Of a DNA stretch of 64,000 bases, positions 1 through 64,000 are shown one piece after another; within the stretch, counting starts at the first letter, position 1; each line of letters opens with the position of its first letter. The translations under genes and the position numbers were made by a program. The DNA lies in contig NZ_BMGL01000009.1 of assembly GCF_014640175.1 (NCBI RefSeq), positions 1 through 64,000 of the forward strand. The letters are read 5' to 3'. The DNA is from Psychroflexus salis (GTDB lineage Bacteria; Bacteroidota; Bacteroidia; Flavobacteriales; Flavobacteriaceae). The notes under the pieces are model-generated. The model was not told the origin of the DNA. It saw nothing but the letters and a program-made list of their open reading frames with translations, and did no database searches.

Positions 1-1215
1 GCCATCAACAACATTTACTTTCGAATATTCACCAGCCCATCCTGCAGTAGTAATATTCTGTGCTGTCTCGCCATCTGCTAATGCTGGATTAGGAGTAAAT
101 GTAGACCCAGGCCATTGTCCAAACTGGTCTACCAAACATCCAGGTTCTGACAAAGACTCTTGACTAAAGTAAATATTGTCTACATAGGCTGTTACTGCAC
201 CAACTGGTAATCCTGAAATAATTAATTGCTGAATAGAATTACGTGCAGTTAATAAAGGACCTGTTACTAAATCAGGGTTAGCAAAATCTTCTAATGGAAT
301 GTCAAGACTTACCCATTCACCTTGTGGTATATTAAATGCTATTTCTCCCTCAACGGGACCAGCACCTAAATCAACCAACTTTACTCTAAAAGTAGTTGCG
401 TCTGGAGACCATACATCCATATGGAATGTATCCATTTCTGTGGCATCAATAGGATTGGCCACCGTTTCAATACCTGCAAAATCCAAATTAGAATATAGTT
501 TTACATCATTTCCATCTACTAGCACATCGGTTTGTTGAGCTGAAGACCAAGGTGTCAACCAAGTGTCTACTGTAACATCTGTATAAGCATCACTAAATAA
601 ACTAATTACATTAGCTTCATCTTCTGTTGGAGTTGGTGCTTCAGTTGTAGGAGTTGTTGGGGCTGAAAACCCAGACCATGCAAAATTATCTACCATAATT
701 CGTTCTCCAGAAGCATTAGGAATAATTCTAACTAAAATATCGTCTGCATCACTCTGTATAGTTCCTGAGAAAGTAACCCAGTCACTAGCTTCGTTTAGGG
801 ATGAATTGATTATTGGATCAACAAAAACCCAATTTTCGCCTCCATTGATAGAATACTCAAGATTATAATTAGGAAAAGGACTTGCGTCCCATCTTCTTAC
901 CGCAACAGAAAAAACATCAACACCACCCGATGCGATAGTAGCTGTCCATGAAGTAAGATTATTGTTACGTAAACGCCAAGAAAACTCTCCTAGAGCACCT
1001 GGAAATCCATCTTGGTCTCCATTACCCTGTCTTAATGCATCGACCGCAGTAGCTGAAAAAACTCCTTCTGCATAGACGTGATTATCTTGATAACTAGTGA
1101 TGCCACCATCTGGACTAGGAATCCAATTTGCATCATCATCAAAATTAATGGTCGTTGTTTGACCATAGGTTAATATTGCCGAAAAAAGCAATAGAAACAA
1201 CGTAATTTTTCTCAT
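1..1215 (-). CDS. Secreted, carbohydrate-binding-like multidomain protein (partial, runs off left edge)
   Basis: The reading frame is open for 405 codons from the ATG at 1215 to base 1 with no stop, so the C-terminus lies outside the window. Residues 1-18 form a signal peptide (MRKITLFLLLFSAILTYG). Residues about 25-182 look like a beta-jelly-roll extracellular module that ends in VDNFAWSGF. A Thr/Pro-rich linker (about 184-198) leads to a second module that starts ANVISLFSDAYTDV and contains FHMDVWSP and EWVSLDIPLEDF. From memory, this second module resembles repeats in secreted flavobacterial glycoside hydrolases and their accessory binding proteins. A polysaccharide-binding or -degrading role is therefore inferred, and the catalytic part, if any, would lie off the edge. 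It is probably a T9SS substrate, but the sorting domain is not visible. It lies downstream of another T9SS cargo gene and is separated from it by a terminator. Confidence 0.72.
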   Translation of the reverse strand, partial: MRKITLFLLLFSAILTYGQTTTINFDDDANWIPSPDGGITSYQDNHVYAEGVFSATAVDALRQGNGDQDGFPGALGEFSWRLRNNNLTSWTATIASGGVDVFSVAVRRWDASPFPNYNLEYSINGGENWVFVDPIINSSLNEASDWVTFSGTIQSDADDILVRIIPNASGERIMVDNFAWSGFSAPTTPTTEAPTPTEDEANVISLFSDAYTDVTVDTWLTPWSSAQQTDVLVDGNDVKLYSNLDFAGIETVANPIDATEMDTFHMDVWSPDATTFRVKLVDLGAGPVEGEIAFNIPQGEWVSLDIPLEDFANPDLVTGPLLTARNSIQQLIISGLPVGAVTAYVDNIYFSQESLSEPGCLVDQFGQWPGSTFTPNPALADGETAQNITTAGWAGEYSKVNVVDG

Positions 1216-1306
1216 AATTAATAATTTTTAAAATTTTGCATAAATGTAGAAAAAAACTTATAAATTATAGACATTAGTTTAAAATATTTATATTTTAAAG
1301 CCATAA

Positions 1307-1341
1307 TAAAAAAACCTGCTTTAAAAAAGCAGGTTTTTTTT
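1307..1341 (-). terminator. Bidirectional-looking intrinsic terminator
   Basis: A perfect 9-bp stem (ACCTGCTTT, loop AAA, AAAGCAGGT; 1314-1334) is flanked by runs of A on the left and T on the right. It can stop transcripts on either strand. It lies just past the stop of the minus-strand gene 1363-5484 and before the start of the next minus-strand gene, so ending that large transcript is its likely job. Confidence 0.85.
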
Positions 1342-1362
1342 GTAGTAAAATAAATGTATTGA

Positions 1363-4300
1363 TTATTCTTTGATAATCTGAAAAGTTTCAATTTTACCAT
1401 CTATTGTAACTTTCATTAAGTACATTCCTGATGGTAAATCTTGCATTTGTATGCTAGGTGTGTTACTATTAGGTGTTTTAACTCTTAATTTCTGTCCTGA
1501 AATGTTAAACAATTCTATAGATTCAACTAGCTTATCAGATTGAATATTTAAACTTGTTTGTACCGGATTCGGATAGTATGAAAATTCATTTTTACCGAAA
1601 CCTGGCGTTGAAAATGTTTCAGACAAGACATCAAAATCAAGTTCTTCGGGTAATTCACCTTGTCCACCTTGACACGATTGAACCAAGTCTGAAGTTAAGA
1701 TCATATAAAATCCGCCAGTGGTAGATGTAAAAGTAAGACCTGCTAACACAGCACCATCTACGGACGAGTCGAATATTAGCGTCCCATTTTCATTAAAACC
1801 ATCATAAATTAACAACACATCGTTTGAAGCTGTAACATCTTCTAAACTACCAGCATTAAAAATTAAATCTAAATTTTCATCTGCAGTGGAGACAAAAAGC
1901 CATTCTTGTGAATCAAAATTACCGTAACAATATACTTCGTTATGGAATTCTCCAGCTCCAATTTCAATTGGTACAATCGGACTTCTAAATGCTTCTGGTC
2001 CTCTCCACTCACTTGCGTCTTCTAAACTACATATAGATCTTACATAAAATTCATAATCTGATGCAGATTCTAAACCATTCACGATAGTTTCAGGATTTCC
2101 GTTTACTATAACTGATGTAGCACCTTCACTATCTAATTCAAAACCTTCTAAACCATATTGTACTTCCCATGCATCTTCTATAGAATTTAAAGGGTTGGTT
2201 TCCCATGTAAATTCAACATCTTCTATGCCTACAACTACGGCATTAAGATTTAATGGCGCAAAACAATCTGGTGCTTCAATTACTCTAAAGTTATCTACAG
2301 AAAACCATAAATCTGTTGAAGAAATTCTATTTACATAAAAACCAATCTTTACAATTCCTGAGTAACCTGCAAGGGATATAAATTCGGTTTGATCTGGGCT
2401 TGGAATATTAGTGTTGTCATAGGTATTTACTATATTTTGATCACTCCATGTATTTCCACCATCGGTTGAAACTACAACATTTATGGTGTGTAAACCAAAA
2501 TCAGTTACTTGTGGACTATTAATATTACCACCACTAAAAGGCACTAAACTTGTATCATATTGAATTACAAGATCTGTTGTCCCATCTCCTAAATCGATTT
2601 GTTGTGAAACCAACCAAGATGTACCTGTTCCAAAAACATTTATACGGGCAGCTTGACCATTTTCTGTATTAGATGTATTAGCATAATTTCCAGCACCCCA
2701 ACTCCCAAAGCTGTCTGTATCGATGGACATAGAATCTGTCAACTCGCCTACACCTTCAGACCAACATGGCATCAAATCATTCGTATTATAATTAAAATTA
2801 GCATTTTCAAAATCTTCTACAGGTGTTGGGAAATTTTGAGCTTCACATTCTGTAACTACAGTTAATGGACCTGTTAAATCTCCTAACTGATTATCTGCAC
2901 ATTCACTTTGTACATAGAAGTCGTAAGCTGTTGCTGAATCTAAATCTGTAAAATTAACAAAAGTATCCGCTGTTGAACCCGAATCAACTGGAGTAACAGT
3001 TTCAGGATCATCGCCATTATTGTATAATTCCCATTGATAATTAACTGCATTAGGTACAGCATCCCAAGCAAAATCTATAACTGTAGAACCAACAAATGTT
3101 GTTTCTAAACCAGAAACTGCTCCACATAATACTTCTGTGATTTCTAAATCGTATCCTGTAGTTTGTGGTGATGGCCATGTACTAATTACTATATAATAAT
3201 CTTGTCCTCCTGTAAGACTAACTTCAAACTGTCTTATATCAGTATTTGAACTTGCAACTCCATTCAAACATTGGTTACCTATATCTTCACAAGATTCGTA
3301 TACAAAAATACCAGACCAGGTATTTGTTGGAGTCATTGAAACTAAAGCAACCATATCTTCATCTGGCGTGTAAGAATAAACTACATCGTTACCACCCAAG
3401 TAAGGTGATGTTGATCCACATTCTGCTCCTGGTGATCCTTCGTAAAAATCACTATAGTTTGTAGTATCATCTGTTGTAGTGTACGGTAAACTTGGCACTT
3501 CTATTGCTGCTTGACAATTATCTCCAAGTGAAACTGTAGAAAATTCGATAGTAACTAAATCGCCAAAATTATCTGCACCACAAATAGAATTGATAGTTGC
3601 TATATAGTTAGTACCTTCAGTTAATCCAATTGCTTCATACGTAAGTACATTCTGAGCAAGACTTTCTGAAATAAAAGGAGAATCTACCCCCACTTCTTCA
3701 CCTTCATTATAGACTTCTAAAATATATCCATCTGTAGCAGAATCTACTGAATCCCAATTAAAGGTGGCTGTATCTAAACCTGCACTAGCAGAAAAACCTG
3801 TTACATCAAAACATGTTGGTGCTTCATTTATTTCAAATTCGTCTATAGCTATGTCACCACTTGTACCTTCCTTAGTAGTATTGAATCTTACCTGTATAGT
3901 TTGATTTTCAAAACCGCTAAGCGACACTACTGCTTCTAACCAAGCGTCATCTCCATTTTCTTGTTGAGCTCCAGATATACTTAAGATTTCTGTCCAATCT
4001 GTTGATGTAAACTCTTTCGCTTCAACCGTTAATGTTCCGATTGATGTCCCTCTCATATGATAGTAAAAACTAAGCGCGGGTGTTGATAAAGTAGATAAAT
4101 CTATTATTGGAGAAAACAAGAGAGCTTGATCACCATTTGAACCTGCAGAAGACTCTACAAATATATAATTTCCATCACCACTTCTATCTGCTGAAGGACC
4201 TGTTGAAAAACTAGAACCTGTAGTATCTGTTCCCGCTCCCCAGAAAAAATCGGGTGCAGTTGGATTAGCTGACCAGCATGGATCATATTCAGGTTCAGGA

Positions 4301-5484
4301 GAGCTGTTTGTAAAACCACTACCTGGTACCCATGGCAAATCATCAAAACTTTCAAAATAAGGCGCTGAAAAAGTTGAACATAAAGTGGCAAATTGAACAG
4401 GTAAACTTAAGAGACTTATTCCATCTATATCACCGCAATTAGATGTTACGTATACTTGAAAAGTTTCACCTGAAGGCAAACTGGATACAGAAGCTTGGTT
4501 GGTTCCAAAATCTATTAAACCTGATGCTTCCGGTGTATCTACTTCGGGATCTGCTCCAGCAATAAAAACTGACCATTCGTAGCCATCAATTGCATTTGGA
4601 ACTTCATCCCAGCTTAAATCTACTGAGTTTTCTGTAATATTAGAAACTTCTAATCCGTTGGGTGGGATACAAGTTTCTAATGTGGTAAATGAAATTGGAC
4701 TGGTTACATTACTCAATCCATTTCCATCACAATCGGATTGTAAAGTAAGTTTATAATCAGTCTGACCTGAAAGTCCAACAATAGTTGTTGTTGTTTCAGT
4801 TGTGCTTAATGTTTCAGTTACAATAGGTGTTGCTGTTTCAATATCATCTTCTTCTAAATATACATTATAAGTATAACCATTTGTTGCTGCTGCAACTTCA
4901 TCAAAACTCAGATCGGCAGAAACACCAGTTATGTTGTCAATTAAAATAGATGATGGCATTGGACAATCTGGAGCTGGTAAGATATTTACCGTGTAATCGT
5001 GAGTTTCACCCCAAGATGATCCTGGTGTACAGGCATCATTGATATCTGCCCAGCTACCAAACCTACTCATTACCCGCATTCTTGTTACACCTGTAGCTAC
5101 TATATTTGGAATAGTAATTACTCCATTGTGTTGAGCAGCTGAACCTGAAGATTCGAATAATAATTCTGTATCTTCAAAAACTTCATCTCCATTAAAATCA
5201 ATCCAAATTTTACCACTTTGTGTAAATGCACTACCATATACAATTTCAAAATTATAAGGTACGCTAATTTGCATGCCTATTTCTAAAGTAGCATCGTCAG
5301 TAAAGTCTCCAAAAGCATCTGGAGAACAGCCTGTTGCTAAATGGCTAAAACCAGCATCTGGAATACTAAAATCTTCAATTAAATCTGATGCACATCCAGT
5401 AGCATAAGTTGGAACACAATATTGTGCTGAACTTACACCTATACTGAGTAGTACAAAAGTTACAGTTAGTAAAAATTTATTCAT
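1363..5484 (-). CDS. T9SS-sorted cell-surface protein with GEVED and repeated Fn3-like modules
   Basis: A 1373-residue exported protein. A signal peptide (residues 1-20, ending SSA-Q) is followed by a GEVED-type module at about 85-170 (KIWIDFNGDEVFEDTELLF). Five fibronectin-III-like modules follow, most opening with a Cys and a conserved W-D-x-V-P/D-x-A core (for example VDLSWDEVPNAIDGYEWSVF). MAM/jelly-roll-like segments lie between them (near 390-570 and 920-1090), with DIAIDEFEI and WFSVDNFRVIEAPDCF marking their ends. The last about 75 residues are a type A T9SS sorting domain (FSYYPNPVQTSLNI, then SGQKLRV and PSGMYLMKV). The protein is predicted to cross the outer membrane by T9SS and be anchored or released as an adhesin or binding protein. 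No catalytic motif was seen. Terminators bracket the gene on both sides, so it is probably monocistronic. Confidence 0.85.
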   Translation of the reverse strand: MNKFLLTVTFVLLSIGVSSAQYCVPTYATGCASDLIEDFSIPDAGFSHLATGCSPDAFGDFTDDATLEIGMQISVPYNFEIVYGSAFTQSGKIWIDFNGDEVFEDTELLFESSGSAAQHNGVITIPNIVATGVTRMRVMSRFGSWADINDACTPGSSWGETHDYTVNILPAPDCPMPSSILIDNITGVSADLSFDEVAAATNGYTYNVYLEEDDIETATPIVTETLSTTETTTTIVGLSGQTDYKLTLQSDCDGNGLSNVTSPISFTTLETCIPPNGLEVSNITENSVDLSWDEVPNAIDGYEWSVFIAGADPEVDTPEASGLIDFGTNQASVSSLPSGETFQVYVTSNCGDIDGISLLSLPVQFATLCSTFSAPYFESFDDLPWVPGSGFTNSSPEPEYDPCWSANPTAPDFFWGAGTDTTGSSFSTGPSADRSGDGNYIFVESSAGSNGDQALLFSPIIDLSTLSTPALSFYYHMRGTSIGTLTVEAKEFTSTDWTEILSISGAQQENGDDAWLEAVVSLSGFENQTIQVRFNTTKEGTSGDIAIDEFEINEAPTCFDVTGFSASAGLDTATFNWDSVDSATDGYILEVYNEGEEVGVDSPFISESLAQNVLTYEAIGLTEGTNYIATINSICGADNFGDLVTIEFSTVSLGDNCQAAIEVPSLPYTTTDDTTNYSDFYEGSPGAECGSTSPYLGGNDVVYSYTPDEDMVALVSMTPTNTWSGIFVYESCEDIGNQCLNGVASSNTDIRQFEVSLTGGQDYYIVISTWPSPQTTGYDLEITEVLCGAVSGLETTFVGSTVIDFAWDAVPNAVNYQWELYNNGDDPETVTPVDSGSTADTFVNFTDLDSATAYDFYVQSECADNQLGDLTGPLTVVTECEAQNFPTPVEDFENANFNYNTNDLMPCWSEGVGELTDSMSIDTDSFGSWGAGNYANTSNTENGQAARINVFGTGTSWLVSQQIDLGDGTTDLVIQYDTSLVPFSGGNINSPQVTDFGLHTINVVVSTDGGNTWSDQNIVNTYDNTNIPSPDQTEFISLAGYSGIVKIGFYVNRISSTDLWFSVDNFRVIEAPDCFAPLNLNAVVVGIEDVEFTWETNPLNSIEDAWEVQYGLEGFELDSEGATSVIVNGNPETIVNGLESASDYEFYVRSICSLEDASEWRGPEAFRSPIVPIEIGAGEFHNEVYCYGNFDSQEWLFVSTADENLDLIFNAGSLEDVTASNDVLLIYDGFNENGTLIFDSSVDGAVLAGLTFTSTTGGFYMILTSDLVQSCQGGQGELPEELDFDVLSETFSTPGFGKNEFSYYPNPVQTSLNIQSDKLVESIELFNISGQKLRVKTPNSNTPSIQMQDLPSGMYLMKVTIDGKIETFQIIKE

Positions 5485-5571
5485 ATCAAATATTTTTGTT
5501 GAGGGCGTAAATTAAAAAAAAGTTATCATAATCACCTGATATTTCTCTTAAATATTAAATTTTTCTAAATA

Positions 5572-5603
5572 AAAAAGCCAGTAAACTGTTTTACTGGCTT
5601 TTT
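5572..5603 (-). terminator. Intrinsic terminator downstream of fabI
   Basis: A perfect 14-bp stem (AAAAAGCCAGTAAA / TTTACTGGCTTTTT, loop CTGT) lies 22 bases past the fabI stop. On the minus strand it is followed by a U-rich tract. It ends the recN-fabI transcript and insulates the T9SS cargo gene downstream. Confidence 0.9.
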
Positions 5604-5624
5604 GTAGTTGTACTTCTAAATTTA

Positions 5625-6434
5625 TTATTGAAAGGACTCCATCACTTCTTGGCTTACTCCTACATTAGAAAAACCACCATCATGAAATAGATTTTGCATG
5701 GTAACTTTTTTAGTAAGATCTGAGAAAAGAGTTAAAGTGTAATCTGCACATTCATCTGCTGTTGCATTCCCTAAAGGAGACATTTTTTCTGCATAAGCAA
5801 TAAAGCCATCAAAACCTTTTACTCCTTTTCCGGCAGTGGTTGGTGTTGGTGATTGAGAGATTGTATTTACTCTTACTTTTTTGTCCTTTCCATAAAAATA
5901 TCCAAAACTTCTAGCAATCGACTCTAAAAATGCTTTATTATCTGCCATATCGTTGTAATCTGGAAAAACACGTTGTGCTGCCATATACGTTAAAGCCACA
6001 ATACTACCCCACTCATTCATGGCATCTTTTTTATGAAGTGTTTGCATCAATTTATGAAATGACATGGCTGAAACATCTAAGCCTTTGTGTGTCCAATCGT
6101 AATTCTGGTCTGTGTATTTTCTGCCTTTACGAACATTAATAGACATCCCTATGGAATGTAATACAAAATCGAGTTTACCACCTAATATTTCTTGTGCTTC
6201 ATCAATTAATTTTTCTAAATCTTCAACATTGGTAGCATCGGCTGGAATTACTTTTGCATTTGTTTTTTCTGCTAGTTGATTAATTGATCCCATTCGCATA
6301 GCTATGGGTGCATTGGTCAACACAAAACTACCGCCTTCTTCATGCACTTTTTCTGCTGTTTTCCAAGCAATTGAGTTTTCGTCTAGTGCACCAAAAATAA
6401 TTCCGCGTTTTCCTTTTAATAAATTGTATGCCAT
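5625..6434 (-). CDS. fabI: Enoyl-[acyl-carrier-protein] reductase (NADH)
   Basis: FabI reduces trans-2-enoyl-ACP to acyl-ACP, the last step of each fatty-acid elongation cycle, in the cytoplasm. The 269-residue length is usual for the family. The SDR fold shows the FabI-type nucleotide loop GALDENSIAW (residues 15-24). The active-site tyrosines are Y150 and Y160, with Lys at 167, giving the FabI pattern Y-x6-K (YNDMADNK). The following VRVNTISQSPTPTTAG is the substrate loop region. The gene starts 34 bp after the recN stop on the same strand and ends at a strong terminator, so it is probably co-transcribed with recN. The family is the target of triclosan-type inhibitors. Nothing looks unusual. 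Confidence 0.96.
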   Translation of the reverse strand: MAYNLLKGKRGIIFGALDENSIAWKTAEKVHEEGGSFVLTNAPIAMRMGSINQLAEKTNAKVIPADATNVEDLEKLIDEAQEILGGKLDFVLHSIGMSINVRKGRKYTDQNYDWTHKGLDVSAMSFHKLMQTLHKKDAMNEWGSIVALTYMAAQRVFPDYNDMADNKAFLESIARSFGYFYGKDKKVRVNTISQSPTPTTAGKGVKGFDGFIAYAEKMSPLGNATADECADYTLTLFSDLTKKVTMQNLFHDGGFSNVGVSQEVMESFQ

Positions 6435-6468
6435 AATTGTTAAATTTTAGTTGGTAAATATAATTGTT

Positions 6469-8121
6469 TTATTGAAATAAATTTTTTGCGTGTGCAATCG
6501 CTGAAGCCAATTTAGCGTCGCCTCCTAACATTTCGGCTACTTCTAAAATACGTTCGTCTGTACTTAACACCTTGAGTTGCGTAGTTGTTTTACCTGTAAT
6601 TTCTTTCTTAAATACTTTTAAATGTTGTTCGCCTTTACTTGCAATTTGTGGTATATGCGTAATAGAAATAACTTGCAAAAAACCACCCATTGCCAAAAGC
6701 ATGTTTCCAATTTTAAGCGCTACGTCTCCCGAAACACCAGTGTCGATTTCGTCAAAAATTATGGTAGGTAGTTTTTTATGCTCAGCTAAAATATACTTAA
6801 GCGCTAAAGTTAATCTAGAAAGTTCTCCTCCCGATGCAACTTTAGCAATGGGTTTTGGACTACTGCCTTTGTTAGCAGAAAACTTCCAATCCATCTCATC
6901 CATTCCAAAATTATTAGCTTTTTCTGTAAATTGAATTGAAAAATCGAATTGCACATTGGCCATAGATAATTCTTCCAGGTACTTTTTAGCTTTCTGAATT
7001 AAGCTAGGAAATACTTTTTTTCTTTTTTGAAATATTTTTTTACCAATTTGAATTAATTCGTTTTCTGCTTTAGAAATCTGTTGTTCTAAATTAGAAATAC
7101 GCTCCTTTAAATTCCCAGTTTCAAAAACTTCTTTAGCTAAACTTTCTTCTATTTGAAGCAAGCCTTCTAAACTATCTACCTGATGTTTTTTTTGAAGTTT
7201 ATAAATTAACTCTAAACGTTCATTAATTAGGTCTAATTCGTTCGGACTAGCTTCTAATGAAGCATTTAACTTATCTAATTCGAATGATAAATCTTCAGTT
7301 TCTATACTTAAGCTTTTAAATCGCTCCCATAAGTCTGTGTAGGTATTGCCTAAATTGCTTATTTTTTGAAAACGATTTTTAATATCGTTAAGTTGTTGAG
7401 CAATACCGTAGTTTTCGTCTTGTATTGTTTGGTTTGCAAAAGTTAGGTGTTCCTTTATATTTTCTACATTGCTTAGTTCTAGCTGCTCATTTTCTAGTTC
7501 AATTAAATTAATCTCACTTAATTTTGCTTCTTCTAATTCTACTAATAAAAAAGTTTTATAATCCTTTTCTTTTAGTAATTCTGTTTCTCTGTTAGTTAAA
7601 CCTATTAACTCAGTTTGTAAAGATTTAATTTTTTGGTGTTGTTTTTGAAAAGCTATTTTTTCAACTTCCACTTGTGCTAAACTATCAATTAACTGATATT
7701 GATAGTTACTTTCAGCTAAAGAGCGGGTTTCTTGCTGACTATGAATATCGATTAATTCATTACCCAATTGCTGAAGCGTTTGTAATTTAACAGGAGAGTC
7801 ATTTACAAAAGCTCTGGATTTGCCTGATGCTAAAATCTCTCTTCTTATAATAGTATGGGCATCAAAATCTAAGTCTAATTTGGTAAATAATTCCTGTAAT
7901 TGAAGCTCTGTAATATCAAAATTTGCTTCAATTACACACTTATTTTCGTTATTACGTAAGCTAGTTAAGTCTGCACGATCGCCAATAATTAAACCCAATG
8001 CACCTAATATAATAGATTTTCCTGCACCTGTTTCGCCAGTAATAATGTTTAAGGACTTTTTAAAGTCAACATGTACATCATCAATTAAGGCGTAATTTTT
8101 AATAGATAAGCTTTTAAGCAC
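6469..8121 (-). CDS. recN: DNA repair protein RecN
   Basis: RecN is an SMC-like ATPase that helps recombinational repair of double-strand breaks. This 550-residue copy has every hallmark: N-terminal MLKSLSIKNYALIDDVHVDF, Walker A GETGAGKS (29-36), DSPVKL and the Q-rich motif IDIHSQQETRSL, a long coiled coil (about 150-360), the ABC signature ASGGELSRLTLALK and Walker B PTIIFDEIDTGVSG. The start is the family-typical MLKSL. The upstream 227 bp (8122-8348) hold no gene and separate it from the porD-like gene, so a promoter of its own is plausible. fabI follows 34 bp downstream. Confidence 0.96.
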   Translation of the reverse strand: MLKSLSIKNYALIDDVHVDFKKSLNIITGETGAGKSIILGALGLIIGDRADLTSLRNNENKCVIEANFDITELQLQELFTKLDLDFDAHTIIRREILASGKSRAFVNDSPVKLQTLQQLGNELIDIHSQQETRSLAESNYQYQLIDSLAQVEVEKIAFQKQHQKIKSLQTELIGLTNRETELLKEKDYKTFLLVELEEAKLSEINLIELENEQLELSNVENIKEHLTFANQTIQDENYGIAQQLNDIKNRFQKISNLGNTYTDLWERFKSLSIETEDLSFELDKLNASLEASPNELDLINERLELIYKLQKKHQVDSLEGLLQIEESLAKEVFETGNLKERISNLEQQISKAENELIQIGKKIFQKRKKVFPSLIQKAKKYLEELSMANVQFDFSIQFTEKANNFGMDEMDWKFSANKGSSPKPIAKVASGGELSRLTLALKYILAEHKKLPTIIFDEIDTGVSGDVALKIGNMLLAMGGFLQVISITHIPQIASKGEQHLKVFKKEITGKTTTQLKVLSTDERILEVAEMLGGDAKLASAIAHAKNLFQ

Positions 8122-8348
8122 GTAGGTTTATTTTATTTTTCAAAAATACGAAAGGAAAAGCAATTTTATACAACAAAAGAGAAAAGACCACTTACTTCAA
8201 TTTAAGTATGCACAAGTAGTTGTTAGAATCAAGAAAAAAAATCGCTATACGATTAGAAAAAAGATAAAAAGAATGATTATACAATTATAAAAATTAGTGT
8301 AGTTCTACTTTTAAATTTCAGTTAAAAATCAATAATTAAAATGAACCT

Positions 8349-9248
8349 TTATTTAATTTCTTTCCAGAGTCTGTTATGAACGGGGGCCATTTTGTAGAGT
8401 GATTCTTTTATACGGGTAATGTCTCGTTTTGGTCCATCTTTTAAAATCATTTGAATTTCGCCTGCTTTTGCATCGAAAAAGCTTCGAATTAAGGCAGAGT
8501 TTGGTCTTGTTTTATTAACTTCTTCAATTAATTGAATAGCTTCTATTATTTTGTCTTTCCCAGCATCAACATCTTCATACATTATATCTAAACCTTCTCT
8601 ATGATAAACATACAAAGCTTCTCTAAATCTGCTAAAGTTTTGTGCAAGTAAATCGCGGTTAAGGTTAAAGCGGTTAAAATCTCCACTACCGCCTCTACCG
8701 CCCCAACCAGATGCATTGGCAGATTGAGCAGCATTGGCAATTTGTTGTGCTTGTTCGAAATATGCTGTACCACCAAAAGGCTCAAAGGTATCGGCATCTA
8801 AACCTAAACTCGTATTTAAATAGTAAGCAATAACCGACATTAAATTGGTTTCAAATGAGTTGGGGTTAAAGTTTAGAGGCTGAAATTCTGTGTAGCGAAA
8901 TGAAAAACTACGGTCGTTAACATTTAAGATTGGTGTTGAATGGTCTGAACCAAAAACGGGTCTAGACGATTGAAATTGAATACTTCCTGTAAAAAAATCT
9001 GAATCGTAGCTCGTTATCAAAATAAACATACTACAACGCAGTTTTTGGTGATCTTCAAACCGCTTATCGGTCCATTTTTTTTGATTTACAAATTCTTGTA
9101 TTGCTTTTTCTAAGTTATCGAATATAGTTAATTGAAGCTTTCCTGTTTGTTGTGCATCGACGACTACTTGACAATCGAACTCTTGCGCATTTAAACTAGT
9201 TTTTGTGAAGCAAAAAACAAAGATTAAAAAAAGAAGTGTATTTTTCAT
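8349..9248 (-). CDS. porD: PorD-like (DUF4835) exported protein, type IX secretion-associated
   Basis: A 299-residue exported protein with a signal peptide at residues 1-21 (ending LNAQ). The mature part begins EFDCQVVVDAQQTG, then NLEKAIQEFVNQKKWT, which matches what I know of the DUF4835 family. This family is now usually called type IX secretion protein PorD in Bacteroidota. A Gly/Asn-rich stretch lies near 180-195 (GWGGRGGSGDFNRF). The precise molecular role is not established from sequence. It starts one base after the coaBC stop, so it is co-transcribed with the essential omega-coaBC unit. This arrangement is conserved in Flavobacteriaceae as far as I know. The family call is fairly sure; the symbol follows current naming practice. 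Confidence 0.82.
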   Translation of the reverse strand: MKNTLLFLIFVFCFTKTSLNAQEFDCQVVVDAQQTGKLQLTIFDNLEKAIQEFVNQKKWTDKRFEDHQKLRCSMFILITSYDSDFFTGSIQFQSSRPVFGSDHSTPILNVNDRSFSFRYTEFQPLNFNPNSFETNLMSVIAYYLNTSLGLDADTFEPFGGTAYFEQAQQIANAAQSANASGWGGRGGSGDFNRFNLNRDLLAQNFSRFREALYVYHREGLDIMYEDVDAGKDKIIEAIQLIEEVNKTRPNSALIRSFFDAKAGEIQMILKDGPKRDITRIKESLYKMAPVHNRLWKEIK

Positions 9249-9249
9249 A

Positions 9250-10446
9250 TTAGGTAATTCGTTCTACTATTTCTGCTAAAATATCTTTTGCCACATCAGC
9301 CTTAGATTTCAATTCAAATTCTTTTTTATAATCGGCTGCTAAAATGCTAATTTTATTGGTTTCATGTTGAAAACCTGCTCCCTTGTTGTTCATTGAATTT
9401 AAAACGATAAAATCTAAGTTTTTATTGTTTAGTTTAATCAATGCGTTTTCAGCTTCATTTTCTGTTTCTAAAGCAAACCCAACCAAAAACTGTTTAGATT
9501 TTTGAGCACCTAAGGTCTTTAAAACATCAGGATTTTTTACCAATTCTAAACTTAAAGTATCTGATTTCTTTTTTATTTTTTGACTGGCAACTTCTGCAGG
9601 TCTATAATCTGAAACTGCAGCGGTAGCTATGGTCACATCTGTATGTTCAAAATTATCTAAACATACTTGTAGCATCTGTTGGGCTGTTTGTACCCTAGTA
9701 ATTTGTAGATTTGTATGCTGATGGTCTAAAGCGCTTGGGCCTAAAACTAAATGCACTTTTGCTCCTAAACTTAAAGCTTCTTTGGCAATTTCCATTCCCA
9801 TTCTTCCACTGGAATGATTTCCTATAAAACGAACCGGATCTATTGGCTCATAAGTTGGACCTGCAGTAATTAAAAATTGTTTGTTGGCTAGTATTAAGCC
9901 TTCAGCAATATAATCTTCAAGATAAGATAATATTTCTTCAGGTTCTGCCATTCTTCCTTCACCCGATAAACCACTTGCTAAGTCTCCGCTTCCAACAGGA
10001 ATTATTTCATTACCAAACTGGCGTAATTCATTCAGGTTTTTTTGAGTACTTTGGTGTTTATACATGTCTAAATCCATTGCAGGTGCAATAAAGACGGGAC
10101 ATTTAGCCGATAAATAAGTAGTTAATAAAAAATTATTAGAATGACCGGCTACCATTTTCGATAGCGTGTTGGCCGTTGCTGGTGCAATGAGCATATAGTC
10201 TGCCCATTCTCCTAATTTTACATGGTTGTACCAAGTTTTTTCTTCATCGTAAAATGATGAAATCACTGGATTTTTAGAAAGTGTAGATAGACTTAAAGGA
10301 GTGACAAAAGCTTCGGCATCTGGAGTTAAAATCACCCTTACATTTGCCTCAGCTTTTATGAATAAACGAACTAAATAAATAGATTTGTAAGCGGCTATAC
10401 CGCCGCTTACACCTAATAAAATATTTTTATCTTTTAAAAAAGACAT
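9250..10446 (-). CDS. coaBC: Bifunctional phosphopantothenoylcysteine decarboxylase / phosphopantothenate-cysteine ligase
   Basis: CoaBC makes 4'-phosphopantetheine for coenzyme A. The N-terminal FMN-dependent CoaC half shows GGIAAYKS (residues 15-22), NHVKLGEWAD with the catalytic His, APATANTLSKM and APAMDLDMY. In the last of these the common PAMN is PAMD. The C-terminal CoaB half begins near 185 with ITAGPTYEPIDPVRF, then NHSSGRMG, TAAVSDYRP and KIKK. The 398-residue length is standard. The start ATG overlaps the stop of the omega gene (TAATG), which indicates translational coupling. The porD-like gene follows after one base. Confidence 0.96.
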   Translation of the reverse strand: MSFLKDKNILLGVSGGIAAYKSIYLVRLFIKAEANVRVILTPDAEAFVTPLSLSTLSKNPVISSFYDEEKTWYNHVKLGEWADYMLIAPATANTLSKMVAGHSNNFLLTTYLSAKCPVFIAPAMDLDMYKHQSTQKNLNELRQFGNEIIPVGSGDLASGLSGEGRMAEPEEILSYLEDYIAEGLILANKQFLITAGPTYEPIDPVRFIGNHSSGRMGMEIAKEALSLGAKVHLVLGPSALDHQHTNLQITRVQTAQQMLQVCLDNFEHTDVTIATAAVSDYRPAEVASQKIKKKSDTLSLELVKNPDVLKTLGAQKSKQFLVGFALETENEAENALIKLNNKNLDFIVLNSMNNKGAGFQHETNKISILAADYKKEFELKSKADVAKDILAEIVERIT

Positions 10447-10781
10447 TAAGCATCTAAGTCTTCGTCTGTTTTTCTGTAGTAAATTTTTTCATTTAACCAC
10501 TCATCCATAGCTAAGGAATGTGGTTTTGGTAAGCGTTCGTAAAACTTAGAAACTTCAATTTGTTCTTTGTTTTCAAAAACTTCATCTAAACTATCATTAT
10601 GCGTAGCAAATTCTTCTAGCTTATCTATCAATTCCTTTTTCATTTCAGTATTGATTTGTGTAGAACGTTTTGAAACAATGGAAATAGCTTCGTAAATATT
10701 GTTAGTTTTTGCATCTACGTCATTTTTATTAATGGTGGTTGTAGATGTTGGTGCTTTAGACTCTTTCAAATTTGTATTCAT
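10446..10781 (-). CDS. rpoZ: RNA polymerase omega-family subunit (RpoZ/Rpb6-like)
   Basis: A small acidic protein of 111 residues from the ATG at 10781. An upstream ATG at 10796 would overlap bamD and adds only MNYKI. After a Thr-rich N-terminus, the core NIYEAISIVSKRSTQIN followed by a charged helix resembles the omega/Rpb6 fold, with its conserved N-x-Y/F-E and K-R positions. The position between bamD and coaBC is where Bacteroidota keep this gene. The role would be assembly or stability of RNA polymerase beta-prime. Its stop overlaps the coaBC start. Sequence identity to classical omega looks low, so the call rests on context as well as on the core motif. Confidence 0.82.
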   Translation of the reverse strand: MNTNLKESKAPTSTTTINKNDVDAKTNNIYEAISIVSKRSTQINTEMKKELIDKLEEFATHNDSLDEVFENKEQIEVSKFYERLPKPHSLAMDEWLNEKIYYRKTDEDLDA

Positions 10782-10785
10782 GATT

Positions 10786-11610
10786 TTATAATTCAAGTTC
10801 GTTTAATTCATTGTATAGCAACTGCATTTCTGCATAAAGTTGATTTGCTTTTTTCAGGTATTCACCTTCTGGATAACGTTCAATATAAGTATTGTAATAT
10901 TCAGTTGCTTCATCTAAGCGTTCGCGCATAATGGATTTAAAACTTTTTTCAGCATAAATTTTTTGACTTTCAAATTTATAGAAATAGGCTGGCTCTAAAT
11001 AATTTGATCCAGGATTATTATCTACAAAATTGTTTAAAGCATGCACAGCAGGTTGCCAAAACTCCATGTGATGAAATTGTTTTGCAATTTCGTAATCTTT
11101 ACGTTCTAATTTTTCTCTAAGTTCAGCTAGATGAGAATTAGCTTCTTCAAAATATTCTCCATCGCTGAACGTATTGAGATAAATTTGAAGTTTGTCTATT
11201 GCTTTAAAGGTATCAGTTTGGTCAAGGCTGAATTTAGGTGAAGCTTTATAGTAACTGTCTGCAGACTTATAAAAAGCTTCTTCTTTTTTAGGCGTATCTG
11301 GAAAGGATTTTAAAAAACGCTCAAACTTATAACCCGAAACAATATAATCACCAATAATATAATTTCCATTTGCAATCATATAGGAAACTATTTCATTTTG
11401 TGGCTTACCGCGCATACTAGGCTGAATTTGCTCTAACAAGCGAAGCGCTTTAAGCATTTTACCACGTTTACCATTCTCTTTAGAAGTTTCGTAAAACTCT
11501 TTAGCTAAATTAAATTTATCTTCGGTAGAATTTCCTTTTAAAACTTCGTTGTATTTACCACAGGAAATGAATACCAAGACACATAAAATTATAAAGCCAA
11601 ACTTTTTCAT
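10786..11610 (-). CDS. bamD: Outer-membrane assembly lipoprotein BamD
   Basis: BamD is the essential lipoprotein partner of BamA in outer-membrane protein insertion. I start it at 11610, where MKKFGFIILCVLVFISCGKY gives a clean lipoprotein signal with the lipidated Cys at residue 17. The longer frame opening at 11682 adds 24 residues that would mask it. The 274-residue protein is TPR-rich: KSADSYYKASPKFSLDQTDTF, then FLKSFPDTPKKEEA, and the C-terminal EYYNTYIERYPEGEYLKKA. The length is typical of Bacteroidota BamD. It is followed by the omega and coaBC genes on the same strand, the usual essential cluster, and dapA is upstream. Confidence 0.93.
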   Translation of the reverse strand: MKKFGFIILCVLVFISCGKYNEVLKGNSTEDKFNLAKEFYETSKENGKRGKMLKALRLLEQIQPSMRGKPQNEIVSYMIANGNYIIGDYIVSGYKFERFLKSFPDTPKKEEAFYKSADSYYKASPKFSLDQTDTFKAIDKLQIYLNTFSDGEYFEEANSHLAELREKLERKDYEIAKQFHHMEFWQPAVHALNNFVDNNPGSNYLEPAYFYKFESQKIYAEKSFKSIMRERLDEATEYYNTYIERYPEGEYLKKANQLYAEMQLLYNELNELEL

Positions 11611-11703
11611 ATAAAAAATTAAGTTTGCAAAGTTACTCATAATCACTTGAATTGAAAAATTTAGTTTTAAAATGAATTTCAATATTTAAAACGGATTAAT
11701 TAC

Positions 11704-12585
11704 TCAACTATTGTTTTGTTGTACAAACTCGAGCAAACGTTGGTCTAAATCATTATTTACTGCTACTAAAGGCAAACGCAACTGGTTTTTACATAGCTTT
11801 TTATGGGCAAAAACAGATTTAATACCAGCAGGATTACCTTGTTCAAAAATCATATCTATAGCTGGAGCTAGTTGATAATGCAATTGGTAAGCTTCATCTA
11901 CTTTACGGTGTAAACCTAAATTAACCATTGTACTAAATTGTTTAGGAAAACCCTCTGCTATAACCGAAATTACTCCAGCTCCACCAGCTAAAACCATGGG
12001 CAACGTAATCATATCATCTCCCGAAATTACAAGAAAATCTTTAGGCGTTTTGGCAATTAAATTCATAGCCTGCACCAAATCGCCTTTGGCTTCTTTTATA
12101 CCAATAATATTATCGAATTCTTCTGCAAGTTTTGCAACTGTTTCAACTTCCATATTTGAGCCTGTTCTTCCTGGTACATTATACAATATAACAGGTAATT
12201 TACTAGCTTTAGCTACTTCAGCAAAATGTGCATACATGCCATCTTGTGTAGGTTTGTTGTAATATGGAGAAACCGATAGTATTGCATCGAAACCAGTAAA
12301 ATCGGTAGATTTTATTTCACTTACAAGAGCGTCTGTATGGTTACTACCCATTCCTAAAACCAAAGGAAGTCTTCCTTTATTTTGTTCAACAATGGTTTGT
12401 TTTACCAATTCTTTTTCAGCTGCAGTTAAGGTAGCGCTTTCTGCAGTTGTACCTAAAACTACAATATAATTTATGTGGTTTTCTATTTGGTATTCTACCA
12501 GTGTTTTTAAAGCTGAAACATCTACGCTTTTATCTTCATTAAAAGGAGTTATTAAGGCAACACCTGTTCCTGTAAACTTTTTCAT
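11704..12585 (-). CDS. dapA: 4-hydroxy-tetrahydrodipicolinate synthase
   Basis: DapA condenses pyruvate with aspartate semialdehyde at the entry to the lysine/diaminopimelate pathway. The 293-residue TIM barrel carries GTTAES with T46/T47, the catalytic Tyr in [10 protein letters not shown] (Y135) and the Schiff-base lysine K164 in GIKEAKGDL. All sit at the positions expected from the E. coli enzyme. Its start directly abuts the stop of the upstream small gene (12586), so the two are translated together. The pathway's last enzyme, LysA, is encoded separately at 52881-54110. Diaminopimelate is also a cell-wall precursor, which fits a gene kept near bamD and coaBC. Confidence 0.96.
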
Positions 12586-13086
12586 TTATGCTGATTTTTT
12601 TATAATTTCTAAATACTTTTTGGCTTCTTCAAAAAACAAACGCATGTCATTTTTATTGGCATTTAAAAACAAATCGGTGAGTTGTGAGTGAGCATCTTCG
12701 AAACCTACACGCAAATTTGCTTTAGAATTTGATGAAATATAATTTAGGTACAAATGTTCCTGATTAAAAAACTGAAATACATATTCGTATTTTTTTTGAA
12801 TTATGGACTTCATTTTATCTGCCGATATTTCTCCAAAAAAAGAAAAGTCTTTGGTATGAAAAAAATGATCAGGCTGCTCCTTATATTTCTTTTTATGTTG
12901 GGTAAAAGCTATACTTCTAACTGCGTATTTATCTTGAAATAATTCTTGGAATTTTTCATGAATTGATTCGAAATCAAATTCATCTACGTTAACCAAAAAC
13001 AAGACTTTCTTGTTGTTTTCTCCACTTTGTAATGGACTAGCCAAACGCTTTTTCAATTTATATTGAACAATGATTTTTTTAAGCAA
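12586..13086 (-). CDS. Conserved small protein upstream of dapA (DUF6913-like)
   Basis: A 166-residue soluble protein with a basic N-terminus (KKIIVQYKLKKRLAS), a central VLFLVNVDEFDFESIHEKF and a C-terminal NDMRLFFEEAKKYLEIIKK. It has no signal peptide and no catalytic motif that I can name. In Flavobacteriaceae a protein of this kind sits immediately upstream of dapA, and I believe it is the family labelled DUF6913. Its stop codon abuts the dapA ATG, so the two are almost certainly co-expressed. Function unknown; no enzymatic role in lysine synthesis should be assumed. Confidence 0.7.
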   Translation of the reverse strand: MLKKIIVQYKLKKRLASPLQSGENNKKVLFLVNVDEFDFESIHEKFQELFQDKYAVRSIAFTQHKKKYKEQPDHFFHTKDFSFFGEISADKMKSIIQKKYEYVFQFFNQEHLYLNYISSNSKANLRVGFEDAHSQLTDLFLNANKNDMRLFFEEAKKYLEIIKKSA

Positions 13087-13192
13087 AACAGAATGTTATA
13101 ATATGTGCTCAAATTTAAGCTTTAGAAATGGTTTGTCGTTATTTTTATAATATTATTAAAGTATGTATTTTGAAAATAAAAGGTGAGTGTAA

Positions 13193-16100
13193 TTACCATT
13201 CAAATTCTTCAATGCTTAAGTCTTCAAACAGAAATTCTTCTCCTTTTTGAAAACCTTTAGCTCCCTTATCTTCGTTCTTATTTTTTCGTAAAGAAATGCT
13301 ATAATCTTCTGGTTTTCCTTGCATTCTTACATTTACGTAGTTTGTATTTTTAGATTTATCTTTATAAATAATATCGTCTTCTTGTTCGGGGTCAATTTCT
13401 CCTTTTTTACTTCCAAATAATTTTTTTGCAGCAACCTGTGTTACCATTTTTAATGGAATTCGGAGATAATAATCCATTTCTAAATCTACATTTTGCTTGC
13501 CCGAAAGCTGCATATAGCCTAAGGAAGAATTAATTAACATATTTGGAATAACCAAGCTCCCGTCTTTTAGCTCAAGTCTATTTTCTAGACTTCCAAACAA
13601 AACTTTGTTTAAATTTTTATCGTTGAAAAAATCTGACAAGGCTTGCATGGGTTCAAAATTTTCGATGCGTCCATTTTGTATAGAAACTTCAATTTTTAAA
13701 TTGCTTTTTTCTATGTAGGGGGTCAAATCGGTGTGTAACAAAACTTTTCCTTGTACTCTACCCGTCATAATGCCATGTAAATTTTCTGAAATTACCTGGT
13801 CTTGACCAAAATTATCAAACTTAAACAGCAATTGATCTAAGTTTACATTTTGTAATTTTAGATCGGGATTAAAGTAAATACTATCTGAGTTTGAACCGTT
13901 AAAATAACCCGACAAAGTTACTTTTCCGCCTGCTGCTTCAAAACGCATATCATCTATATACACGAAATGATTTTCTTGCATTCTGAGCTTTGATGTAAAA
14001 TTTTTTAAATTGTAATTATGGTAATTCAGTAAACCTATTGCAGCTGTAATTTTTGTATTTCTAAAGGGTACTTCAAATACATTAAAGACATCATCATGGT
14101 CTACTTCTTTGGTCGATTTTGAAGATAATTCATTGTAATTTGTCAGTTCATCCAGATCTAAATAAGTAGCTTTAAAATGAATTTCATCACCTTGTTTCAA
14201 TAACTTTTCATCATTTCCTAAATAGTAATTTCCCGAAACACTAAAATGCGATTTACCTATTTTACCTTCAAGTTTATCGAAAGTTATTTGGCGATTTTCA
14301 AAATGCAATTTTCCTGAGAAGTCTTTAAAATTGAGTGGATGTACCCGCATTCTTCCTTCAAAATTATTTAATTGAAAATCTGTAGATACTAATGAGTCTT
14401 GAAAATGCATGGCTAAAGTTCCTTTAGCTTGTATTTCTCGCAAAACTTCTTGTTGGTAATCTGCCGGCACGTAATTTTCATTTTGATAAGTAAACACATC
14501 TTTTAGCCGAAGAAGCTTTGAATCGACATCGAAATTAAACCCTGCATCGCCTTTTGGGTTTTCTTGAAGAAATAGATTATAATTGGTTAGTTTTCCAGAA
14601 AAATGAAAATCAGAATCGTCTACCATTCCCTTAAAATCTTGCACTTCGATTTGGTCTGGTGAAATATAAATCTGTGCGAAAAAGTCGTGTAGTTCGTGCG
14701 GATAGTTTTGCAATTTACCTATTAACTTTTCTATATAAAATGTACCTACAGGAAGCGATTGAGAAGCAAGAAAAGTATTTGCTGCTCCGGTAAACTTTAA
14801 TTTGGTAGAAAAATTATGTAGTTTTTCATCAACTATATTCGCATTTTTTTTACCGGTTGAAGTAATTTCTGTAAAATCGATTAAATCAGAATCAACTGCT
14901 AGGTTAGCTTCAACGGCAGTATTAGTTTGGTGAACAAGATCGGGCAAGTTGGTTAAGTTTCCTTTTATACTTAAATCTGATTGACCTAAATTAAATTGAA
15001 AAAGGCGAATTTGAGTTAAATTACCTTCTGTTTTGGCCTTAACATTTAAATTTTTAATTGGTAGATGAAATGAATCTGAAGTAAAATTAAGTTGGTTAAT
15101 TTCTAGTTCAGAATAGTAAGATTGGTTAAATTCTTCAAGGGCTAATTCAGGATTTTCTAAATCAACAATATCGTTAAAATTCATTTTTAAGCGTACTTGA
15201 CCAGTTAAATTACTTAGGTCGTTTAGATTTAAAAATTTAGTTAAAAAGTTTAAATCGAAATCTGAATCTAGCTCTAAATTAATTTCGGGTGTATCGAAAT
15301 TTGTAATGCGTAAATTGCCCTTAAAAATACCTGCTTCTGGTGAAGCACTAAGATTTTGAATGTTTAATTCGGATGTACTGCTGTTGCGATTTTTTCCGTT
15401 GGTAAAAGTTCCTAAAAAACGTAAATCGCTAAGTTTTTTATTGTTTTTAATGTTATCAAAAAAACCATTTTCACAACCAAAACGAGCTTCAATCAGCGGC
15501 GAAAAACCCTTTATTGATTTTCCTTGAATACTTGCTTCAAAAAACACTTCTCCTTTATTTTCATACACTCGCAAAGCTTCTTCTACTTCGGGTGGTGCTA
15601 AACCAATCAGCAAATCGAAATTTTCTTTTAAGCCTGCAAATTTCAAATCAAAATCAACATCGTTCATAACATCAATTTCACCTTGCATGCTAAACACAAC
15701 GTTACTAACAACTAATTCCGATGCTTCAAAGAGCATTTTTGGATGGCGTAAATCGTAACTAAAATTAGTATGTAATTCGGTATATTTTTCTTTAACAAAA
15801 TAGACATTTTCACCTTGAGAGACATTTACAATCGCTTCTAGATCTAAAGCTACTTTTAGTGCATTTTCAATAGATTGAATACTGCTTTTTGCTGTTTTAA
15901 TTTGCGTAGAAATAACTAATGAATCTTGTAAACTTTCTTTAGTAAATAGAATGTTTTGAAGTTCTATTTTTTTTAGAAAGTAATCCATAGATGAATCTGA
16001 AACTTTTTGGTTTTCTTGAAGTTCATTAAAAGCTTCAACTATATTATATCTCCCTTTATAATCCTGAATAATAGAAACTTGACCGTTGTTCAACAAAAGA

Positions 16101-16423
16101 CTTTTTATGTGAAAATCGCCTTGCAAAAGCTCCCATAAATCAAAACCAACATACACGTCTTCCATGTAAACTAAAGCTTCTTGCGTGGTTTTATTTTCCA
16201 AGAGTTGAAGACCTTTTACATCGATAGAAATATAAGGAAAGTTGGTAAATGGAGAAATTATGGTTTCTTCTATTTTTATTTCACCTTCAATTTGCTGGTT
16301 GTAATCAGCTACAAAACCTTGTATAATTTGATCTTTTTGTATCCATAAAATCGAAAAAGCAACTATAAAAATCAAAAAAGAAATACCTACTAAAAGCACC
16401 AAAAATTTTTTCCATCGTTTCAT
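13193..16423 (-). CDS. AsmA-family envelope protein
   Basis: A 1076-residue protein with an N-terminal membrane anchor (KFLVLLVGISFLIFIVAFSILW, residues 6-27). A very long, beta-rich periplasmic domain of the AsmA/TamB-like type follows, with many repeats of the form LNNFEGRMRVHPLNFKDFSG and LKLQNVNLDQLLFKF. The C-terminal AsmA core carries LEMDYYLRIPLKMVTQVAAKK, preceded by NGRIENFEPMQALSDFF. The family is thought to be a bridge for lipid transfer or outer-membrane homeostasis. That role is inferred from the family, not shown here. The start lies 16 bp after the stop of the antiporter gene on the same strand, so the two probably share a transcript. Confidence 0.85.
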   Translation of the reverse strand: MKRWKKFLVLLVGISFLIFIVAFSILWIQKDQIIQGFVADYNQQIEGEIKIEETIISPFTNFPYISIDVKGLQLLENKTTQEALVYMEDVYVGFDLWELLQGDFHIKSLLLNNGQVSIIQDYKGRYNIVEAFNELQENQKVSDSSMDYFLKKIELQNILFTKESLQDSLVISTQIKTAKSSIQSIENALKVALDLEAIVNVSQGENVYFVKEKYTELHTNFSYDLRHPKMLFEASELVVSNVVFSMQGEIDVMNDVDFDLKFAGLKENFDLLIGLAPPEVEEALRVYENKGEVFFEASIQGKSIKGFSPLIEARFGCENGFFDNIKNNKKLSDLRFLGTFTNGKNRNSSTSELNIQNLSASPEAGIFKGNLRITNFDTPEINLELDSDFDLNFLTKFLNLNDLSNLTGQVRLKMNFNDIVDLENPELALEEFNQSYYSELEINQLNFTSDSFHLPIKNLNVKAKTEGNLTQIRLFQFNLGQSDLSIKGNLTNLPDLVHQTNTAVEANLAVDSDLIDFTEITSTGKKNANIVDEKLHNFSTKLKFTGAANTFLASQSLPVGTFYIEKLIGKLQNYPHELHDFFAQIYISPDQIEVQDFKGMVDDSDFHFSGKLTNYNLFLQENPKGDAGFNFDVDSKLLRLKDVFTYQNENYVPADYQQEVLREIQAKGTLAMHFQDSLVSTDFQLNNFEGRMRVHPLNFKDFSGKLHFENRQITFDKLEGKIGKSHFSVSGNYYLGNDEKLLKQGDEIHFKATYLDLDELTNYNELSSKSTKEVDHDDVFNVFEVPFRNTKITAAIGLLNYHNYNLKNFTSKLRMQENHFVYIDDMRFEAAGGKVTLSGYFNGSNSDSIYFNPDLKLQNVNLDQLLFKFDNFGQDQVISENLHGIMTGRVQGKVLLHTDLTPYIEKSNLKIEVSIQNGRIENFEPMQALSDFFNDKNLNKVLFGSLENRLELKDGSLVIPNMLINSSLGYMQLSGKQNVDLEMDYYLRIPLKMVTQVAAKKLFGSKKGEIDPEQEDDIIYKDKSKNTNYVNVRMQGKPEDYSISLRKNKNEDKGAKGFQKGEEFLFEDLSIEEFEW

Positions 16424-16439
16424 AAGGCGGTTTTTTCAA

Positions 16440-18446
16440 CTAAATTTTTATTTCTTTATTCAATTTATTTATTCTATTGGGCGAGCCAAATAGATAAATT
16501 AAGTCGTCCACTTCAATTTTAGTGTCAGCCCCAATATCGGTAATGTATTTTCTGCCCCGTTTAATAGCCAATAAATTTACGTTGTACTTATTGGCTAAAC
16601 CCGTTTGGCTAAGGTTTTTGCCAACAATATCGTTTCTGTTATGTTGCACATGCAAGGTTGCCAATTCTTTGTTGGGTACGTTAAATTGCTGAAAACTTCC
16701 TTTTTTGTTGATGGGCTTCACCGATGAAAAAACTTCGTAATCTGAGGATCGAATAGTGTTTACAATTTCAGAAATTTTAGACTCGGTAACTAAATATTGT
16801 TTCAAAACACGAGAAAAAATCTCGATAGATGTTTCAAATTCTTCAGGAATTACTTCGTCGGCACCTATTTTTAAATTTTCTTCAATTTCTTTTACGTACC
16901 GAGTTCTCACAATAATATGTGTAGTTTGAGATGCTTGGCGAATATTAAAAATAATTTGATGTGTAGCTTCAGGGTCTGAAATAGCTATAACCACCACCCG
17001 AGCTTTGTAAGCATTTACGTGACTTAAAATTTCGAGTTGCGATGCGTCACCAAAAATTACATGTTTATTTTCTGCTTTAGCATCTTTCATTAATTTAGCA
17101 TCAAACTCGATAATTACATGCGGAATGTTCATGCTTTCTGCTACTCGCGCAATGTTTTTCCCGTTAATACCATAACCAATTATTACTAAATGATCTTCTA
17201 AGTCTTCAGAAACTGCATTGTTTTGATGTTCTTCTGCTAGTTTTCTTCGTTTTTCCATTCGTTTTCTCACCTTTTTTGGAACAGGAAGTTGTATTAAAAC
17301 ATTGGTGAAAATTTCAGCTTTAGCTATAAAAAAAGGGGTAATACTCATGGTTATAATGGCTACAGCTAAAAATAATTGATACACTTGCGGAGATAAGATT
17401 TCATTTTGAATACCTACGGTAGAAAGTAATAAAGAAAATTCACCTACCTGAAATAGGCTAAACCCAGCCAAATGTGCAGTTTTAATTTTGTACTTTAACA
17501 ATAGCGATAATACCAACACAATTACCTTTTTAATAACAAAAACAGCTACTACAAACCCAATAATAGAAGGAACATTTTTAATGAAAAATTGCAAATCTAA
17601 AAGCGAGCCAACCGAGATAAAAAAGAAACTGATAAAAATTTCTCTAAATGGAAGTACATTGGCGGTTGCCTGATGCGAATATTCTGATTCTGATATAATT
17701 AAACCAGCAAAAAAAGCACCTAATGCTAACGAAAGCCCAACCGATGATGTAAGCCATGCTACACCAAAACACAACACGATTACAGTTAAAATAAACAACT
17801 CTCTATTTTTGGTTTTCACCACGGCTTCTAAAACACGTGGTACAATATATCGCTGTAATACAAAAACCACTACTCCAACACCAACTAATTTGAGTACTAA
17901 GAGTAAAATGGTTTGGGTTACATCGTCTGCTTTACCAGCTAAAATAGGTGTAAGCAACATCATGGGAACAACAATAATATCTTGAAAAATTAAAATTCCT
18001 AATGCAATTCTGCCATGTGGAGATTTTAGTTCGTTACGGTCGTTTAAAATTTTAAGTACAATAGCAGTAGAACTTAACGAAATTAAAAATCCGAGAAAAA
18101 CCGATTGATTTACGGGTAGCCCAAATCCCATAGCCACTAAAGCTGTAATTAAAATAGTAACGCCAACTTGCAAGCCACCACCGATAAAAACCGTTTTCCA
18201 AATGCTAATTAATCCTTTAAAGGAAAGCTCTATACCAATAATAAACAATAGAAAAATGATGCCAATTTCTGAAAGTAATTCCACTTCATGATGCGAGCTT
18301 AATAAATTAAATGCACTTGGGCCAACAATAATTCCAGCAATTAAAAATCCTAAAATAGAGGGTACTTTTAACTTTTGAAAAAGCAAGATAATGGGTAAAG
18401 CAATACCCATAACAATTACAATTTCTTTTAATAAAGGGATTTCCAT
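16440..18446 (-). CDS. CPA2 cation:proton antiporter with RCK domains (Kef/YbaL type)
   Basis: A 668-residue inner-membrane protein. The N-terminal about 385 residues form a Na+/H+-exchanger-like bundle of about 12 helices (GFLIAGIIVGPSAFNLL, GIIFLLFIIGIELSF, FLISLSSTAIVLKIL, ALGAFFAGLIISES). A cytoplasmic TrkA-N Rossmann domain follows (about 415-535; VIIGYGINGKNIARVAES, then FGDASQLEIL), then a TrkA-C domain (about 590-668; GKNLSQTGLANKYNVNLLAI). The architecture fits potassium or sodium exchange for proton gated by nucleotide binding. Which ion is carried cannot be told. Between the RCK parts lies EEFETSIEIFSRVLKQYL, usual for this subfamily. The AsmA-like gene follows. Confidence 0.9.
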   Translation of the reverse strand: MEIPLLKEIVIVMGIALPIILLFQKLKVPSILGFLIAGIIVGPSAFNLLSSHHEVELLSEIGIIFLLFIIGIELSFKGLISIWKTVFIGGGLQVGVTILITALVAMGFGLPVNQSVFLGFLISLSSTAIVLKILNDRNELKSPHGRIALGILIFQDIIVVPMMLLTPILAGKADDVTQTILLLVLKLVGVGVVVFVLQRYIVPRVLEAVVKTKNRELFILTVIVLCFGVAWLTSSVGLSLALGAFFAGLIISESEYSHQATANVLPFREIFISFFFISVGSLLDLQFFIKNVPSIIGFVVAVFVIKKVIVLVLSLLLKYKIKTAHLAGFSLFQVGEFSLLLSTVGIQNEILSPQVYQLFLAVAIITMSITPFFIAKAEIFTNVLIQLPVPKKVRKRMEKRRKLAEEHQNNAVSEDLEDHLVIIGYGINGKNIARVAESMNIPHVIIEFDAKLMKDAKAENKHVIFGDASQLEILSHVNAYKARVVVIAISDPEATHQIIFNIRQASQTTHIIVRTRYVKEIEENLKIGADEVIPEEFETSIEIFSRVLKQYLVTESKISEIVNTIRSSDYEVFSSVKPINKKGSFQQFNVPNKELATLHVQHNRNDIVGKNLSQTGLANKYNVNLLAIKRGRKYITDIGADTKIEVDDLIYLFGSPNRINKLNKEIKI

Positions 18447-18534
18447 AAATAATATTATTCGAGTAAAAATACGTTTTTACTTGAAGCTTCGAAATTTATT
18501 AAATAAAGATTACATAAAATCTTGTCGTATTGTT

Positions 18535-18996
18535 TTACTTCCAAAAAGCATGACTCCAATGTCCACAAAATTGTTGTTTTCGATGACTTTTTTGAAAAGC
18601 TTCTAACTGATCTTCACTAGTATGCGTCTGTAAATAATTAAACAAAATACGCTCTTCAAAACGAATGTGTTTTTGCAGCAATTGATAAAGCTGGGTAAGA
18701 TTGGCTTCCGTTTTAAATGTTTTTTCAAAGTGCGAGATTAGTTCTAAATGTTCTTGCTTTGCACGCTGTATCAATTCATGCTCTGGGTTTAATAGTACAA
18801 ACAAATTTTCTTCTTCTAACCGAAAATGAGTTTGTAAATAAGTTTCCCAAAACCAATTGCAATAATCTTGCATTGGTTTTAGTTCAGTTTTTTTGGCTAT
18901 TCCTTTTTGTAAACGCAAAGCAAAAACCAAGATATAGTGATGCTCTCGACTTAGATTTTGTAAAGCAGTATGCCTTTTTATGGGTTCATTTTTCAT
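18535..18996 (-). CDS. Hemerythrin-like (HHE) domain protein
   Basis: A 153-residue cytoplasmic four-helix protein. The likely di-iron ligands are in EHHYILVFALRL (His20/His21), in HFRLEEENLF (His and Glu) and in HIRFEERILF near residue 113. These match the H-HxxxE-H-HxxxE pattern of bacterial hemerythrin/HHE domains. Such proteins bind O2, NO or iron; which applies here is not visible. The gene is divergent from the Czc-type efflux locus across a 208-bp gap. Its -7 box ends exactly 4 nt before the ATG, implying a leaderless transcript. The C-terminus is basic and Cys/His-containing (HRKQQFCGHWSHAFWK). Confidence 0.82.
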   Translation of the reverse strand: MKNEPIKRHTALQNLSREHHYILVFALRLQKGIAKKTELKPMQDYCNWFWETYLQTHFRLEEENLFVLLNPEHELIQRAKQEHLELISHFEKTFKTEANLTQLYQLLQKHIRFEERILFNYLQTHTSEDQLEAFQKSHRKQQFCGHWSHAFWK

Positions 18997-19008
18997 GCTT
19001 CAAAGTTA
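18997..19008 (-). promoter_or_regulatory. -7 promoter box of the hemerythrin-like gene
   Basis: On the minus strand TAACTTTG (19008-19001) matches the Bacteroidota -7 consensus TAnnTTTG. It is followed by AAGC and then the ATG at 18996. A TTG lies 17 nt upstream and a TTTG 21 nt upstream, in -33 range. Transcription would begin about at the start codon. Confidence 0.6.
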
Positions 19009-19154
19009 AAAAATTGATGGTAAATCAATCAAATAAAGATAATAAAGAAAGTTTTGAAACTTAAAGCAGAAAGCCTGAAATACAAATCTGTTGGGCAGAA
19101 TGTATAGATCCATAGACAAGAATTTTATTTTGACCTATTTTAAATTCATTTCTT

Positions 19155-19171
19155 TTTAAGCTAATCTTTAT
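19155..19171 (+). promoter_or_regulatory. Possible degenerate response-regulator half-site pair
   Basis: TTTAAG-N5-CTTTAT has the same 11-bp period as the perfect CTTAAG-N5-CTTAAG repeat at 27201-27217, with one mismatch per half-site. It lies 21 bp upstream of the -7 box of the efflux operon. Autoregulation by the OmpR-type regulator encoded in the operon is an inference; chance is possible in AT-rich DNA. Confidence 0.35.
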
Positions 19172-19192
19172 TTAACTATTTGATAATTGACT

Positions 19193-19200
19193 TACATTTG
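19193..19200 (+). promoter_or_regulatory. -7 box of the Czc-type efflux operon
   Basis: TACATTTG matches TAnnTTTG and is followed by TAAG and the ATG at 19205. It lies inside the longer possible frame that opens at 19187, which argues that translation starts at 19205. No good -33 TTTG is seen at the usual spacing, as expected of a promoter that needs an activator. Confidence 0.58.
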
Positions 19201-19204
19201 TAAG

Positions 19205-19603
19205 ATGAAATTGTTTGCTACTTATTCGTTAATTGCTTTGTTTACATTCCAATCCTTTGGAATTAATGCAATTGGTTTGGTGAATTTATCAAATTTAATT
19301 TCTCATTATCAACATCACAAAATTGAACATCAAGATAGCTTTTTAGAATTTCTAGATTTGCATTATGGCAGTCAAAAAGAAGCACATTCTGATGAACACG
19401 ACGAACATGAAAATCTACCTTTCCAAGATGTTATTTCATTAGTGAGTAACTTATACTTTACCACTCCAGTCTCTGTTCAACTGCTTCCGATTCAAATTAC
19501 AATTTCTTCAACAAAAAACTTCGAGTACCAAGATTATTTTTCAACTTTACACCCTGCTGAAATTCTTCAACCCCCAAAATTTTTGATTGAGACTAAAATT
19601 TAA
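19205..19603 (+). CDS. Small exported His/Glu-rich protein heading the efflux operon
   Basis: A 132-residue protein from the ATG at 19205. The upstream ATG at 19187 would precede the promoter's -7 box. The N-terminus KLFATYSLIALFTFQSFGIN is a signal peptide or membrane anchor. The rest is rich in His and acidic residues (HYQHHKIEHQDS, HYGSQKEAHSDEHDEHE) followed by LPFQD and a late PAEILQPPKF. Small proteins with such HYG, DEHE and PP motifs are frequent first genes of heavy-metal RND operons in Bacteroidota. No function is established. A periplasmic metal-binding or sensing role is inferred from its composition and from its position 31 bp before czcA. Confidence 0.72.
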   Translation: MKLFATYSLIALFTFQSFGINAIGLVNLSNLISHYQHHKIEHQDSFLEFLDLHYGSQKEAHSDEHDEHENLPFQDVISLVSNLYFTTPVSVQLLPIQITISSTKNFEYQDYFSTLHPAEILQPPKFLIETKI

Positions 19604-19634
19604 ACATCTTTTTTACAATCAAATTCATTTTTAA

Positions 19635-22600
19635 ATGCTTTCAAAAATTATTGAATTTAGCTTAAAATCTAAGTTCTTCATCATTTTATTTATTACAGGA
19701 ATTGTAGGTTTTGGCATCTACAGTTTAAGCCAAATTAGCATTGGTGCCGTACCCGACATTACCAACAACCAAGTACAAGTAATTACAACATCCCGCAACC
19801 TTTCTACTGCAGATGTAGAGCAATTTTTAACCTATCCTATTGAACTAGAAATGGCTAATTTACCGGGTGTAAAAGAAATTCGTTCTACATCAAAATTTGG
19901 TCTTTCTGTGGTTACTATTGTGTTTGAAGATGAAATGGGAACCTATTTACCACGACAACTCATTTCAGAAAAAATTAAAGCAGCTGCAGAACATATTCCA
20001 AGCGAGTTTGGCAGCCCTAAAATGGGGCCAATTACAACAGGTCTTGGCGAAATTTACCAATACACGCTTGAAGTAGAAGAAGATTACAAAGAAAAATACG
20101 ATGCTACAGAATTGCGAAGCATTCAAGATTGGGTGGTTAAACGCCAGTTGGCAGGAATAAAAGGTGTGGTAGAAATAAACACTTGGGGCGGTTATTTAAA
20201 AGAATATGAAGTTGCTTTTGCTAGCGAAGAATTGCAAGCTAAAAATATTTCAATTACTGAAATTTTAGAAGCCCTAGAGAACAACAATTCCGTTGCTGGT
20301 GGAAGCTATATCGAAAAAAATGAACAAGCCTACTTTATTCGTGGAGAAGCTTTGCTGAAAGATATAGAAGATATTGAAAATATTGTTGTCGAAAATCGAA
20401 ATGGTCAACCCATTTTAATTCGTGATGTGGCAAATGTTGGCTTTGGGCATGCCAGAAGATTTGGAGCCATAACTGGAAATGGCGAAGGCGAAAAAGTCTT
20501 GGGGCAAATTATGATGCTGAAAGATGCCAACTCCAACCAAGTAATTAATGATGTAAAACAACGCTTAAGAGAGATTGAAAATACACTTCCAGAAGGTGTT
20601 TACATCAATGGATTTTTAGATCGAAGTGAACTGATTAGCAGAACAACTTCTACCGTTGTAGAGAATTTACTTCTCGGTTTTTTGGTGGTAACTTTTATTG
20701 TTATTCTATTAATCGGCGATTACCGTTCTGGATTAATTATTTCTTCCGTTATACCACTGAGTTTTCTAATTGCCATTAGCTTAATGTACATTTTTAATAT
20801 CGATGCCAATTTAATGAGTTTAGGTGCCTTAGATTTTGGAATCATTATCGATGGCGCAGTTATAATAGTTGAATTTGTTGCCTTTAAAATGCTGATGAAA
20901 TCCAAACAATTTAAAGCTTCAACAGCTAAAGACTTACAACAATTGAAAGATAAAGTAACCTTTACAGGAGCAAGTAAAATGATGAACTCTGCCATTTTTG
21001 GACAATTGATTATTTTAATAGTATTCATTCCTATTTTATCCTTAACCGGTGTTGAAGGCAAAATGTTTAAACCCATGGCATTAACTTTCAGTTTCGCATT
21101 AATCGGCGCTGTTATTTTATGTTTTACCTGGATTCCTGTAGCGAGCAGTTGGTTTTTGAAACCCGAAAAATTAAAAGAAAAAAATCTTTCATCTAAAATC
21201 ATCGATCAAATTAATCGCCTCTATAACCCTAGTATTAAATGGGCGTTGGAAAATACTAAACTGGTTTTAGTTTCGGCAATAATTTTAGTATTTGTTGGGG
21301 TTTTTACGTTCATCAAAATGGGAAGTGAATTTGTACCGACCTTAGATGAAGGCGATTTTGTAATTCAGCCCATATTAAAAACAGGGAAATCGCTAGAAGG
21401 CACAATAGAACGAACTACACAGATTGAAAAAATTTTATTAGAAGAATTTCCTGAAGTTGTACAGGTGGTTTCTAGAATTGGTGCAGCCGAAATCCCAACC
21501 GACCCTATGTCTATGCAAGATTCTGATGTTATTATTCGCCTTAAGCCCAAAAGCGAATGGACATCTGCAGATACTAAAGAAGAATTGGCCGAATTGATAA
21601 AGGATAAATTAAGCATTATTCCTAATATGGAAATCGAATTTACCCAGCCTATCGAAATGCGTTTTAATGAGTTAATAACTGGTGTTCGCTCCGATGTGGC
21701 TATTAAAATTTTTGGTGAAGATTTAGATATACTAGCCAAAAAAGGAAATGAAGTACGAGAGTTGGTAGAAAATATAAAAGGTGTTGGCGATATTTCGGTT
21801 GAAAAAATTGTGGGTTTACCACAGATGTCGGTTAAATATAACCGAAGTAAAATCGCTAGATACGGTTTGCAAATTAAAGGCATTAACGATGTAATTTCTG
21901 CTGGATTTGCTGGTAAAAAAGCTGGTGTAATATTTGAAGGTGAGAAACGTTACGATTTGGTTGTTCGGCTAAAAGAAAACCAACGGAAAGATATTACCAA
22001 CTTGCAAAATTTAATGATTAACACGCCTAACCATGGGCAAATCCCATTGAACGAAGTTGCCGAAGTTACATACGATAAAGGTCCAGCTAAAATTTCGAGA
22101 GACGAAACCCGAAGAAGAATTGTAGTAGGTATTAACGTTCGAAATCGCGACTTAAAATCGGTTGTAGACGATGCTAAAAAAACCATTTCTAAAAATTTAA
22201 ATCTACCTACAGGCTACAGCATTACCTACGGCGGCCAATTTGAAAACTTAGAAAGTGCAACAAAACGTTTGCAAATTGCTGTACCTATTGCTTTAATTTT
22301 GATATTTATTATGCTTTATTTTGCTTTAAAAACCATTAAAGATGCACTGCTTATTTTTACTGCTATTCCATTTTCTGCAGTAGGTGGTATTTTCTTGTTG
22401 TGGCTTCGCGATATGCCATTTAGCATTTCTGCAGGTGTTGGTTTTATAGCACTATTTGGTATAGCGGTGCTCAACGGAATTATACTTGTAGAATATTTTA
22501 AAGATTTACAAGAAAATGGCGAAAACTTAACGCATCATAACATTATAAAAGCTACCAAAAATCGTCTCCGGGCAGTTTTACTAACCGCAAGTTCCACCGC

Positions 22601-23969
22601 ACTAGGATTTTTACCCATGGCTATTTCTACTGGAGCTGGAGCTGAAGTACAACGCCCTTTAGCAACTGTAGTTATTGGCGGATTAGTAACTTCTACCCTA
22701 CTTACATTAATCGTATTACCAGTGCTGTACTCCATTTTTGAAGGAAAAAACAAAGCTATGAAACACTCAAAACCTAAAACCAATATCGTGTTGCTGATCT
22801 TATTTGGCTTTGGAAGTGTAATTTCCACTCAAGCACAAAATAAAGAACTAGACAGTTTAAAAAACTTAATGCTAAGCAACAACAAAGGTTTGCAAGCTTC
22901 GAGTAAGAATATTGAACAAAGTAAAATGGCAGAAGGTGAAGCTTTTCAGTTTCAAAAGTTTCAAGTTTATCAAAATTATGATGAAGCGGAATGGGATCCA
23001 ATAGCTAATCGACCTTTATACCAATGGGGAGGAATTCAGAATTTCGACTTCCCTACCGTATATGGCAAGCGTCTACAACGAAATAAATCGATAACTGAAG
23101 TAAAAGGCAGTGAAAATGAATTGGCAATTCAACGACAAATGCAAAATTTAGAAATACTTTATCATCAACAAATGGTCTTGTTTTCTAAAATGGAAATTTA
23201 TAAAGACTTAAACCAAATTTACGCTGACTTTTATAGAATGGCTTCGCGGCGTTTTGAAGAAGGAGAATCTACTTACTTAGAAAAAATAACAGCTCAAGCT
23301 AAACAATCCCAGATTGAAAATCAGTTACAATTGCTCGATGCGGAGCTAAAAAACAACCAACTCCAATTGCAAAACTTGGTACAGACTGACGATGAAATTC
23401 GCTTACAAATCAAAAAAACAAAACGCTTAAACCTACAAATGAATAATTTAGAAAATCATCCAAATTTAGCATTAAAAGAAGCCGAAGTACAATTGGCAGA
23501 AAAAGAATTGAGTTTGGCCAAGAACGAATTGCTACCTGGTATTTCAGCTAGTTATTTTGTTAGAAGTAATTCTTCTATAGAAAGAAACTTTAATGGCTAT
23601 CAAATTGGATTAAATCTCCCGTTATTGTTTTTTGGCGACCGGGCAAAAATTAAAGCACAGAAAATTAAAACTGAAGTAATTCAATTTGAAAAAGAACAAA
23701 TTCAGCTCGACATAAGCAATCGTCAGGATCAATTACTCAATCGCATTACTGCGCAAACCGAAAGCTTAAATCGATTTGAAGAAACCCAATTAAAGGTAGC
23801 TGAAGAAATTTTAAAAACAGCAGAGAGCAGCTTCAAAAATGGAGAAATCAACTTCTTTCAGTATGCGCAAAGTGTGGACAATGCTTTGCAAATTAAATTA
23901 GAGTACCTCAACTTACTCGCCAATTACAACCAACAAATCATTCAATTTAATTACCTACTTTTAAACTAA
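19635..23969 (+). CDS. czcA: CzcA-type heavy-metal RND efflux pump fused to a CzcC/TolC-like outer-membrane domain
   Basis: A 1444-residue protein. Residues 1 to about 1035 are a complete HME-type RND pump (AVPDITNNQVQV, GPITTGLGEIYQYTL, FVPTLDEGDF). The proton-relay acids are D400, D406 and E413 (DFGIIIDGAVIIVE). FNELITGVRSDVAIKIFGED and AEIPTDPMSM resemble CzcA/CnrA rather than CusA, so Zn/Co/Cd export is more likely than Cu. This is inferred from motifs. At residue 1042 a new Met opens a signal-peptide-like stretch (about KHSKPKTNIVLLILFGFG, ending STQAQ). It is followed by about 380 residues of outer-membrane-factor type with two coiled-coil hairpins (MQNLEILYHQQMVLF, FKNGEINFFQYAQSVDNAL). 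Fusions like this occur in Bacteroidota. The adaptor follows after 4 bp. Confidence 0.93.
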   Translation: MLSKIIEFSLKSKFFIILFITGIVGFGIYSLSQISIGAVPDITNNQVQVITTSRNLSTADVEQFLTYPIELEMANLPGVKEIRSTSKFGLSVVTIVFEDEMGTYLPRQLISEKIKAAAEHIPSEFGSPKMGPITTGLGEIYQYTLEVEEDYKEKYDATELRSIQDWVVKRQLAGIKGVVEINTWGGYLKEYEVAFASEELQAKNISITEILEALENNNSVAGGSYIEKNEQAYFIRGEALLKDIEDIENIVVENRNGQPILIRDVANVGFGHARRFGAITGNGEGEKVLGQIMMLKDANSNQVINDVKQRLREIENTLPEGVYINGFLDRSELISRTTSTVVENLLLGFLVVTFIVILLIGDYRSGLIISSVIPLSFLIAISLMYIFNIDANLMSLGALDFGIIIDGAVIIVEFVAFKMLMKSKQFKASTAKDLQQLKDKVTFTGASKMMNSAIFGQLIILIVFIPILSLTGVEGKMFKPMALTFSFALIGAVILCFTWIPVASSWFLKPEKLKEKNLSSKIIDQINRLYNPSIKWALENTKLVLVSAIILVFVGVFTFIKMGSEFVPTLDEGDFVIQPILKTGKSLEGTIERTTQIEKILLEEFPEVVQVVSRIGAAEIPTDPMSMQDSDVIIRLKPKSEWTSADTKEELAELIKDKLSIIPNMEIEFTQPIEMRFNELITGVRSDVAIKIFGEDLDILAKKGNEVRELVENIKGVGDISVEKIVGLPQMSVKYNRSKIARYGLQIKGINDVISAGFAGKKAGVIFEGEKRYDLVVRLKENQRKDITNLQNLMINTPNHGQIPLNEVAEVTYDKGPAKISRDETRRRIVVGINVRNRDLKSVVDDAKKTISKNLNLPTGYSITYGGQFENLESATKRLQIAVPIALILIFIMLYFALKTIKDALLIFTAIPFSAVGGIFLLWLRDMPFSISAGVGFIALFGIAVLNGIILVEYFKDLQENGENLTHHNIIKATKNRLRAVLLTASSTALGFLPMAISTGAGAEVQRPLATVVIGGLVTSTLLTLIVLPVLYSIFEGKNKAMKHSKPKTNIVLLILFGFGSVISTQAQNKELDSLKNLMLSNNKGLQASSKNIEQSKMAEGEAFQFQKFQVYQNYDEAEWDPIANRPLYQWGGIQNFDFPTVYGKRLQRNKSITEVKGSENELAIQRQMQNLEILYHQQMVLFSKMEIYKDLNQIYADFYRMASRRFEEGESTYLEKITAQAKQSQIENQLQLLDAELKNNQLQLQNLVQTDDEIRLQIKKTKRLNLQMNNLENHPNLALKEAEVQLAEKELSLAKNELLPGISASYFVRSNSSIERNFNGYQIGLNLPLLFFGDRAKIKAQKIKTEVIQFEKEQIQLDISNRQDQLLNRITAQTESLNRFEETQLKVAEEILKTAESSFKNGEINFFQYAQSVDNALQIKLEYLNLLANYNQQIIQFNYLLLN

Positions 23970-23973
23970 GACC

Positions 23974-25134
23974 ATGAAAAATATAAACATATACAGTAGT
24001 TTACTTTGTTTTTTGCTCTTTATAAATTGTGCAGAACAAACAACAACAGAAAAAAATGAAGAAAAAGAAGAACACCATACACATGAAGATGAAGTAATCA
24101 TCACCAAAACACAATTTAATAATGGAGATTTTGAAATAGGAGAAGCAGAAAACAAAACATTTGCAGAAACATTTCGTGTAACCGGCATGATTGATGTTCC
24201 TCCAAAAAATCGCGCTTTAGTAAGTTCCTTTTTTAGTGGATTTGTAAGCAAAACCAGTTTATTGGTTGGAGATGAAGTACAAAAAGGAGATTTATTGCTT
24301 CAACTAAAAAACCCAGATTTTATTGAGCTTCAACAAAATTATGCTGCAAATGCTAGTAAATTGGAATATCTTAACTCAGAATTTCAGCGCAAGCAAAATT
24401 TACGGGCCGATCAAGTTATTTCAGAAAAAGCATTTCAAAAAGCCAAAAGCGATTACTTACAAATGCAAGCCAAAGTATTAGGATTAAAGAAAACTTTGCA
24501 ATTAATGAATGTAAATACCAAATCGGTTTTAGCGGGAAATTACAGTGATGAAATCAGTATATATTCTCCCATTAGCGGGAAAATTGCCAAGATAAATGTT
24601 GCTCAAGGAATGTTTTTGGACAATTCAACTTTAATTATGGAGATTTTAGATACTGACCATGTTCATTTGGAGTTAGATGTGTTTGAAAAAGACATTTTAA
24701 AAGTAAAAAAAGGAGATAGTTTGAAATTCAAAATTCCTGAAATTTCAGACCAAAAATATGCCGCATATGTACAACTTATTGGTGCTGAAGTTAACGAAAA
24801 CAGAAGTGTTCGCATACATGCACATCCAATAAACGAAGATGAAAAATTTGCGGTTGGCATGTTTGTAGAAGCCTATTTTGTAAGTAATGCTAAACAAGAA
24901 ATAGCTCTACCATCAACAGCATTTGTAGAGCATGAAAACAAATTGCATGTGCTTCAACTTAAAGAAGAAACCGCTGATGCTTTGCATTTTAAACTTATAG
25001 AAGTAGAAAACCTTACAGAGCAAAATAATTTTAAGCCTTTGCGAAGCGATAATTCTTTTTCGAAGAAAACTCGATTTTTAACCCAAGGCGCCTTTGATGT
25101 AGTTGAAGGCGAAGGTGGTGGGCATGACCATTAA
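23974..25134 (+). CDS. czcB: Efflux RND periplasmic adaptor lipoprotein (CzcB/CusB type)
   Basis: A 386-residue membrane-fusion protein with a lipoprotein signal (YSSLLCFLLFINC, lipid Cys at residue 19). The N-terminus of the mature protein is a metal-binding-looking KEEHHTHEDE, and the C-terminus ends GGGHDH. The barrel-sandwich core shows GFVSKTSLLVGDEVQKGDLLLQL, a short helical hairpin (QLQNYAANASKLEYLNSEFQRK region) and IYSPISGKIAKINVAQGMFL. A beta-barrel with HVHLELDVFEKDIL follows. It bridges the inner-membrane pump and the outer-membrane channel. It starts 4 bp after the pump gene, so it is in the same operon. Confidence 0.92.
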   Translation: MKNINIYSSLLCFLLFINCAEQTTTEKNEEKEEHHTHEDEVIITKTQFNNGDFEIGEAENKTFAETFRVTGMIDVPPKNRALVSSFFSGFVSKTSLLVGDEVQKGDLLLQLKNPDFIELQQNYAANASKLEYLNSEFQRKQNLRADQVISEKAFQKAKSDYLQMQAKVLGLKKTLQLMNVNTKSVLAGNYSDEISIYSPISGKIAKINVAQGMFLDNSTLIMEILDTDHVHLELDVFEKDILKVKKGDSLKFKIPEISDQKYAAYVQLIGAEVNENRSVRIHAHPINEDEKFAVGMFVEAYFVSNAKQEIALPSTAFVEHENKLHVLQLKEETADALHFKLIEVENLTEQNNFKPLRSDNSFSKKTRFLTQGAFDVVEGEGGGHDH

Positions 25135-25152
25135 TTATTCAAAATTTATAAG

Positions 25153-25830
25153 ATGAATACTTCAAACTTTAAGCTATTAATTGCGGAAGATGAATACGAA
25201 ATAGCCACGTTTTTAAAAAAAGGTATACAAGAAGAAGGTTACCAAGTTAAGTTAGTCACCAATGGTGAAGAAGCAATAAATTACATAGAAAAAAATCATG
25301 TAGATTTAGTTATACTAGATTGGATGATGCCTAAGGTGAGCGGAATACAAACCTGTAAAACCTTAAGAACAAAGGATTTTAAAGGACCAATTATTTTTTT
25401 AACAGCGAAAGACAAAGTTGAAGATACGATTACAGGTTTAAAATCAGGAGCAAACGACTATTTAAAAAAACCATTTCATTTTTCTGAATTATTAGCACGC
25501 ATTGAAATTCAAATAAAAACATTTTACAAAATTGGTGAGCTCCTAGAATTGGACTTTTTAAAAGTAGATACTTCTAGGCATATTGTTTATAGCCAAGAAG
25601 AAATAATAAACTTAACCGAAAAAGAATATCAAATGCTTGTCTATTTAATTAGAAATAAAGGGCAAGTTTGTAGTCGCCAAAAAATCATTGAAGATGTCTG
25701 GGACATTCATTTTGAATACGATACTAGTGTCTTAGACGTACACATGAATGCTTTACGCAAAAAACTTAATTTAAAAAGAGACCAACTGATAAAAACTATC
25801 CGTGGAGCAGGTTTTAAAGCAGAAGAATGA
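25153..25830 (+). CDS. OmpR/PhoB-family response regulator
   Basis: A 225-residue two-domain regulator. The receiver domain has the acidic pocket E12-D13, phosphoacceptor D56 (VILDWMMP) and the TAKDK lysine. The C-terminal winged helix carries LTEKEYQMLVYLIRNKGQVCSRQKI and VHMNALRKKLN. It is probably the metal-responsive regulator of the efflux operon in which it sits (18 bp after czcB). Its gene overlaps the kinase gene by 4 bp (ATGA). OmpR-family dimers bind direct repeats with about 11-bp spacing, and such a repeat (CTTAAG-N5-CTTAAG) sits just downstream of the kinase gene at 27201-27217. Confidence 0.94.
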   Translation: MNTSNFKLLIAEDEYEIATFLKKGIQEEGYQVKLVTNGEEAINYIEKNHVDLVILDWMMPKVSGIQTCKTLRTKDFKGPIIFLTAKDKVEDTITGLKSGANDYLKKPFHFSELLARIEIQIKTFYKIGELLELDFLKVDTSRHIVYSQEEIINLTEKEYQMLVYLIRNKGQVCSRQKIIEDVWDIHFEYDTSVLDVHMNALRKKLNLKRDQLIKTIRGAGFKAEE

Positions 25831-27194
25831 ATTTATCCATAAAAAATAGAATTGCTTTTATTTCTACTATTTTGGTAGCCTTGTTATCGTTTACTATATT
25901 TATAAGCATATATCAAAGTTTAAAAATTTCATCTTTCAGTGAAATTGATGAAAAACTAGAATTTGAAGCCAACAAACACTTCAACGAATTAATTTTTGAA
26001 AAAGACAGCGTTTATTTTGCTTATCCAGAAGAACTTTTAGAAAGAGAACATTTAGAAATTGAAGTATATCCTATTTATATAGAACTTGTTAACACCAATG
26101 GAAAACTACTAGTAAAGTCAGAAAATCTAAAAAATGAGCGCATTGTTAATGAAACTTTTTCAACTAAAAAAATAATTTTTAACAGCCAAGTTTTAGAAGA
26201 ACCCCTTCGTCAAATTCAACTTAATCTAATAAAAAACAATCAACATTACGGACACCTAGGTATTGCTGTTTCAACAGAAGATACGCTTTCCGTTTTACAA
26301 AATCTAAAGCAAAACCTAATTGCTATCTATCCTTTTTTATTGTTTATTACCTTTTTTGCTTCAAGATATATTTCTAAAATTACTATACAACCACTCACAA
26401 AAATTGCCGATACTGTTGAGATTATATCAGCCAGTAACTTAAATTTGAGAGTAAAGGAAATAAATGGAAAAGACGAATTAAGCGTACTGTCTAAAAGTAT
26501 AAATAGTTTTCTAGACCGAATTCATACTTCTATTGAAAAGGAAAAAGAATTTACAGCCAATGCTTCGCATCAATTAAGGACACCACTTACTGCAATTAAA
26601 GGCAATTTAGAAGTATTGCTTAGAAAAAAAAGAACAGTAGTAGAATATAAAGAAAGCATTGAAGAAACAATAGATAGGATAAATAGACTAAATCTTGCGT
26701 TAGATAATTTGTTAATGTTAGCTAGGTTAGATGAAGATGCCAAACAACTTAAAAAAACAAAAATTAACGTAATTGATATATTCAATTCGAAAATCAAATT
26801 ATTTAAAGCACAAATTAAAGAAAAGGAATTGCGTATAATTCTAGATGAAAAACTAACTAGTCCAATACTAGAGACCAATGTTTATTTTCTGAAAATTATT
26901 TTAGAAAACCTAATGTCCAATGCCATTAAATATTCTGAAATTAAGCATCCAATTAAAATCACTTTAGAAGAGCAAAGTAATTTTATAAAAATATCTATTT
27001 CAAATAAAGGTGGTAATTTAAAAGAAGAAGATGTGAATTCTATTTTTGAAATTTTTCACAGACCAAAAGACACTACCGAGAAAGGCCATGGAATTGGTTT
27101 GGCTTTAGCAAAAAAAGCAGCCAATTTATTAGGTTATCAAATTAAAGTTAAGCTAAATAACCAAACAACTTTTGTACTTTATATTCCTAACTAA
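25827..27194 (+). CDS. Sensor histidine kinase
   Basis: A 455-residue membrane kinase. Helix 1 is IAFISTILVALLSFTIFISIY. A periplasmic sensor loop (about 35-155) is rich in Glu and Phe and has no His cluster. The second helix LIAIYPFLLFITFFASRYI leads to a HAMP domain. The dimerisation box has the phospho-His H248 (NASHQLRTPLTAIKGNLEVLL). The catalytic domain shows LENLMSNAIKYS (N box) and GHGIGLALAKKAA (G box). The layout is that of CusS/CzcS-type metal sensors. It is translationally coupled to the response regulator. The gap to the thioredoxin gene is 84 bp and carries the regulator-like repeat. Confidence 0.93.
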   Translation: MNLSIKNRIAFISTILVALLSFTIFISIYQSLKISSFSEIDEKLEFEANKHFNELIFEKDSVYFAYPEELLEREHLEIEVYPIYIELVNTNGKLLVKSENLKNERIVNETFSTKKIIFNSQVLEEPLRQIQLNLIKNNQHYGHLGIAVSTEDTLSVLQNLKQNLIAIYPFLLFITFFASRYISKITIQPLTKIADTVEIISASNLNLRVKEINGKDELSVLSKSINSFLDRIHTSIEKEKEFTANASHQLRTPLTAIKGNLEVLLRKKRTVVEYKESIEETIDRINRLNLALDNLLMLARLDEDAKQLKKTKINVIDIFNSKIKLFKAQIKEKELRIILDEKLTSPILETNVYFLKIILENLMSNAIKYSEIKHPIKITLEEQSNFIKISISNKGGNLKEEDVNSIFEIFHRPKDTTEKGHGIGLALAKKAANLLGYQIKVKLNNQTTFVLYIPN

Positions 27195-27200
27195 GCTAAA

Positions 27201-27219
27201 CTTAAGATTGGCTTAAGAT
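27201..27219 (+). promoter_or_regulatory. Perfect 11-bp-spaced direct repeat, likely response-regulator operator
   Basis: CTTAAGAT occurs at 27201-27208 and again at 27212-27219, giving CTTAAG-N5-CTTAAG. The spacing equals one helical turn. This is the arrangement bound by OmpR-family regulators; the PmrA box has this form. It lies between the stop of the kinase gene and the start of the thioredoxin gene, so the adjacent regulator probably controls the thioredoxin-ApbE operon. Binding is inferred. Confidence 0.55.
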
Positions 27220-27250
27220 GCCAATAAACAAACAATCCACTGATTATTTT

Positions 27251-27278
27251 GACGTTAATTTGTTAAACAAAATACGTC
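27251..27278 (+). promoter_or_regulatory. Palindrome abutting the thioredoxin start codon
   Basis: An outer inverted repeat GACGT...ACGTC (27251-27255, 27274-27278) encloses a 13-base palindrome, TTTGTTAAACAAA (27259-27271). The right arm ends directly at the ATG at 27279. It could be a DNA operator or an RNA hairpin that limits translation initiation. The GC content is low, so the RNA form would be of modest stability. Confidence 0.4.
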
Positions 27279-27707
27279 ATGAAAACAATACTTTTTTTAT
27301 TAATAGTTAATTTGAGTATTCCCTCTTTTGCTCAAAATTGGCAACTAGATTTAGAGCAAGCTAAGCTGGAAGCAAAAAAACATCAAAAACAAATTTTGCT
27401 GGTTTTTTCTGGTTCAGATTGGTGTGGACCTTGCATTAAACTTGACCAAGAAATTTGGCAAACAGCAGTGTTTAAAAAACATGCAGAAGCCAATTTAATT
27501 TTGGTAAAAGCAGATTTTCCAAAAAGGAAAGGCAATAAATTATCTGAAAATCAAGCTATAAAAAACACAAAACTTGCTGAAAAATATAATCCTAAGGGTC
27601 ATTTCCCTTTGGTTATATTACTTAACGACAAAGGTGAAGAATTAAATAAGTTAGGCTACAAAAATCTTACTCCAGAACAATACATATTGGCTATTCATGA
27701 AAAATAA
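27279..27707 (+). CDS. Exported thioredoxin-fold protein (WCGPC)
   Basis: A 142-residue protein with a signal peptide (residues 1-18, ending SFAQ). A thioredoxin-like domain follows whose active site is W-C49-G-P-C52 (FSGSDWCGPCIKL). The fold continues with ILVKADFPKRK and KGHFPLVILLNDKGEELNKLGY, where the cis-Pro follows the F. It resembles the thioredoxin_7/DUF255-like reductases found beside ApbE genes. It acts in the periplasm, probably as a thiol reductase for a partner such as the CGC-tailed lipoprotein two genes on. The partner is an inference. It overlaps apbE by 11 bp and is the first gene of the four-gene operon. Confidence 0.88.
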   Translation: MKTILFLLIVNLSIPSFAQNWQLDLEQAKLEAKKHQKQILLVFSGSDWCGPCIKLDQEIWQTAVFKKHAEANLILVKADFPKRKGNKLSENQAIKNTKLAEKYNPKGHFPLVILLNDKGEELNKLGYKNLTPEQYILAIHEK

Positions 27708-28680
27708 TGTCATTTTATTTTGTTTGATGCTAGGTTGTTTTTCAATTCACAGTCAATCTACCTATAAGAGAAATTTCAACTCAATGGGATGCAATTTTGA
27801 CATCACCATAACAGCAAACTCTCAAAAAGAAGCAAACACAAAGATTGATTTAGCTATAGAAGAGATTGAACGTATTGAGCATTTAATCTCGTCTTGGAAA
27901 CCCACTTCTCAAACTTCTAAAATTAATCGAAATGCAGGCATCAAACCTGTAGTTGTAGACCATGAGCTTTTTCAACTCATTAAACGCTCTATTGCTTTAT
28001 CTGAAATTACTGATGGTGCTTTTGATATAAGTTTTGCTGCTACCAACAAAATATGGAAATTCAATGGTAAAGAAATGGAAATGCCTAGTAAAGTAGAAAT
28101 AGCGGAATTTATAAAAGCAATTGGATACAAGGATATTATTTTAAATAATGAAGAAAGTTCTGTTTTTCTTTCCAAAAAAGGAATGAAGATAGGATTTGGT
28201 GCCATAGGTAAAGGTTATGCAGCTGATAAAGCTAAGCATTTATTACAACAGCATGGAGTTTTAGCTGGTATTATTAATGCTTCTGGAGATATGAATAGTT
28301 GGGGTTTACAACCATCGTCAATTCCTTGGAAAGTAGCTATTGTAAATCCTTTAGATGTTTCAAAAAACTTTGGCCTATTTGAGCTTAAAAACAGTGCTGT
28401 TGTAACTTCTGGTAACTATGAAAAATATCTAACGATTGAAGGTAAAAGATATGCACATATTATCGATCCCAGAACAGGCATGCCTACAAAAGGTATTTTA
28501 AGTGTTACTGTATTTGCTCCAAAAGCTGAAATGGCAGATGCATTAGCAACAGCCGTATTTGTATTAGGCGATGAATTAGGCATAAGCTTAATAAATCAAC
28601 TTCCAAAAGTAGAAGCCATTATTGTAAAAGATGATGGCAATTTAAAAACTTCGAATAACATAAACGTTTCAACAAAATGA
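27697..28680 (+). CDS. apbE: FAD:protein FMN transferase ApbE
   Basis: ApbE attaches FMN covalently from FAD to Thr/Ser of exported redox proteins. This 327-residue copy has a signal sequence (VILFCLMLGCFSIHSQ; the Cys within it could alternatively be lipidated). The family signatures are FNSMGCNFDITITA, FDISFAATNKIWKF, IGFGAIGKGYAADKAK, NASGDMNSWG, AHIIDPRTGMPTKG and the metal-binding MADALATAVFVLG. The usual targets (FMN-binding domain, NqrB/C, RnfG) are not encoded in the window, so the substrate may be one of the following two gene products or lie elsewhere. It overlaps thioredoxin (11 bp) and DUF4266 (ATGA). Confidence 0.94.
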   Translation: MKNNVILFCLMLGCFSIHSQSTYKRNFNSMGCNFDITITANSQKEANTKIDLAIEEIERIEHLISSWKPTSQTSKINRNAGIKPVVVDHELFQLIKRSIALSEITDGAFDISFAATNKIWKFNGKEMEMPSKVEIAEFIKAIGYKDIILNNEESSVFLSKKGMKIGFGAIGKGYAADKAKHLLQQHGVLAGIINASGDMNSWGLQPSSIPWKVAIVNPLDVSKNFGLFELKNSAVVTSGNYEKYLTIEGKRYAHIIDPRTGMPTKGILSVTVFAPKAEMADALATAVFVLGDELGISLINQLPKVEAIIVKDDGNLKTSNNINVSTK

Positions 28681-28889
28681 TCAAATCAATTTCTAAACTT
28701 TTAATTATCAGTCTTTTTTTTACCTCTTGTGTAGCGGTTAAAGAATATGAGAAGGTCAATATTAATGACCCTGACATGAAGCTTTCCGAACGTGATTTAG
28801 ACAAGTATAAATCAACTTTCCAATCTTATCGGGAAGCAGCGGCTGGAGCTAATGGTGGCAAAACAGGTGGTGGTTGCGGTTGTAATTAA
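28677..28889 (+). CDS. DUF4266 small lipoprotein with a GGGCGCN tail
   Basis: A 70-residue lipoprotein. The signal KLLIISLFFTSC puts the lipidated Cys at residue 18. The mature part has the DUF4266-like core VKEYEKVNINDPDMKLS, a helix DLDKYKSTFQSYREAAAGA and a Gly-rich tail that ends K-T-G-G-G-C67-G-C69-N70. The C-terminal CGC is the striking feature. It could bind a metal, carry a disulfide or be a modification site. Function unknown. It is translationally coupled to apbE and followed 11 bp later by the DUF3570 gene, so it belongs to the same redox module. It was recognised by the tail and context. Confidence 0.85.
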   Translation: MIKSISKLLIISLFFTSCVAVKEYEKVNINDPDMKLSERDLDKYKSTFQSYREAAAGANGGKTGGGCGCN

Positions 28890-28900
28890 TTATATACAAA

Positions 28901-30232
28901 ATGAAGAACTATAATTTAATAATTGTATTTTCTATTTTAAGCTTTTTATCTGTAAAAGCACAAAATAAAGAAACGAACTACAAAAAAAAGGTTCTCGATC
29001 AAACCGAAATGAAGCTCTTGAGCAGCTACTATTCGCAAGATGGTGAAAATGCTTCAGTAAGTGGTGGTATTGGTAGCGAAGAACTTACCGATATTGCTTC
29101 TACTATTGTAGTAGCTATTCCATTGAATGATGACGATATTTTAACCATAGATGGAAGTATTTCTGCATATACATCTGCTTCATCAAGTAATATTAATCCG
29201 TTTGATGGCAATCAACCAGCTGATCCATTTGTTGCATCTTCGGGTGCATCAAGGCAAGACGTATGGAGTAATGTAGTAGTTTCGTATACGCATTCATCAG
29301 ACGATAGAAATTTTAATTGGACAGGAAATGTTTCTTTTGCCAATGAATATGACTATACTTCTATCGGTTTTGGTGGGAGTGTTTCAAAGCTATTTAACCA
29401 AAAAAATACAGAAATAGGCCTAAAAGCTAATGTATTTCTAGACCAATGGTCACCACAATATCCAATAGAATTGAGAAATGGATTAGGAAAGAATTTACTT
29501 CCTAAAGATGATGGTGGTAAATTTAATTTATCAAATTATATCATAGAAGGCAATCAAGAATACAATATTTCTTTTACCAATTTCGATAATTTAAATCGAA
29601 ACTCTTACAGTTTAGGAATCAGTTTTTCACAAATTCTTTCTAAAAAAGTACAAACTTTGTTTTTAGCAGATTTTATTTTTCAAGATGGTTTATTGTCTAC
29701 CCCTCATCAACGAATTTACTTTGGAGATATAGAAGATAGCTTTATCGAAAACTTTCAATTAGCAAACGACATAGAACGTTTACCAGACACCCGAACAAAA
29801 ATTGCCATAGGGAATAGAACTAATTTTTACATCAATGAAAATCTAGTTATTCGAAGTTTTTATCGCTTTTACACAGACGATTGGGGCATTAATTCGCATA
29901 CGGCTAAAATAGAAACGCCAATTAAAATAGGTGATTTTTTTACAATCTATCCCATGTACCGGTTCTATACTCAAAACAAGGCGGATGATTTTTACTTATA
30001 TAATCAAGCTCTATCAACAGCAAAATATTATACTTCCGATTACGATTTAGCGTCATACGATGCCCATCAGTATGGTCTTGGTTTCAAATATTACGACCCT
30101 TTAGGCAAATTCAATTTAAGTTATTTAAAATTAAAAAGTATCGAATTAGAATTCAATGCATACGAAAGAAGCCAATTTAATTATACCGCAAATATATTTT
30201 CACTCGGATTTAATTTTACGTTAGAAAAATAA
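28901..30232 (+). CDS. DUF3570 outer-membrane beta-barrel protein
   Basis: A 443-residue exported protein with a signal peptide (ending SVKAQ, residues 1-21). The N-terminal part contains ASVSGGIGSEELTDIAST, TIDGSISAYTSASSSN and ASSGASRQD. Repeated amphipathic strands follow (FNWTGNVSFANEYDYTSIGFGGSV and LVIRSFYRFYTDDWGINSHTA). The last residues FSLGFNFTLEK look like a barrel-ending strand. The family DUF3570 has no established function. The thioredoxin-ApbE-DUF4266-DUF3570 order suggests an envelope redox system in which this is the outer-membrane part. The short SGAS at 114-117 partly resembles ApbE flavinylation motifs. It converges on the porin gene 9 bp away with no terminator between. 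Confidence 0.85.
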   Translation: MKNYNLIIVFSILSFLSVKAQNKETNYKKKVLDQTEMKLLSSYYSQDGENASVSGGIGSEELTDIASTIVVAIPLNDDDILTIDGSISAYTSASSSNINPFDGNQPADPFVASSGASRQDVWSNVVVSYTHSSDDRNFNWTGNVSFANEYDYTSIGFGGSVSKLFNQKNTEIGLKANVFLDQWSPQYPIELRNGLGKNLLPKDDGGKFNLSNYIIEGNQEYNISFTNFDNLNRNSYSLGISFSQILSKKVQTLFLADFIFQDGLLSTPHQRIYFGDIEDSFIENFQLANDIERLPDTRTKIAIGNRTNFYINENLVIRSFYRFYTDDWGINSHTAKIETPIKIGDFFTIYPMYRFYTQNKADDFYLYNQALSTAKYYTSDYDLASYDAHQYGLGFKYYDPLGKFNLSYLKLKSIELEFNAYERSQFNYTANIFSLGFNFTLEK

Positions 30233-30241
30233 ATATCACTT

Positions 30242-31585
30242 TCAAAAATATAATTTCGTAATAAAGTTTAACTGAGCAAAATTGCTGCGGTTAAAGACAA
30301 AATCAACTGCATTGGAGTTGAAGTTTTCTTTAATAATAAATAAAGCATCAAATTCTAAACCCTTTAAAAAATCTATTTGGTAAGTTAATTTAGTATTTAA
30401 CTGCCAAAATTCGTCGATGTTGTATTTATTAAAACGAAAATCGTTTTGTTTAGGCCCATACATTTGAATGAATTGAAAATTCAAGTTAATAGCTGGTTTA
30501 ATAAAAAGATAGTTTCCTGTAAACAAAATTGCGTGTGTATCGCCCAGACCTTCCATTCTTGCTCTAGCTATAGAAGTATAAAACCAATCTCTACCTAACT
30601 CTTTTGGGAATAACATTCTACCAGAAGCAAATGCATACGAATATGCTGCTGAAAATCGCAATTGATTTGAATACGCATACTTTAATTTTGAACTTAGTAC
30701 CTGAGCATTTTCGTTTGGTTGAATATACCTGTTTTGATATGGAATATGCTCATCTTGTAGTGGGATTTGGTAAGCATACTGCAAACCTGAGCTCCACTTT
30801 CCTAATTCATATTGTATTTCGGCGAAAGAAATTCCAATTACTTGATCTATATAAAACTGATAAAAATCGAATTGAATTTGCTTTTTTGAAAAACTATAAT
30901 TAAAAATTCCAGCGCCATTACTTCTAATATAGTTTGCATAGGCTGCAACTTCGCCATTAGGCTGTATACCTTGAGGAAACAAACCAATAGCTTCAGAAAA
31001 ATTGTACCAATTAGCGGTAGAGCGCACCAATGTATGTGTTAGCCAAGCAAATTCAAATTTATGTTTGTTGTTATGCTTGTAAACTGTACACAAACCCCGA
31101 TAAGCAAAAGGTCGCATTCGCCCATCACTTTGATTAAAAAACGGAGTGTGTTTACTATAAAAATTTCCGACTTTAGCGTTAAGCTTTTCATTTTTAAACT
31201 GTAAGTAAAATTCATCTAGCGTTAAAATAGAAAAGTCATTTCGATCTAGCACATTGTATAACTCATATTCCCATTTAGCTGACTTTTGGGTTAATTGATC
31301 TATTTTATTTAAGTCAAAATCATCTAAACGAGTTATGTATCTGCTTCCCAAATGAAAACTAAAACTATTGTAAATAGGCGAATTATAATTTAACAGCAAG
31401 GAAGTTGCATTGGTTTGATAATCTTCTAAACCAGATGCTAAGTTTTGCGTATGCATATAAAAATTACGCAACTCGCCGGCAACACCAATTTCTGTGGAAG
31501 ATTTAGATTGCTCAACATCTTCTTGAGCTATAGCAAAACAAGTAGAAATGAGTCCAAATAAAATGAAATGCAGGAGTTTTTTCAT
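30242..31585 (-). CDS. Outer-membrane porin-like beta-barrel protein downstream of cydAB
   Basis: A 447-residue exported barrel with a signal peptide at residues 1-20 (ending CFAIAQ). Many strands alternate aromatic and polar residues (FHLGSRYITRLDDF, LTLDEFYLQFKNEKLNAKVGNFYSKHTPFF, FDYQFYI-type), and it has a terminal Phe (FAQLNFITKLYF). The sequence NAKVGNFY near an extracellular-facing stretch resembles OprD/OprB-type porins of Bacteroidota. The substrate cannot be told. It lies 57 bp after cydB on the same strand and has a promoter element of its own resembling that of cydA, so it may be a partner of respiration under low oxygen. An OprD-type name is possible but uncertain. Confidence 0.72.
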   Translation of the reverse strand: MKKLLHFILFGLISTCFAIAQEDVEQSKSSTEIGVAGELRNFYMHTQNLASGLEDYQTNATSLLLNYNSPIYNSFSFHLGSRYITRLDDFDLNKIDQLTQKSAKWEYELYNVLDRNDFSILTLDEFYLQFKNEKLNAKVGNFYSKHTPFFNQSDGRMRPFAYRGLCTVYKHNNKHKFEFAWLTHTLVRSTANWYNFSEAIGLFPQGIQPNGEVAAYANYIRSNGAGIFNYSFSKKQIQFDFYQFYIDQVIGISFAEIQYELGKWSSGLQYAYQIPLQDEHIPYQNRYIQPNENAQVLSSKLKYAYSNQLRFSAAYSYAFASGRMLFPKELGRDWFYTSIARARMEGLGDTHAILFTGNYLFIKPAINLNFQFIQMYGPKQNDFRFNKYNIDEFWQLNTKLTYQIDFLKGLEFDALFIIKENFNSNAVDFVFNRSNFAQLNFITKLYF

Positions 31586-31626
31586 GTTAGCAAAGTTGCT
31601 AGAAAAAAGAAAAAACTTTGGTTACT

Positions 31627-31639
31627 TATGTTACGTAAA
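31627..31639 (-). promoter_or_regulatory. TATGTTACGTAAA element upstream of the porin gene
   Basis: Twelve of its 13 bases match the element upstream of cydA (34113-34125, TATGTTACATAAA). Here it lies 41 bp before the porin ATG, 29 bp from a weak -7-like CAACTTTG (31598-31591, minus strand). The internal TTACGTAA is palindromic. Binding by a shared regulator is inferred. Confidence 0.5.
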
Positions 31640-31642
31640 AAC

Positions 31643-32680
31643 TTAATAGCCTTCGGAATCTGTTTTTACTTTACCCCAAAATGTTTTATAAACAAAATAG
31701 CTATATAACAACACCAAAGGACCACCGATTGCCACAAAACCCATCATAATTTTTAATGTTTTAATGGATGCTGCTGCATTGTAAATCGTAATACTATTTT
31801 CTATACTTGGGTTAGACAACAACAATCTCGGATACAATTCAAATGCAACAACTACGAGTAGCAAGGCAATGGTAATGCTGGTAAAGATAAAGGCCCAGCC
31901 ATATTTTTTTTTACTAACTAACCTGGGAACGTTAGCAATACTTAAAAAAACTAAAAAAGGAACAACAAATAATATTTTATTTTCTTCAAAAACCACTAAT
32001 AAATGGTCTAAAAATAAAAATCCATAACCCGTAGTAATAATATATGCTACAATAAAAAACACCATGCCTTTTTTTAAGAATCCTTGAATACGGTCGAATA
32101 ATTTGCCTTCTGTTTTAAGCAGTAAATAGATTGCACCATGCATCATAAAAAGGGCTAAACTAGTAAGCCCAACTAAAATTGAAAACGGATTTAAAAATTC
32201 AAAAAAACCTCGGCCTGTGTATTCATAATTTGCATCCAAAGGCATTCCATTTAAAATATTTCCTAATACTACTCCCAACAGAAAAGCCAACATGATGCTA
32301 GATATAGAATAACTCCAATCCCACATAGTTCTCCACCAAGGCATATGTTCCATATTTCTGAATTTAATAGAAATACCTCTGAAAATAATAAAAAGTAAAA
32401 ACAAAATAAACGGCGTATACATGGCAGAAAACAAGGTTCCGTAGAATACAGGAAAACCGGCAAACAAGGTTCCACCACCAATTACTAACCAAACTTCGTT
32501 TCCGTGCCAAGTAGGATCGATAGCTTTTAAAGCCGTCTCTCTACTGGTGTTTTGTTTAAAAAGCATATGCCAAGCTCCAGCTCCAAAATCGAATCCATCT
32601 AAAATGGCATATCCCGAAAAAAGAGCTCCAACTACTAAGAACCACCATGTTGGATAATCTATTCCTAATAAAGTTTCCAT
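31643..32680 (-). CDS. cydB: Cytochrome bd ubiquinol oxidase subunit II
   Basis: CydB is the second membrane subunit of the bd-type terminal quinol oxidase. The 345-residue protein has eight or nine helices (PTWWFLVVGALFSGYAILDGFDFGAGAW, EVWLVIGGGTLFAGFPVFYGTLFS, FILFLLFIIFRGISIKFR). GFDFGAG and the first-helix Trp/Phe pattern are typical, as is NEVWL. The start is the family-typical METLLGIDYPTWWF. It begins 6 bp after the cydA stop, so the two are co-transcribed. The small third subunit (CydX/CydS) is not seen nearby. Confidence 0.95.
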   Translation of the reverse strand: METLLGIDYPTWWFLVVGALFSGYAILDGFDFGAGAWHMLFKQNTSRETALKAIDPTWHGNEVWLVIGGGTLFAGFPVFYGTLFSAMYTPFILFLLFIIFRGISIKFRNMEHMPWWRTMWDWSYSISSIMLAFLLGVVLGNILNGMPLDANYEYTGRGFFEFLNPFSILVGLTSLALFMMHGAIYLLLKTEGKLFDRIQGFLKKGMVFFIVAYIITTGYGFLFLDHLLVVFEENKILFVVPFLVFLSIANVPRLVSKKKYGWAFIFTSITIALLLVVVAFELYPRLLLSNPSIENSITIYNAAASIKTLKIMMGFVAIGGPLVLLYSYFVYKTFWGKVKTDSEGY

Positions 32681-32686
32681 ATATTG

Positions 32687-34063
32687 TTATTTTGCTATTT
32701 CTTTAGCTATTGCTTCATTTAAGCTACCATTGTCAAAATCTATATCACTATCTGGACCACTTTTAATTTTCTTATTCATTAAATAAATAAACAATAAAAA
32801 CAAAATTAGATAAACCACAAAGAACAAGATTAGCGAAAACAAAACCTGATTAGCTTGAACACTTTTTGATAAAGCATCCGATGTTCTTAACAAACCATAC
32901 ACTACCCAAGGCTGCCTACCCATTTCGGCAGCAAACCAACCAAACTGATTAGCTAATTGTGGCAGCAAGGCAGTAAATACGAATGTCCATAGTAACCATT
33001 TTTTTTCAAATAACTTGCCTCGTTTCCATTGCCATAATGCAAATAAGCTTAACGCAATTAAAAACATACCAATGGCTACCATTAAATGATAAAATTGAAA
33101 AACTGCATTTACTTGCGATGGTTGATCTTCTTCAGGAAAAGCATCTAAACCAGTTACTGGAGTTTCAAAATCCTGATGTAACATAAATGAAAGTCCGCCG
33201 GGTAGTTTTAAACCAGTAACAGATTTATCTTCTTTATTAACCCAACCTAGTACATACAAATCTGCTGGAGCTGATTTTTCAAAATGACCTTCCATAGCAG
33301 CTAATTTTGCTGGCTGATTAACTGCAACTCCTTCGGCAGAGCTATGACCTGTAAATAATTGAGCTAAAGAAGCAACTGCTGCAAACACTAAAGTTATTTT
33401 AAATGCTTTTTTAGATAAGAATACAAAGCGTCCCTTTAAAATATAATACGCATGAACACTTAAAATTAAAAAAGTTCCAGCTAAAAAAGCACCGAGCCAA
33501 ACATGCGTTAATCGGTCTACAGAAGATGGGTTAAAAACCATGGCCCAAAAGTCTACAATTTCAGCTCTAGCTTGCATGCCTTCTCCAACAATATGATAAC
33601 CCGCAGGAGTTTGTTGCCAAGAATTGGCTACAACAATCCAAACCGCAGAAAACATTGAACCTAGAAAAACAGCCCAAGTGGCGACCAAATGCACCCAAGG
33701 TTTTACTCGATTCCATCCGAACAATAAAATACCCAACGCACTACTTTCTAGAGCAAATGCAAAAATGCCTTCGGCAGCAAGTGCGCTTCCAAAAATATCG
33801 CCAACATAACGAGAATAAGTTGCCCAATTGGTTCCAAACTCAAATTCCATTACAATACCAGTAACTACACCAATACCAAAAGTAATGGCAAAAATTTTAG
33901 TCCAAAATTTAGCAAGTACTTCGTATTCTTTTTGTTTAGTACGCAAAAACATACTTTCAAAAACAACCATAATTAGACCAATTCCAATACTTAATGGCGG
34001 ATAGATATAATGAAAAGCAACAGTGAAGGCAAATTGGATACGAGAGAGAATTTCTACATCCAT
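32687..34063 (-). CDS. cydA: Cytochrome bd ubiquinol oxidase subunit I
   Basis: CydA carries hemes b558, b595 and d of the bd oxidase, which reduces oxygen with quinol and is favoured at low oxygen. Axial ligands are visible: H18 ([13 protein letters not shown]) and H187 (RLTHVWLG). The acids E99/E106-type lie in [17 protein letters not shown]. The quinol loop shows the short Q-loop form ([16 protein letters not shown]), and [18 protein letters not shown] near 390 contains the conserved Trp and Arg/Thr set. The 458 residues make it a short-loop type. Its promoter region has a -7 box TAGATTTG (34083-34076) and the TATGTTACATAAA element. Confidence 0.96.
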
Positions 34064-34075
34064 ATTTTTTTTTTA

Positions 34076-34083
34076 CAAATCTA
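34076..34083 (-). promoter_or_regulatory. -7 promoter box of cydAB
   Basis: TAGATTTG on the minus strand matches TAnnTTTG and ends 12 nt before the cydA ATG. Transcripts would have a very short leader. No clear -33 TTTG stands at the usual distance, so an activator is likely, perhaps at the element 30 bp upstream. Confidence 0.55.
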
Positions 34084-34112
34084 ATTAAAGCAACAGGAAG
34101 AATTCCGCAACC

Positions 34113-34125
34113 TATGTTACATAAA
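34113..34125 (-). promoter_or_regulatory. TATGTTACATAAA element upstream of cydA
   Basis: A TATG-TTA-CATA inverted repeat with an AAA flank lies 49 bp before the cydA ATG and 29 bp upstream of the -7 box. Almost the same sequence at nearly the same distances stands before the porin gene (31627-31639). A Crp/Fnr-type site is plausible because bd oxidase genes are commonly oxygen-regulated, but no regulator is encoded in the window. Confidence 0.5.
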
Positions 34126-34459
34126 CTATAATTTAAGTATTAACCTGGTTACTTAAAGTTTTAAAACAGCTAAGAATTATTCTAAAAATCATTTCGAAAG
34201 AGCCGAAATAAGCATATCTGTGTACTTCTTCAACTTAAGGAATCGAATTAGTATTAAACAAGTGAATTATTTTGTTTGTTTAAGTTTTGCAAATATTTCA
34301 AATAGCCAAATTGAAGGCTAAATAATTTTATTCTTTTAATTTGCTGAATTTCAGTAACTAATCATAAAAATAATCTGATTTTTAAATTCATTAGATTAAG
34401 TGCAAAGATTTATGATTCAATAAATCTTAAAATTTTATTTATATTTAATCCAGATAAGC
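34126..34459. other. AT-rich intergenic region between divergent cydAB and iron operon
   Basis: About 330 bases without a supported gene. It is very AT-rich and separates the minus-strand cydAB promoter from the plus-strand iron-operon promoter. I saw no tRNA, long repeat or conserved ORF in it. A small TTAACCTGGTTAC near-palindrome near 34140-34152 is the only local structure noticed. Confidence 0.5.
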
Positions 34460-34489
34460 TTTGTTATTTAGAATCATTCCATATATTTG
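34460..34489 (+). promoter_or_regulatory. Promoter with overlapping Fur-like palindrome, iron operon
   Basis: TTTG at 34460-34463, an 18-bp spacer and TATATTTG at 34482-34489 make a good Bacteroidota -33/-7 promoter. Overlapping the spacer and -7 box is a 7-1-7 type palindrome, TTTAGAAT-C-ATTCCATA (34467-34483), in which 6 of 8 half-site pairs match. Fur-family repressors bind such sites. Transcription would start near 34494, about 20 nt before the ATG at 34515. Confidence 0.6.
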
Positions 34490-34514
34490 TCCAAGAAAAA
34501 CAAAAAAATATAAA

Positions 34515-35645
34515 ATGAAGATTTTAAAACACTCTCAATTAGCTATTCTCACAGGTATATTTGCTTTAAGTTTATGGTCATGCTCAGACGACGATGATAA
34601 TGGACTACAAGGATTAACTGTTCCTGATAACTATGTTTCTGTAGATTATGCTACAAATGCTGCTACGGAAGATATGGTAATTGATGAACTTGGAAGTTTA
34701 ACTGCTGATGTTAATGATGCTGAAGCTTCTGCACCCAACGCGGGTATTTCATCTATTGATTATCCTTCAACTTTAGCTTCTATTACAGAATCTAACTATA
34801 AAACACTTGTTGAAGGATGGCTACCAGAATTGGTAAATGCTGCTAATTCTAGCGAAGCTTTTGTAAATCCTGGTTTAGGTAACACTCCAGATGGTACTAG
34901 TGAAGGTGGTTTGTTAGGCACAAGACTTTTAGACGAATATGGACTTGAACTTGAGCAAATGGTAGAAAAAGGTTCTTTTGGTGCTGCGCTTTACAATCAC
35001 GCCATTACAGTAGTAAATAATATAAAATCAGGAGAAGAAGGCTTCAATAATAGTGATGCAATCGATAGACTGGTCGAGATACACGGCACGGAGCCAAGTT
35101 TTGATATAACTGAAGTAACGGCAGCTGCTAAATATTCTAAAAGACGTTCTGATTTAGCTGCACAAACAGGTTTCTTTTTTGATATTAAAAACAACCTAAT
35201 TACAGCTAAAGCTGCTATGGATGCGGGTAACAACTTTAATGTAGAAAGAGATAATGCTTTAGATGAATATTTATTGAACTGGGAAAAATCTAACTTTGCA
35301 ACGGTTATTTTTTACTGTAAATCTACTGTAGATCAATTAAACGGTGCTTTTCAATTAGCCGATGGTGAACAAAGAGAAATTGCTTTAGGTAATGCAATGC
35401 ATGCTTATGGTGAAGGAGTTGCTTTTGCTCATGGTTTCAAAAGAATGCCCATAAAACAAATTACAGATGCTCAAATAGATTTCATTTTAAGTGAATTAAA
35501 AGCTGAAGAAGGACAAAACCCTGAAAGTTACCAATTTTTGAATGATACAAGTCTTTTACAAAATTTGGAAGACTTAATAGGTTACATTCAAAATATTTAC
35601 AACTTTAGCGATGCAGAAGTTGAAAGTTTTTATGTTAACAACTAA
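34515..35645 (+). CDS. DUF4856 lipoprotein, first gene of iron-type operon
   Basis: A 376-residue lipoprotein. The start at 34515 gives a clean signal with Cys at 23 (ALSLWSCSDDDD). A frame opening at 34461 would start upstream of the promoter. The mature protein is largely helical: AATEDMVIDELGSLTADVN, YNHAITVVNNIKSGEEGFNN, and GNAMHAYGEGVAFAHGFKRMP with a His pair. This matches what I know of the DUF4856 family, an imelysin-like relative found beside imelysin genes in Bacteroidota. It is probably a periplasmic or surface lipoprotein of iron acquisition. The ligand is unknown. A hairpin lies between it and the next gene. Confidence 0.75.
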   Translation: MKILKHSQLAILTGIFALSLWSCSDDDDNGLQGLTVPDNYVSVDYATNAATEDMVIDELGSLTADVNDAEASAPNAGISSIDYPSTLASITESNYKTLVEGWLPELVNAANSSEAFVNPGLGNTPDGTSEGGLLGTRLLDEYGLELEQMVEKGSFGAALYNHAITVVNNIKSGEEGFNNSDAIDRLVEIHGTEPSFDITEVTAAAKYSKRRSDLAAQTGFFFDIKNNLITAKAAMDAGNNFNVERDNALDEYLLNWEKSNFATVIFYCKSTVDQLNGAFQLADGEQREIALGNAMHAYGEGVAFAHGFKRMPIKQITDAQIDFILSELKAEEGQNPESYQFLNDTSLLQNLEDLIGYIQNIYNFSDAEVESFYVNN

Positions 35646-35664
35646 AAAAAATAGCATTTAATTA

Positions 35665-35695
35665 AGCGGACTTTGCTAATTTGTGCAAGTCCGCT
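35665..35695 (+). promoter_or_regulatory. Intra-operon hairpin between DUF4856 and imelysin genes
   Basis: AGCGGACTT (35665-35673) pairs perfectly with AAGTCCGCT (35687-35695). The inner TGC/GCA extends the stem after one bulged base. No run of T follows (ATTTAAAAT), so it is a weak terminator at most. It may stabilise the upstream mRNA or reduce read-through into the later genes. Confidence 0.55.
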
Positions 35696-35713
35696 ATTTA
35701 AAATATAAAGACT

Positions 35714-36847
35714 ATGAAAATTAAGAATTTCTATTATCTACTTACTGTTTTACTAATGGCTTTTGGTATAGTGGCTTGTTCTTCTGATGATTCTGACGGA
35801 GAAAATAACATAACCAACAATTTTGACAGAAACAAAATGTTAACCAATTGGGCAGACAATTTAATTATTCCATCCTATCAAAATTTTGCTAGTAAAACAA
35901 ATTCACTACAAACGGCAAACACTACCTTTGTTAACGAGACTAACTTAGAAAACCTGACAAATTTAAGAGCTGCTTGGCAAGATGCTTACATTGCATGGCA
36001 AAAAGTAGAAATGTATGATATTGGACCTGCAAGAGATGTGGTTTTACGGTCGTTTGTAAACACCTACCCCACAAACGCCGAAAACGTAAATTTGCTTATT
36101 GAAAGCCAAAATTACAACCTAGCTGACCCTAACTTAAATGACGAACAAGGTTTTCCTGCATTAGATTATCTACTTTTCGGAATTGCAGAGAGCGATACAG
36201 AATTAGTTGAATTATACGATAACGATGCAAATGGAGATAAATACCGCCAATATTTAACCGATGTAGTTACTAGGATAAATAGCCTTGGTGCTCAGGTTTT
36301 AGATGATTGGCAAAATGCATATCGAGATGTGTTTGTTCAAAATTCAGGTTCTTCTGCAAATAGTTCTACCAACAGGATGGCCAACGTTTTTATGGAATAT
36401 TACGAAGTTCGGTTTAGAAATGGAAAAATAGGTTTTCCAGCCGGTGTGTATTCGGGTGGCGACCCACAACCAAATCGAGTTGAAGCTTTTTATAATAAAG
36501 AATTATCTAAGTCGCTTGCCCTAGAAGCTTTAGAAGCACATAAAAATTTCTTTAATGGAAATGAATTTAATGAAAACACTTCTGCTGAAAGTTTCGCAAA
36601 TTATCTCGACTTTTTAGATGTAATAAAAAATGGAGATAGCTTAAGCTCTTTAATTAATAATCAATACGAAGAATCCATTACTAGTATTAATGCACTAGAT
36701 AATAGTTTTTATAATCAAATAAACACTAACAATAACGGAATGTTAGAAGTTTTTGAAAGTCTACAAGACAATGTAGTTTTTCTAAAATCTGATATGTTTT
36801 CTGCTTTGAGTATTGCGTTAGAATTTGATAGTGGAGATGGTGATTAA
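35714..36847 (+). CDS. Imelysin-family lipoprotein (IrpA/EfeM-like)
   Basis: A 377-residue lipoprotein (GIVACSS, Cys at 22) of the imelysin family, which is generally associated with iron uptake. The family core LTNLRAAWQDAYIAWQKVEMYDIGPARD and NAYRDVFVQNSGSSANSSTNRM with GFPAGVYSG near the end are well kept. The usual GxHxxE motif is here G146-F-P148-A-L-D151 (GFPALDYLLFG). The His and Glu are replaced by Pro and Asp, so a metal-binding or peptidase role through that motif is unlikely. It follows DUF4856 after 68 bp and precedes HTTM and a TonB receptor, consistent with an outer-membrane iron import operon. Confidence 0.86.
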   Translation: MKIKNFYYLLTVLLMAFGIVACSSDDSDGENNITNNFDRNKMLTNWADNLIIPSYQNFASKTNSLQTANTTFVNETNLENLTNLRAAWQDAYIAWQKVEMYDIGPARDVVLRSFVNTYPTNAENVNLLIESQNYNLADPNLNDEQGFPALDYLLFGIAESDTELVELYDNDANGDKYRQYLTDVVTRINSLGAQVLDDWQNAYRDVFVQNSGSSANSSTNRMANVFMEYYEVRFRNGKIGFPAGVYSGGDPQPNRVEAFYNKELSKSLALEALEAHKNFFNGNEFNENTSAESFANYLDFLDVIKNGDSLSSLINNQYEESITSINALDNSFYNQINTNNNGMLEVFESLQDNVVFLKSDMFSALSIALEFDSGDGD

Positions 36848-36882
36848 CCGATAACTATTTAATAATCTTTTAGCCTATTTAC

Positions 36883-38244
36883 TTGAACAAACAAATTCTC
36901 AATTACTTAACAACTCCTATAAAAGCCGCTCCACTAGCGGTTTTTAGAGTTATATTTGGACTCTTAATGCTTTACACGACTTTGCGTTTTGTAGGGCAAG
37001 GATGGGTAGAAAAATATTACATAGTACCTCAATTTCATTTTAAATATTATGGATTTGAATTTGTAGAATCCTTAGGGGTTTATACCTATTTGCTTTATCT
37101 AATATCCTTTTTAGCAGCCATTGGGGTTACAATTGGTTATAAATATAGGTTATCTATTTTAATTTTCTTTTTGAGTTTTACCTACTGCGAACTCATTGAC
37201 AAAACTTACTACCTCAATCACTATTACTTTGTGAGTATTATAAGTTTTTTGCTAATCTTTTTGCCGGCTAACGCCTATTTTTCAATTGATGCTTTCCAGA
37301 ATAAAAAAATAGCTTTTCATAAAATTCCGCGTTACAATATTTTTGTAATTCAATTCATGTTAAGCATAGTTTACTTTTATGCAGGATTAGCTAAAATAAA
37401 TTCAGAATGGTTATTCAACGCCATGCCACTTAAAATTTGGTTACCATCGCGTTATGATTTACCTGTTTTAGGTCAACTATTTCAACTGGAATGGGTACAT
37501 TATGTTATGAGTTGGAGCGGAATGCTATATGACTTACTTATTCCTTTTTTATTGTTCAATAAGCGCACAAGAACATTTGCTTTCGTTTTAGTAGTTGTTT
37601 TTCATGTGATGACTCGCGTTTTATTTCCAATAGGCATTTTCCCATATGTAATGATTTGTGCGACACTCATCTTTTTTGATGCTTCATTTCACGAAAAAAT
37701 TATCACATTTATTCGAAAGTCTTTCAATTTAAAAAACACACAAGAGCAAGCTGTATTAGAATGGAAACCAAGCTTTAGGAAAAAGACATTAGCCGTTTTT
37801 TTTATTGTTTTTTTCAGTTTTCAATTGGTGTTCCCATTTAGGTATTTGCTTTATTCAGACGAATTGTTCTGGACCGAAGAAGGTTACCGATACTCTTGGA
37901 GAGTTATGCTGATGGAAAAAGGTGGTTATGTTCAATTTAAAGTGGTAAATCCAACTACGGATAAATGGTTTTATGTAGAGAATCAAAATTTCTTAACGGA
38001 ATACCAACAAAAACAAATGCGCATACAAGCAGACTTAATTTTAGAATTTGCTCATTATTTAGAAGATTACTACCAAGAAAAAGGGATTTCGAACCCAGAA
38101 ATTTATGTGGATAGTTTTATTGCCTTAAATGGAAGAACTAGTAAACGCTACATAGATCCTAATGTAGATCTCACAAAAGTAAAAGACACTTGGCAACACA
38201 AAAATTGGATTTTACCTTTTAATGAAAAGATTTATGGTTTTTAA
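36883..38244 (+). CDS. HTTM-domain membrane protein (vitamin K-dependent carboxylase-like)
   Basis: A 453-residue protein with an N-terminal multi-helix HTTM domain (about 10-280). Signature stretches are PLAVFRVIFGLLMLYTTLRFV, LINKTYYLNHYYFVSIISFLLIF-type, FVIQFMLSIVYFYAGLAKINSEWL and AFVLVVVFHVMTRVLFPIGIFPYVM. A soluble C-terminal domain follows (FSFQLVFPFRYLLYSDELFWTEEGYRYSWRVM). The start codon appears to be TTG at 36883; the first in-frame ATG comes at about residue 29, inside the first helix. The family is related to gamma-glutamyl carboxylases, but its bacterial function is not known. It lies 35 bp after the imelysin gene and overlaps the TonB receptor gene by 23 bp, so it belongs to this transport operon. 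Confidence 0.8.
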   Translation: MNKQILNYLTTPIKAAPLAVFRVIFGLLMLYTTLRFVGQGWVEKYYIVPQFHFKYYGFEFVESLGVYTYLLYLISFLAAIGVTIGYKYRLSILIFFLSFTYCELIDKTYYLNHYYFVSIISFLLIFLPANAYFSIDAFQNKKIAFHKIPRYNIFVIQFMLSIVYFYAGLAKINSEWLFNAMPLKIWLPSRYDLPVLGQLFQLEWVHYVMSWSGMLYDLLIPFLLFNKRTRTFAFVLVVVFHVMTRVLFPIGIFPYVMICATLIFFDASFHEKIITFIRKSFNLKNTQEQAVLEWKPSFRKKTLAVFFIVFFSFQLVFPFRYLLYSDELFWTEEGYRYSWRVMLMEKGGYVQFKVVNPTTDKWFYVENQNFLTEYQQKQMRIQADLILEFAHYLEDYYQEKGISNPEIYVDSFIALNGRTSKRYIDPNVDLTKVKDTWQHKNWILPFNEKIYGF

Positions 38245-40717
38245 ACAACTAATTATATTTTTTAGTGTGTTTACTGTATTTGGTATGCATGCTCAATTTT
38301 CACTACAAGGTAAAATTCTTAACAAAGAGAATAAAAAACCGATGGAAAATGTTCAGGTTTGGGATACCTTTTCTGGCAATACGAGCTTAAGTGATGCCAA
38401 TGGAAATTTTAAATTTGAAAATTTAAAAGCTGGTCAACATACATTTGTTTTCTTAATTGATAACTATTCTTATGATGAAAAAACGATTGACTTGCAAAAT
38501 GATAGCCAAAGAACATTTATATTAAACCAATCTATTAATTTATCTGAAGTTGTTGTGCAAGCCAAAAAAAGAGAGCTTTTTCAGCTAAGAAGGCTTAAAG
38601 ACGTAGAAGATTTGCAAATCAATGCCGGTAAAAAAACAGAAGTTGTGCTTGTTGGACAAATGATTGGAAATAAATCGAATTCTAATGCACGACAGGTTTT
38701 TGCTCAAGTAGCTGGACTAAATATTTATGAAAGTACAAACTGTGGCTTACAACTTTCCATTGGTGGTCGTGGTTTGGACCCAAACAGAACATCTAACTTT
38801 AACACCCGGCAAAATGGCTACGACATCAGTGCAGATGTACTTGGTTATCCAGAAAGTTATTATACTCCGCCAGCAGAAGCTTTACAAGAAATACAAATTA
38901 TTAGAGGAGCGGCTTCACTACAATACGGAACTCAATTTGGTGGTTTAATTAATTTCAAATTAAAATCGCCTTCCACAAAAGACTTGGAAATAGTGAGCAG
39001 ACAATCTTTTGACACCAATTGTGGTTATTCTACCTTCAACAGCTTTAGTGGCACGAATGGTAAATTTAGTCATTACACCTATGTTAATTATAAAAACAAT
39101 ATAGGAATGGCTCCTAGAGAAAATATGAGTCTTGAATCGTTTAATGCCTATACAAACCTCAACTACCAATTTAATGAAAAGACCAAAGTAGCTTTAGAAT
39201 ACACGCACTTAAGTTACCTTGCTCAGCAAGCTGGAGGACTTACCGATGTACAATTTTACGAAGATGCTACATTTAGCAATCGAACTCGAAACTGGTTTCG
39301 GGTAAACTGGAATTTATTAACTGCAAAATTCAATTACCAACTATCCAAAAAAAGTAAAATTAGCCTGATAGCTTGGGGTATGAATTCTTCTAGAGATGCT
39401 ATTGGTTTTAGAACCGATCGAGTATCGCAACTAGATAACTTGTCTGAACCACGAGATTTAGAACGTGGTGATTTTGTAAATTGGGGAGCAGAATTTAGAT
39501 ACTTAACAGAATACAAAATCGATTCTAAGATAAACTCTACTTTACTGCTTGGAACTAAATATTACCATGCTAGGAATGCGCAAAGGCAAGGACCTGGAAC
39601 AAGAGATGCTGAAGCCAATTTCAATTTTGTAGATTATCCCGTAGCTGAATTACCAACAGAATTAAGGCAATCTGATTTTGATTTTCCCAACTTGAACTTA
39701 GCTGTTTTTGGTGAAAATATTTTTTACATCAACGACCAACTTTCTGTAACACCAGGATTTAGATTAGAATATATTAAAACCGAAGCAAATGGCACCTACC
39801 GTGCTGTAAATAGCGATTTAGCTGGAAATGCATTGCAAGATTCTACTTTTGTAGACCAGCGTTCTCGAGAACGCGTGATTCTTTTAGGTGGTTTAGGCAT
39901 AAGCTATAAACCTAAACAATTTGCAGAAGTATATGCTAATATTTCTAGAAACTACCGCTCTGTTACCTTTAACGATATTAGAATAATTAATCCTTCATTT
40001 CAAGTTGATCCAAATATAAAAGATGAAGATGGATTTACTGCTGATTTTGGTTTTCGTGGTCGCTTCAATAATGTTATTTCCTATGATGCTAATGTTTTTG
40101 GAATTTGGTACGAAGATATTATTTCTGAAGTACAACGAGTAGGTACCCGAATTAATGCTTTTGGTGAAGAAGTTCCGGCAGGAAGAGTGGTTCGCTATAG
40201 AAGTAATATTGGAAATGCATTGATTTATGGATTAGAAAGTCTAGTAGACTGGAACATTAAAGAAAGTTTTTTTAAAAATGAAAAAGAACTTCGACTGAAT
40301 TATTATGTAAATCTTGCGCTAACTCAATCTATTTTTACACAATCTGAAGAACCTGGCGTAAAAGATAATGAGCTGCCATTTGTGCCTAATATTAATTTAA
40401 GAACTGGATTAAAAGCCGGTTATAAAAATTTTCTAGTTGATATTCAGTATTCTTATCTTTCAGAACAATTTACAGACGCCACCAATGCACCGCAGGATTT
40501 AAACGACAACCAAAGTGGGATTATAGGGAGTATTCCTGCTTATGGAGTTTTTGACCTATCTTTTTCCTATCGTTACCAAAAGTGGACGCTAGAAACCGGT
40601 GTGAATAATCTTCTGAATGAAATCTATTTTACTCAACGTGCTACCGGTTATCCAGGTCCGGGAATTATACCTGCTTTACCACGAAGTTTTTATGCAACTC
40701 TACAATACAAATTCTAG
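38222..40717 (+). CDS. TonB-dependent outer-membrane receptor, FecA-like
   Basis: An 831-residue receptor with a signal peptide (ending FGMHAQ). A carboxypeptidase-regulatory-like domain (about 28-110; LQGKILNKENKKPMENVQVW) leads to a plug domain (about 135-240; FAQVAGLNIYESTNCGLQLSIGGRGLDPNRTSNF, EIQIIRGAASLQYGTQFGGLINF). The 22-strand barrel ends YATLQYKF. Plug motifs resemble FecA-type siderophore receptors. Given the imelysin-like partners and a Fur-like promoter, an iron chelate is the likely substrate, but which one cannot be told. It overlaps the HTTM gene by 23 bp and is the last gene of the operon. The OsmC gene lies convergent downstream. Confidence 0.9.
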   Translation: MKRFMVFKQLIIFFSVFTVFGMHAQFSLQGKILNKENKKPMENVQVWDTFSGNTSLSDANGNFKFENLKAGQHTFVFLIDNYSYDEKTIDLQNDSQRTFILNQSINLSEVVVQAKKRELFQLRRLKDVEDLQINAGKKTEVVLVGQMIGNKSNSNARQVFAQVAGLNIYESTNCGLQLSIGGRGLDPNRTSNFNTRQNGYDISADVLGYPESYYTPPAEALQEIQIIRGAASLQYGTQFGGLINFKLKSPSTKDLEIVSRQSFDTNCGYSTFNSFSGTNGKFSHYTYVNYKNNIGMAPRENMSLESFNAYTNLNYQFNEKTKVALEYTHLSYLAQQAGGLTDVQFYEDATFSNRTRNWFRVNWNLLTAKFNYQLSKKSKISLIAWGMNSSRDAIGFRTDRVSQLDNLSEPRDLERGDFVNWGAEFRYLTEYKIDSKINSTLLLGTKYYHARNAQRQGPGTRDAEANFNFVDYPVAELPTELRQSDFDFPNLNLAVFGENIFYINDQLSVTPGFRLEYIKTEANGTYRAVNSDLAGNALQDSTFVDQRSRERVILLGGLGISYKPKQFAEVYANISRNYRSVTFNDIRIINPSFQVDPNIKDEDGFTADFGFRGRFNNVISYDANVFGIWYEDIISEVQRVGTRINAFGEEVPAGRVVRYRSNIGNALIYGLESLVDWNIKESFFKNEKELRLNYYVNLALTQSIFTQSEEPGVKDNELPFVPNINLRTGLKAGYKNFLVDIQYSYLSEQFTDATNAPQDLNDNQSGIIGSIPAYGVFDLSFSYRYQKWTLETGVNNLLNEIYFTQRATGYPGPGIIPALPRSFYATLQYKF

Positions 40718-40833
40718 TATTTTTTTGTTGAGCTTTAGTATTCATGAATTTTATTTTTACTTGAATTCAACAGATAAATGCAACTTTTAGATTTGAAGTT
40801 TTAAGTTAATTTTTCAAAACGGCTTCAAAAAAA

Positions 40834-40868
40834 AACTCCAGTATTAAATAAAAATCAATACTGGAGTT
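40834..40868 (-). terminator. Intrinsic terminator of the OsmC-like gene
   Basis: A perfect 12-bp stem (AACTCCAGTATT / AATACTGGAGTT, 11-nt loop) has a long A run on its left, which reads as U on the minus strand. It lies 22 bases past the OsmC-like gene's stop. It may also stop read-through from the convergent TonB receptor gene. Confidence 0.85.
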
Positions 40869-40889
40869 GAATAAAAAGTTCAATTGGTA

Positions 40890-41363
40890 TTATAAGACCA
40901 TTTCTTTTTGAAGGATGGATATTTTTGGAAACATATTCACTTCAGATTTTACAGAATTTGAAATTAAGTAAGCTTTTTTAGCTTTATCTAATACCTTTTT
41001 AGCTTTTTCAATTTGTGTTTCGTCTTCCAAAATAACTTCAGGAAAAAGTTGAATTTCACGCATGGCAAATCGACCATCAACCTTATCTAAGATACCTTTA
41101 GATTTACATTTAAAGCTCTTAAAGTTTAACTTTGAATGTTCTGCAACGGCTAAAAAAGTAGTCATTAAACAACTACTTACAGCAGAAGTAAACAAATGTT
41201 CTGGCGACCATGTATGTGGAATACCGCCTGGGAATTGAGTTGGTGTGGCCACTTCAATCTCGTTGGTTTTGTTTTCTGTTACATTATGTAGCTCTGGTGA
41301 ATACATTTTACCTTTTCTGGTATTCATCCATTCTATTTCAACATTATATTCGTGATCAATCAT
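40890..41363 (-). CDS. OsmC/Ohr-family protein with the second active-site Cys replaced
   Basis: A 157-residue cytoplasmic protein of the OsmC/Ohr fold. The N-terminal half shows FPGGIPHTWSPEHLFTSAVSSCLMTTFLAVAEH with C65 at the usual peroxidatic position. About 67 residues on, where family members have a second Cys before the V/I-S-N-A motif, this protein reads AYLISNSVKSEV with Tyr132. Another Cys (C86 in FKCKSKG) is not at a canonical spot. Thiol peroxidase activity is therefore doubtful. A non-catalytic or altered-specificity member is possible. Terminators flank it and the gene stands alone. Confidence 0.85.
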   Translation of the reverse strand: MIDHEYNVEIEWMNTRKGKMYSPELHNVTENKTNEIEVATPTQFPGGIPHTWSPEHLFTSAVSSCLMTTFLAVAEHSKLNFKSFKCKSKGILDKVDGRFAMREIQLFPEVILEDETQIEKAKKVLDKAKKAYLISNSVKSEVNMFPKISILQKEMVL

Positions 41364-41455
41364 GATATTTATTTTAGCCTGTAAAAGTAGATTGAAACCC
41401 AGAAAGCTTATATGACTAAACTCATGCTTCTTTGATTTTTATAATATTTCAAATA

Positions 41456-41490
41456 AAAAACCCGTAATGAACAAATCATTACGGGTTTTT
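41456..41490 (-). terminator. Intrinsic terminator of the M61 peptidase gene
   Basis: A 15-bp perfect stem (AAAAACCCGTAATGA / TCATTACGGGTTTTT, loop ACAAA) is flanked by A and T runs and works on either strand. It lies 34 bases past the M61 gene's stop. Confidence 0.9.
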
Positions 41491-41524
41491 AATATTTCAA
41501 ATACATTTTGAAAAAGCTATAAAG

Positions 41525-43417
41525 CTACTGGTTTAACCAAGCTTTACGAACTGCAATTTGTTCTGCTGTAGCATGTTCATCTTCAACGATAGATTCTGAA
41601 ACCGCCATTGGTTTAGTAAGAGTGGTTTCGATTACAATAGCTTCTCCATCGCGGTCAAGCTCCATACTAATATCTTGACCTGCTTGCCAGCTGTACATCA
41701 TTCCTATTATTTGTTGTGCGTTTGCTAAGGTTAATTCTGAACCATTTACTTTTTTAATTACATCACCAACTTCGATGTTTTGCGATTTCCAAAATGAATT
41801 ATTTAAAGCATTCTCTTGAAAGAAAATCTCTCCTTTTTGTGGGTTGGCATCAAAAATAATGTTTTGACCGCCAGAGAAAATAAAATTAGTTTCAACTTCT
41901 TTTTCAGCTTTTGTTAAACCTACCATTTCAAAAAATTCATCATAATTTATAGGAGTCTCACCTTCTACATGTGTTCTTAAAAACTCACCCACACTTGGGT
42001 AAGTCATTTCAGTAATTTCAGTGATTAATTGATCATCTTCAAAAGGTTGGTCTACACCATATTTATTCGATAATTCTTTCATTAAAGATAACATACTACG
42101 TTCGCCGTTACTTTCTTTCTGCATTAAAATGTCGATACACATACCGATTAATGCGCCTTTCATATACACATTATAATAGTTTGAAGCATAAGGTTCTTCT
42201 AATACATTTTCACTCATTACGGTAAAGCTCATGCTGTCATCAAGATTTTTCGATGTCATGATTTTATCGTTAATGGTATTATAGAATTCTTCAGGCTCTA
42301 CTAAACCTTTGTAAACTTGAAAATGCTGAGCAAAATATTCGGTTACCCCTTCATACATCCACAAATGCTTAGAGAAAGTTGGCTCATTATAATCAAAATA
42401 ATGAACGTCTTCAGAATGTACAGAAAGTGGAGTTACAATATGAAAAAACTCGTGTGCAATAACATCAATCATCGTTCCTTTTAAACTTTCTAATGGCATA
42501 TTTTCACTAAATACAGCAACAGTAGATGTTTGGTGTTCTAAAGCTCCAAAACCTTTAGGAGAATCTTCTTTACCTTCAGATAAATATACATAAATATCAT
42601 ATCGAGATGTCGTATTAATTTCGCCTAAATATGCTTTTTGAGCTTCCATCATTTCAAAAACAGTTTCTTTTAAGCTTTCTGCTGTATGAGTTTTATTAGG
42701 TGAAAACAAACTCAAAACAATTTTAATATCGCCTACCATAAATTCTTCAACATCTAAATCACCATACATCATAGGGTTATCTGTAATGTCAAAATACCTT
42801 GGTGCCAAATAACTAGTGGTTATTGTGTTACCATCTTCGCTAGCTTTTTCTCCTGTACTTTGTAAAGCAGAAGTTCTGTCAAAAGAAGCTGGTGCAGTAA
42901 CATCTAAGGTATACTGGTTGCTTTTTAATTCATCAAAATAACCAATAAAGCCGTGTAAGTTTAAAACATAATTATCAGGTTCAATATTTGTTCCTGCTGG
43001 AGAAAATGGTTGCTCTCCGCCTATTCCACCACTGGTTTCAATATCGTAAGTATCGTTTACATAATAGGTGATTTTATCCAAATTTTTAGCTCCGACAATC
43101 GTCCACGTATTATTACCAGATTTGGTAGCATTTAGACTATTTCCTTCATAATCTATAGCTGTAAAATCGTCTACATATTTACCAAAATCGCTTACTGAAT
43201 AAGTTCCTTGTATTACTCTTGGCAATCTGTAGGTTACGGTATCTTGGGTAAAACGACCAGGATTAACAATAACCGGAACCCTGTCTTCACTAACAGCGGT
43301 AAGGTCTAAAGCTGTTTTAATAGGTGTGTTTACTGCTAAATCGTCTGTTTTAGATTTTGTAGCATCACAGGCTACTAATAAAAATCCTAGACTTAAAATA
43401 CTTAATATTTTTCTCAT
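41525..43417 (-). CDS. M61-family peptidase (PDZ-containing lipoprotein)
   Basis: A 630-residue lipoprotein (LGFLLVAC, lipid Cys at 17). An N-terminal beta domain leads to the M61 metallopeptidase core with the zinc motif H322-E-F-F-H326 (MIDVIAHEFFHIVTPLSVHSED). The downstream Glu-bearing LWMYEGVTEYFAQHF contributes the third ligand in this family. A C-terminal PDZ-like domain (about 540-600) shows NIEVGDVIKKVNGSELTLANAQQIIG. The family cleaves peptides with N-terminal Gly or Ala (glycyl aminopeptidase), which is an inference here. It acts at the periplasmic face. The gene is divergent from the copper locus, with 161 bp between. Confidence 0.92.
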   Translation of the reverse strand: MRKILSILSLGFLLVACDATKSKTDDLAVNTPIKTALDLTAVSEDRVPVIVNPGRFTQDTVTYRLPRVIQGTYSVSDFGKYVDDFTAIDYEGNSLNATKSGNNTWTIVGAKNLDKITYYVNDTYDIETSGGIGGEQPFSPAGTNIEPDNYVLNLHGFIGYFDELKSNQYTLDVTAPASFDRTSALQSTGEKASEDGNTITTSYLAPRYFDITDNPMMYGDLDVEEFMVGDIKIVLSLFSPNKTHTAESLKETVFEMMEAQKAYLGEINTTSRYDIYVYLSEGKEDSPKGFGALEHQTSTVAVFSENMPLESLKGTMIDVIAHEFFHIVTPLSVHSEDVHYFDYNEPTFSKHLWMYEGVTEYFAQHFQVYKGLVEPEEFYNTINDKIMTSKNLDDSMSFTVMSENVLEEPYASNYYNVYMKGALIGMCIDILMQKESNGERSMLSLMKELSNKYGVDQPFEDDQLITEITEMTYPSVGEFLRTHVEGETPINYDEFFEMVGLTKAEKEVETNFIFSGGQNIIFDANPQKGEIFFQENALNNSFWKSQNIEVGDVIKKVNGSELTLANAQQIIGMMYSWQAGQDISMELDRDGEAIVIETTLTKPMAVSESIVEDEHATAEQIAVRKAWLNQ

Positions 43418-43527
43418 AATTATTTATTCGATTTCTGTATAAGTCGCTATGGCTCCTAAAATGTTACAGCAAAATAGATGAATTTTCAAGTGAAATTCAA
43501 AACAAAATTTTATCCAAGAATATTGGG

Positions 43528-43547
43528 AATGTGACTTAAATCACATT
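43528..43547 (+). promoter_or_regulatory. Perfect TGTGA-N6-TCACA palindrome (Crp/Fnr type) upstream of copper locus
   Basis: AATGTGA-N6-TCACATT has 7-base arms that match exactly. Its centre (43537.5) is 41.5 bases before 43579, the classical class-II activator position for a transcript starting there. It therefore probably recruits polymerase to the TATTTTTG box. Which Crp/Fnr-family regulator binds is unknown. The site could also affect the divergent M61 gene. Confidence 0.7.
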
Positions 43548-43566
43548 TAAACAAAGACTGTAATGT

Positions 43567-43574
43567 TATTTTTG
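43567..43574 (+). promoter_or_regulatory. -7 box of the copper-uptake operon
   Basis: TATTTTTG matches TAnnTTTG and is followed by TAAA and the GTG at 43579. There is no -33 TTG at normal spacing, in line with activator dependence. The spacing implies a transcript that starts at about the start codon. Confidence 0.62.
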
Positions 43575-43578
43575 TAAA

Positions 43579-43947
43579 GTGAGTTTTCAGCTAAAAATAT
43601 ATACTTTTTTGTTTATGTTCATTATTACAATGAGCACACTAAAGCAATCTTTCTTTTTTGGCTACTATATTGTATTTACCGAAAACTTTATAGAAAACTT
43701 TTGCGAAAACAAAGATAAACCTGAATTAGAGTGCGACGGAAAATGTTTTTTAAGCGATTTAATTGATCGGAATAATTCAGATTCAGTTGAAATTCCGCCT
43801 TATATCGAAAATCAATTAGTGCTTTTTTATCAAGAAAATGAAACGGCAAGTTTTCAGTTTATAACTTTACCGCATTCTTTATTTAACTACTCTAATAACT
43901 ATCAATTCGACTATTCGAGTTTTAATTTTAAACCACCCAATGTGTAA
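43579..43947 (+). CDS. Small membrane-anchored Cys-rich protein preceding a copper receptor
   Basis: A 122-residue protein from a GTG at 43579. An ATG at 43615 is the other choice, but homologues I recall have the longer N-terminus. The anchor is YTFLFMFIITMSTLKQSFFFGYYIVF. The soluble part has the motif C42-E-N-K-D-K-P-E-L-E-C52-D-G-K-C56-F-L-S-D-L. Such CxNKDKPxxxCxGxC proteins recur before copper and other TonB receptor genes in Bacteroidota, and a copper-binding chaperone role is inferred. It precedes the receptor by 83 bp and would share its promoter. No experimental function is known to me. Confidence 0.75.
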   Translation: MSFQLKIYTFLFMFIITMSTLKQSFFFGYYIVFTENFIENFCENKDKPELECDGKCFLSDLIDRNNSDSVEIPPYIENQLVLFYQENETASFQFITLPHSLFNYSNNYQFDYSSFNFKPPNV

Positions 43948-44030
43948 TAACTCCTTTTCTATTTCTGTTTTCGTAAACTAAGTTTACGAAAACCTACACA
44001 CATTTATTTTAAAATTAAAACAAGAAAACA

Positions 44031-46340
44031 ATGAAACTAATTTCATTTATACTACTTGTATTTGCCTTTTTGCAGGTAAATGCACAAGAAAAAGAGTACC
44101 AAATATTCAACCAAGAGACCAATCAAATCATAGCCAACAGTGTTATTTATCTAACCCAATCTAATCAACAAATTGAATCTGGTTTAGATGGGAAATTTAC
44201 AATTGACTTCAATAACAAAAAGCAAATTAAAATTCATGTAATTTCTTTAGGATACGAAAGTTTGCACACTACTTTAAAAGCAAATGATTCCGATAAAACA
44301 CTATTCCTAATTCCTTTAGAAAACCAACTTCCAGAAGTTTTAATTTCAGGAAGCATTTTCAAGGATCCGGTAATGAACATAACAACACCAGATTTAACTG
44401 AAAAAGTAACCCAACCCAAAAATGTAACAGATTTATTTAAAAATATCAATGGATTTGGTTTAATTAAACGTGGAAATTACGCCATCGACCCTTCTTTTCG
44501 AGCTGCCCAATATGAGCAATTAAACATACAATACGATAATGGAACAAAGGTAATGCATGCCTGCCCAAACCGAATGGACCCGATTACTACCCACGTAATT
44601 CCTGAAGACATTTCGAAAATTGAAGTAATTCGCGGACCGTATTCTATGCGATACGGAGCAAGCTTTGGTGGTATTATTAACATGGTTTCTAAACAACCTG
44701 AACTAGGAGATTATGGATTTTCTGGAAATGTTTCTTCAGGTTACGAAACCAATGGTAACGCTTTAGTAAATATGCTTCGGTTGCAATTTGCCAAAGAAAA
44801 ATTTGATGTAGTTGGCATGTATGGATACCGCGATTTTGGTAATTATGAAGACGGTGCTAACCGAGAAATTCCATCCTCCTTTAGAAGCATCGATTACAGT
44901 TTACGCTTAGGCTATAATTTTAGCACAAATGAGCGACTGCAGTTGCATTGGCGACAATCTTTTGGTCGAGATGTGCTTCATGCAAGTTTACCCATGGATT
45001 CAGATTTCGACGATTCATCTATCATTTCCATAGATTATTACAAAAAACAAATGCAAGGAAAATTAAAAGGAATTCAAGCTAAAGTTTACTTTTCGTATGT
45101 AGACCACTTAATGAGTAATACCAGAAGAAGTAATTTTGCAGCTGCAGAAGCATTTACTCCAGTTGAAGCTACCACGGCAGGTGGAAGATTTGAACTAGAA
45201 TGGGAATTAGCCGAAAAATGGAATTTATTTACTGGTACCGATGCTTTATTAATTAGCCGAGATGGTGTTCGCAACCGCTTGGTAAAACTAAACATGATGG
45301 GCGTTCCGCTTGAAAACCCTATGGCTTTTACCGATAAAATATGGCAAGATTCTTACATTAACGATTATGGTGTTTTTGCCCAAAGCAAATATCAGATTAA
45401 TAATTCTACTATTTTAAATGCAGGTATTCGTTACGATTTGGTGCAATCTGAAAGCCGAGACCCCGAAACAGATTTTACTGAATATTATCCCAACTTAAGC
45501 CAACGATCCGAACATAATTTTAGCGGAAGTATTTCTGCAAAAAAAATGCTAAACAATAATCATCAACTTGAATTAGCTTATGGTCGTGGAGTTCGATCTG
45601 CGAATATGATTGAACGATTTATCAATCATTTTCAAGTTGGCCAAGACCCTTTTGAATATATTGGAAATCCAAATTTAGATGCAGAAATTAATAATCAATT
45701 TGAAATTGCTTACAAGGGGAAAAAGAAACTTGGCAAAAACATCAATACCATAAATTGGAGTGCAGCTGTATATTATTCCTATTTTGAAAATTACATCGTT
45801 GCATTAATCGATGAAACTAAAACCAGAAAGTTTATGCCTAATCAAGAACCCATTCACCCTAAAGTGTTTCGAAACTTAAATGAAGCATATAAAACTGGAT
45901 TTGAAGCAGGTTTTGGAATTCAATTTTTAAACAATTTTAATTTTAATGCAGATTTAGCCTACGTATATGCTAGAAATCAAGATTTAAATGAATCCTTACC
46001 GCTCACACCTCCTTTACGAACTAGCTTTAGTTTACAATACAGCAAAGGTAAGTTTTGGGCAGGCACTGACTTAAGACTGGTTAGCGAGCAAAGTGATTTA
46101 GCTAGCTCATTTGGTGAAAATAAAAACACTCCAGCTTATGAGTTACTAGATTTTAGATTAGGTTACGAAATTGTATCAAATTTGAACTTAGGAGCAGCGG
46201 TACTAAATATATTTAACAAACAATACTACGACCACCTAAACTTTGCATTTAGAAATCAAGCCGATGCAGGATTAAATGGAATGGAACGGCTTACCGATCC
46301 GGGTAGAAACTTTACGTTTTTTATAAAGTATGGATTTTAA
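44031..46340 (+). CDS. TonB-dependent copper receptor, OprC/NosA-like
   Basis: A 769-residue receptor with a signal peptide (ending LQVNAQ), a short carboxypeptidase-like domain (about 25-105), a plug (about 120-235) and a barrel that ends FTFFIKYGF. The plug carries A-C178-P-N-R-M182-D-P, the CxxxM copper motif of OprC and NosA. H359-L-M361 (VDHLMSNTRR) matches the HxM pair that completes that site in OprC. This makes it a Cu(I)/Cu(II) importer. The identification rests on these residues and on the plug sequence IEVIRGPYSMRYGASFGGIINM. The upstream partner is the Cys-rich small protein. A weak hairpin follows the stop at 46491. Confidence 0.9.
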   Translation: MKLISFILLVFAFLQVNAQEKEYQIFNQETNQIIANSVIYLTQSNQQIESGLDGKFTIDFNNKKQIKIHVISLGYESLHTTLKANDSDKTLFLIPLENQLPEVLISGSIFKDPVMNITTPDLTEKVTQPKNVTDLFKNINGFGLIKRGNYAIDPSFRAAQYEQLNIQYDNGTKVMHACPNRMDPITTHVIPEDISKIEVIRGPYSMRYGASFGGIINMVSKQPELGDYGFSGNVSSGYETNGNALVNMLRLQFAKEKFDVVGMYGYRDFGNYEDGANREIPSSFRSIDYSLRLGYNFSTNERLQLHWRQSFGRDVLHASLPMDSDFDDSSIISIDYYKKQMQGKLKGIQAKVYFSYVDHLMSNTRRSNFAAAEAFTPVEATTAGGRFELEWELAEKWNLFTGTDALLISRDGVRNRLVKLNMMGVPLENPMAFTDKIWQDSYINDYGVFAQSKYQINNSTILNAGIRYDLVQSESRDPETDFTEYYPNLSQRSEHNFSGSISAKKMLNNNHQLELAYGRGVRSANMIERFINHFQVGQDPFEYIGNPNLDAEINNQFEIAYKGKKKLGKNINTINWSAAVYYSYFENYIVALIDETKTRKFMPNQEPIHPKVFRNLNEAYKTGFEAGFGIQFLNNFNFNADLAYVYARNQDLNESLPLTPPLRTSFSLQYSKGKFWAGTDLRLVSEQSDLASSFGENKNTPAYELLDFRLGYEIVSNLNLGAAVLNIFNKQYYDHLNFAFRNQADAGLNGMERLTDPGRNFTFFIKYGF

Positions 46341-46731
46341 AAAATGTATCTTTAAATGTATACTTTCGAAACTTATACCGAATGTTAATAAAAGTTTTTT
46401 CTGTACAAAGGGAGTCTTTAAAATACAAGCTAACAAAAGTCTACCACATCGGTATAAATGAGTTAAGTATAAATTGATAATTTACAACACAAAAGTCTAG
46501 TTGGTTTTAACCACCTAGGCTTTTGTATGTAAAAAACGTATTGATTAATTTATTTTTTGGATAGTTTGCTTCAAATGGAAAACAACGCGCGTTGCGAGTG
46601 CTAAGTTGTGTTTATCTTTTTTTGATATTTTTAGTATTGAAAATTGAATGTTTTTTTTGTGAGTTAAATAACCACGCTTTAGGATAATAAAAGTTTTCAA
46701 CCAGCTAAAATCACATTGTACACATAAAAGC
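46341..46731. other. Convergent intergenic region between copper receptor and pyc
   Basis: 391 bases without a gene. It holds the hairpin at 46491-46524. A direct repeat of ATGTAT occurs near 46343-46361, and the rest is AT-rich without further structure I can support. The pyc gene ends at 46732 on the other strand with no obvious terminator of its own immediately after it. Confidence 0.55.
46491..46524 (+). terminator. Likely terminator of the copper receptor gene
   Basis: AAAAGTCTAGTTGG pairs with CCACCTAGGCTTTT (loop TTTTAA) with two G-U wobbles, giving a 14-bp stem. The right arm ends in four T. It lies about 150 bases past the receptor stop, so it is a late or backup terminator. Confidence 0.6.
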
Positions 46732-49700
46732 TTATTTTAAACGCAATACCATATCTTCTGCAAAAACCATGACACCAGATGGCAGAATAACTTCTTCAAC
46801 TTCTCCAGATGTATTGGCTGTTACTGTAGTTTCCATTTTCATGGCTTCAATTACAAATAAAGCTTGATTTTTTTCAATTTTATCGCCTTTACTTACCAAA
46901 ATTTGGGTCAACGAACCTTGTAGGGGTGCACCAATATGTTTCGCATTATTTTTATCGATTTTTTGATGCTGAACTTTTTCTACTTTAATGCTTTCATCGC
47001 GAATTAAAACCGTTCGGGTTTGCCCATTTACTTTAAAAAATACGGTTTTAAATCCATCATTGTCAACTTCGCCAAAGGAAACAAAAGTGATTAACAAGGT
47101 TTTACCACGGTCTAATTCCACTACAATTTCTTCACCAGGCTCCATTCCATAAAAGAAATTCTTGGTAGGTAAATTGAACACGTTTCCATACTTTTCATGG
47201 TTTTCGTAAGCATCTTTAAAAACCTTTGGATATAATTTATAGGATAAAAAATCAGTAATTTCTAATTGCCGATCCATTCCATCTGCAAATTCTTTTTGAA
47301 AAGCTTTAAATTCTTTATCAAAATCGATAGGTTCCAAATGTGCGTTCGGTCGATCGGTATAAGGCTGTTCTCCTTTTAAAATAATCTTCTGAATTTTCTC
47401 AGGAAATCCACCAACCGGCTGACCTAAATCGCCTTTAAAGAAATTAATTACCGATTGTGGAAAAGACAAGCTTTCACCTTTTTCCAACACATCTTCAATA
47501 CTCAAGTTATTGCTTACTAAATACTGCGCCATATCGCCCACCACTTTTGAGCTTGGCGTAACTTTAATAATATCGCCAAACAACAGATTAACTTTCGCAT
47601 ACATATCGGTTATTTCATGAAAGCGATCTGCCAATCCGAGCGATTCAGCTTGTGGTTTTAAGTTAGAGTATTGTCCGCCTGGAATTTCATGTTTATACAC
47701 TTCTCCACTTCCGGATTTTAAGCCAGATTCAAATGGATAATAAAAAGTTCTGACTTGTTCCCAGTAAATGGAATATTCATTCAATTTTTCCAAATTCATT
47801 GGATTTTCTCGCTTGTGGTACTTCATCACTTCTGCAAACGCGTTGAAATTAGGCTGAGAAGTTAGGCCAGACAATCCACCCAAAGCCACATCTACCGCAT
47901 CAACACCGGCTTCAACCGCATTTAAATAAGTAGAAGCTTGCATAGAAGTGGTGTCGTGTGTATGCAAATGAATAGGAATGTTGATTTCTGACTTTAATGC
48001 GGTAATCAATTCGGTAGCAGCTTTTGGTTTTAGCAAGCCTGCCATATCTTTAATGGCTAAAATATGTGCACCTGCATTTTCTAAATCTTTAGCAAGTTGT
48101 ACATAATATTTTAATGTATATTTTTCTCGTTTTAGATCTAGAATATCTCCCGTGTAGCACATGGCAGCTTCTGCCAAACCTTTGGTGTTTTTTCGAACAT
48201 GTTGAATGCAAGGTTCAATAGATTGCATCCAATTTTGCGAATCGAATATTCTGAAAATATCCACTCCATTCTCCCAAGATTCGCTTACAAATTTTTCGAT
48301 TAAATTATCTGGATATGCAGTGTAGCCAACACCATTAGACCCACGCAATAACATTTGAAGTAACATATTGGGCATGGCTTTTCTAAGTATGCGCAAGCGT
48401 TCCCAAGGATTTTCATACAAAAATCGCATACAAACATCGAAAGTAGCACCGCCCCAAACTTCCATAGAAAAAACTTCTGGATGGTTTTTAGCAAAGCCTT
48501 CGGCTACTTTTTGCATATCGTAAGTTCGCATTCGGGTAGCTAACAAACTTTGGTGAGCATCCCGCATGGTCGTATCGGTAAACTGAATTTTATTTTCGTG
48601 CTTCAACCAATCGGCAAAAGCTTCTGGACCTAATTCTGTTAATTTATTTTTTGTTCCTTTTGGGAAATCTCCCTTCACATCAAATTTAGGTACAACTGGT
48701 TTCAGAAACTTAGCATCAGGATTTTTCTGTTTAACATTTGGATTTCCATTAACGCTTACGTCTCCTAAGAAAGTTACTAATTTTGTTGCACGATTTCTTG
48801 GTTCTTTAATTTCAAAAAGTGCTGGTGTGTTTTTAATATAATTCACCGTTACTTTTCCATCTCGAAAAGTTTGATCTTTTAAAATGTTATCGAGAAAAGC
48901 AATATTGGTTTTTACCCCACGTACTCTAAATTCAGCTAAAGCACGACGCATTTTTTTACAAGCATCGTCTAGAGTTCGGCTGCTCGCAGAAATTTTAACC
49001 AACATAGAATCAAAAAAAGGAGAAATTGTTGCTCCTTGATAAATGCTACCAGCATCTAGCCGAATACCAAAACCAGAAGCACTTCGGTAAGTAGTGATGG
49101 TTCCATAATCGGGTTTAAAGTCGTTTTTAGGATCTTCGGTTGTAATTCTACATTGCACAGCAAAACCATTAACTTCTAATTGTTCCTGACTTTCGATATT
49201 AATTTCTGGGCTATTCAAAGGATAATCTGCAGCAATATACAATTGAGTTTTAATTAAATCTACACCTGTAACTACTTCAGTAACGGTATGTTCAACCTGT
49301 ATTCTTGGGTTTACTTCAATAAAATAAACGCTTCCATCATCGTCGACCAAAAATTCTACGGTACCAACATTATTGTAATTTACGGCTTTACAAATTTTTA
49401 CCGCATAAGCATATAATTTTTCTTTTAAATCATGGCTTAAGCCATAGGATGGAGCCAACTCAATTACCTTTTGATAACGGCGTTGTACAGAGCAATCTCT
49501 TTCGAAAAGATGTACTGTTTTACCGTGGTTGTCGGCCACTATTTGCACTTCAATGTGTTTAGGATTCTCAACAAATTTTTCTAAAAAAACAGTTTCATCT
49601 CCAAATGCATTTTTCGCTTCCCGTTTAGATTCGGCATAGGCATTTTTTAGTTCGTATATACTTCTTAAAACACGCATACCTCGACCGCCACCGCCAGATG

Positions 49701-50184
49701 CAGCTTTCAACATTAACGGAAAACCAATTCGATTGGCTTCATCGGTAGCATCTTGAAGTGTAGTTAAATCCTTTTTGTTCGATTCTATAATAGGAATATC
49801 GTTTTCAATGGCCACTTTCTTCGCCATAATTTTATCGCCTAAAGATTCTAAAACAGAAACTTTTGGACCCACGAATATGATATCATTTTCGGCACAAGCT
49901 TTTGCAAATTTTGCATTTTCAGAAAGAAAACCATAACCAGGATGTATGGCATCTACTCTATTTTGTTTGGCAACACGAATAATTTCATCAATATTTAAGT
50001 AAGGTTTTAAAGGTTCTTCTTCGGCACCAACTTGGTAAGACTCGTCGGCTTTATATCGGTGGAGCGAATAGCGGTCTTCAAAAGTATAGATCCCGACTGT
50101 ACGAATGCCCATTTCGGTGCAGGCTCTAAAAATTCGAATAGCGATTTCTCCACGGTTAGCAACAAGTACTTTTTTAATGTTCAT
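46732..50184 (-). CDS. pyc: Pyruvate carboxylase
   Basis: Pyc makes oxaloacetate from pyruvate and bicarbonate with ATP, refilling the citrate cycle. This single-chain 1150-residue enzyme has all three parts in order. The biotin carboxylase (1 to about 455) shows HPGYGFLSENAKFA, AASGGGGRGMRV, EVNPRIQVEHTVTE. The carboxyltransferase (about 530-830) shows FTDTTMRDAHQSLLATRMRT, ALGGLSGLTSQPNF. A PYC_OADA linker domain follows, then the biotin carrier domain with biotinyl Lys K1116 in EAMKMETT. The length is normal. The gene is divergent from the OYE gene with 184 bp between. It appears monocistronic. Confidence 0.97.
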   Translation of the reverse strand: MNIKKVLVANRGEIAIRIFRACTEMGIRTVGIYTFEDRYSLHRYKADESYQVGAEEEPLKPYLNIDEIIRVAKQNRVDAIHPGYGFLSENAKFAKACAENDIIFVGPKVSVLESLGDKIMAKKVAIENDIPIIESNKKDLTTLQDATDEANRIGFPLMLKAASGGGGRGMRVLRSIYELKNAYAESKREAKNAFGDETVFLEKFVENPKHIEVQIVADNHGKTVHLFERDCSVQRRYQKVIELAPSYGLSHDLKEKLYAYAVKICKAVNYNNVGTVEFLVDDDGSVYFIEVNPRIQVEHTVTEVVTGVDLIKTQLYIAADYPLNSPEINIESQEQLEVNGFAVQCRITTEDPKNDFKPDYGTITTYRSASGFGIRLDAGSIYQGATISPFFDSMLVKISASSRTLDDACKKMRRALAEFRVRGVKTNIAFLDNILKDQTFRDGKVTVNYIKNTPALFEIKEPRNRATKLVTFLGDVSVNGNPNVKQKNPDAKFLKPVVPKFDVKGDFPKGTKNKLTELGPEAFADWLKHENKIQFTDTTMRDAHQSLLATRMRTYDMQKVAEGFAKNHPEVFSMEVWGGATFDVCMRFLYENPWERLRILRKAMPNMLLQMLLRGSNGVGYTAYPDNLIEKFVSESWENGVDIFRIFDSQNWMQSIEPCIQHVRKNTKGLAEAAMCYTGDILDLKREKYTLKYYVQLAKDLENAGAHILAIKDMAGLLKPKAATELITALKSEINIPIHLHTHDTTSMQASTYLNAVEAGVDAVDVALGGLSGLTSQPNFNAFAEVMKYHKRENPMNLEKLNEYSIYWEQVRTFYYPFESGLKSGSGEVYKHEIPGGQYSNLKPQAESLGLADRFHEITDMYAKVNLLFGDIIKVTPSSKVVGDMAQYLVSNNLSIEDVLEKGESLSFPQSVINFFKGDLGQPVGGFPEKIQKIILKGEQPYTDRPNAHLEPIDFDKEFKAFQKEFADGMDRQLEITDFLSYKLYPKVFKDAYENHEKYGNVFNLPTKNFFYGMEPGEEIVVELDRGKTLLITFVSFGEVDNDGFKTVFFKVNGQTRTVLIRDESIKVEKVQHQKIDKNNAKHIGAPLQGSLTQILVSKGDKIEKNQALFVIEAMKMETTVTANTSGEVEEVILPSGVMVFAEDMVLRLK

Positions 50185-50346
50185 TATAGTGTTTTTAATT
50201 TGAAATGGAATTTCTTAAAAATATAAATTATTATTCAACAATGGGAATAAAAGGCTTTAATTGAAAGTAAACTTTAACAAGATGCGCCATCGAATAATAG
50301 TTTAGGTATTATTAAAGCTTTAACGCAGATGGTTTATTTGAAGCTT

Positions 50347-50354
50347 TACTTTTG
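50347..50354 (+). promoter_or_regulatory. -7 box of the Old Yellow Enzyme gene
   Basis: TACTTTTG matches TAnnTTTG and lies 14 nt before the ATG. A -33 TTG at correct spacing is not evident. Confidence 0.5.
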
Positions 50355-50368
50355 CGAAAAAACATACT

Positions 50369-51475
50369 ATGCAATACAAACAAGCTTTACTAGAACCAAT
50401 TCAATTAGGTGCCTTACAACTAAAAAACAGAGTTATTATGGCACCTATGACGCGAAGCAGAGCAGATAATAAAGATAATGTTCCAACAGATTTACATGCA
50501 GAATATTATAAGCAAAGATCTAGCGCAGGTTTAATTATTTCGGAAGGTTCGCAAGTTTCTGAACGTGCCATAGGTTATATTAATACTCCAGGGATTCATA
50601 CTGAAAAACAAGTAGAAGGCTGGAAAAAAGTAACCAAAGCGGTTCACGATGAAGGCGGACTTATTTTTATACAACTCTGGCATGTTGGAAGAATTTCTCA
50701 TCCCGATTTTCATCATGGAGAAAAACCTTGGGCACCAAGTGCTATTAATCCAAATGCACAATCTTTTACTCCAGAAGGACTAAAAGATACGGTTACGCCA
50801 CACGAAATGACTATCGATGAAGTAAAAAAAACCGTTCAAGAATTTAAAGCAGCAGCTAAATTTGCAGCAGATGCCAATTTCGATGGTGTTGAAATTCATG
50901 CTTCTAATGGTTATTTATTTCATCAATTCTTTAATAACTCTTCTAACCAACGAACAGACGAATATGGTGGAAGCCTAGAAAATAAAACGCGCTTTTTATT
51001 TGAAGTTTTAGATGCTGTAAAAGTATTTATTCCAGAAAACAGAATTGGTATTCGGTTAAACCCTTCGTTACATGGAATTTTTGGTATGGAAGCCGATGAA
51101 GAAACCATTCCTACCTTTGAATATATTGTAAAAAAATTAAACGATTATGATTTAGCGTATTTACACTTATCTGAACCATTTAACGATGTTAGTGAATACG
51201 ATTTTTTGGTAGACAACATCGCCGAACATTTTAGACCTTTATATAACGGAAATTTAATGATTAATGCTGGCTTTAATCGTGAAAGTGGAAATGAAGTAAT
51301 CGAAAACAAAAAAGCAGATTGTGTTGCTTTTGGCAAGCCATATATATCTAATCCAGATTTGGTTGAGCGTTTTGAAGCTAAAGCAAAACTTACAGATTGG
51401 GATGAAGTCACCTTTTATACGCCAGGAAAAAAAGGTTACACAGACTATAATAAATTACCTGTAAACCAAGAATAA
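50369..51475 (+). CDS. Old Yellow Enzyme-type alkene reductase
   Basis: A 368-residue FMN-dependent NAD(P)H:enone oxidoreductase. TIM-barrel signatures include LGALQLKNRVIMAPMTRSRAD, EGSQVSERAIGYINTPGIHTEKQVEGW, FIQLWHVGRISHP (the His of the substrate-binding His/Asn pair region), FDGVEIHASNGYLFHQFFNNSSNQRTDEYGGSLENKTRF and RIGIRLNPSLHG. The C-terminal flavin site reads DCVAFGKPYISNPDLVERF. It resembles the NemA/OYE2 subclass and reduces activated C=C bonds; the natural substrate is not known. It lies alone, with a terminator 16 bases after the stop. Confidence 0.93.
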   Translation: MQYKQALLEPIQLGALQLKNRVIMAPMTRSRADNKDNVPTDLHAEYYKQRSSAGLIISEGSQVSERAIGYINTPGIHTEKQVEGWKKVTKAVHDEGGLIFIQLWHVGRISHPDFHHGEKPWAPSAINPNAQSFTPEGLKDTVTPHEMTIDEVKKTVQEFKAAAKFAADANFDGVEIHASNGYLFHQFFNNSSNQRTDEYGGSLENKTRFLFEVLDAVKVFIPENRIGIRLNPSLHGIFGMEADEETIPTFEYIVKKLNDYDLAYLHLSEPFNDVSEYDFLVDNIAEHFRPLYNGNLMINAGFNRESGNEVIENKKADCVAFGKPYISNPDLVERFEAKAKLTDWDEVTFYTPGKKGYTDYNKLPVNQE

Positions 51476-51491
51476 TACATATTTGATGTAT

Positions 51492-51522
51492 AAAAAAAGC
51501 TCGCTAATAGCGAGCTTTTTTT
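51492..51522 (+). terminator. Bidirectional intrinsic terminator
   Basis: A perfect 14-bp stem (AAAAAAAGCTCGCT / AGCGAGCTTTTTTT, loop AAT) lies between convergent genes, serving the OYE gene on the plus strand and the DUF4168-like gene on the minus strand. Confidence 0.93.
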
Positions 51523-51544
51523 ATTTAGGCGTATTTCTTAGTGA

Positions 51545-51982
51545 TTATTGACCTTGAAGGCGAGCCATTAACTTTTGTTGCATTTCTGGATCAGTTTGAA
51601 CTTTTTGGTAGATTTGTTGGTAATCTTCCATAGTTAAACCTTTTTCTTTAATTTTTGCTTCCATCATGCCTTGAAGCTCTTTGTTTTTAGCTTCTAATTT
51701 GGTCATTGCAGCAGCGTGTTGTTTCTTCTCTTCGGCAGATGCGTCTGAATCTTGTTGTGGATTTTGTTCTGCTTGATAAATTTCATTAAAACGCTCAGTT
51801 GTTAAACCTTCACCTTCAATAATACCAGCCATTTCCATTTGGGCTTTATTGTTTTCTTGTTGGATGGTTTGGAATACTTCAACAAACATATCGAACTTCT
51901 TATCAGAAATTTTTTGCTCCTGAGCAAATACTGAAGTTGAACTTAAAGCGATTGCAAATACGAGTGCAAATAATTTTTTCAT
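51545..51982 (-). CDS. Exported DUF4168-like small helical protein
   Basis: A 145-residue exported protein with a signal peptide (residues 1-20, ending SVFAQ). The mature part is helical and rich in Glu, Gln and Met. It has a repeated signature: EGEGLTTERFNEIYQAEQNP in the middle and KEKGLTMEDYQQIYQKVQTDP near the C-terminus. This is the DUF4168 pattern of two such segments. Function unknown; periplasmic location expected. A terminator that it shares with the OYE gene follows. Confidence 0.82.
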   Translation of the reverse strand: MKKLFALVFAIALSSTSVFAQEQKISDKKFDMFVEVFQTIQQENNKAQMEMAGIIEGEGLTTERFNEIYQAEQNPQQDSDASAEEKKQHAAAMTKLEAKNKELQGMMEAKIKEKGLTMEDYQQIYQKVQTDPEMQQKLMARLQGQ

Positions 51983-52093
51983 GATTTATGTTTTATTAAT
52001 TTTTGGCAATATATTGATTAATATAGCTAAATAAAAACTTGAATAAAAAACTTTATTGTTTTAATGTAATTTTAGGGTTGAAAAGGCTAACTG

Positions 52094-52879
52094 TTAATTT
52101 TTTCTTTCTTTTTGTTTAGCTTCATCCCAAAAAACATCTAAAGCTTTTAAATCTAAGTCTGTAAATTTCAATTTTTTTTCGTTGAGCTTTTCTTCTATGT
52201 ACTGAAAACGATTTATAAATTTTTTATTGGTACGTTCCAACGCGTTTTCAGGATTGATTTTTAAAAAACGTGCATAATTAATCATAGAAAAAAGAACATC
52301 TCCAAACTCAGCTTCCATTTTATCTTGATGATTAGCCTTTACTTCGTCTTGAAATTCGGCTAATTCTTCTTGCAACTTTTCAAATACTTGCTCAGAATGC
52401 TCCCAATCAAATCCAACTCCAGCAACTTTATCCTGTATTCGGTTGGCTTTTACCAAAGCTGGTAAAGATTTCGGAACTCCACTTAAAACACTTTTATTCC
52501 CTTCTTTTAGTTTAAGTTTTTCCCAATTTTGTTTTACTTCGGCTTCATCTTTAACTTCTACATCTCCATAAATATGTGGATGTCTATTAATTAATTTTTC
52601 GCATAAGCTATCACAAACATCAGCAATATCGAAAGCTTTTTTCTCGCTTCCTATTTTTGCATAAAAAACAAGGTGTAAAAGCAAATCGCCCACTTCTTTT
52701 TTAACTTCTTGTAAATTACCATCAAGAATAGCATCGCCTAATTCGTAAGTTTCTTCAATAGTTAAGTGGCGTAGACTCTCTAAAGTTTGTTTTCGATCCC
52801 ATGGACATTTTTCGCGTAAATCGTCCATTATGTCTAGTAATCTTCCAAATGCAGCTAATTTTTCTTCTTTAGTATGCAT
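52094..52879 (-). CDS. mazG: Nucleoside triphosphate pyrophosphohydrolase MazG
   Basis: MazG hydrolyses NTPs to NMP and pyrophosphate, clearing non-canonical nucleotides and lowering ppGpp-related stress. This 261-residue copy has the two tandem MazG domains. The N-terminal one shows LREKCPWDRKQTLESLRHLTIEETYELGDAI and EVGDLLLHLVFYAKI. The C-terminal one shows EELAEFQDEVKANHQDKMEAEFGDVLFSMINYARF. The EExxE and ExxD metal-binding motifs are present in both. The start lies one base after the lysA stop, so the pair is one transcript. Confidence 0.95.
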   Translation of the reverse strand: MHTKEEKLAAFGRLLDIMDDLREKCPWDRKQTLESLRHLTIEETYELGDAILDGNLQEVKKEVGDLLLHLVFYAKIGSEKKAFDIADVCDSLCEKLINRHPHIYGDVEVKDEAEVKQNWEKLKLKEGNKSVLSGVPKSLPALVKANRIQDKVAGVGFDWEHSEQVFEKLQEELAEFQDEVKANHQDKMEAEFGDVLFSMINYARFLKINPENALERTNKKFINRFQYIEEKLNEKKLKFTDLDLKALDVFWDEAKQKERKN

Positions 52880-52880
52880 A

Positions 52881-54110
52881 TTAAACGCTTTCTACAACAT
52901 TAGTTTCTAAAGAGATTTCAATTTGATTATGAATCAAATCTTCAAAAGTTTCTCTTTTTCTAATTAAATGTGCTTCACCATTATACCATAAAACTTCGGC
53001 TGGACGATAACGCGAATTGTAATTACTAGCCATTGAAAAACAGTAAGCACCAGCATTTTTAAAAGCTAAGATATCGCCTTCATTAATTTCTGTAATCATT
53101 TTGTTATTTGCAAAAGTATCGGTTTCGCAAATGTAACCTACAACCGAGTAAAATCTTTTTTTGGCATTTGGATTAGATATGTTTTCGATTTCGTGTTTAG
53201 AACCATAAAACATAGGACGTATTAAATGGTTAAAGCCAGAATCGATATGAGCAAAAACCGTAGATGTAGTTTGTTTAACTACATTTACTTTAGCTAAAAA
53301 GAAGCCGGCTTCACTCACTAAAAATTTACCGGGCTCGAAAGCCAGCGTTAAATCTCTGCCATAAGACTTACAAAATTCGTTAAAACGTTTGCTAAGTTTT
53401 TCGCCTAATTCTTCAACGTTGGTTTCAATATCATTTTCATGGTAAGGAACTTTAAACCCGCTACCAAAGTCTAAAAATTCTAAATCTTTAAAATTCTCGG
53501 CAGCATCAAATAAAATTTCGGCTGCATGAAGAAAGACTTCAATATCTAAAATATCACTACCAGTATGCATATGAATGCCATTGATGTGCATTCCTGTGTT
53601 TTCGACAATACGTAAAATGTGTGGCATTTGGTGAATCGAAATTCCAAATTTAGAATCGATATGTCCTACCGAGATGTTAGTATTACCACCTGCCATTACG
53701 TGTGGATTTATACGAATACAAACCGGAACTTTTGGATGTTTTGTTCCAAATTGCTCTAAAATAATTAAGTTATCAATATTAATTTGAACGCCTAATTTTA
53801 CAGCTTCTTCTAGCTCTTCAACTGAAACACCATTAGGTGTATAAATAATTTTTTGAGCAGGGACACCAGCTTTTATACCCAATTTTACTTCTTGAATAGA
53901 AACCGTGTCCAAAGCACTTCCTAAGCTATTAAATAATTTTAAGACTGAAATATTTGAGAGTGCCTTCACGGCGTAATGCAAACGCAAGTGTTTGACTTTT
54001 TGAAAAGCATTTTGTAGTCGTTTATACTGCGAAATCATTTTTTCACTGTTGTACACATAAATCGGGCTACCATGCTCCGATGCAATTTTCAATAAGTCTG
54101 TTGTTTCCAT
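52881..54110 (-). CDS. lysA: Diaminopimelate decarboxylase
   Basis: LysA decarboxylates meso-diaminopimelate to lysine, with PLP. The fold III enzyme has the Schiff-base lysine K49 (LHYAVKALSNISVL). GGNTNISVGHIDSKFGI and LDFGSGFKVPYHENDIE form the phosphate-binding and Gly-rich region, and the C-terminal CETDTFANNK holds the Cys and Asp of the second active-site half. The 409-residue length is usual. The upstream pathway gene dapA is 40 kb away in this window. mazG follows after one base. Confidence 0.95.
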   Translation of the reverse strand: METTDLLKIASEHGSPIYVYNSEKMISQYKRLQNAFQKVKHLRLHYAVKALSNISVLKLFNSLGSALDTVSIQEVKLGIKAGVPAQKIIYTPNGVSVEELEEAVKLGVQINIDNLIILEQFGTKHPKVPVCIRINPHVMAGGNTNISVGHIDSKFGISIHQMPHILRIVENTGMHINGIHMHTGSDILDIEVFLHAAEILFDAAENFKDLEFLDFGSGFKVPYHENDIETNVEELGEKLSKRFNEFCKSYGRDLTLAFEPGKFLVSEAGFFLAKVNVVKQTTSTVFAHIDSGFNHLIRPMFYGSKHEIENISNPNAKKRFYSVVGYICETDTFANNKMITEINEGDILAFKNAGAYCFSMASNYNSRYRPAEVLWYNGEAHLIRKRETFEDLIHNQIEISLETNVVESV

Positions 54111-54211
54111 TGAAGTAAAAATTACTTGATTTGTAAAATAGTTTATAATCTTCTGTTTATAAAGACACGCAAAAGTGCGAAAAGTTTAGTTGTATACATA
54201 ATAATCAAAAA

Positions 54212-54237
54212 AAAATCCCGCTCGATGGCGGGATTTT
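54212..54237 (-). terminator. Intrinsic terminator after the unknown membrane protein gene
   Basis: A stem of AAAATCCCGC / GCGGGATTTT (loop TCGATG) is followed on the minus strand by a run of T. It starts right after the stop at 54241. It separates this gene from lysA. Confidence 0.88.
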
Positions 54238-54240
54238 ATC

Positions 54241-54954
54241 TTATGCATTAAAAAACTTACTCCGCCATATTGCTGAATTAAAGTTTTTACCCTTGGCAAA
54301 ACCATAGTAAAGTGCAATACCACCAACCCATTTAAACATAAAAATAAATAGCAAAAAGAATTCTGTACCTGAATTTTGATCCATAAAAAAGCCTTTGGGC
54401 ACTAAGTAAGTAAGCAATAAACTTAGGACAAATATGGTAAACATAAAGGTTTCGAAGGTTTTAAATGGCCACATCATTGCTTTACGAAGTGGATGTAAAT
54501 CTGAACCCCATTTATGAATAAAGTAATAATATCCGTTTCCCATAGGCGCAAATAGCAATGGGTCGTCTGCATTTTCTAACTTAAACAGTTTTGCTGGTGC
54601 CATCATTTTAAAGCCATCTAAGCTAATATTGTGCTTTTCTTCTAAAGTCTTAATTTTGGTAATCGCTTCGTAGGGAAGTTTTCCTTTGTATAGTTTAGAA
54701 TCTAAAAAACGCAATCTATAGTTTACACAAATTTTTTCAATTTGAGTAATATGATAAATTTTATCCGTTTCTATTAAGTCGAATTGAAAAGCATTATGTT
54801 TCTCTCCTTCTGCATTTTCAATACGTTGTAAGATAGCTTCGTCGCTTTTATTTGTTTCGCTTAACAGCGCTTCAACTTCAGCTAAAATATGTGTTGTACT
54901 AGATTTTTCCCTTACAGCATCTAACCTACTTTTAATATTCGTATTTTCTAGCAT
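54241..54954 (-). CDS. Unrecognised membrane protein
   Basis: A 237-residue protein from the ATG at 54954. An ATG at 54990 is upstream of the promoter's -7 box, so it is rejected. The N-terminal 150 residues are soluble and charged, with NIKSRLDAVREKSSTTHILAEVEALL and IENAEGEKHNAFQFDLIETDKIYHI. Two or three C-terminal helices follow: MFTIFVLSLLLTYLVPKGFF and FFLLFIFMFKWVGGIALYYGFA, with a short loop between. I do not recognise a family. Neither neighbour (lysA, pheT) gives a clue. The 69-bp gap to pheT suggests read-through is possible, but the -7 box at 54969-54976 indicates its own promoter. Confidence 0.6.
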   Translation of the reverse strand: MLENTNIKSRLDAVREKSSTTHILAEVEALLSETNKSDEAILQRIENAEGEKHNAFQFDLIETDKIYHITQIEKICVNYRLRFLDSKLYKGKLPYEAITKIKTLEEKHNISLDGFKMMAPAKLFKLENADDPLLFAPMGNGYYYFIHKWGSDLHPLRKAMMWPFKTFETFMFTIFVLSLLLTYLVPKGFFMDQNSGTEFFLLFIFMFKWVGGIALYYGFAKGKNFNSAIWRSKFFNA

Positions 54955-54968
54955 AGCATTATTTTTTT

Positions 54969-54976
54969 CAAATATA
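54969..54976 (-). promoter_or_regulatory. -7 box of the unknown membrane protein gene
   Basis: TATATTTG on the minus strand lies 14 nt before the ATG at 54954, and after the alternative ATG at 54990, which decides the start. Confidence 0.5.
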
Positions 54977-55059
54977 AAAGTATGAAGCAAAATACATTAT
55001 CTACAAATAGAATTTGAATTTTAACGCTTGTTAAGTAAATATTGAAGCAAAAATACTTG

Positions 55060-57483
55060 TTAACGCAAAACTGCCCCTAATTGATCTTCAAATTGTTTTA
55101 AAAATTTGCTCATGGTTTTGTCAATTTGCTTGTCGGTAAGTGTTTTAAAAGCATCTTGAAAAGTAAAACTTACTGCATAACTTTTTTTGCCTTCTGGTAG
55201 ACTTTTACCTTCATAAACATCGAATAAGTTGACTGACTTCAGAATCTTCTTATCTACTTGATAAGCAATTTCGGTAATCGCATCAAAACGAACCGATTGA
55301 TCTATAAGCAATGCAAAATCTCTTCGAACACTCGGAAATTTTGGTATTTCTTGAAATACAAAACGATTGTTCTTTGCCAATTTTATAATTAAATCCCAAT
55401 TAAAATCGGCGTATAAAACTTCTTGTTCTATGCCAAATTCTTTTAAAATAGATTTGTTTACCCTTCCAAAATCGACCAAAACCTTGTCTTTTGTGGAAAG
55501 CGCTAAACCTTCTGCAAAAAAACTGAGATTTGTAGTAGCAATTGCTGTGTTTTCGATACCCAATCGCAATAAGATGCTTTCAATAATTCCTTTCAAATAA
55601 AAGAAATCTGTATGAATTTGTTGGGTTTTCCAACTTTCTGGATTTTCCATTCCGCTTACAAACAAACTTAAATGTTTGTATTCTTCTCTTTTCTTTTTTT
55701 GATGGTACGTTTTTCCGAACTCGAAAAACTTTAGGTCGGAATTTTGTCGGTTTAAATTATAAGCCAAACTTTCTAATCCTGAAAAAAGCATACTTTGGCG
55801 TAAAACCGATAAATCTTGACTTAAAGGATTTAAAATCTCAACGTTTTCTGAAGCTGATAAACTTGTTGTGAAATCAGTATATTTAGGCGTGGTTAAAGAA
55901 TTTGCCATGGTTTCGTAAAATCCTTTAGCTACTAACAATTGTGCAATAACTTGTTGAATTTTATGGTCTTCAAATTTATCTGAAATGGCTACTGAAACAT
56001 TAAATTTATCATTTAACTTAATGTTGTTATAACCATACACTCTAAGAATTTCTTCAATAACATCTACTTCGCGTTGTACATCTACACGGTAAGCAGGTAT
56101 GGTTAATCCCATTCCACTTTCTGAAACATTGTTTACTTTAATTTCTAAGGAAGACAAGATGGTTTTAATAATACCAGAATCGATTTCTTCTCCAATAAGT
56201 TGATTGATTTTATCGAAGGTTAAAAACACCTGAAAATCCTCTATTTTTTTAGGATAAAAATCATCGATATCACTGCTTATTTTTCCACCTGTTAATTCTT
56301 CAATTAAAATGGCAGCTCTTTGCAAGGCATATTCTGTAATGTTCGGATCGATACCACGTTCAAATCGAAAAGATGCATCTGTATTTAAGCCATGTCTTTT
56401 TGCTGTTTTCCGGATATTTACAGGATCAAAATATGCGCTTTCTAAAAATATGCTCGATGTAGATTCGGTTACTCCAGAATTAAGGCCACCAAAAACACCT
56501 GCAATGCACAAAGGTTTTTTATCATCACAAATCATTAAATCTTCTTCGTGAAGTTCGCGTTCCACTTCATCTAGTGTGGTAAATTTTGTTCCCTTAGGAA
56601 GGGTTTTTACAACAATTTTATTTCCTTTAATTTTATCTGCATCGAAAGCATGTAGCGGTTGTCCTAAATCATGCAAGACAAAATTAGTAACATCTACTAC
56701 ATTATTTATGGGTTTTAATCCAATAGCTTTTAATCTATTTCGCAACCAAAGTGGAGATTCTTTTACCTGAATATCGCTGATGGTTAAGCCACAATACCTA
56801 GGTGCTAGTTTAGAGTTTTCTACTTTTATATTAATACGTTTGCTTCTATCTTCCACATGAAAACTGCTAACCGGTGCTGTATTAATAGGTGCATTTTTTT
56901 CAATTTGAATTAAACCAGCGCGCAAATCGCGAGCTACTCCCCAATGGCTCATGGCATCGGCTCGATTTGGTGTTAAGCCTATTTCAAATACTTTATCGTT
57001 TTCAATTTCAAATAATTCATGTAAAGCTGTGCCAGGTTCTACATTTTCATCTAAAACCATAATACCGTCATGGCTGTTACCTAATCCAATTTCATCTTCA
57101 GCACAAATCATTCCGTGGCTAGCTTCGCCTCGAATTTTACCTTTTTTAATCTTTAAAGCTTCGCCTTTTTGGTTGTATAAAGTTGTGCCAACAGTTGCCA
57201 CAGGAACTTTTTGTCCTTTAGCTACGTTGGGTGCACCACAAACAATTTGAAGGTTTTTATCTTCGCCAATACAAACTTCGGTAAGTTTTAAACGGTCTGC
57301 ATTGGGGTGTTGCTTACATGCAACCACTTCGCCCACAACAATACCTTTTAAACCGCCCTTAACCGATTCGAAATCAGTAATTCCTTCTACTTCCAAACCA
57401 AGGTCAGTTAACAACTCTCCTACTCTTTCTGCACTTAGTTTGGTGTTAATAAATTGTTTTAACCAATTGTATGAAATCTTCAT
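55060..57483 (-). CDS. pheT: Phenylalanine-tRNA ligase beta subunit
   Basis: The beta chain of the alpha2-beta2 phenylalanyl-tRNA synthetase charges tRNA-Phe. The 807-residue protein has the N-terminal tRNA-binding OB fold (GIVVGEVVACKQHPNADRLKLTEV), the B3/B4 editing domain (LRNRLKAIGLKPINNVVDVTNFVLHDLGQPLHAFDADKI), B5 (about 400-480), a core of the catalytic-like fold (EILNPLSQDLSVLRQSMLFSGLE) and the C-terminal anticodon-binding FDX-ACB domain (FPSVRRDFALLIDQSVRFDAI). pheS is not in the window. Upstream (57484-57774) nothing coding was seen. Confidence 0.97.
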   Translation of the reverse strand: MKISYNWLKQFINTKLSAERVGELLTDLGLEVEGITDFESVKGGLKGIVVGEVVACKQHPNADRLKLTEVCIGEDKNLQIVCGAPNVAKGQKVPVATVGTTLYNQKGEALKIKKGKIRGEASHGMICAEDEIGLGNSHDGIMVLDENVEPGTALHELFEIENDKVFEIGLTPNRADAMSHWGVARDLRAGLIQIEKNAPINTAPVSSFHVEDRSKRINIKVENSKLAPRYCGLTISDIQVKESPLWLRNRLKAIGLKPINNVVDVTNFVLHDLGQPLHAFDADKIKGNKIVVKTLPKGTKFTTLDEVERELHEEDLMICDDKKPLCIAGVFGGLNSGVTESTSSIFLESAYFDPVNIRKTAKRHGLNTDASFRFERGIDPNITEYALQRAAILIEELTGGKISSDIDDFYPKKIEDFQVFLTFDKINQLIGEEIDSGIIKTILSSLEIKVNNVSESGMGLTIPAYRVDVQREVDVIEEILRVYGYNNIKLNDKFNVSVAISDKFEDHKIQQVIAQLLVAKGFYETMANSLTTPKYTDFTTSLSASENVEILNPLSQDLSVLRQSMLFSGLESLAYNLNRQNSDLKFFEFGKTYHQKKKREEYKHLSLFVSGMENPESWKTQQIHTDFFYLKGIIESILLRLGIENTAIATTNLSFFAEGLALSTKDKVLVDFGRVNKSILKEFGIEQEVLYADFNWDLIIKLAKNNRFVFQEIPKFPSVRRDFALLIDQSVRFDAITEIAYQVDKKILKSVNLFDVYEGKSLPEGKKSYAVSFTFQDAFKTLTDKQIDKTMSKFLKQFEDQLGAVLR

Positions 57484-57774
57484 TTATTAATATTTAGCAA
57501 TGCATATTATTAAAAATATACAATTTTAATGCAATTTTTAACCCGCAAATATAAGCATCCTATTTTTTTAAATCCTAGATTTTACAAACTGAATTTAATG
57601 GATTTTCAAAAGGGTTTTACACCTAAAAATTGATAATTTTTAAATTTAATAGGCTATGCTTCTAACAAAAGAACTGCTTGATGATTTTATAAAAAAATAA
57701 TCTTAGATTGAGTATAAGGCTGGATGCTTTTTGTTTACAGTACAGAAGATTATTTTAATGAAAAAAGCTAAAAA

Positions 57775-59130
57775 TTAAGTATTAAAATAAACTGTTTTAC
57801 AATTGGCAAACTCCAACAAACCTTCTATTCCTAATTCTCGTCCGTAACCCGAATTTTGTGTACCTCCAAAGGCTAATCGCGGATCGCTTTTTACCAATGA
57901 GTTTACAAAAACAGCAGCATCTCTAAACTCAGGAATTATTTTTCGAGCAAACTCCAAATCTTTTGTAAATAAGGAAACACCAAGACCATATTTTTCATGA
58001 TTTGCAAGTTGTATAGCTTCATTTGTACTTGTAAATTTTGCAATAGCCAATAAAGGCCCAAAAGTTTCTTCATTAAAAATAGGCATTTCTGGTAATGCAT
58101 TTTCTACCAAAGTAGGTTCAAAAAAAGTTGATTTGCGTTTTCCGCCATAGCGAATTTTCGCTCCCATTTCAATAGATTTTTGCAATTGTTTCTCAAGGTT
58201 TTCTGCTAAATCTTCTCTTGCTAACACACTTATATAGGTGTCTTCACATAAAGGATTCCCTGTTTTTAATTGTTTTACTTTTTCTTCTAACAGCCTTAAA
58301 AATTCTTCATAAATAGCATTATGTACTAACAAACGTTTTCCAGCAATACAACTTTGACCTGTATTTTGAAAGCGAGCTTTTATACAGGTATTGGCAGTTT
58401 TTTCTAAATCTGCATCTTTAAATACGATTAAAGCATTACTACCTCCCAATTCTAAAACCGATTTTTTAATGTATTTTCCTGCTAAGCACGCAACCGCACT
58501 CCCAGCCTTGGTACTTCCGGTTAAAGTAACTCCGGTTACAAACGGATGACTTATTATGCTTTCTGTTTGTTTTTCTTTAATAATTAAATGTTGAAAAAAA
58601 TACTTGGGTAAACCAGCTTCAGCAACTAAATTTTCTAGGTGTTGTGCAGACTGCAATACATTATCTGCATGTTTTAACAACACAGCATTACCTAACATAA
58701 TTGCAGGAGCTAAGCAACGCATTACCTGCCAATACGGATAATTCCAAGGCATAATGGCTAATAAAACTCCAGAAGCTTCATAATGAATTTCACTTAAACT
58801 TGCGTCAGTGTCAATTTTTTTTGGTTTCAAAAATGTTTCTGCATGTTCAGCATAAAATCTACAAACCCAAGCACATTTTGTGATTTCAGCCTTAGCTTGC
58901 GAAATGGGTTTGGCCATTTCTAAGGTCATAGACTTCGCTAACTTTTCTTGGTCTCTCTCTAATAAATTTGCTAAATTTTGTAAAACAATACTTCGCTTAC
59001 TAAAATTAAAAGTTTTATAATTTTCGAATGCTTCCTTGGCCAGATGAATCGAAGATTTTACTTGCGCATTACTGATGTACGTATACGAATTAAAAAAATC
59101 TTTGGTATATGGATTTTGTAACTGAATCAT
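57775..59130 (-). CDS. NAD(P)-dependent aldehyde dehydrogenase (succinate-semialdehyde type)
   Basis: A 451-residue aldehyde dehydrogenase. Active-site features are N130 (IMPWNYP), E227 (ELGGSNALIVFKDADLEKT) and the catalytic Cys C261 (FQNTGQSCIAGKRLLVH). The nucleotide motif is FVTGVTLTGSTKAG. The short N-terminus and FSKRSIVLQNLANLLERDQEKLA region resemble the GabD/Sad succinate-semialdehyde group, so this substrate is favoured but not certain. It lies 19 bp after the DUF2452-like gene's stop on the same strand and may be co-transcribed with it. Confidence 0.88.
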   Translation of the reverse strand: MIQLQNPYTKDFFNSYTYISNAQVKSSIHLAKEAFENYKTFNFSKRSIVLQNLANLLERDQEKLAKSMTLEMAKPISQAKAEITKCAWVCRFYAEHAETFLKPKKIDTDASLSEIHYEASGVLLAIMPWNYPYWQVMRCLAPAIMLGNAVLLKHADNVLQSAQHLENLVAEAGLPKYFFQHLIIKEKQTESIISHPFVTGVTLTGSTKAGSAVACLAGKYIKKSVLELGGSNALIVFKDADLEKTANTCIKARFQNTGQSCIAGKRLLVHNAIYEEFLRLLEEKVKQLKTGNPLCEDTYISVLAREDLAENLEKQLQKSIEMGAKIRYGGKRKSTFFEPTLVENALPEMPIFNEETFGPLLAIAKFTSTNEAIQLANHEKYGLGVSLFTKDLEFARKIIPEFRDAAVFVNSLVKSDPRLAFGGTQNSGYGRELGIEGLLEFANCKTVYFNT

Positions 59131-59149
59131 GAAGTTGAAATTTTAGAAT

Positions 59150-59551
59150 TTAATCCTGCTTAACCCACATTTTATCTTCGTTTAAACGGAAGCTTCCTTT
59201 AAAATTAAAATTGCACTCATTCGGAGCAATAAGCGATAAAAATATTCCTTTTTTGGCATCTTCATATAAATGATAAATTTCTCCAACGATGGGCTCGAAA
59301 TTATAGGTAGCGCTGTAAATTAAATTATTATACTCGTATTGCTGCATTAAAGCTTCGTATTCCTTTTTTAAAGCATCATATTTAGTTTGAATTTGATGAT
59401 TTACCTTCTGAATGTTGTTGTTTTTCCAGGAAGTAACATCTGTAGGTGTAATTTTTGGTGCCCCAGTATTGGTGGCGTAGGGAAGCAAACTAGCATCGTA
59501 TTTTTCTTCTTCTACATTATAGACTACTTGATCTGGTTTTTTCTTAGCCAT
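59150..59551 (-). CDS. DUF2452-like small protein
   Basis: A 133-residue cytoplasmic protein (two ATGs in a row; 59551 taken). The sequence KKPDQVVYNVEEEKYDASLLPYATNTGAPKITPTDV followed by a helix of KYDALKKEYEALMQQYEYNNLIYSA is the pattern I associate with DUF2452. The C-terminus (NFKGSFRLNEDKMWVKQD) is basic. Function unknown. It is divergent from dnaX and precedes the aldehyde dehydrogenase by 19 bp, probably in one operon. Confidence 0.75.
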   Translation of the reverse strand: MAKKKPDQVVYNVEEEKYDASLLPYATNTGAPKITPTDVTSWKNNNIQKVNHQIQTKYDALKKEYEALMQQYEYNNLIYSATYNFEPIVGEIYHLYEDAKKGIFLSLIAPNECNFNFKGSFRLNEDKMWVKQD

Positions 59552-59683
59552 CAATTTTTTTTCAAAAGTCTATAATTATAAGCGGTATCGCTTCTTCCTT
59601 AGAATAAATTTAAGTTTTGGAAGCATGAATTCAATTTTCTAAAAGTAAAATGAAATTACATTTTATGGTTTAGATGGCTAATG

Positions 59684-59691
59684 TATATTTG
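59684..59691 (+). promoter_or_regulatory. -7 box of dnaX
   Basis: TATATTTG matches TAnnTTTG and is followed by TAGC and the ATG at 59696, so transcripts would be leaderless. It lies inside the frame opening at 59681, which therefore cannot be the start. Confidence 0.6.
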
Positions 59692-59695
59692 TAGC

Positions 59696-61477
59696 ATGGA
59701 ACATTTTGTAGTATCGGCAAGAAAATATAGACCTGAGAAATTTAAAGATGTGGTTGGACAACAAGCCATCACCAATACTTTAGACAAAGCAATTGAGCAA
59801 AACCACTTGGCACAAGCCTTGCTTTTTACGGGTCCGCGTGGAGTTGGCAAAACTTCTTGTGCTCGAATCCTGGCCAAAAAAATTAATCAAGATGATGCTA
59901 CCGATGCTTCGACAGATTTTTCTTTCAATATATTTGAATTGGATGCTGCATCGAATAATTCGGTTGAAGATATTAGAAGCTTAACCGATCAGGTTCGCAT
60001 TCCACCACAAACTGGAAAATATAAAGTATATATTATTGATGAAGTTCATATGCTTTCGCAGGCGGCATTTAATGCCTTTTTAAAGACTTTAGAAGAACCT
60101 CCAAAACATGCTATTTTTATTTTAGCAACTACCGAGAAGCATAAAATTATTCCTACTATTTTATCGCGTTGCCAAATATTCGATTTTAAGCGAATAACGG
60201 TAAACGATATTAAATTACATTTACACGAAATTGCTAGTAAAGAAGGTGTAAATGCGGAAGATGATGCCTTACATATTATTGCACAAAAAGCAGATGGTGC
60301 AATGCGTGATGCACTTTCTACCTACGATAGAGTTGTAAGTTTCTCAGGAAAAAACCTAACCCGTAAAGCGGTAACTGAAAATTTAAATGTATTAGATTAT
60401 GACACGTTTTTTACAACGACCGATTTAATTCTGGGAAACAAAATCCCAGACGTATTGGTGTTTTTTAATGCTATATTGGCGCAAGGTTTCGATGGTCAAC
60501 ATTTTATTGGTGGCTTAGCCAACCATTTTAGGGATTTGTTGGTTTGTAAAAATGCAGCAACCATTCCATTATTAGAAGTTGGCGAAAACACAAAAGAAAA
60601 ATACAAAATACAGTCTGAAAATACGGATTACCCTTTCTTAATGAAGGGAATCGATTTAGCAAATGCCTGTGATTTTGAATACAAAACTAGTTTAAATCAG
60701 CGTTTGCATGTAGAATTATGCCTAATGAAGTTAGCTTCAATTACAAACTCTACGCCTCTTGAAAAAAAAAAACTAGAACAACAAATTTTAAATCCTGAGC
60801 AAGTTGAAGCTACAAATAGTCCTTTAGAAAATTCGACTTTTAACAAGAACACTATTACGCCGGCTCAAGTAAAATCTACCCAAGAAGAGTCCTTGGCTAC
60901 TAAGGTAAAAGAAGAAACTAGCAGCGATTCATCTTCAGCAAAAAACAAAGAAACTTATCTTGATAATGGCCTAAAAGAAGATGCTAAAACAGTTAAAGAA
61001 GCTACATCTGAAACTCTAAACCAACCTGTTTCTGGTCTTTCTTTAAGCGCTATAAAAAAGAAAAAACAATTATTGCAAGAACAAAAAAACAATCAAAAAG
61101 AAGAGATTGTTTTAAACGAAGAATTTACAAAAGAAGATTTTTTACAAGCCTGGCAGGACTACATAGCATTGCTAGAAAAAAAGGGGAATAAAATTTTACC
61201 TTCAACTTTAGCTACCGGTAATCCTGAATTAAAAGGGCTCAATATACATTTAACTTATCCGAACAACACTATGAAAGATAGTGTACTAAAAGCACAAAAT
61301 AAGCTACTTAGTTTTTTAAAAGATAAGCTACAAAACACACATCTGGAGATTGTAATCGATATAAATTTTCAAGATGAAAAAAAATACGCTTATACACCAA
61401 GAGAAAAGTATAAGAAAATGCTAGAAAGCAATCCTGATTTAGAAAAATTGCGTAAAACATTCGACTTAGATATATAA
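59696..61477 (+). CDS. dnaX: DNA polymerase III subunits gamma/tau
   Basis: DnaX is the clamp-loader ATPase of the replicase. I start at the ATG at 59696 (593 residues), since the upstream ATG at 59681 lies within the promoter. The AAA+ core has SARKYRPEKFKDVVGQQ, Walker A GPRGVGKTS (46-54), Walker B YIIDEVHML and the sensor/Arg-finger SRCQIFDFKRI. The usual Cys4 zinc module after Walker A is absent: KKINQDDATDASTDFSFNIFELDAASNN runs straight through. The C-terminal tau part (about 360-593) is acidic and Ser/Lys-rich, then a short conserved end (FTKEDFLQAWQDYIALLEKKG). miaE begins 1 bp later. Confidence 0.96.
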   Translation: MEHFVVSARKYRPEKFKDVVGQQAITNTLDKAIEQNHLAQALLFTGPRGVGKTSCARILAKKINQDDATDASTDFSFNIFELDAASNNSVEDIRSLTDQVRIPPQTGKYKVYIIDEVHMLSQAAFNAFLKTLEEPPKHAIFILATTEKHKIIPTILSRCQIFDFKRITVNDIKLHLHEIASKEGVNAEDDALHIIAQKADGAMRDALSTYDRVVSFSGKNLTRKAVTENLNVLDYDTFFTTTDLILGNKIPDVLVFFNAILAQGFDGQHFIGGLANHFRDLLVCKNAATIPLLEVGENTKEKYKIQSENTDYPFLMKGIDLANACDFEYKTSLNQRLHVELCLMKLASITNSTPLEKKKLEQQILNPEQVEATNSPLENSTFNKNTITPAQVKSTQEESLATKVKEETSSDSSSAKNKETYLDNGLKEDAKTVKEATSETLNQPVSGLSLSAIKKKKQLLQEQKNNQKEEIVLNEEFTKEDFLQAWQDYIALLEKKGNKILPSTLATGNPELKGLNIHLTYPNNTMKDSVLKAQNKLLSFLKDKLQNTHLEIVIDINFQDEKKYAYTPREKYKKMLESNPDLEKLRKTFDLDI

Positions 61478-61478
61478 T

Positions 61479-62060
61479 ATGTTAGGACTAAAACTTCCCA
61501 CAGATCCAAGGTGGATAAATATTGCTGAAAAAAATATTGAAGAAATTTTAATCGATCATGCTCATTGCGAGCAAAAAGCAGCTTCTACAGCTATTTCTTT
61601 AATTGTTAGTTTTCCAGAATACACTGAGTTGGTAAATGAAATGACTGATTTAGTGCAAGAAGAAATGAGCCATTTTAAAATGGTGCACGATTTATTACGA
61701 GAAAAAAGAATTCCTTTAGGACGCGATCGTAAAGACGAATATGTAATACAACTGCTTAAATATTTTCCAAAAGGTGGAAGCAGAACAGATCAACTTACAC
61801 ATCGCTTAATGTACGCTGCCTTAATTGAAGCTAGAAGCTGCGAACGTTTTAGGTTGCTATCTGAAAATTTAAAAGACATAAAATTAGCTCGTTTTTACAG
61901 AAAATTAATGATTAGTGAAGCTGGTCACTACACCTTATTTTTGAAATTGGCAAGACAATACGGAGATGAAGAAGTAGTTAATAAAAAATGGAAGTTACTA
62001 CTTGATTTTGAAGCAGATATTATGAAAAATTTGAGTAAAAAAGAGAGCATTCACGGATAA
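61479..62060 (+). CDS. miaE: tRNA-(ms2io6A37)-hydroxylase MiaE
   Basis: MiaE hydroxylates the isopentenyl group of ms2i6A37 in tRNAs that read U-initial codons. It uses a non-heme di-iron centre. The 193-residue ferritin-like protein shows the ligand helices IDHAHCEQKAAST, VQEEMSHFKMVHDLL, ALIEARSCERFRLL and SEAGHYTLFLKLA, giving the E/H-x-x-H pairs. It starts one base after the dnaX stop and ends in a terminator at 62139. Hydroxylation needs oxygen, which suits an aerobic host. Confidence 0.93.
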   Translation: MLGLKLPTDPRWINIAEKNIEEILIDHAHCEQKAASTAISLIVSFPEYTELVNEMTDLVQEEMSHFKMVHDLLREKRIPLGRDRKDEYVIQLLKYFPKGGSRTDQLTHRLMYAALIEARSCERFRLLSENLKDIKLARFYRKLMISEAGHYTLFLKLARQYGDEEVVNKKWKLLLDFEADIMKNLSKKESIHG

Positions 62061-62138
62061 AACAATCTAACACCTATTTAAATATTCAATGTAATAAGTA
62101 CATGGAAAGAAGATTTTAATATCCATATAATTAAATAA

Positions 62139-62171
62139 AAAACCCTCGTAACGAATATTTACAAGGGTTTT
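62139..62171 (+). terminator. Convergent terminator between miaE and the unknown gene
   Basis: AAAACCCTCGTAA pairs with TTACAAGGGTTTT with one C-A mismatch (loop about 7 nt) and is flanked by A and T runs. It can serve both strands. Confidence 0.8.
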
Positions 62172-62191
62172 AGCTTTAAATTTGAGTTATT

Positions 62192-62590
62192 TTACTCACT
62201 CACCCAGCTCATTAATCTGTTTTTGAAAAACTCGTACTTTACTAGAAAGAACATAAAAGTGATCATCGCTACAAAGTAGAAAATTAAGATACCGGCTAAG
62301 GTAAATAAGTACAATTCTACGCCAAATAGCTCAAAAATATGTATTGACAAGAACACTATCAAAGAGCCAATGTGAAAAGCTTTTAACTGTTTTTTCAATG
62401 AAGTTTTAAAAACACCAGACAGGAAGTTCCAAGGCATAAGTTCGTTGCTAATTTCAATTTTATTTGCTCTGAAATTGACGATTACATCTATATTGAAATC
62501 GAGCTTGACTCTAAGTTGGTTTTTATTCTCAATGTACTTGTAATTGAAAAGCTGTAAATTGGTTATGATTTTTTCTTTTTTATGAGTCAT
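62192..62590 (-). CDS. Unrecognised small membrane protein
   Basis: A 132-residue protein. The N-terminal 65 residues are charged and beta-rich (LQLFNYKYIENKNQLRVKLDF, NFRANKIEISNEL), followed by MPWNFLSGVFKTSLKKQLKAF. Two adjacent helices follow (IGSLIVFLSIHIFELFGVELYLF, TLAGILIFYFVAMITFMFFLV). No family recognised. It begins 16 bases after the stop of the glycine-zipper lipoprotein gene and would be co-transcribed with it. A partner or protective protein is one possibility, not shown by sequence. It ends at a terminator shared with miaE. Confidence 0.55.
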   Translation of the reverse strand: MTHKKEKIITNLQLFNYKYIENKNQLRVKLDFNIDVIVNFRANKIEISNELMPWNFLSGVFKTSLKKQLKAFHIGSLIVFLSIHIFELFGVELYLFTLAGILIFYFVAMITFMFFLVKYEFFKNRLMSWVSE

Positions 62591-62606
62591 ATTTTAAATT
62601 TTTAGC

Positions 62607-63401
62607 TTAAATGCAATCACCACCATTCTGGATTTGCATTTCTTCTACTACACCAGACATTAATTGTGAACCAACTGCACCACCTATTATTGCTCCTAAA
62701 CCAGGCGCAACTGTAAAGCCAAGCATGCCACCGAAAATACCGCCAGCTGCATCAGCGAATCTGACTTGATGTCTAGGATTACAGCCCCAAAACTTGCTAT
62801 TAATTGAATCATTTTTTTTGTTATTCCAAAATTTATCTGAAGCGATTAATATAGAGATAAACATATCCATATTTTCTTCATCTTTTAAAGTTAAATTATT
62901 TTCAGCTCTAAGTATTTCAATTTCTGTAATTGCATCATTAACAGAAGGGTTATTTTTAATAAATTTTTCCAATAATATAGACAACTTTACAGAAATATCC
63001 CCTTGATTTCTAAATTTATTATTCAATTCCAGCATTGTTTCTTTGTAATCAAATTCGTTTTTGTCTTTTTTATCAAAGAGTTCTTCTGTAACTTTTATTA
63101 CGAGACTCAATTCAGCATCTTCAAAATATTCTGGATATAATACTTTATTGATATTTAAAAGTTCTTCCGCGAATATATTTAAATTATTAGGTATTATTTC
63201 TTGTGTTCTATTTTCATAATAATATTCTAATCCAGAATTGTGTATTTCTCCCATATCAGCGTCACCATAACTATATAAAAGACTTTTAGGTTCAACATCG
63301 TTATTTTCATTTTGAAACGAAGGGTCTTTTGTACAAGAAATAGACATTATTAAACTCATAATTAAAATTAAAGGTATTGTATTATTTTTTAAAATTTTCA
63401 T
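62607..63401 (-). CDS. Lipoprotein with a C-terminal glycine-zipper segment
   Basis: A 264-residue lipoprotein from the ATG at 63401. A further upstream ATG at 63434 would add 11 residues ahead of the signal. The signal is NTIPLILIMSLIMSISC, with lipid Cys at 23. The middle is a charged, largely helical region with several Asn/Glu/Lys-rich stretches (LNINKVLYPEYFEDAEL, ENNLTLKDEENMDMF). Residues about 228-255 form a hydrophobic Gly-rich zipper: AAGGIFGGMLGFTVAPGLGA then IIGGAVGSQLM. The protein ends in Q-N-G-G-D-C-I. Glycine zippers insert in membranes or drive assembly. No family recognised; the small membrane protein follows on the same transcript. Confidence 0.6.
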   Translation of the reverse strand: MKILKNNTIPLILIMSLIMSISCTKDPSFQNENNDVEPKSLLYSYGDADMGEIHNSGLEYYYENRTQEIIPNNLNIFAEELLNINKVLYPEYFEDAELSLVIKVTEELFDKKDKNEFDYKETMLELNNKFRNQGDISVKLSILLEKFIKNNPSVNDAITEIEILRAENNLTLKDEENMDMFISILIASDKFWNNKKNDSINSKFWGCNPRHQVRFADAAGGIFGGMLGFTVAPGLGAIIGGAVGSQLMSGVVEEMQIQNGGDCI

Positions 63402-63734
63402 TATATAAATTTTTTGCTCTTTAAAATAGAGCATTGAACATTATTTTTGGATAAATTTTTCAGATTGATATTTGAAAAGTTTAATGCCGAGCTAAGTAAA
63501 AAGCTTACAACGTAAATACTGAAAAATCCAGTAGCGCTGTGTGTGTGTGAATCTTTTTGTTTTGTCTAAATTTCATTTTACTAACATACAAATAATATTT
63601 CTTTCTCCTTTGCAGATTTTCTGCAATTAATATTTAGCTTTATCTACTCTATTACAATGACTTACAGCATTTTAACAAAAACTGATATCAGGTATTTTTA
63701 AGTTATAAAGGCAAATTTTGAGTTTCATCACAAA
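63402..63734. other. Intergenic region upstream of the lipoprotein gene
   Basis: About 330 bases without a gene. It contains a (TG)6 run at 63538-63549 and AT-rich DNA. The lipoprotein gene's promoter is presumably here, but no TAnnTTTG box stands out at a convincing distance. Confidence 0.5.
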
Positions 63735-63735
63735 A

Positions 63736-63774
63736 AAAAAGCCGCTTAAACTGAGTTGTTTAAAACGGCTTTTT
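63736..63774 (-). terminator. Intrinsic terminator of ftsZ
   Basis: AAAAAGCCG and CGGCTTTTT form the outer stem, and TTAAAC/GTTTAA the inner one, with a small bulge (C against AA). The loop is TGAGTT. The hairpin is flanked by A and T runs and lies 21 bases past the ftsZ stop. Confidence 0.85.
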
Positions 63775-63794
63775 ATACGTAATTAGGATATTAA

Positions 63795-64000
63795 TTAATC
63801 TACATTATCATGTAAAAAAGAATTGTTTGAGCGGAAATTGATATCACCGTTTTCGTCGCTATGCAAAGAAGTACGCGAAATTTTAGTTTCACCGATTTTA
63901 CGAGAATTATCTAACTCAACTCCTGCCCTTTTATATGCAGGTTGTTTTTCAATTTCATCTACACTTTGGTTATTTCTAAATTTATAATTGAACATCTTCA
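63795..64000 (-). CDS. ftsZ: Cell division protein FtsZ, C-terminal tail (partial, runs off right edge)
   Basis: The frame stays open through the window's last base, so only about 68 C-terminal residues are visible. They read EKQPAYKRAGVELD, an acidic/polar linker, then the end RSNNSFLHDNVD. The PAYKR-G-V segment and the SFLHDNVD terminus are what I know from flavobacterial FtsZ, whose conserved C-terminal peptide binds partner proteins such as FtsA. The GTPase domain is outside the window. The gene is followed by a strong terminator. Confidence 0.85.
   Translation of the reverse strand, partial: KMFNYKFRNNQSVDEIEKQPAYKRAGVELDNSRKIGETKISRTSLHSDENGDINFRSNNSFLHDNVD

Follow-up and report, generated by a model that had tools for sequence, protein, structure and literature searches.

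A predicted thiol-to-flavin module with a DUF3570 outer-membrane barrel beside a metal-efflux and two-component locus of Psychroflexus salis

Introduction

Clusters of genes for ApbE, DUF3570, a thioredoxin and DUF4266 were reported by Meheust et al. in 2021, with DUF3570 as the ApbE substrate, and the main text of that paper (PMC8238504) includes the demonstrated flavinylation of the C. luteolum DUF3570 protein at two motifs. The flavinylation clusters with DsbD described there (n=285) contained DUF3570 in 227, DUF4266 in 221 and Thioredoxin_7 in 183 cases, and four-family clusters without DsbD amounted to 316. DUF3570 modules are common, and their function was left open in that text.

A module of this kind was analyzed on the forward strand of a stretch of 64,000 nucleotides of the Psychroflexus salis genome (contig NZ_BMGL01000009.1, positions 1 to 64,000), called the window throughout the paper. 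It agrees with the “DsbD systems” of PMC8238504, as presented in the main text, in that all four families are adjacent, DUF3570 is the predicted flavin carrier and DUF4266 has a CXC end; with the 316 clusters mentioned above it shares the missing DsbD neighbor. The original prediction, made from the sequence of the window, had proposed a candidate for an undescribed system in which no known ApbE target family is encoded. Neither statement can be upheld, because DUF3570 is a demonstrated ApbE substrate and the four-family cluster had already been reported in 2021 (PMC8238504, main text). In the same main text, a link to HME-RND pumps, two-component systems or an operator, a Rieske partner and the barrel were not found, nor was a metal-regulon link of the DUF3570 module found in the main texts of the literature searched. 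In a vanadium review apbE appears only for E. faecalis and within a list (PMC13102585). New here are the DUF3570 barrel model with both flavin sites in one loop, the predicted shared operator and the Rieske partner.

Organization of the Module and Co-inheritance of Its Genes

The module consists of four ORFs, all of which encode proteins scoring above the curated Pfam cut-offs. An exported, DsbH-like thioredoxin-like protein with the motif WCGPC (27279..27707, 142 amino acids; PF13899 Thioredoxin_7, 52.1 bits) is followed by an exported ApbE, the FAD:protein FMN transferase (27697..28680, 327 amino acids; PF02424, 282.4 bits), a DUF4266 lipoprotein with a C-terminal GGGCGCN tail (28677..28889, 70 amino acids; PF14086, 72.6 bits) and the DUF3570 protein, a predicted outer-membrane barrel of 16 strands from the ApbE substrate family (28901..30232, 443 amino acids; PF12094, 109.8 bits). 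The junctions are an 11-bp overlap, a 4-bp overlap and then an 11-bp gap, in full agreement with the predicted gene set and its tight coupling. As in DsbD-DsbH reductases, a Thioredoxin_7 protein with WCxPC is present and the genome encodes DsbD; in contrast to them, the thioredoxin stays under the DsbH equivalog cut-off (NF043050, 90.1 bits versus 190) and is linked to a predicted flavinylated barrel. The single DsbD gene of the genome (DsbD_N, DsbD_TM and thioredoxin domains) is found on a different contig, C13, while the module cluster itself is without DsbD. A second ApbE gene forms the end of the nqr operon. As NQR has its own ApbE alongside, the idea that the module ApbE serves NQR was dropped, leaving this enzyme free for DUF3570.

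Of 247 Bacteroidota genomes, 71 encode DUF3570, and 69 of these also have DUF4266, which was present in 0 of the 176 other genomes. The proposed check for phylogenetic co-occurrence thus revealed no independent distribution, and the view of an extracytoplasmic redox module whose families are inherited together was supported. Neighbor clusters of 80 named relatives' loci, mostly read by eye and with some loci cut by contig ends, contained DUF3570 in 80, ApbE in 75, thioredoxin in 73 and DUF4266 in 71 cases; by phmmer, a DUF4266 ORF was detected at 79 of the 80 loci. This recurrent adjacency couples the four families beyond chance. ApbE was absent from the cluster in four loci (L123, L134, L156, L160). 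The WCxPC motif was kept in the thioredoxin of 72/73 named relatives and the C-terminal GGGCGCN in all 79 DUF4266 ORFs. Modelled alone, DUF4266 gave a structure of low confidence.

Outside the core families, the neighbors seen most often at the 80 loci were an efflux pump together with its adaptor, a His-rich protein and a Rieske protein, the latter within the operon in 11 relatives. A ferritin-family gene on the same strand upstream of the thioredoxin gene occurred at 5/80 named loci, mostly of Aquimarina (family assignment from one member tested, PF00210). An RND pump or a two-component system (TCS) was found near the module at 18/80 named loci (RND 14, TCS 8), so that this link is a minority feature of the sample. 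For genomes of the own family which carry the module, an RND gene was located within ~10 kb in 7/15, versus 0.73 expected. DUF3570 was also found in five plasmid records (2 Hymenobacter, 3 Vibrio). Annotated neighbors on the two Hymenobacter plasmids, taken from an incomplete gene table, included no metal-resistance gene by name; one of these plasmids carries an RND set ~3 kb away. On a Vibrio megaplasmid, one of the three Vibrio records, the ORFs read as one run of thioredoxin, DUF4266, DUF3570, ApbE and DsbD.

Predicted Barrel and Flavin Sites of DUF3570

The AlphaFold2 model of the DUF3570 protein (pLDDT 88.5, pTM 0.83) predicts a closed porin-like barrel, in which 16 strands were counted. 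Foldseek matched it to the porin-type proteins OccD2, FadL, OmpG and AlgE with E-values of about 1e-10 and TM-scores of 0.3-0.4. Both predicted flavin sites are held by the loop of residues 93-119. Using the even strand number and the short turns on the N-terminal side, this loop was assigned to the long-loop side (loops with a mean of 19.3 versus turns of 6.6 residues), and its placement in the periplasm was dropped. By convention, the flavin loop is predicted to lie on the outer face. The strand halves towards the one face and the other did not differ in conservation (0.745 versus 0.746, p-value of 0.48), so that conservation gives no indication of which face is active. In 16/16 strands conservation was higher at positions directed to the lumen than at those directed to the lipid. 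This signal is weak, since the orientation of each position was derived from the hydropathy of that very sequence and since identity scores favor polar sites.

The main text of PMC8238504 gives two [S/T]GA[S/T] motifs for the DUF3570 of the “DsbD systems”. Here, the second site, SGAS with Ser117 (codon 29249..29251), fits this pattern, while the first site reads TSAS (residues 91-94) with Ser94 (codon 29180..29182), the G of the canonical motif being replaced by S. Residues S92-A93-S94 were identical in 62/62 aligned DUF3570 proteins, and site 2 was found as [S/T]GAS in 55 of the 62 and as SGES or TGDS in the remaining 7. A degenerated first site at SGGI (residues 54-57) had been considered and was dropped after an alignment of 44 Bacteroidota DUF3570 proteins, which pointed to TSAS at 91-94.

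Efflux Pump, Two-Component System and Predicted Operator

Upstream of the module an efflux operon starts with a small secreted His-rich protein (19205..19603; ATG at 19205, alternative TTG at 19187), for which no family was found in Pfam. Its homologues were present at 13 named loci, with RND as the nearest module or pump gene in 10; at L104 and L142 the homologue directly precedes the thioredoxin gene. The metal-efflux permease is of the HME-RND type and carries a fused outer-membrane channel domain of the OEP type (19635..23969; ACR_tran and OEP); it passed the TIGR00914 (CusA/CzcA HME-RND) cut-off of 701 with 1166 bits. It is followed by the RND periplasmic adaptor, a membrane-fusion protein (23974..25134; HlyD_D23, TIGR01730 above cut-off), an OmpR-family response regulator (25153..25830) and a sensor histidine kinase (25827..27194). 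A copper pump was considered and dropped, as the permease is ZneA-like, with 630 bits for ZneA versus 574 for CusA. At the positions aligned to what we take to be the three periplasmic methionines of CusA, the permease has Q, D and E, as read by eye. Being nearer to ZneA than to CusA, the pump likely has a substrate that is not a redox metal, which weakens the idea that the module reduces the exported metal. The pump also does not require the module, since the operon of His-rich protein, RND and membrane-fusion protein is present in a congener (G053) in which TCS and module are absent.

With HME-RND operons that have CzcRS/CopRS-type TCS, the locus has in common a TIGR00914 RND, adaptor, regulator and kinase, and in some relatives a predicted operator ahead of both the pump and the regulator gene. 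It differs by the flavin/thiol outer-membrane module as a predicted extra target and by a regulator and a kinase under the curated heavy-metal cut-offs (best models TIGR01387, 201.5 bits versus 279.2, and TIGR01386, 181.1 bits versus 292.55). Control of the module by a metal-sensing TCS, as suggested originally, therefore has to be divided: control by the adjacent TCS gained sequence evidence, while metal as its signal is inferred, given these scores.

The predicted response-regulator operator is an exact 8-3-8 direct repeat, CTTAAGAT-TGG-CTTAAGAT, on the forward strand at 27201..27219, 60 bp before the thioredoxin start, and was the sole exact copy found genome-wide. Direct repeats of the 8-3-8 type are a documented architecture of OmpR-family sites (PMC7380067). 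Relatives have the repeat found here ahead of the module, of an RND efflux operon or of the gene for the regulator. Allowing one mismatch at most, 13 matches were obtained in 121 sequences, located 28-86 bp ahead of an ORF start, compared to 0 for reversed or re-spaced controls. The repeat was present at 12/14 TCS-linked loci versus 5/107 others (p-value of 4e-11, which ignores shared ancestry), and ahead of the thioredoxin gene at 6/8 TCS-linked versus 0/65 other loci. It was absent from the TCS-linked loci L180 and L071, and the pump operon in the window has only a degenerate site with 4/16 mismatches. From this pattern the upstream response regulator is predicted to bind the repeat at 27201-27219. 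An operator shared with the metal-efflux pump in relatives narrows the question of function to few inducers and a reporter assay.

Proposed Function and Alternative Readings

Drawing on the gene content, co-inheritance, predicted barrel, site conservation and TCS-associated repeat obtained by computation, we favor, with a probability of about 0.55, a TCS-controlled electron relay from thiols to flavins at the outer membrane that would serve in a stress response linked to metal. The electron source would be DsbD of the inner membrane, whose gene is located elsewhere in the genome. DsbD would reduce the DsbH-like periplasmic thioredoxin (27279), the thioredoxin would reduce the CGC dithiol at the C-terminus of the DUF4266 lipoprotein, and this dithiol would in turn reduce the FMN groups on the DUF3570 barrel. 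These groups would be attached by the dedicated ApbE at Ser117 and probably also at Ser94. From the barrel the electrons would pass to an acceptor located at the outer membrane or outside it, for which we prefer a cell-surface metal or disulfide. The response regulator, encoded in the same gene run as the HME-RND divalent-metal pump, would induce the module by binding at 27201-27219, and as this regulator is linked to the pump, the response served would be one to metal or to thiol stress caused by metal. We infer the direction of electron flow, the contacts between the partners, the binding of the repeat by this regulator, the signal and the acceptor.

Electrons might also flow in reverse, from the CGC of DUF4266 via the flavins to oxygen or another acceptor, for the supply of disulfides or the removal of excess thiols, in loose resemblance to Erv/Ero1. 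A CGC dithiol beside a flavin is workable in both directions, and Rieske [2Fe-2S] proteins, as found in the operons of 11 of the 80 relatives, are often higher-potential carriers. However, the DsbH-like thioredoxin with its WCxPC in 72 of 73 relatives, and DsbD, which joins the run in Vibrio and in many clusters of the main text of PMC8238504, indicate reductive flow, and such a thiol oxidase appears quite unlikely. Just as improbable in our view is a role in thiol repair or metal sequestration, where zinc or cadmium would block envelope thiols and the module would keep outer-membrane cysteines, or a metal-ligand CGC, reduced with no extracellular acceptor. The tie to the ZneA-like pump with its TCS and the invariant CGC tail would suit this role, but two flavin sites in a conserved barrel loop are left unexplained by it.

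The idea of an iron reductase came from VIT1-containing clusters in the main text of Meheust et al. (PMC8238504). Applied to this locus, the flavins of DUF3570 would act at the outer membrane as an assimilatory reductase of ferric iron and so aid its uptake. TonB receptor genes are located elsewhere in the window, and the ferritin-family neighbor upstream of the thioredoxin gene at 5 of the 80 named loci led us to raise our estimate slightly; nevertheless, with efflux pump, adaptor, His-rich protein and Rieske protein as the commonest non-core neighbors, we consider it unlikely.

Returning to the relay to the outer membrane, a more specific and still doubtful version is a haem-free electron conduit induced by metal stress, in which the invariant, apparently disordered GGGCGCN tail of DUF4266 would thread the conserved lumen of DUF3570 and carry electrons from the thioredoxin to two covalent FMNs on the outer face. 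If the flavins are on this face of the barrel, a haem-free electron route to the cell surface would result. MtrCAB-type porin-cytochrome conduits combine an outer-membrane barrel with haem cofactors and are fed from the periplasm. The module would resemble them in that redox cofactors on a barrel of the outer membrane receive electrons from the periplasmic side, conduction across the membrane being our proposal here. It differs in that flavins and a dithiol lipoprotein would replace the haems and in the 16 strands of the model.

Module genes, prior description and co-inheritance

The four forward-strand genes encode a thioredoxin (27279-27707), ApbE (27697-28680), a DUF4266 protein (28677-28889) and a DUF3570 protein (28901-30232). 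Open reading frames and spacing were exactly as originally predicted, and each named domain scored above its curated Pfam cut-off. The arrangement is real and not due to chance. The accompanying claim that known ApbE targets are absent was wrong, since Meheust et al. (2021; PMC8238504) showed by gel fluorescence that the ApbE of Chlorobium luteolum flavinylates its DUF3570 protein at two [S/T]GA[S/T] motifs. They count 285 DsbD-containing flavinylation clusters (227 with DUF3570, 221 with DUF4266, 183 with thioredoxin PF13899) and 316 four-family clusters without neighbouring DsbD, remark on the CXC end of DUF4266, and do not settle the function, for which they raise iron assimilation as a possibility. 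The supposedly undescribed four-family system was therefore already described in 2021; new is the regulatory and structural variant reported here, which is worth testing.

Of 247 Bacteroidota genomes, 71 have DUF3570; the 69 with DUF4266 all belong to these 71, and the independent distribution named beforehand as counter-evidence was thus not seen. In G213, one of the two DUF3570 genomes lacking DUF4266, DUF3570 is only an 87-aa fragment near the contig start. Gene orders were read in 40 loci from these genomes and in 80 named loci. Flavobacteriaceae and their kin usually, though not always, have the order thioredoxin-ApbE-DUF4266-DUF3570. Family f17, a distant group that probably represents Chlorobiaceae, mostly shows DUF4266-DUF3570-ApbE. 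Several DUF3570 genes per genome occur in f17 genomes, including L093 (G201:C45) with four DUF3570 and two DUF4266 genes, and extra SGAS-like motifs in some f17 DUF3570 proteins possibly mark multi-flavin versions. Loci L123, L134, L156 and L160 carry thioredoxin, DUF4266 and DUF3570 with its flavin sites kept, and no ApbE was found in the cluster. Frame breaks or sequencing errors split the RND, adaptor and ApbE reading frames of L152 and the DUF3570 annotation of L188 (Hymenobacter sp. DG25B plasmid, two pieces).

A lipoprotein-like Rieske [2Fe-2S] protein (CxH...CxxH) is encoded within the operon in 11 of the 80 named loci, just before the thioredoxin gene in 10 (gaps of 12-32 bp in nine, overlapping reading frames in L171) and between thioredoxin and ApbE in L149. 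The tested members from L175 and L149, plus that of L079, matched PF00355 above its cut-off. No Rieske gene is present at the corresponding operon place in the window.

Predicted flavin sites and structural models

The alignment placed two predicted flavin sites in the DUF3570 protein, TSAS at 91-94 and SGAS at 114-117. Among 62 aligned proteins site 1 read TSAS in 55 and SSAS in 7, and site 2 SGAS in 48, TGAS in 7, SGES in 6 and TGDS in 1. Site 2 matches the published [S/T]GA[S/T], site 1 has S for G, and both lack the aspartate that opens the longer motif D-x-x-[S/T]-G-A-[S/T]. For another flavinylated protein, PMC12052999 reports about half flavinylation after a G-to-A exchange and little effect of aspartate loss, by which both predicted sites appear plausible. 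The genome holds two ApbE genes, that of the module and one ending an nqr operon (NqrA, NqrB, FMN_bind protein, NqrF-like protein, then ApbE); since the latter operon has its own ApbE, that of the module is free for DUF3570. A second FMN_bind protein of the genome (L198:5255-5851, contig C13 of G000) has a receptor-like gene nearby and no adjoining ApbE.

The AlphaFold2 model of DUF3570, built with 62 sequences, reached a mean pLDDT of 88.5 and a pTM of 0.83. Its 16 main strands, counted from the strand list and not from coordinates, would put both termini on one face. Turns on the terminal side average 6.6 residues and loops on the opposite side 19.3. The long-loop side of outer-membrane barrels usually faces outside. 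Both predicted flavin sites fall within the long-loop-side loop 93-119, which by this rule would lie on the outer face. Foldseek returned porin-type barrels (E about 1e-10, TM-scores of 0.3-0.4 to the query). DUF4266 modelled alone gave low confidence (pLDDT 58, residues 59-70 below 50), yet its tail GGGCGCN is invariant (79/79), an indication that it folds when bound to a partner.

Metal-efflux neighbourhood

Upstream of the module, the window encodes a secreted His-rich protein, an RND-OEP fusion (19635-23969), an adaptor (23974-25134) and a two-component system (TCS; OmpR-family regulator 25153-25830, sensor kinase 25827-27194). Seven of 15 module-bearing genomes of the same family (G000, G068, G084, G142, G202, G218, G226) have an RND permease gene no further than about 10 kb from DUF3570, against 0.73 expected with generous RND copy numbers. 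Of the 80 named loci 14 carry the RND gene, 8 the TCS and 18 either; among the 54 loci that extend 9 kb or more to each side, 13 carry the RND gene. The order pump-TCS-module is shared by L102, L103 and the window, pump-module is found in Maribacter loci, and module-TCS-pump in L064, L065, L068 and L073. The congener G053 keeps His-rich protein, RND (65% identical) and adaptor; it has neither the module nor a close kinase (best 28% identity), so that TCS and module may have been gained or lost together, as judged from this one genome. In L071 (G202:C32) a second module-type thioredoxin directly precedes regulator, kinase, RND and adaptor genes, and the sequence obtained ends 345 bases beyond it.

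A putative operator linking the two-component system to the module

Between kinase and thioredoxin genes, 60 bp before the thioredoxin start, lies an exact direct repeat with 11-bp period, CTTAAGAT-TGG-CTTAAGAT (27201-27219), predicted as a response-regulator site. Such an 8-3-8 repeat is a documented OmpR-family architecture, as described for MtrA in PMC7380067. A genome scan found this one exact copy, and at up to two mismatches 7 sites versus 9 for the reversed control, hence no excess. The motif was spotted by eye in the window and tested afterwards on relatives. Among the 73 named loci with a recognised thioredoxin, it precedes that gene in 6 of 8 TCS-linked loci (exact in L102, L103, L106, L107 and L150, two mismatches in L158) and in none of 65 others (p 1.6e-7, common descent ignored). 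Across 121 sequences (window, 40 loci and 80 named loci), sites with up to two mismatches occurred in 12 of 14 TCS-linked sequences, of which the window is one and not independent, versus 5 of 107 others (p 4e-11, common descent ignored). TCS-linked L180 and L071 lacked one. Of the five other loci, L153, L157, L164 and L174 resemble chance matches, and L079 carries the pump. At up to one mismatch 13 sites were found versus none for the controls, which numbered four distinct ones as "reversed" and "swap" were the identical string.

Sites also precede the RND gene in L106 (exact), L064 and L073, a His-rich-type gene in L065, L068, L079, L102 and L158 (likeness judged by eye in all but L102), the regulator gene in L106, L139 and L150, a DUF2231 protein gene in L106 and the Rieske gene opening the module operon in L079. 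The pump operon of the window has a site with four mismatches only. In L107 (5422-7410) and L150 (5345-7306) a sulfatase-family membrane protein gene follows the kinase gene with its own operator copy before it; the L107 protein matches Sulfatase PF00884, and this is a possible further regulon member.

Proposed electron relay

The best-supported reading, to which we assign a probability of roughly 0.55, is a relay under control of the two-component system, in which DsbD would pass electrons to the thioredoxin, the thioredoxin to the CGC of DUF4266, and the CGC to FMN at the outer membrane. One DsbD gene (DsbD_N, DsbD_TM and thioredoxin domains) was found, on a different contig from the module. 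A Vibrio megaplasmid with thioredoxin, DUF4266, DUF3570, ApbE (read by eye) and DsbD in a single run supports DsbD as electron source. Simple reduction of the pumped metal by the module seems unlikely to us, given that the linked pump belongs to the ZneA type: its RND protein scores higher against ZneA (630 bits) than against CusA (574), and the CusA methionines were not found in it. Better candidates for what the module reduces are a different metal or thiols damaged by metal. Alternatively, DUF3570 flavins might reduce ferric iron at the outer membrane to aid uptake. A ferritin-family gene lies upstream of the thioredoxin on the same strand in 5 of the 80 named loci (L108 at 7222-7725, L123, L156, L160, L169; one member tested is a ferritin). 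This speaks for an iron-related role in that lineage, and we raised our estimate slightly; we still consider this explanation unlikely.

Other genes of the window

A TonB-dependent receptor (44031-46340, forward strand) with a CPNRM (CxxxM) motif is accompanied by a small reading frame (43579-43947); among NCBIfam models the receptor scores best with the copper receptor TIGR01778, at 259.6 bits, which is below the cut-off of 472. A forward-strand row (34461-40717) comprises Imelysin (PF09375, 35714), an HTTM/vitamin-K carboxylase-like protein (36883) and a TonB receptor (38222). HTTM-like and receptor-like genes resembling these (clusters 36 and 35) were each seen by eye near the module in 5 loci.
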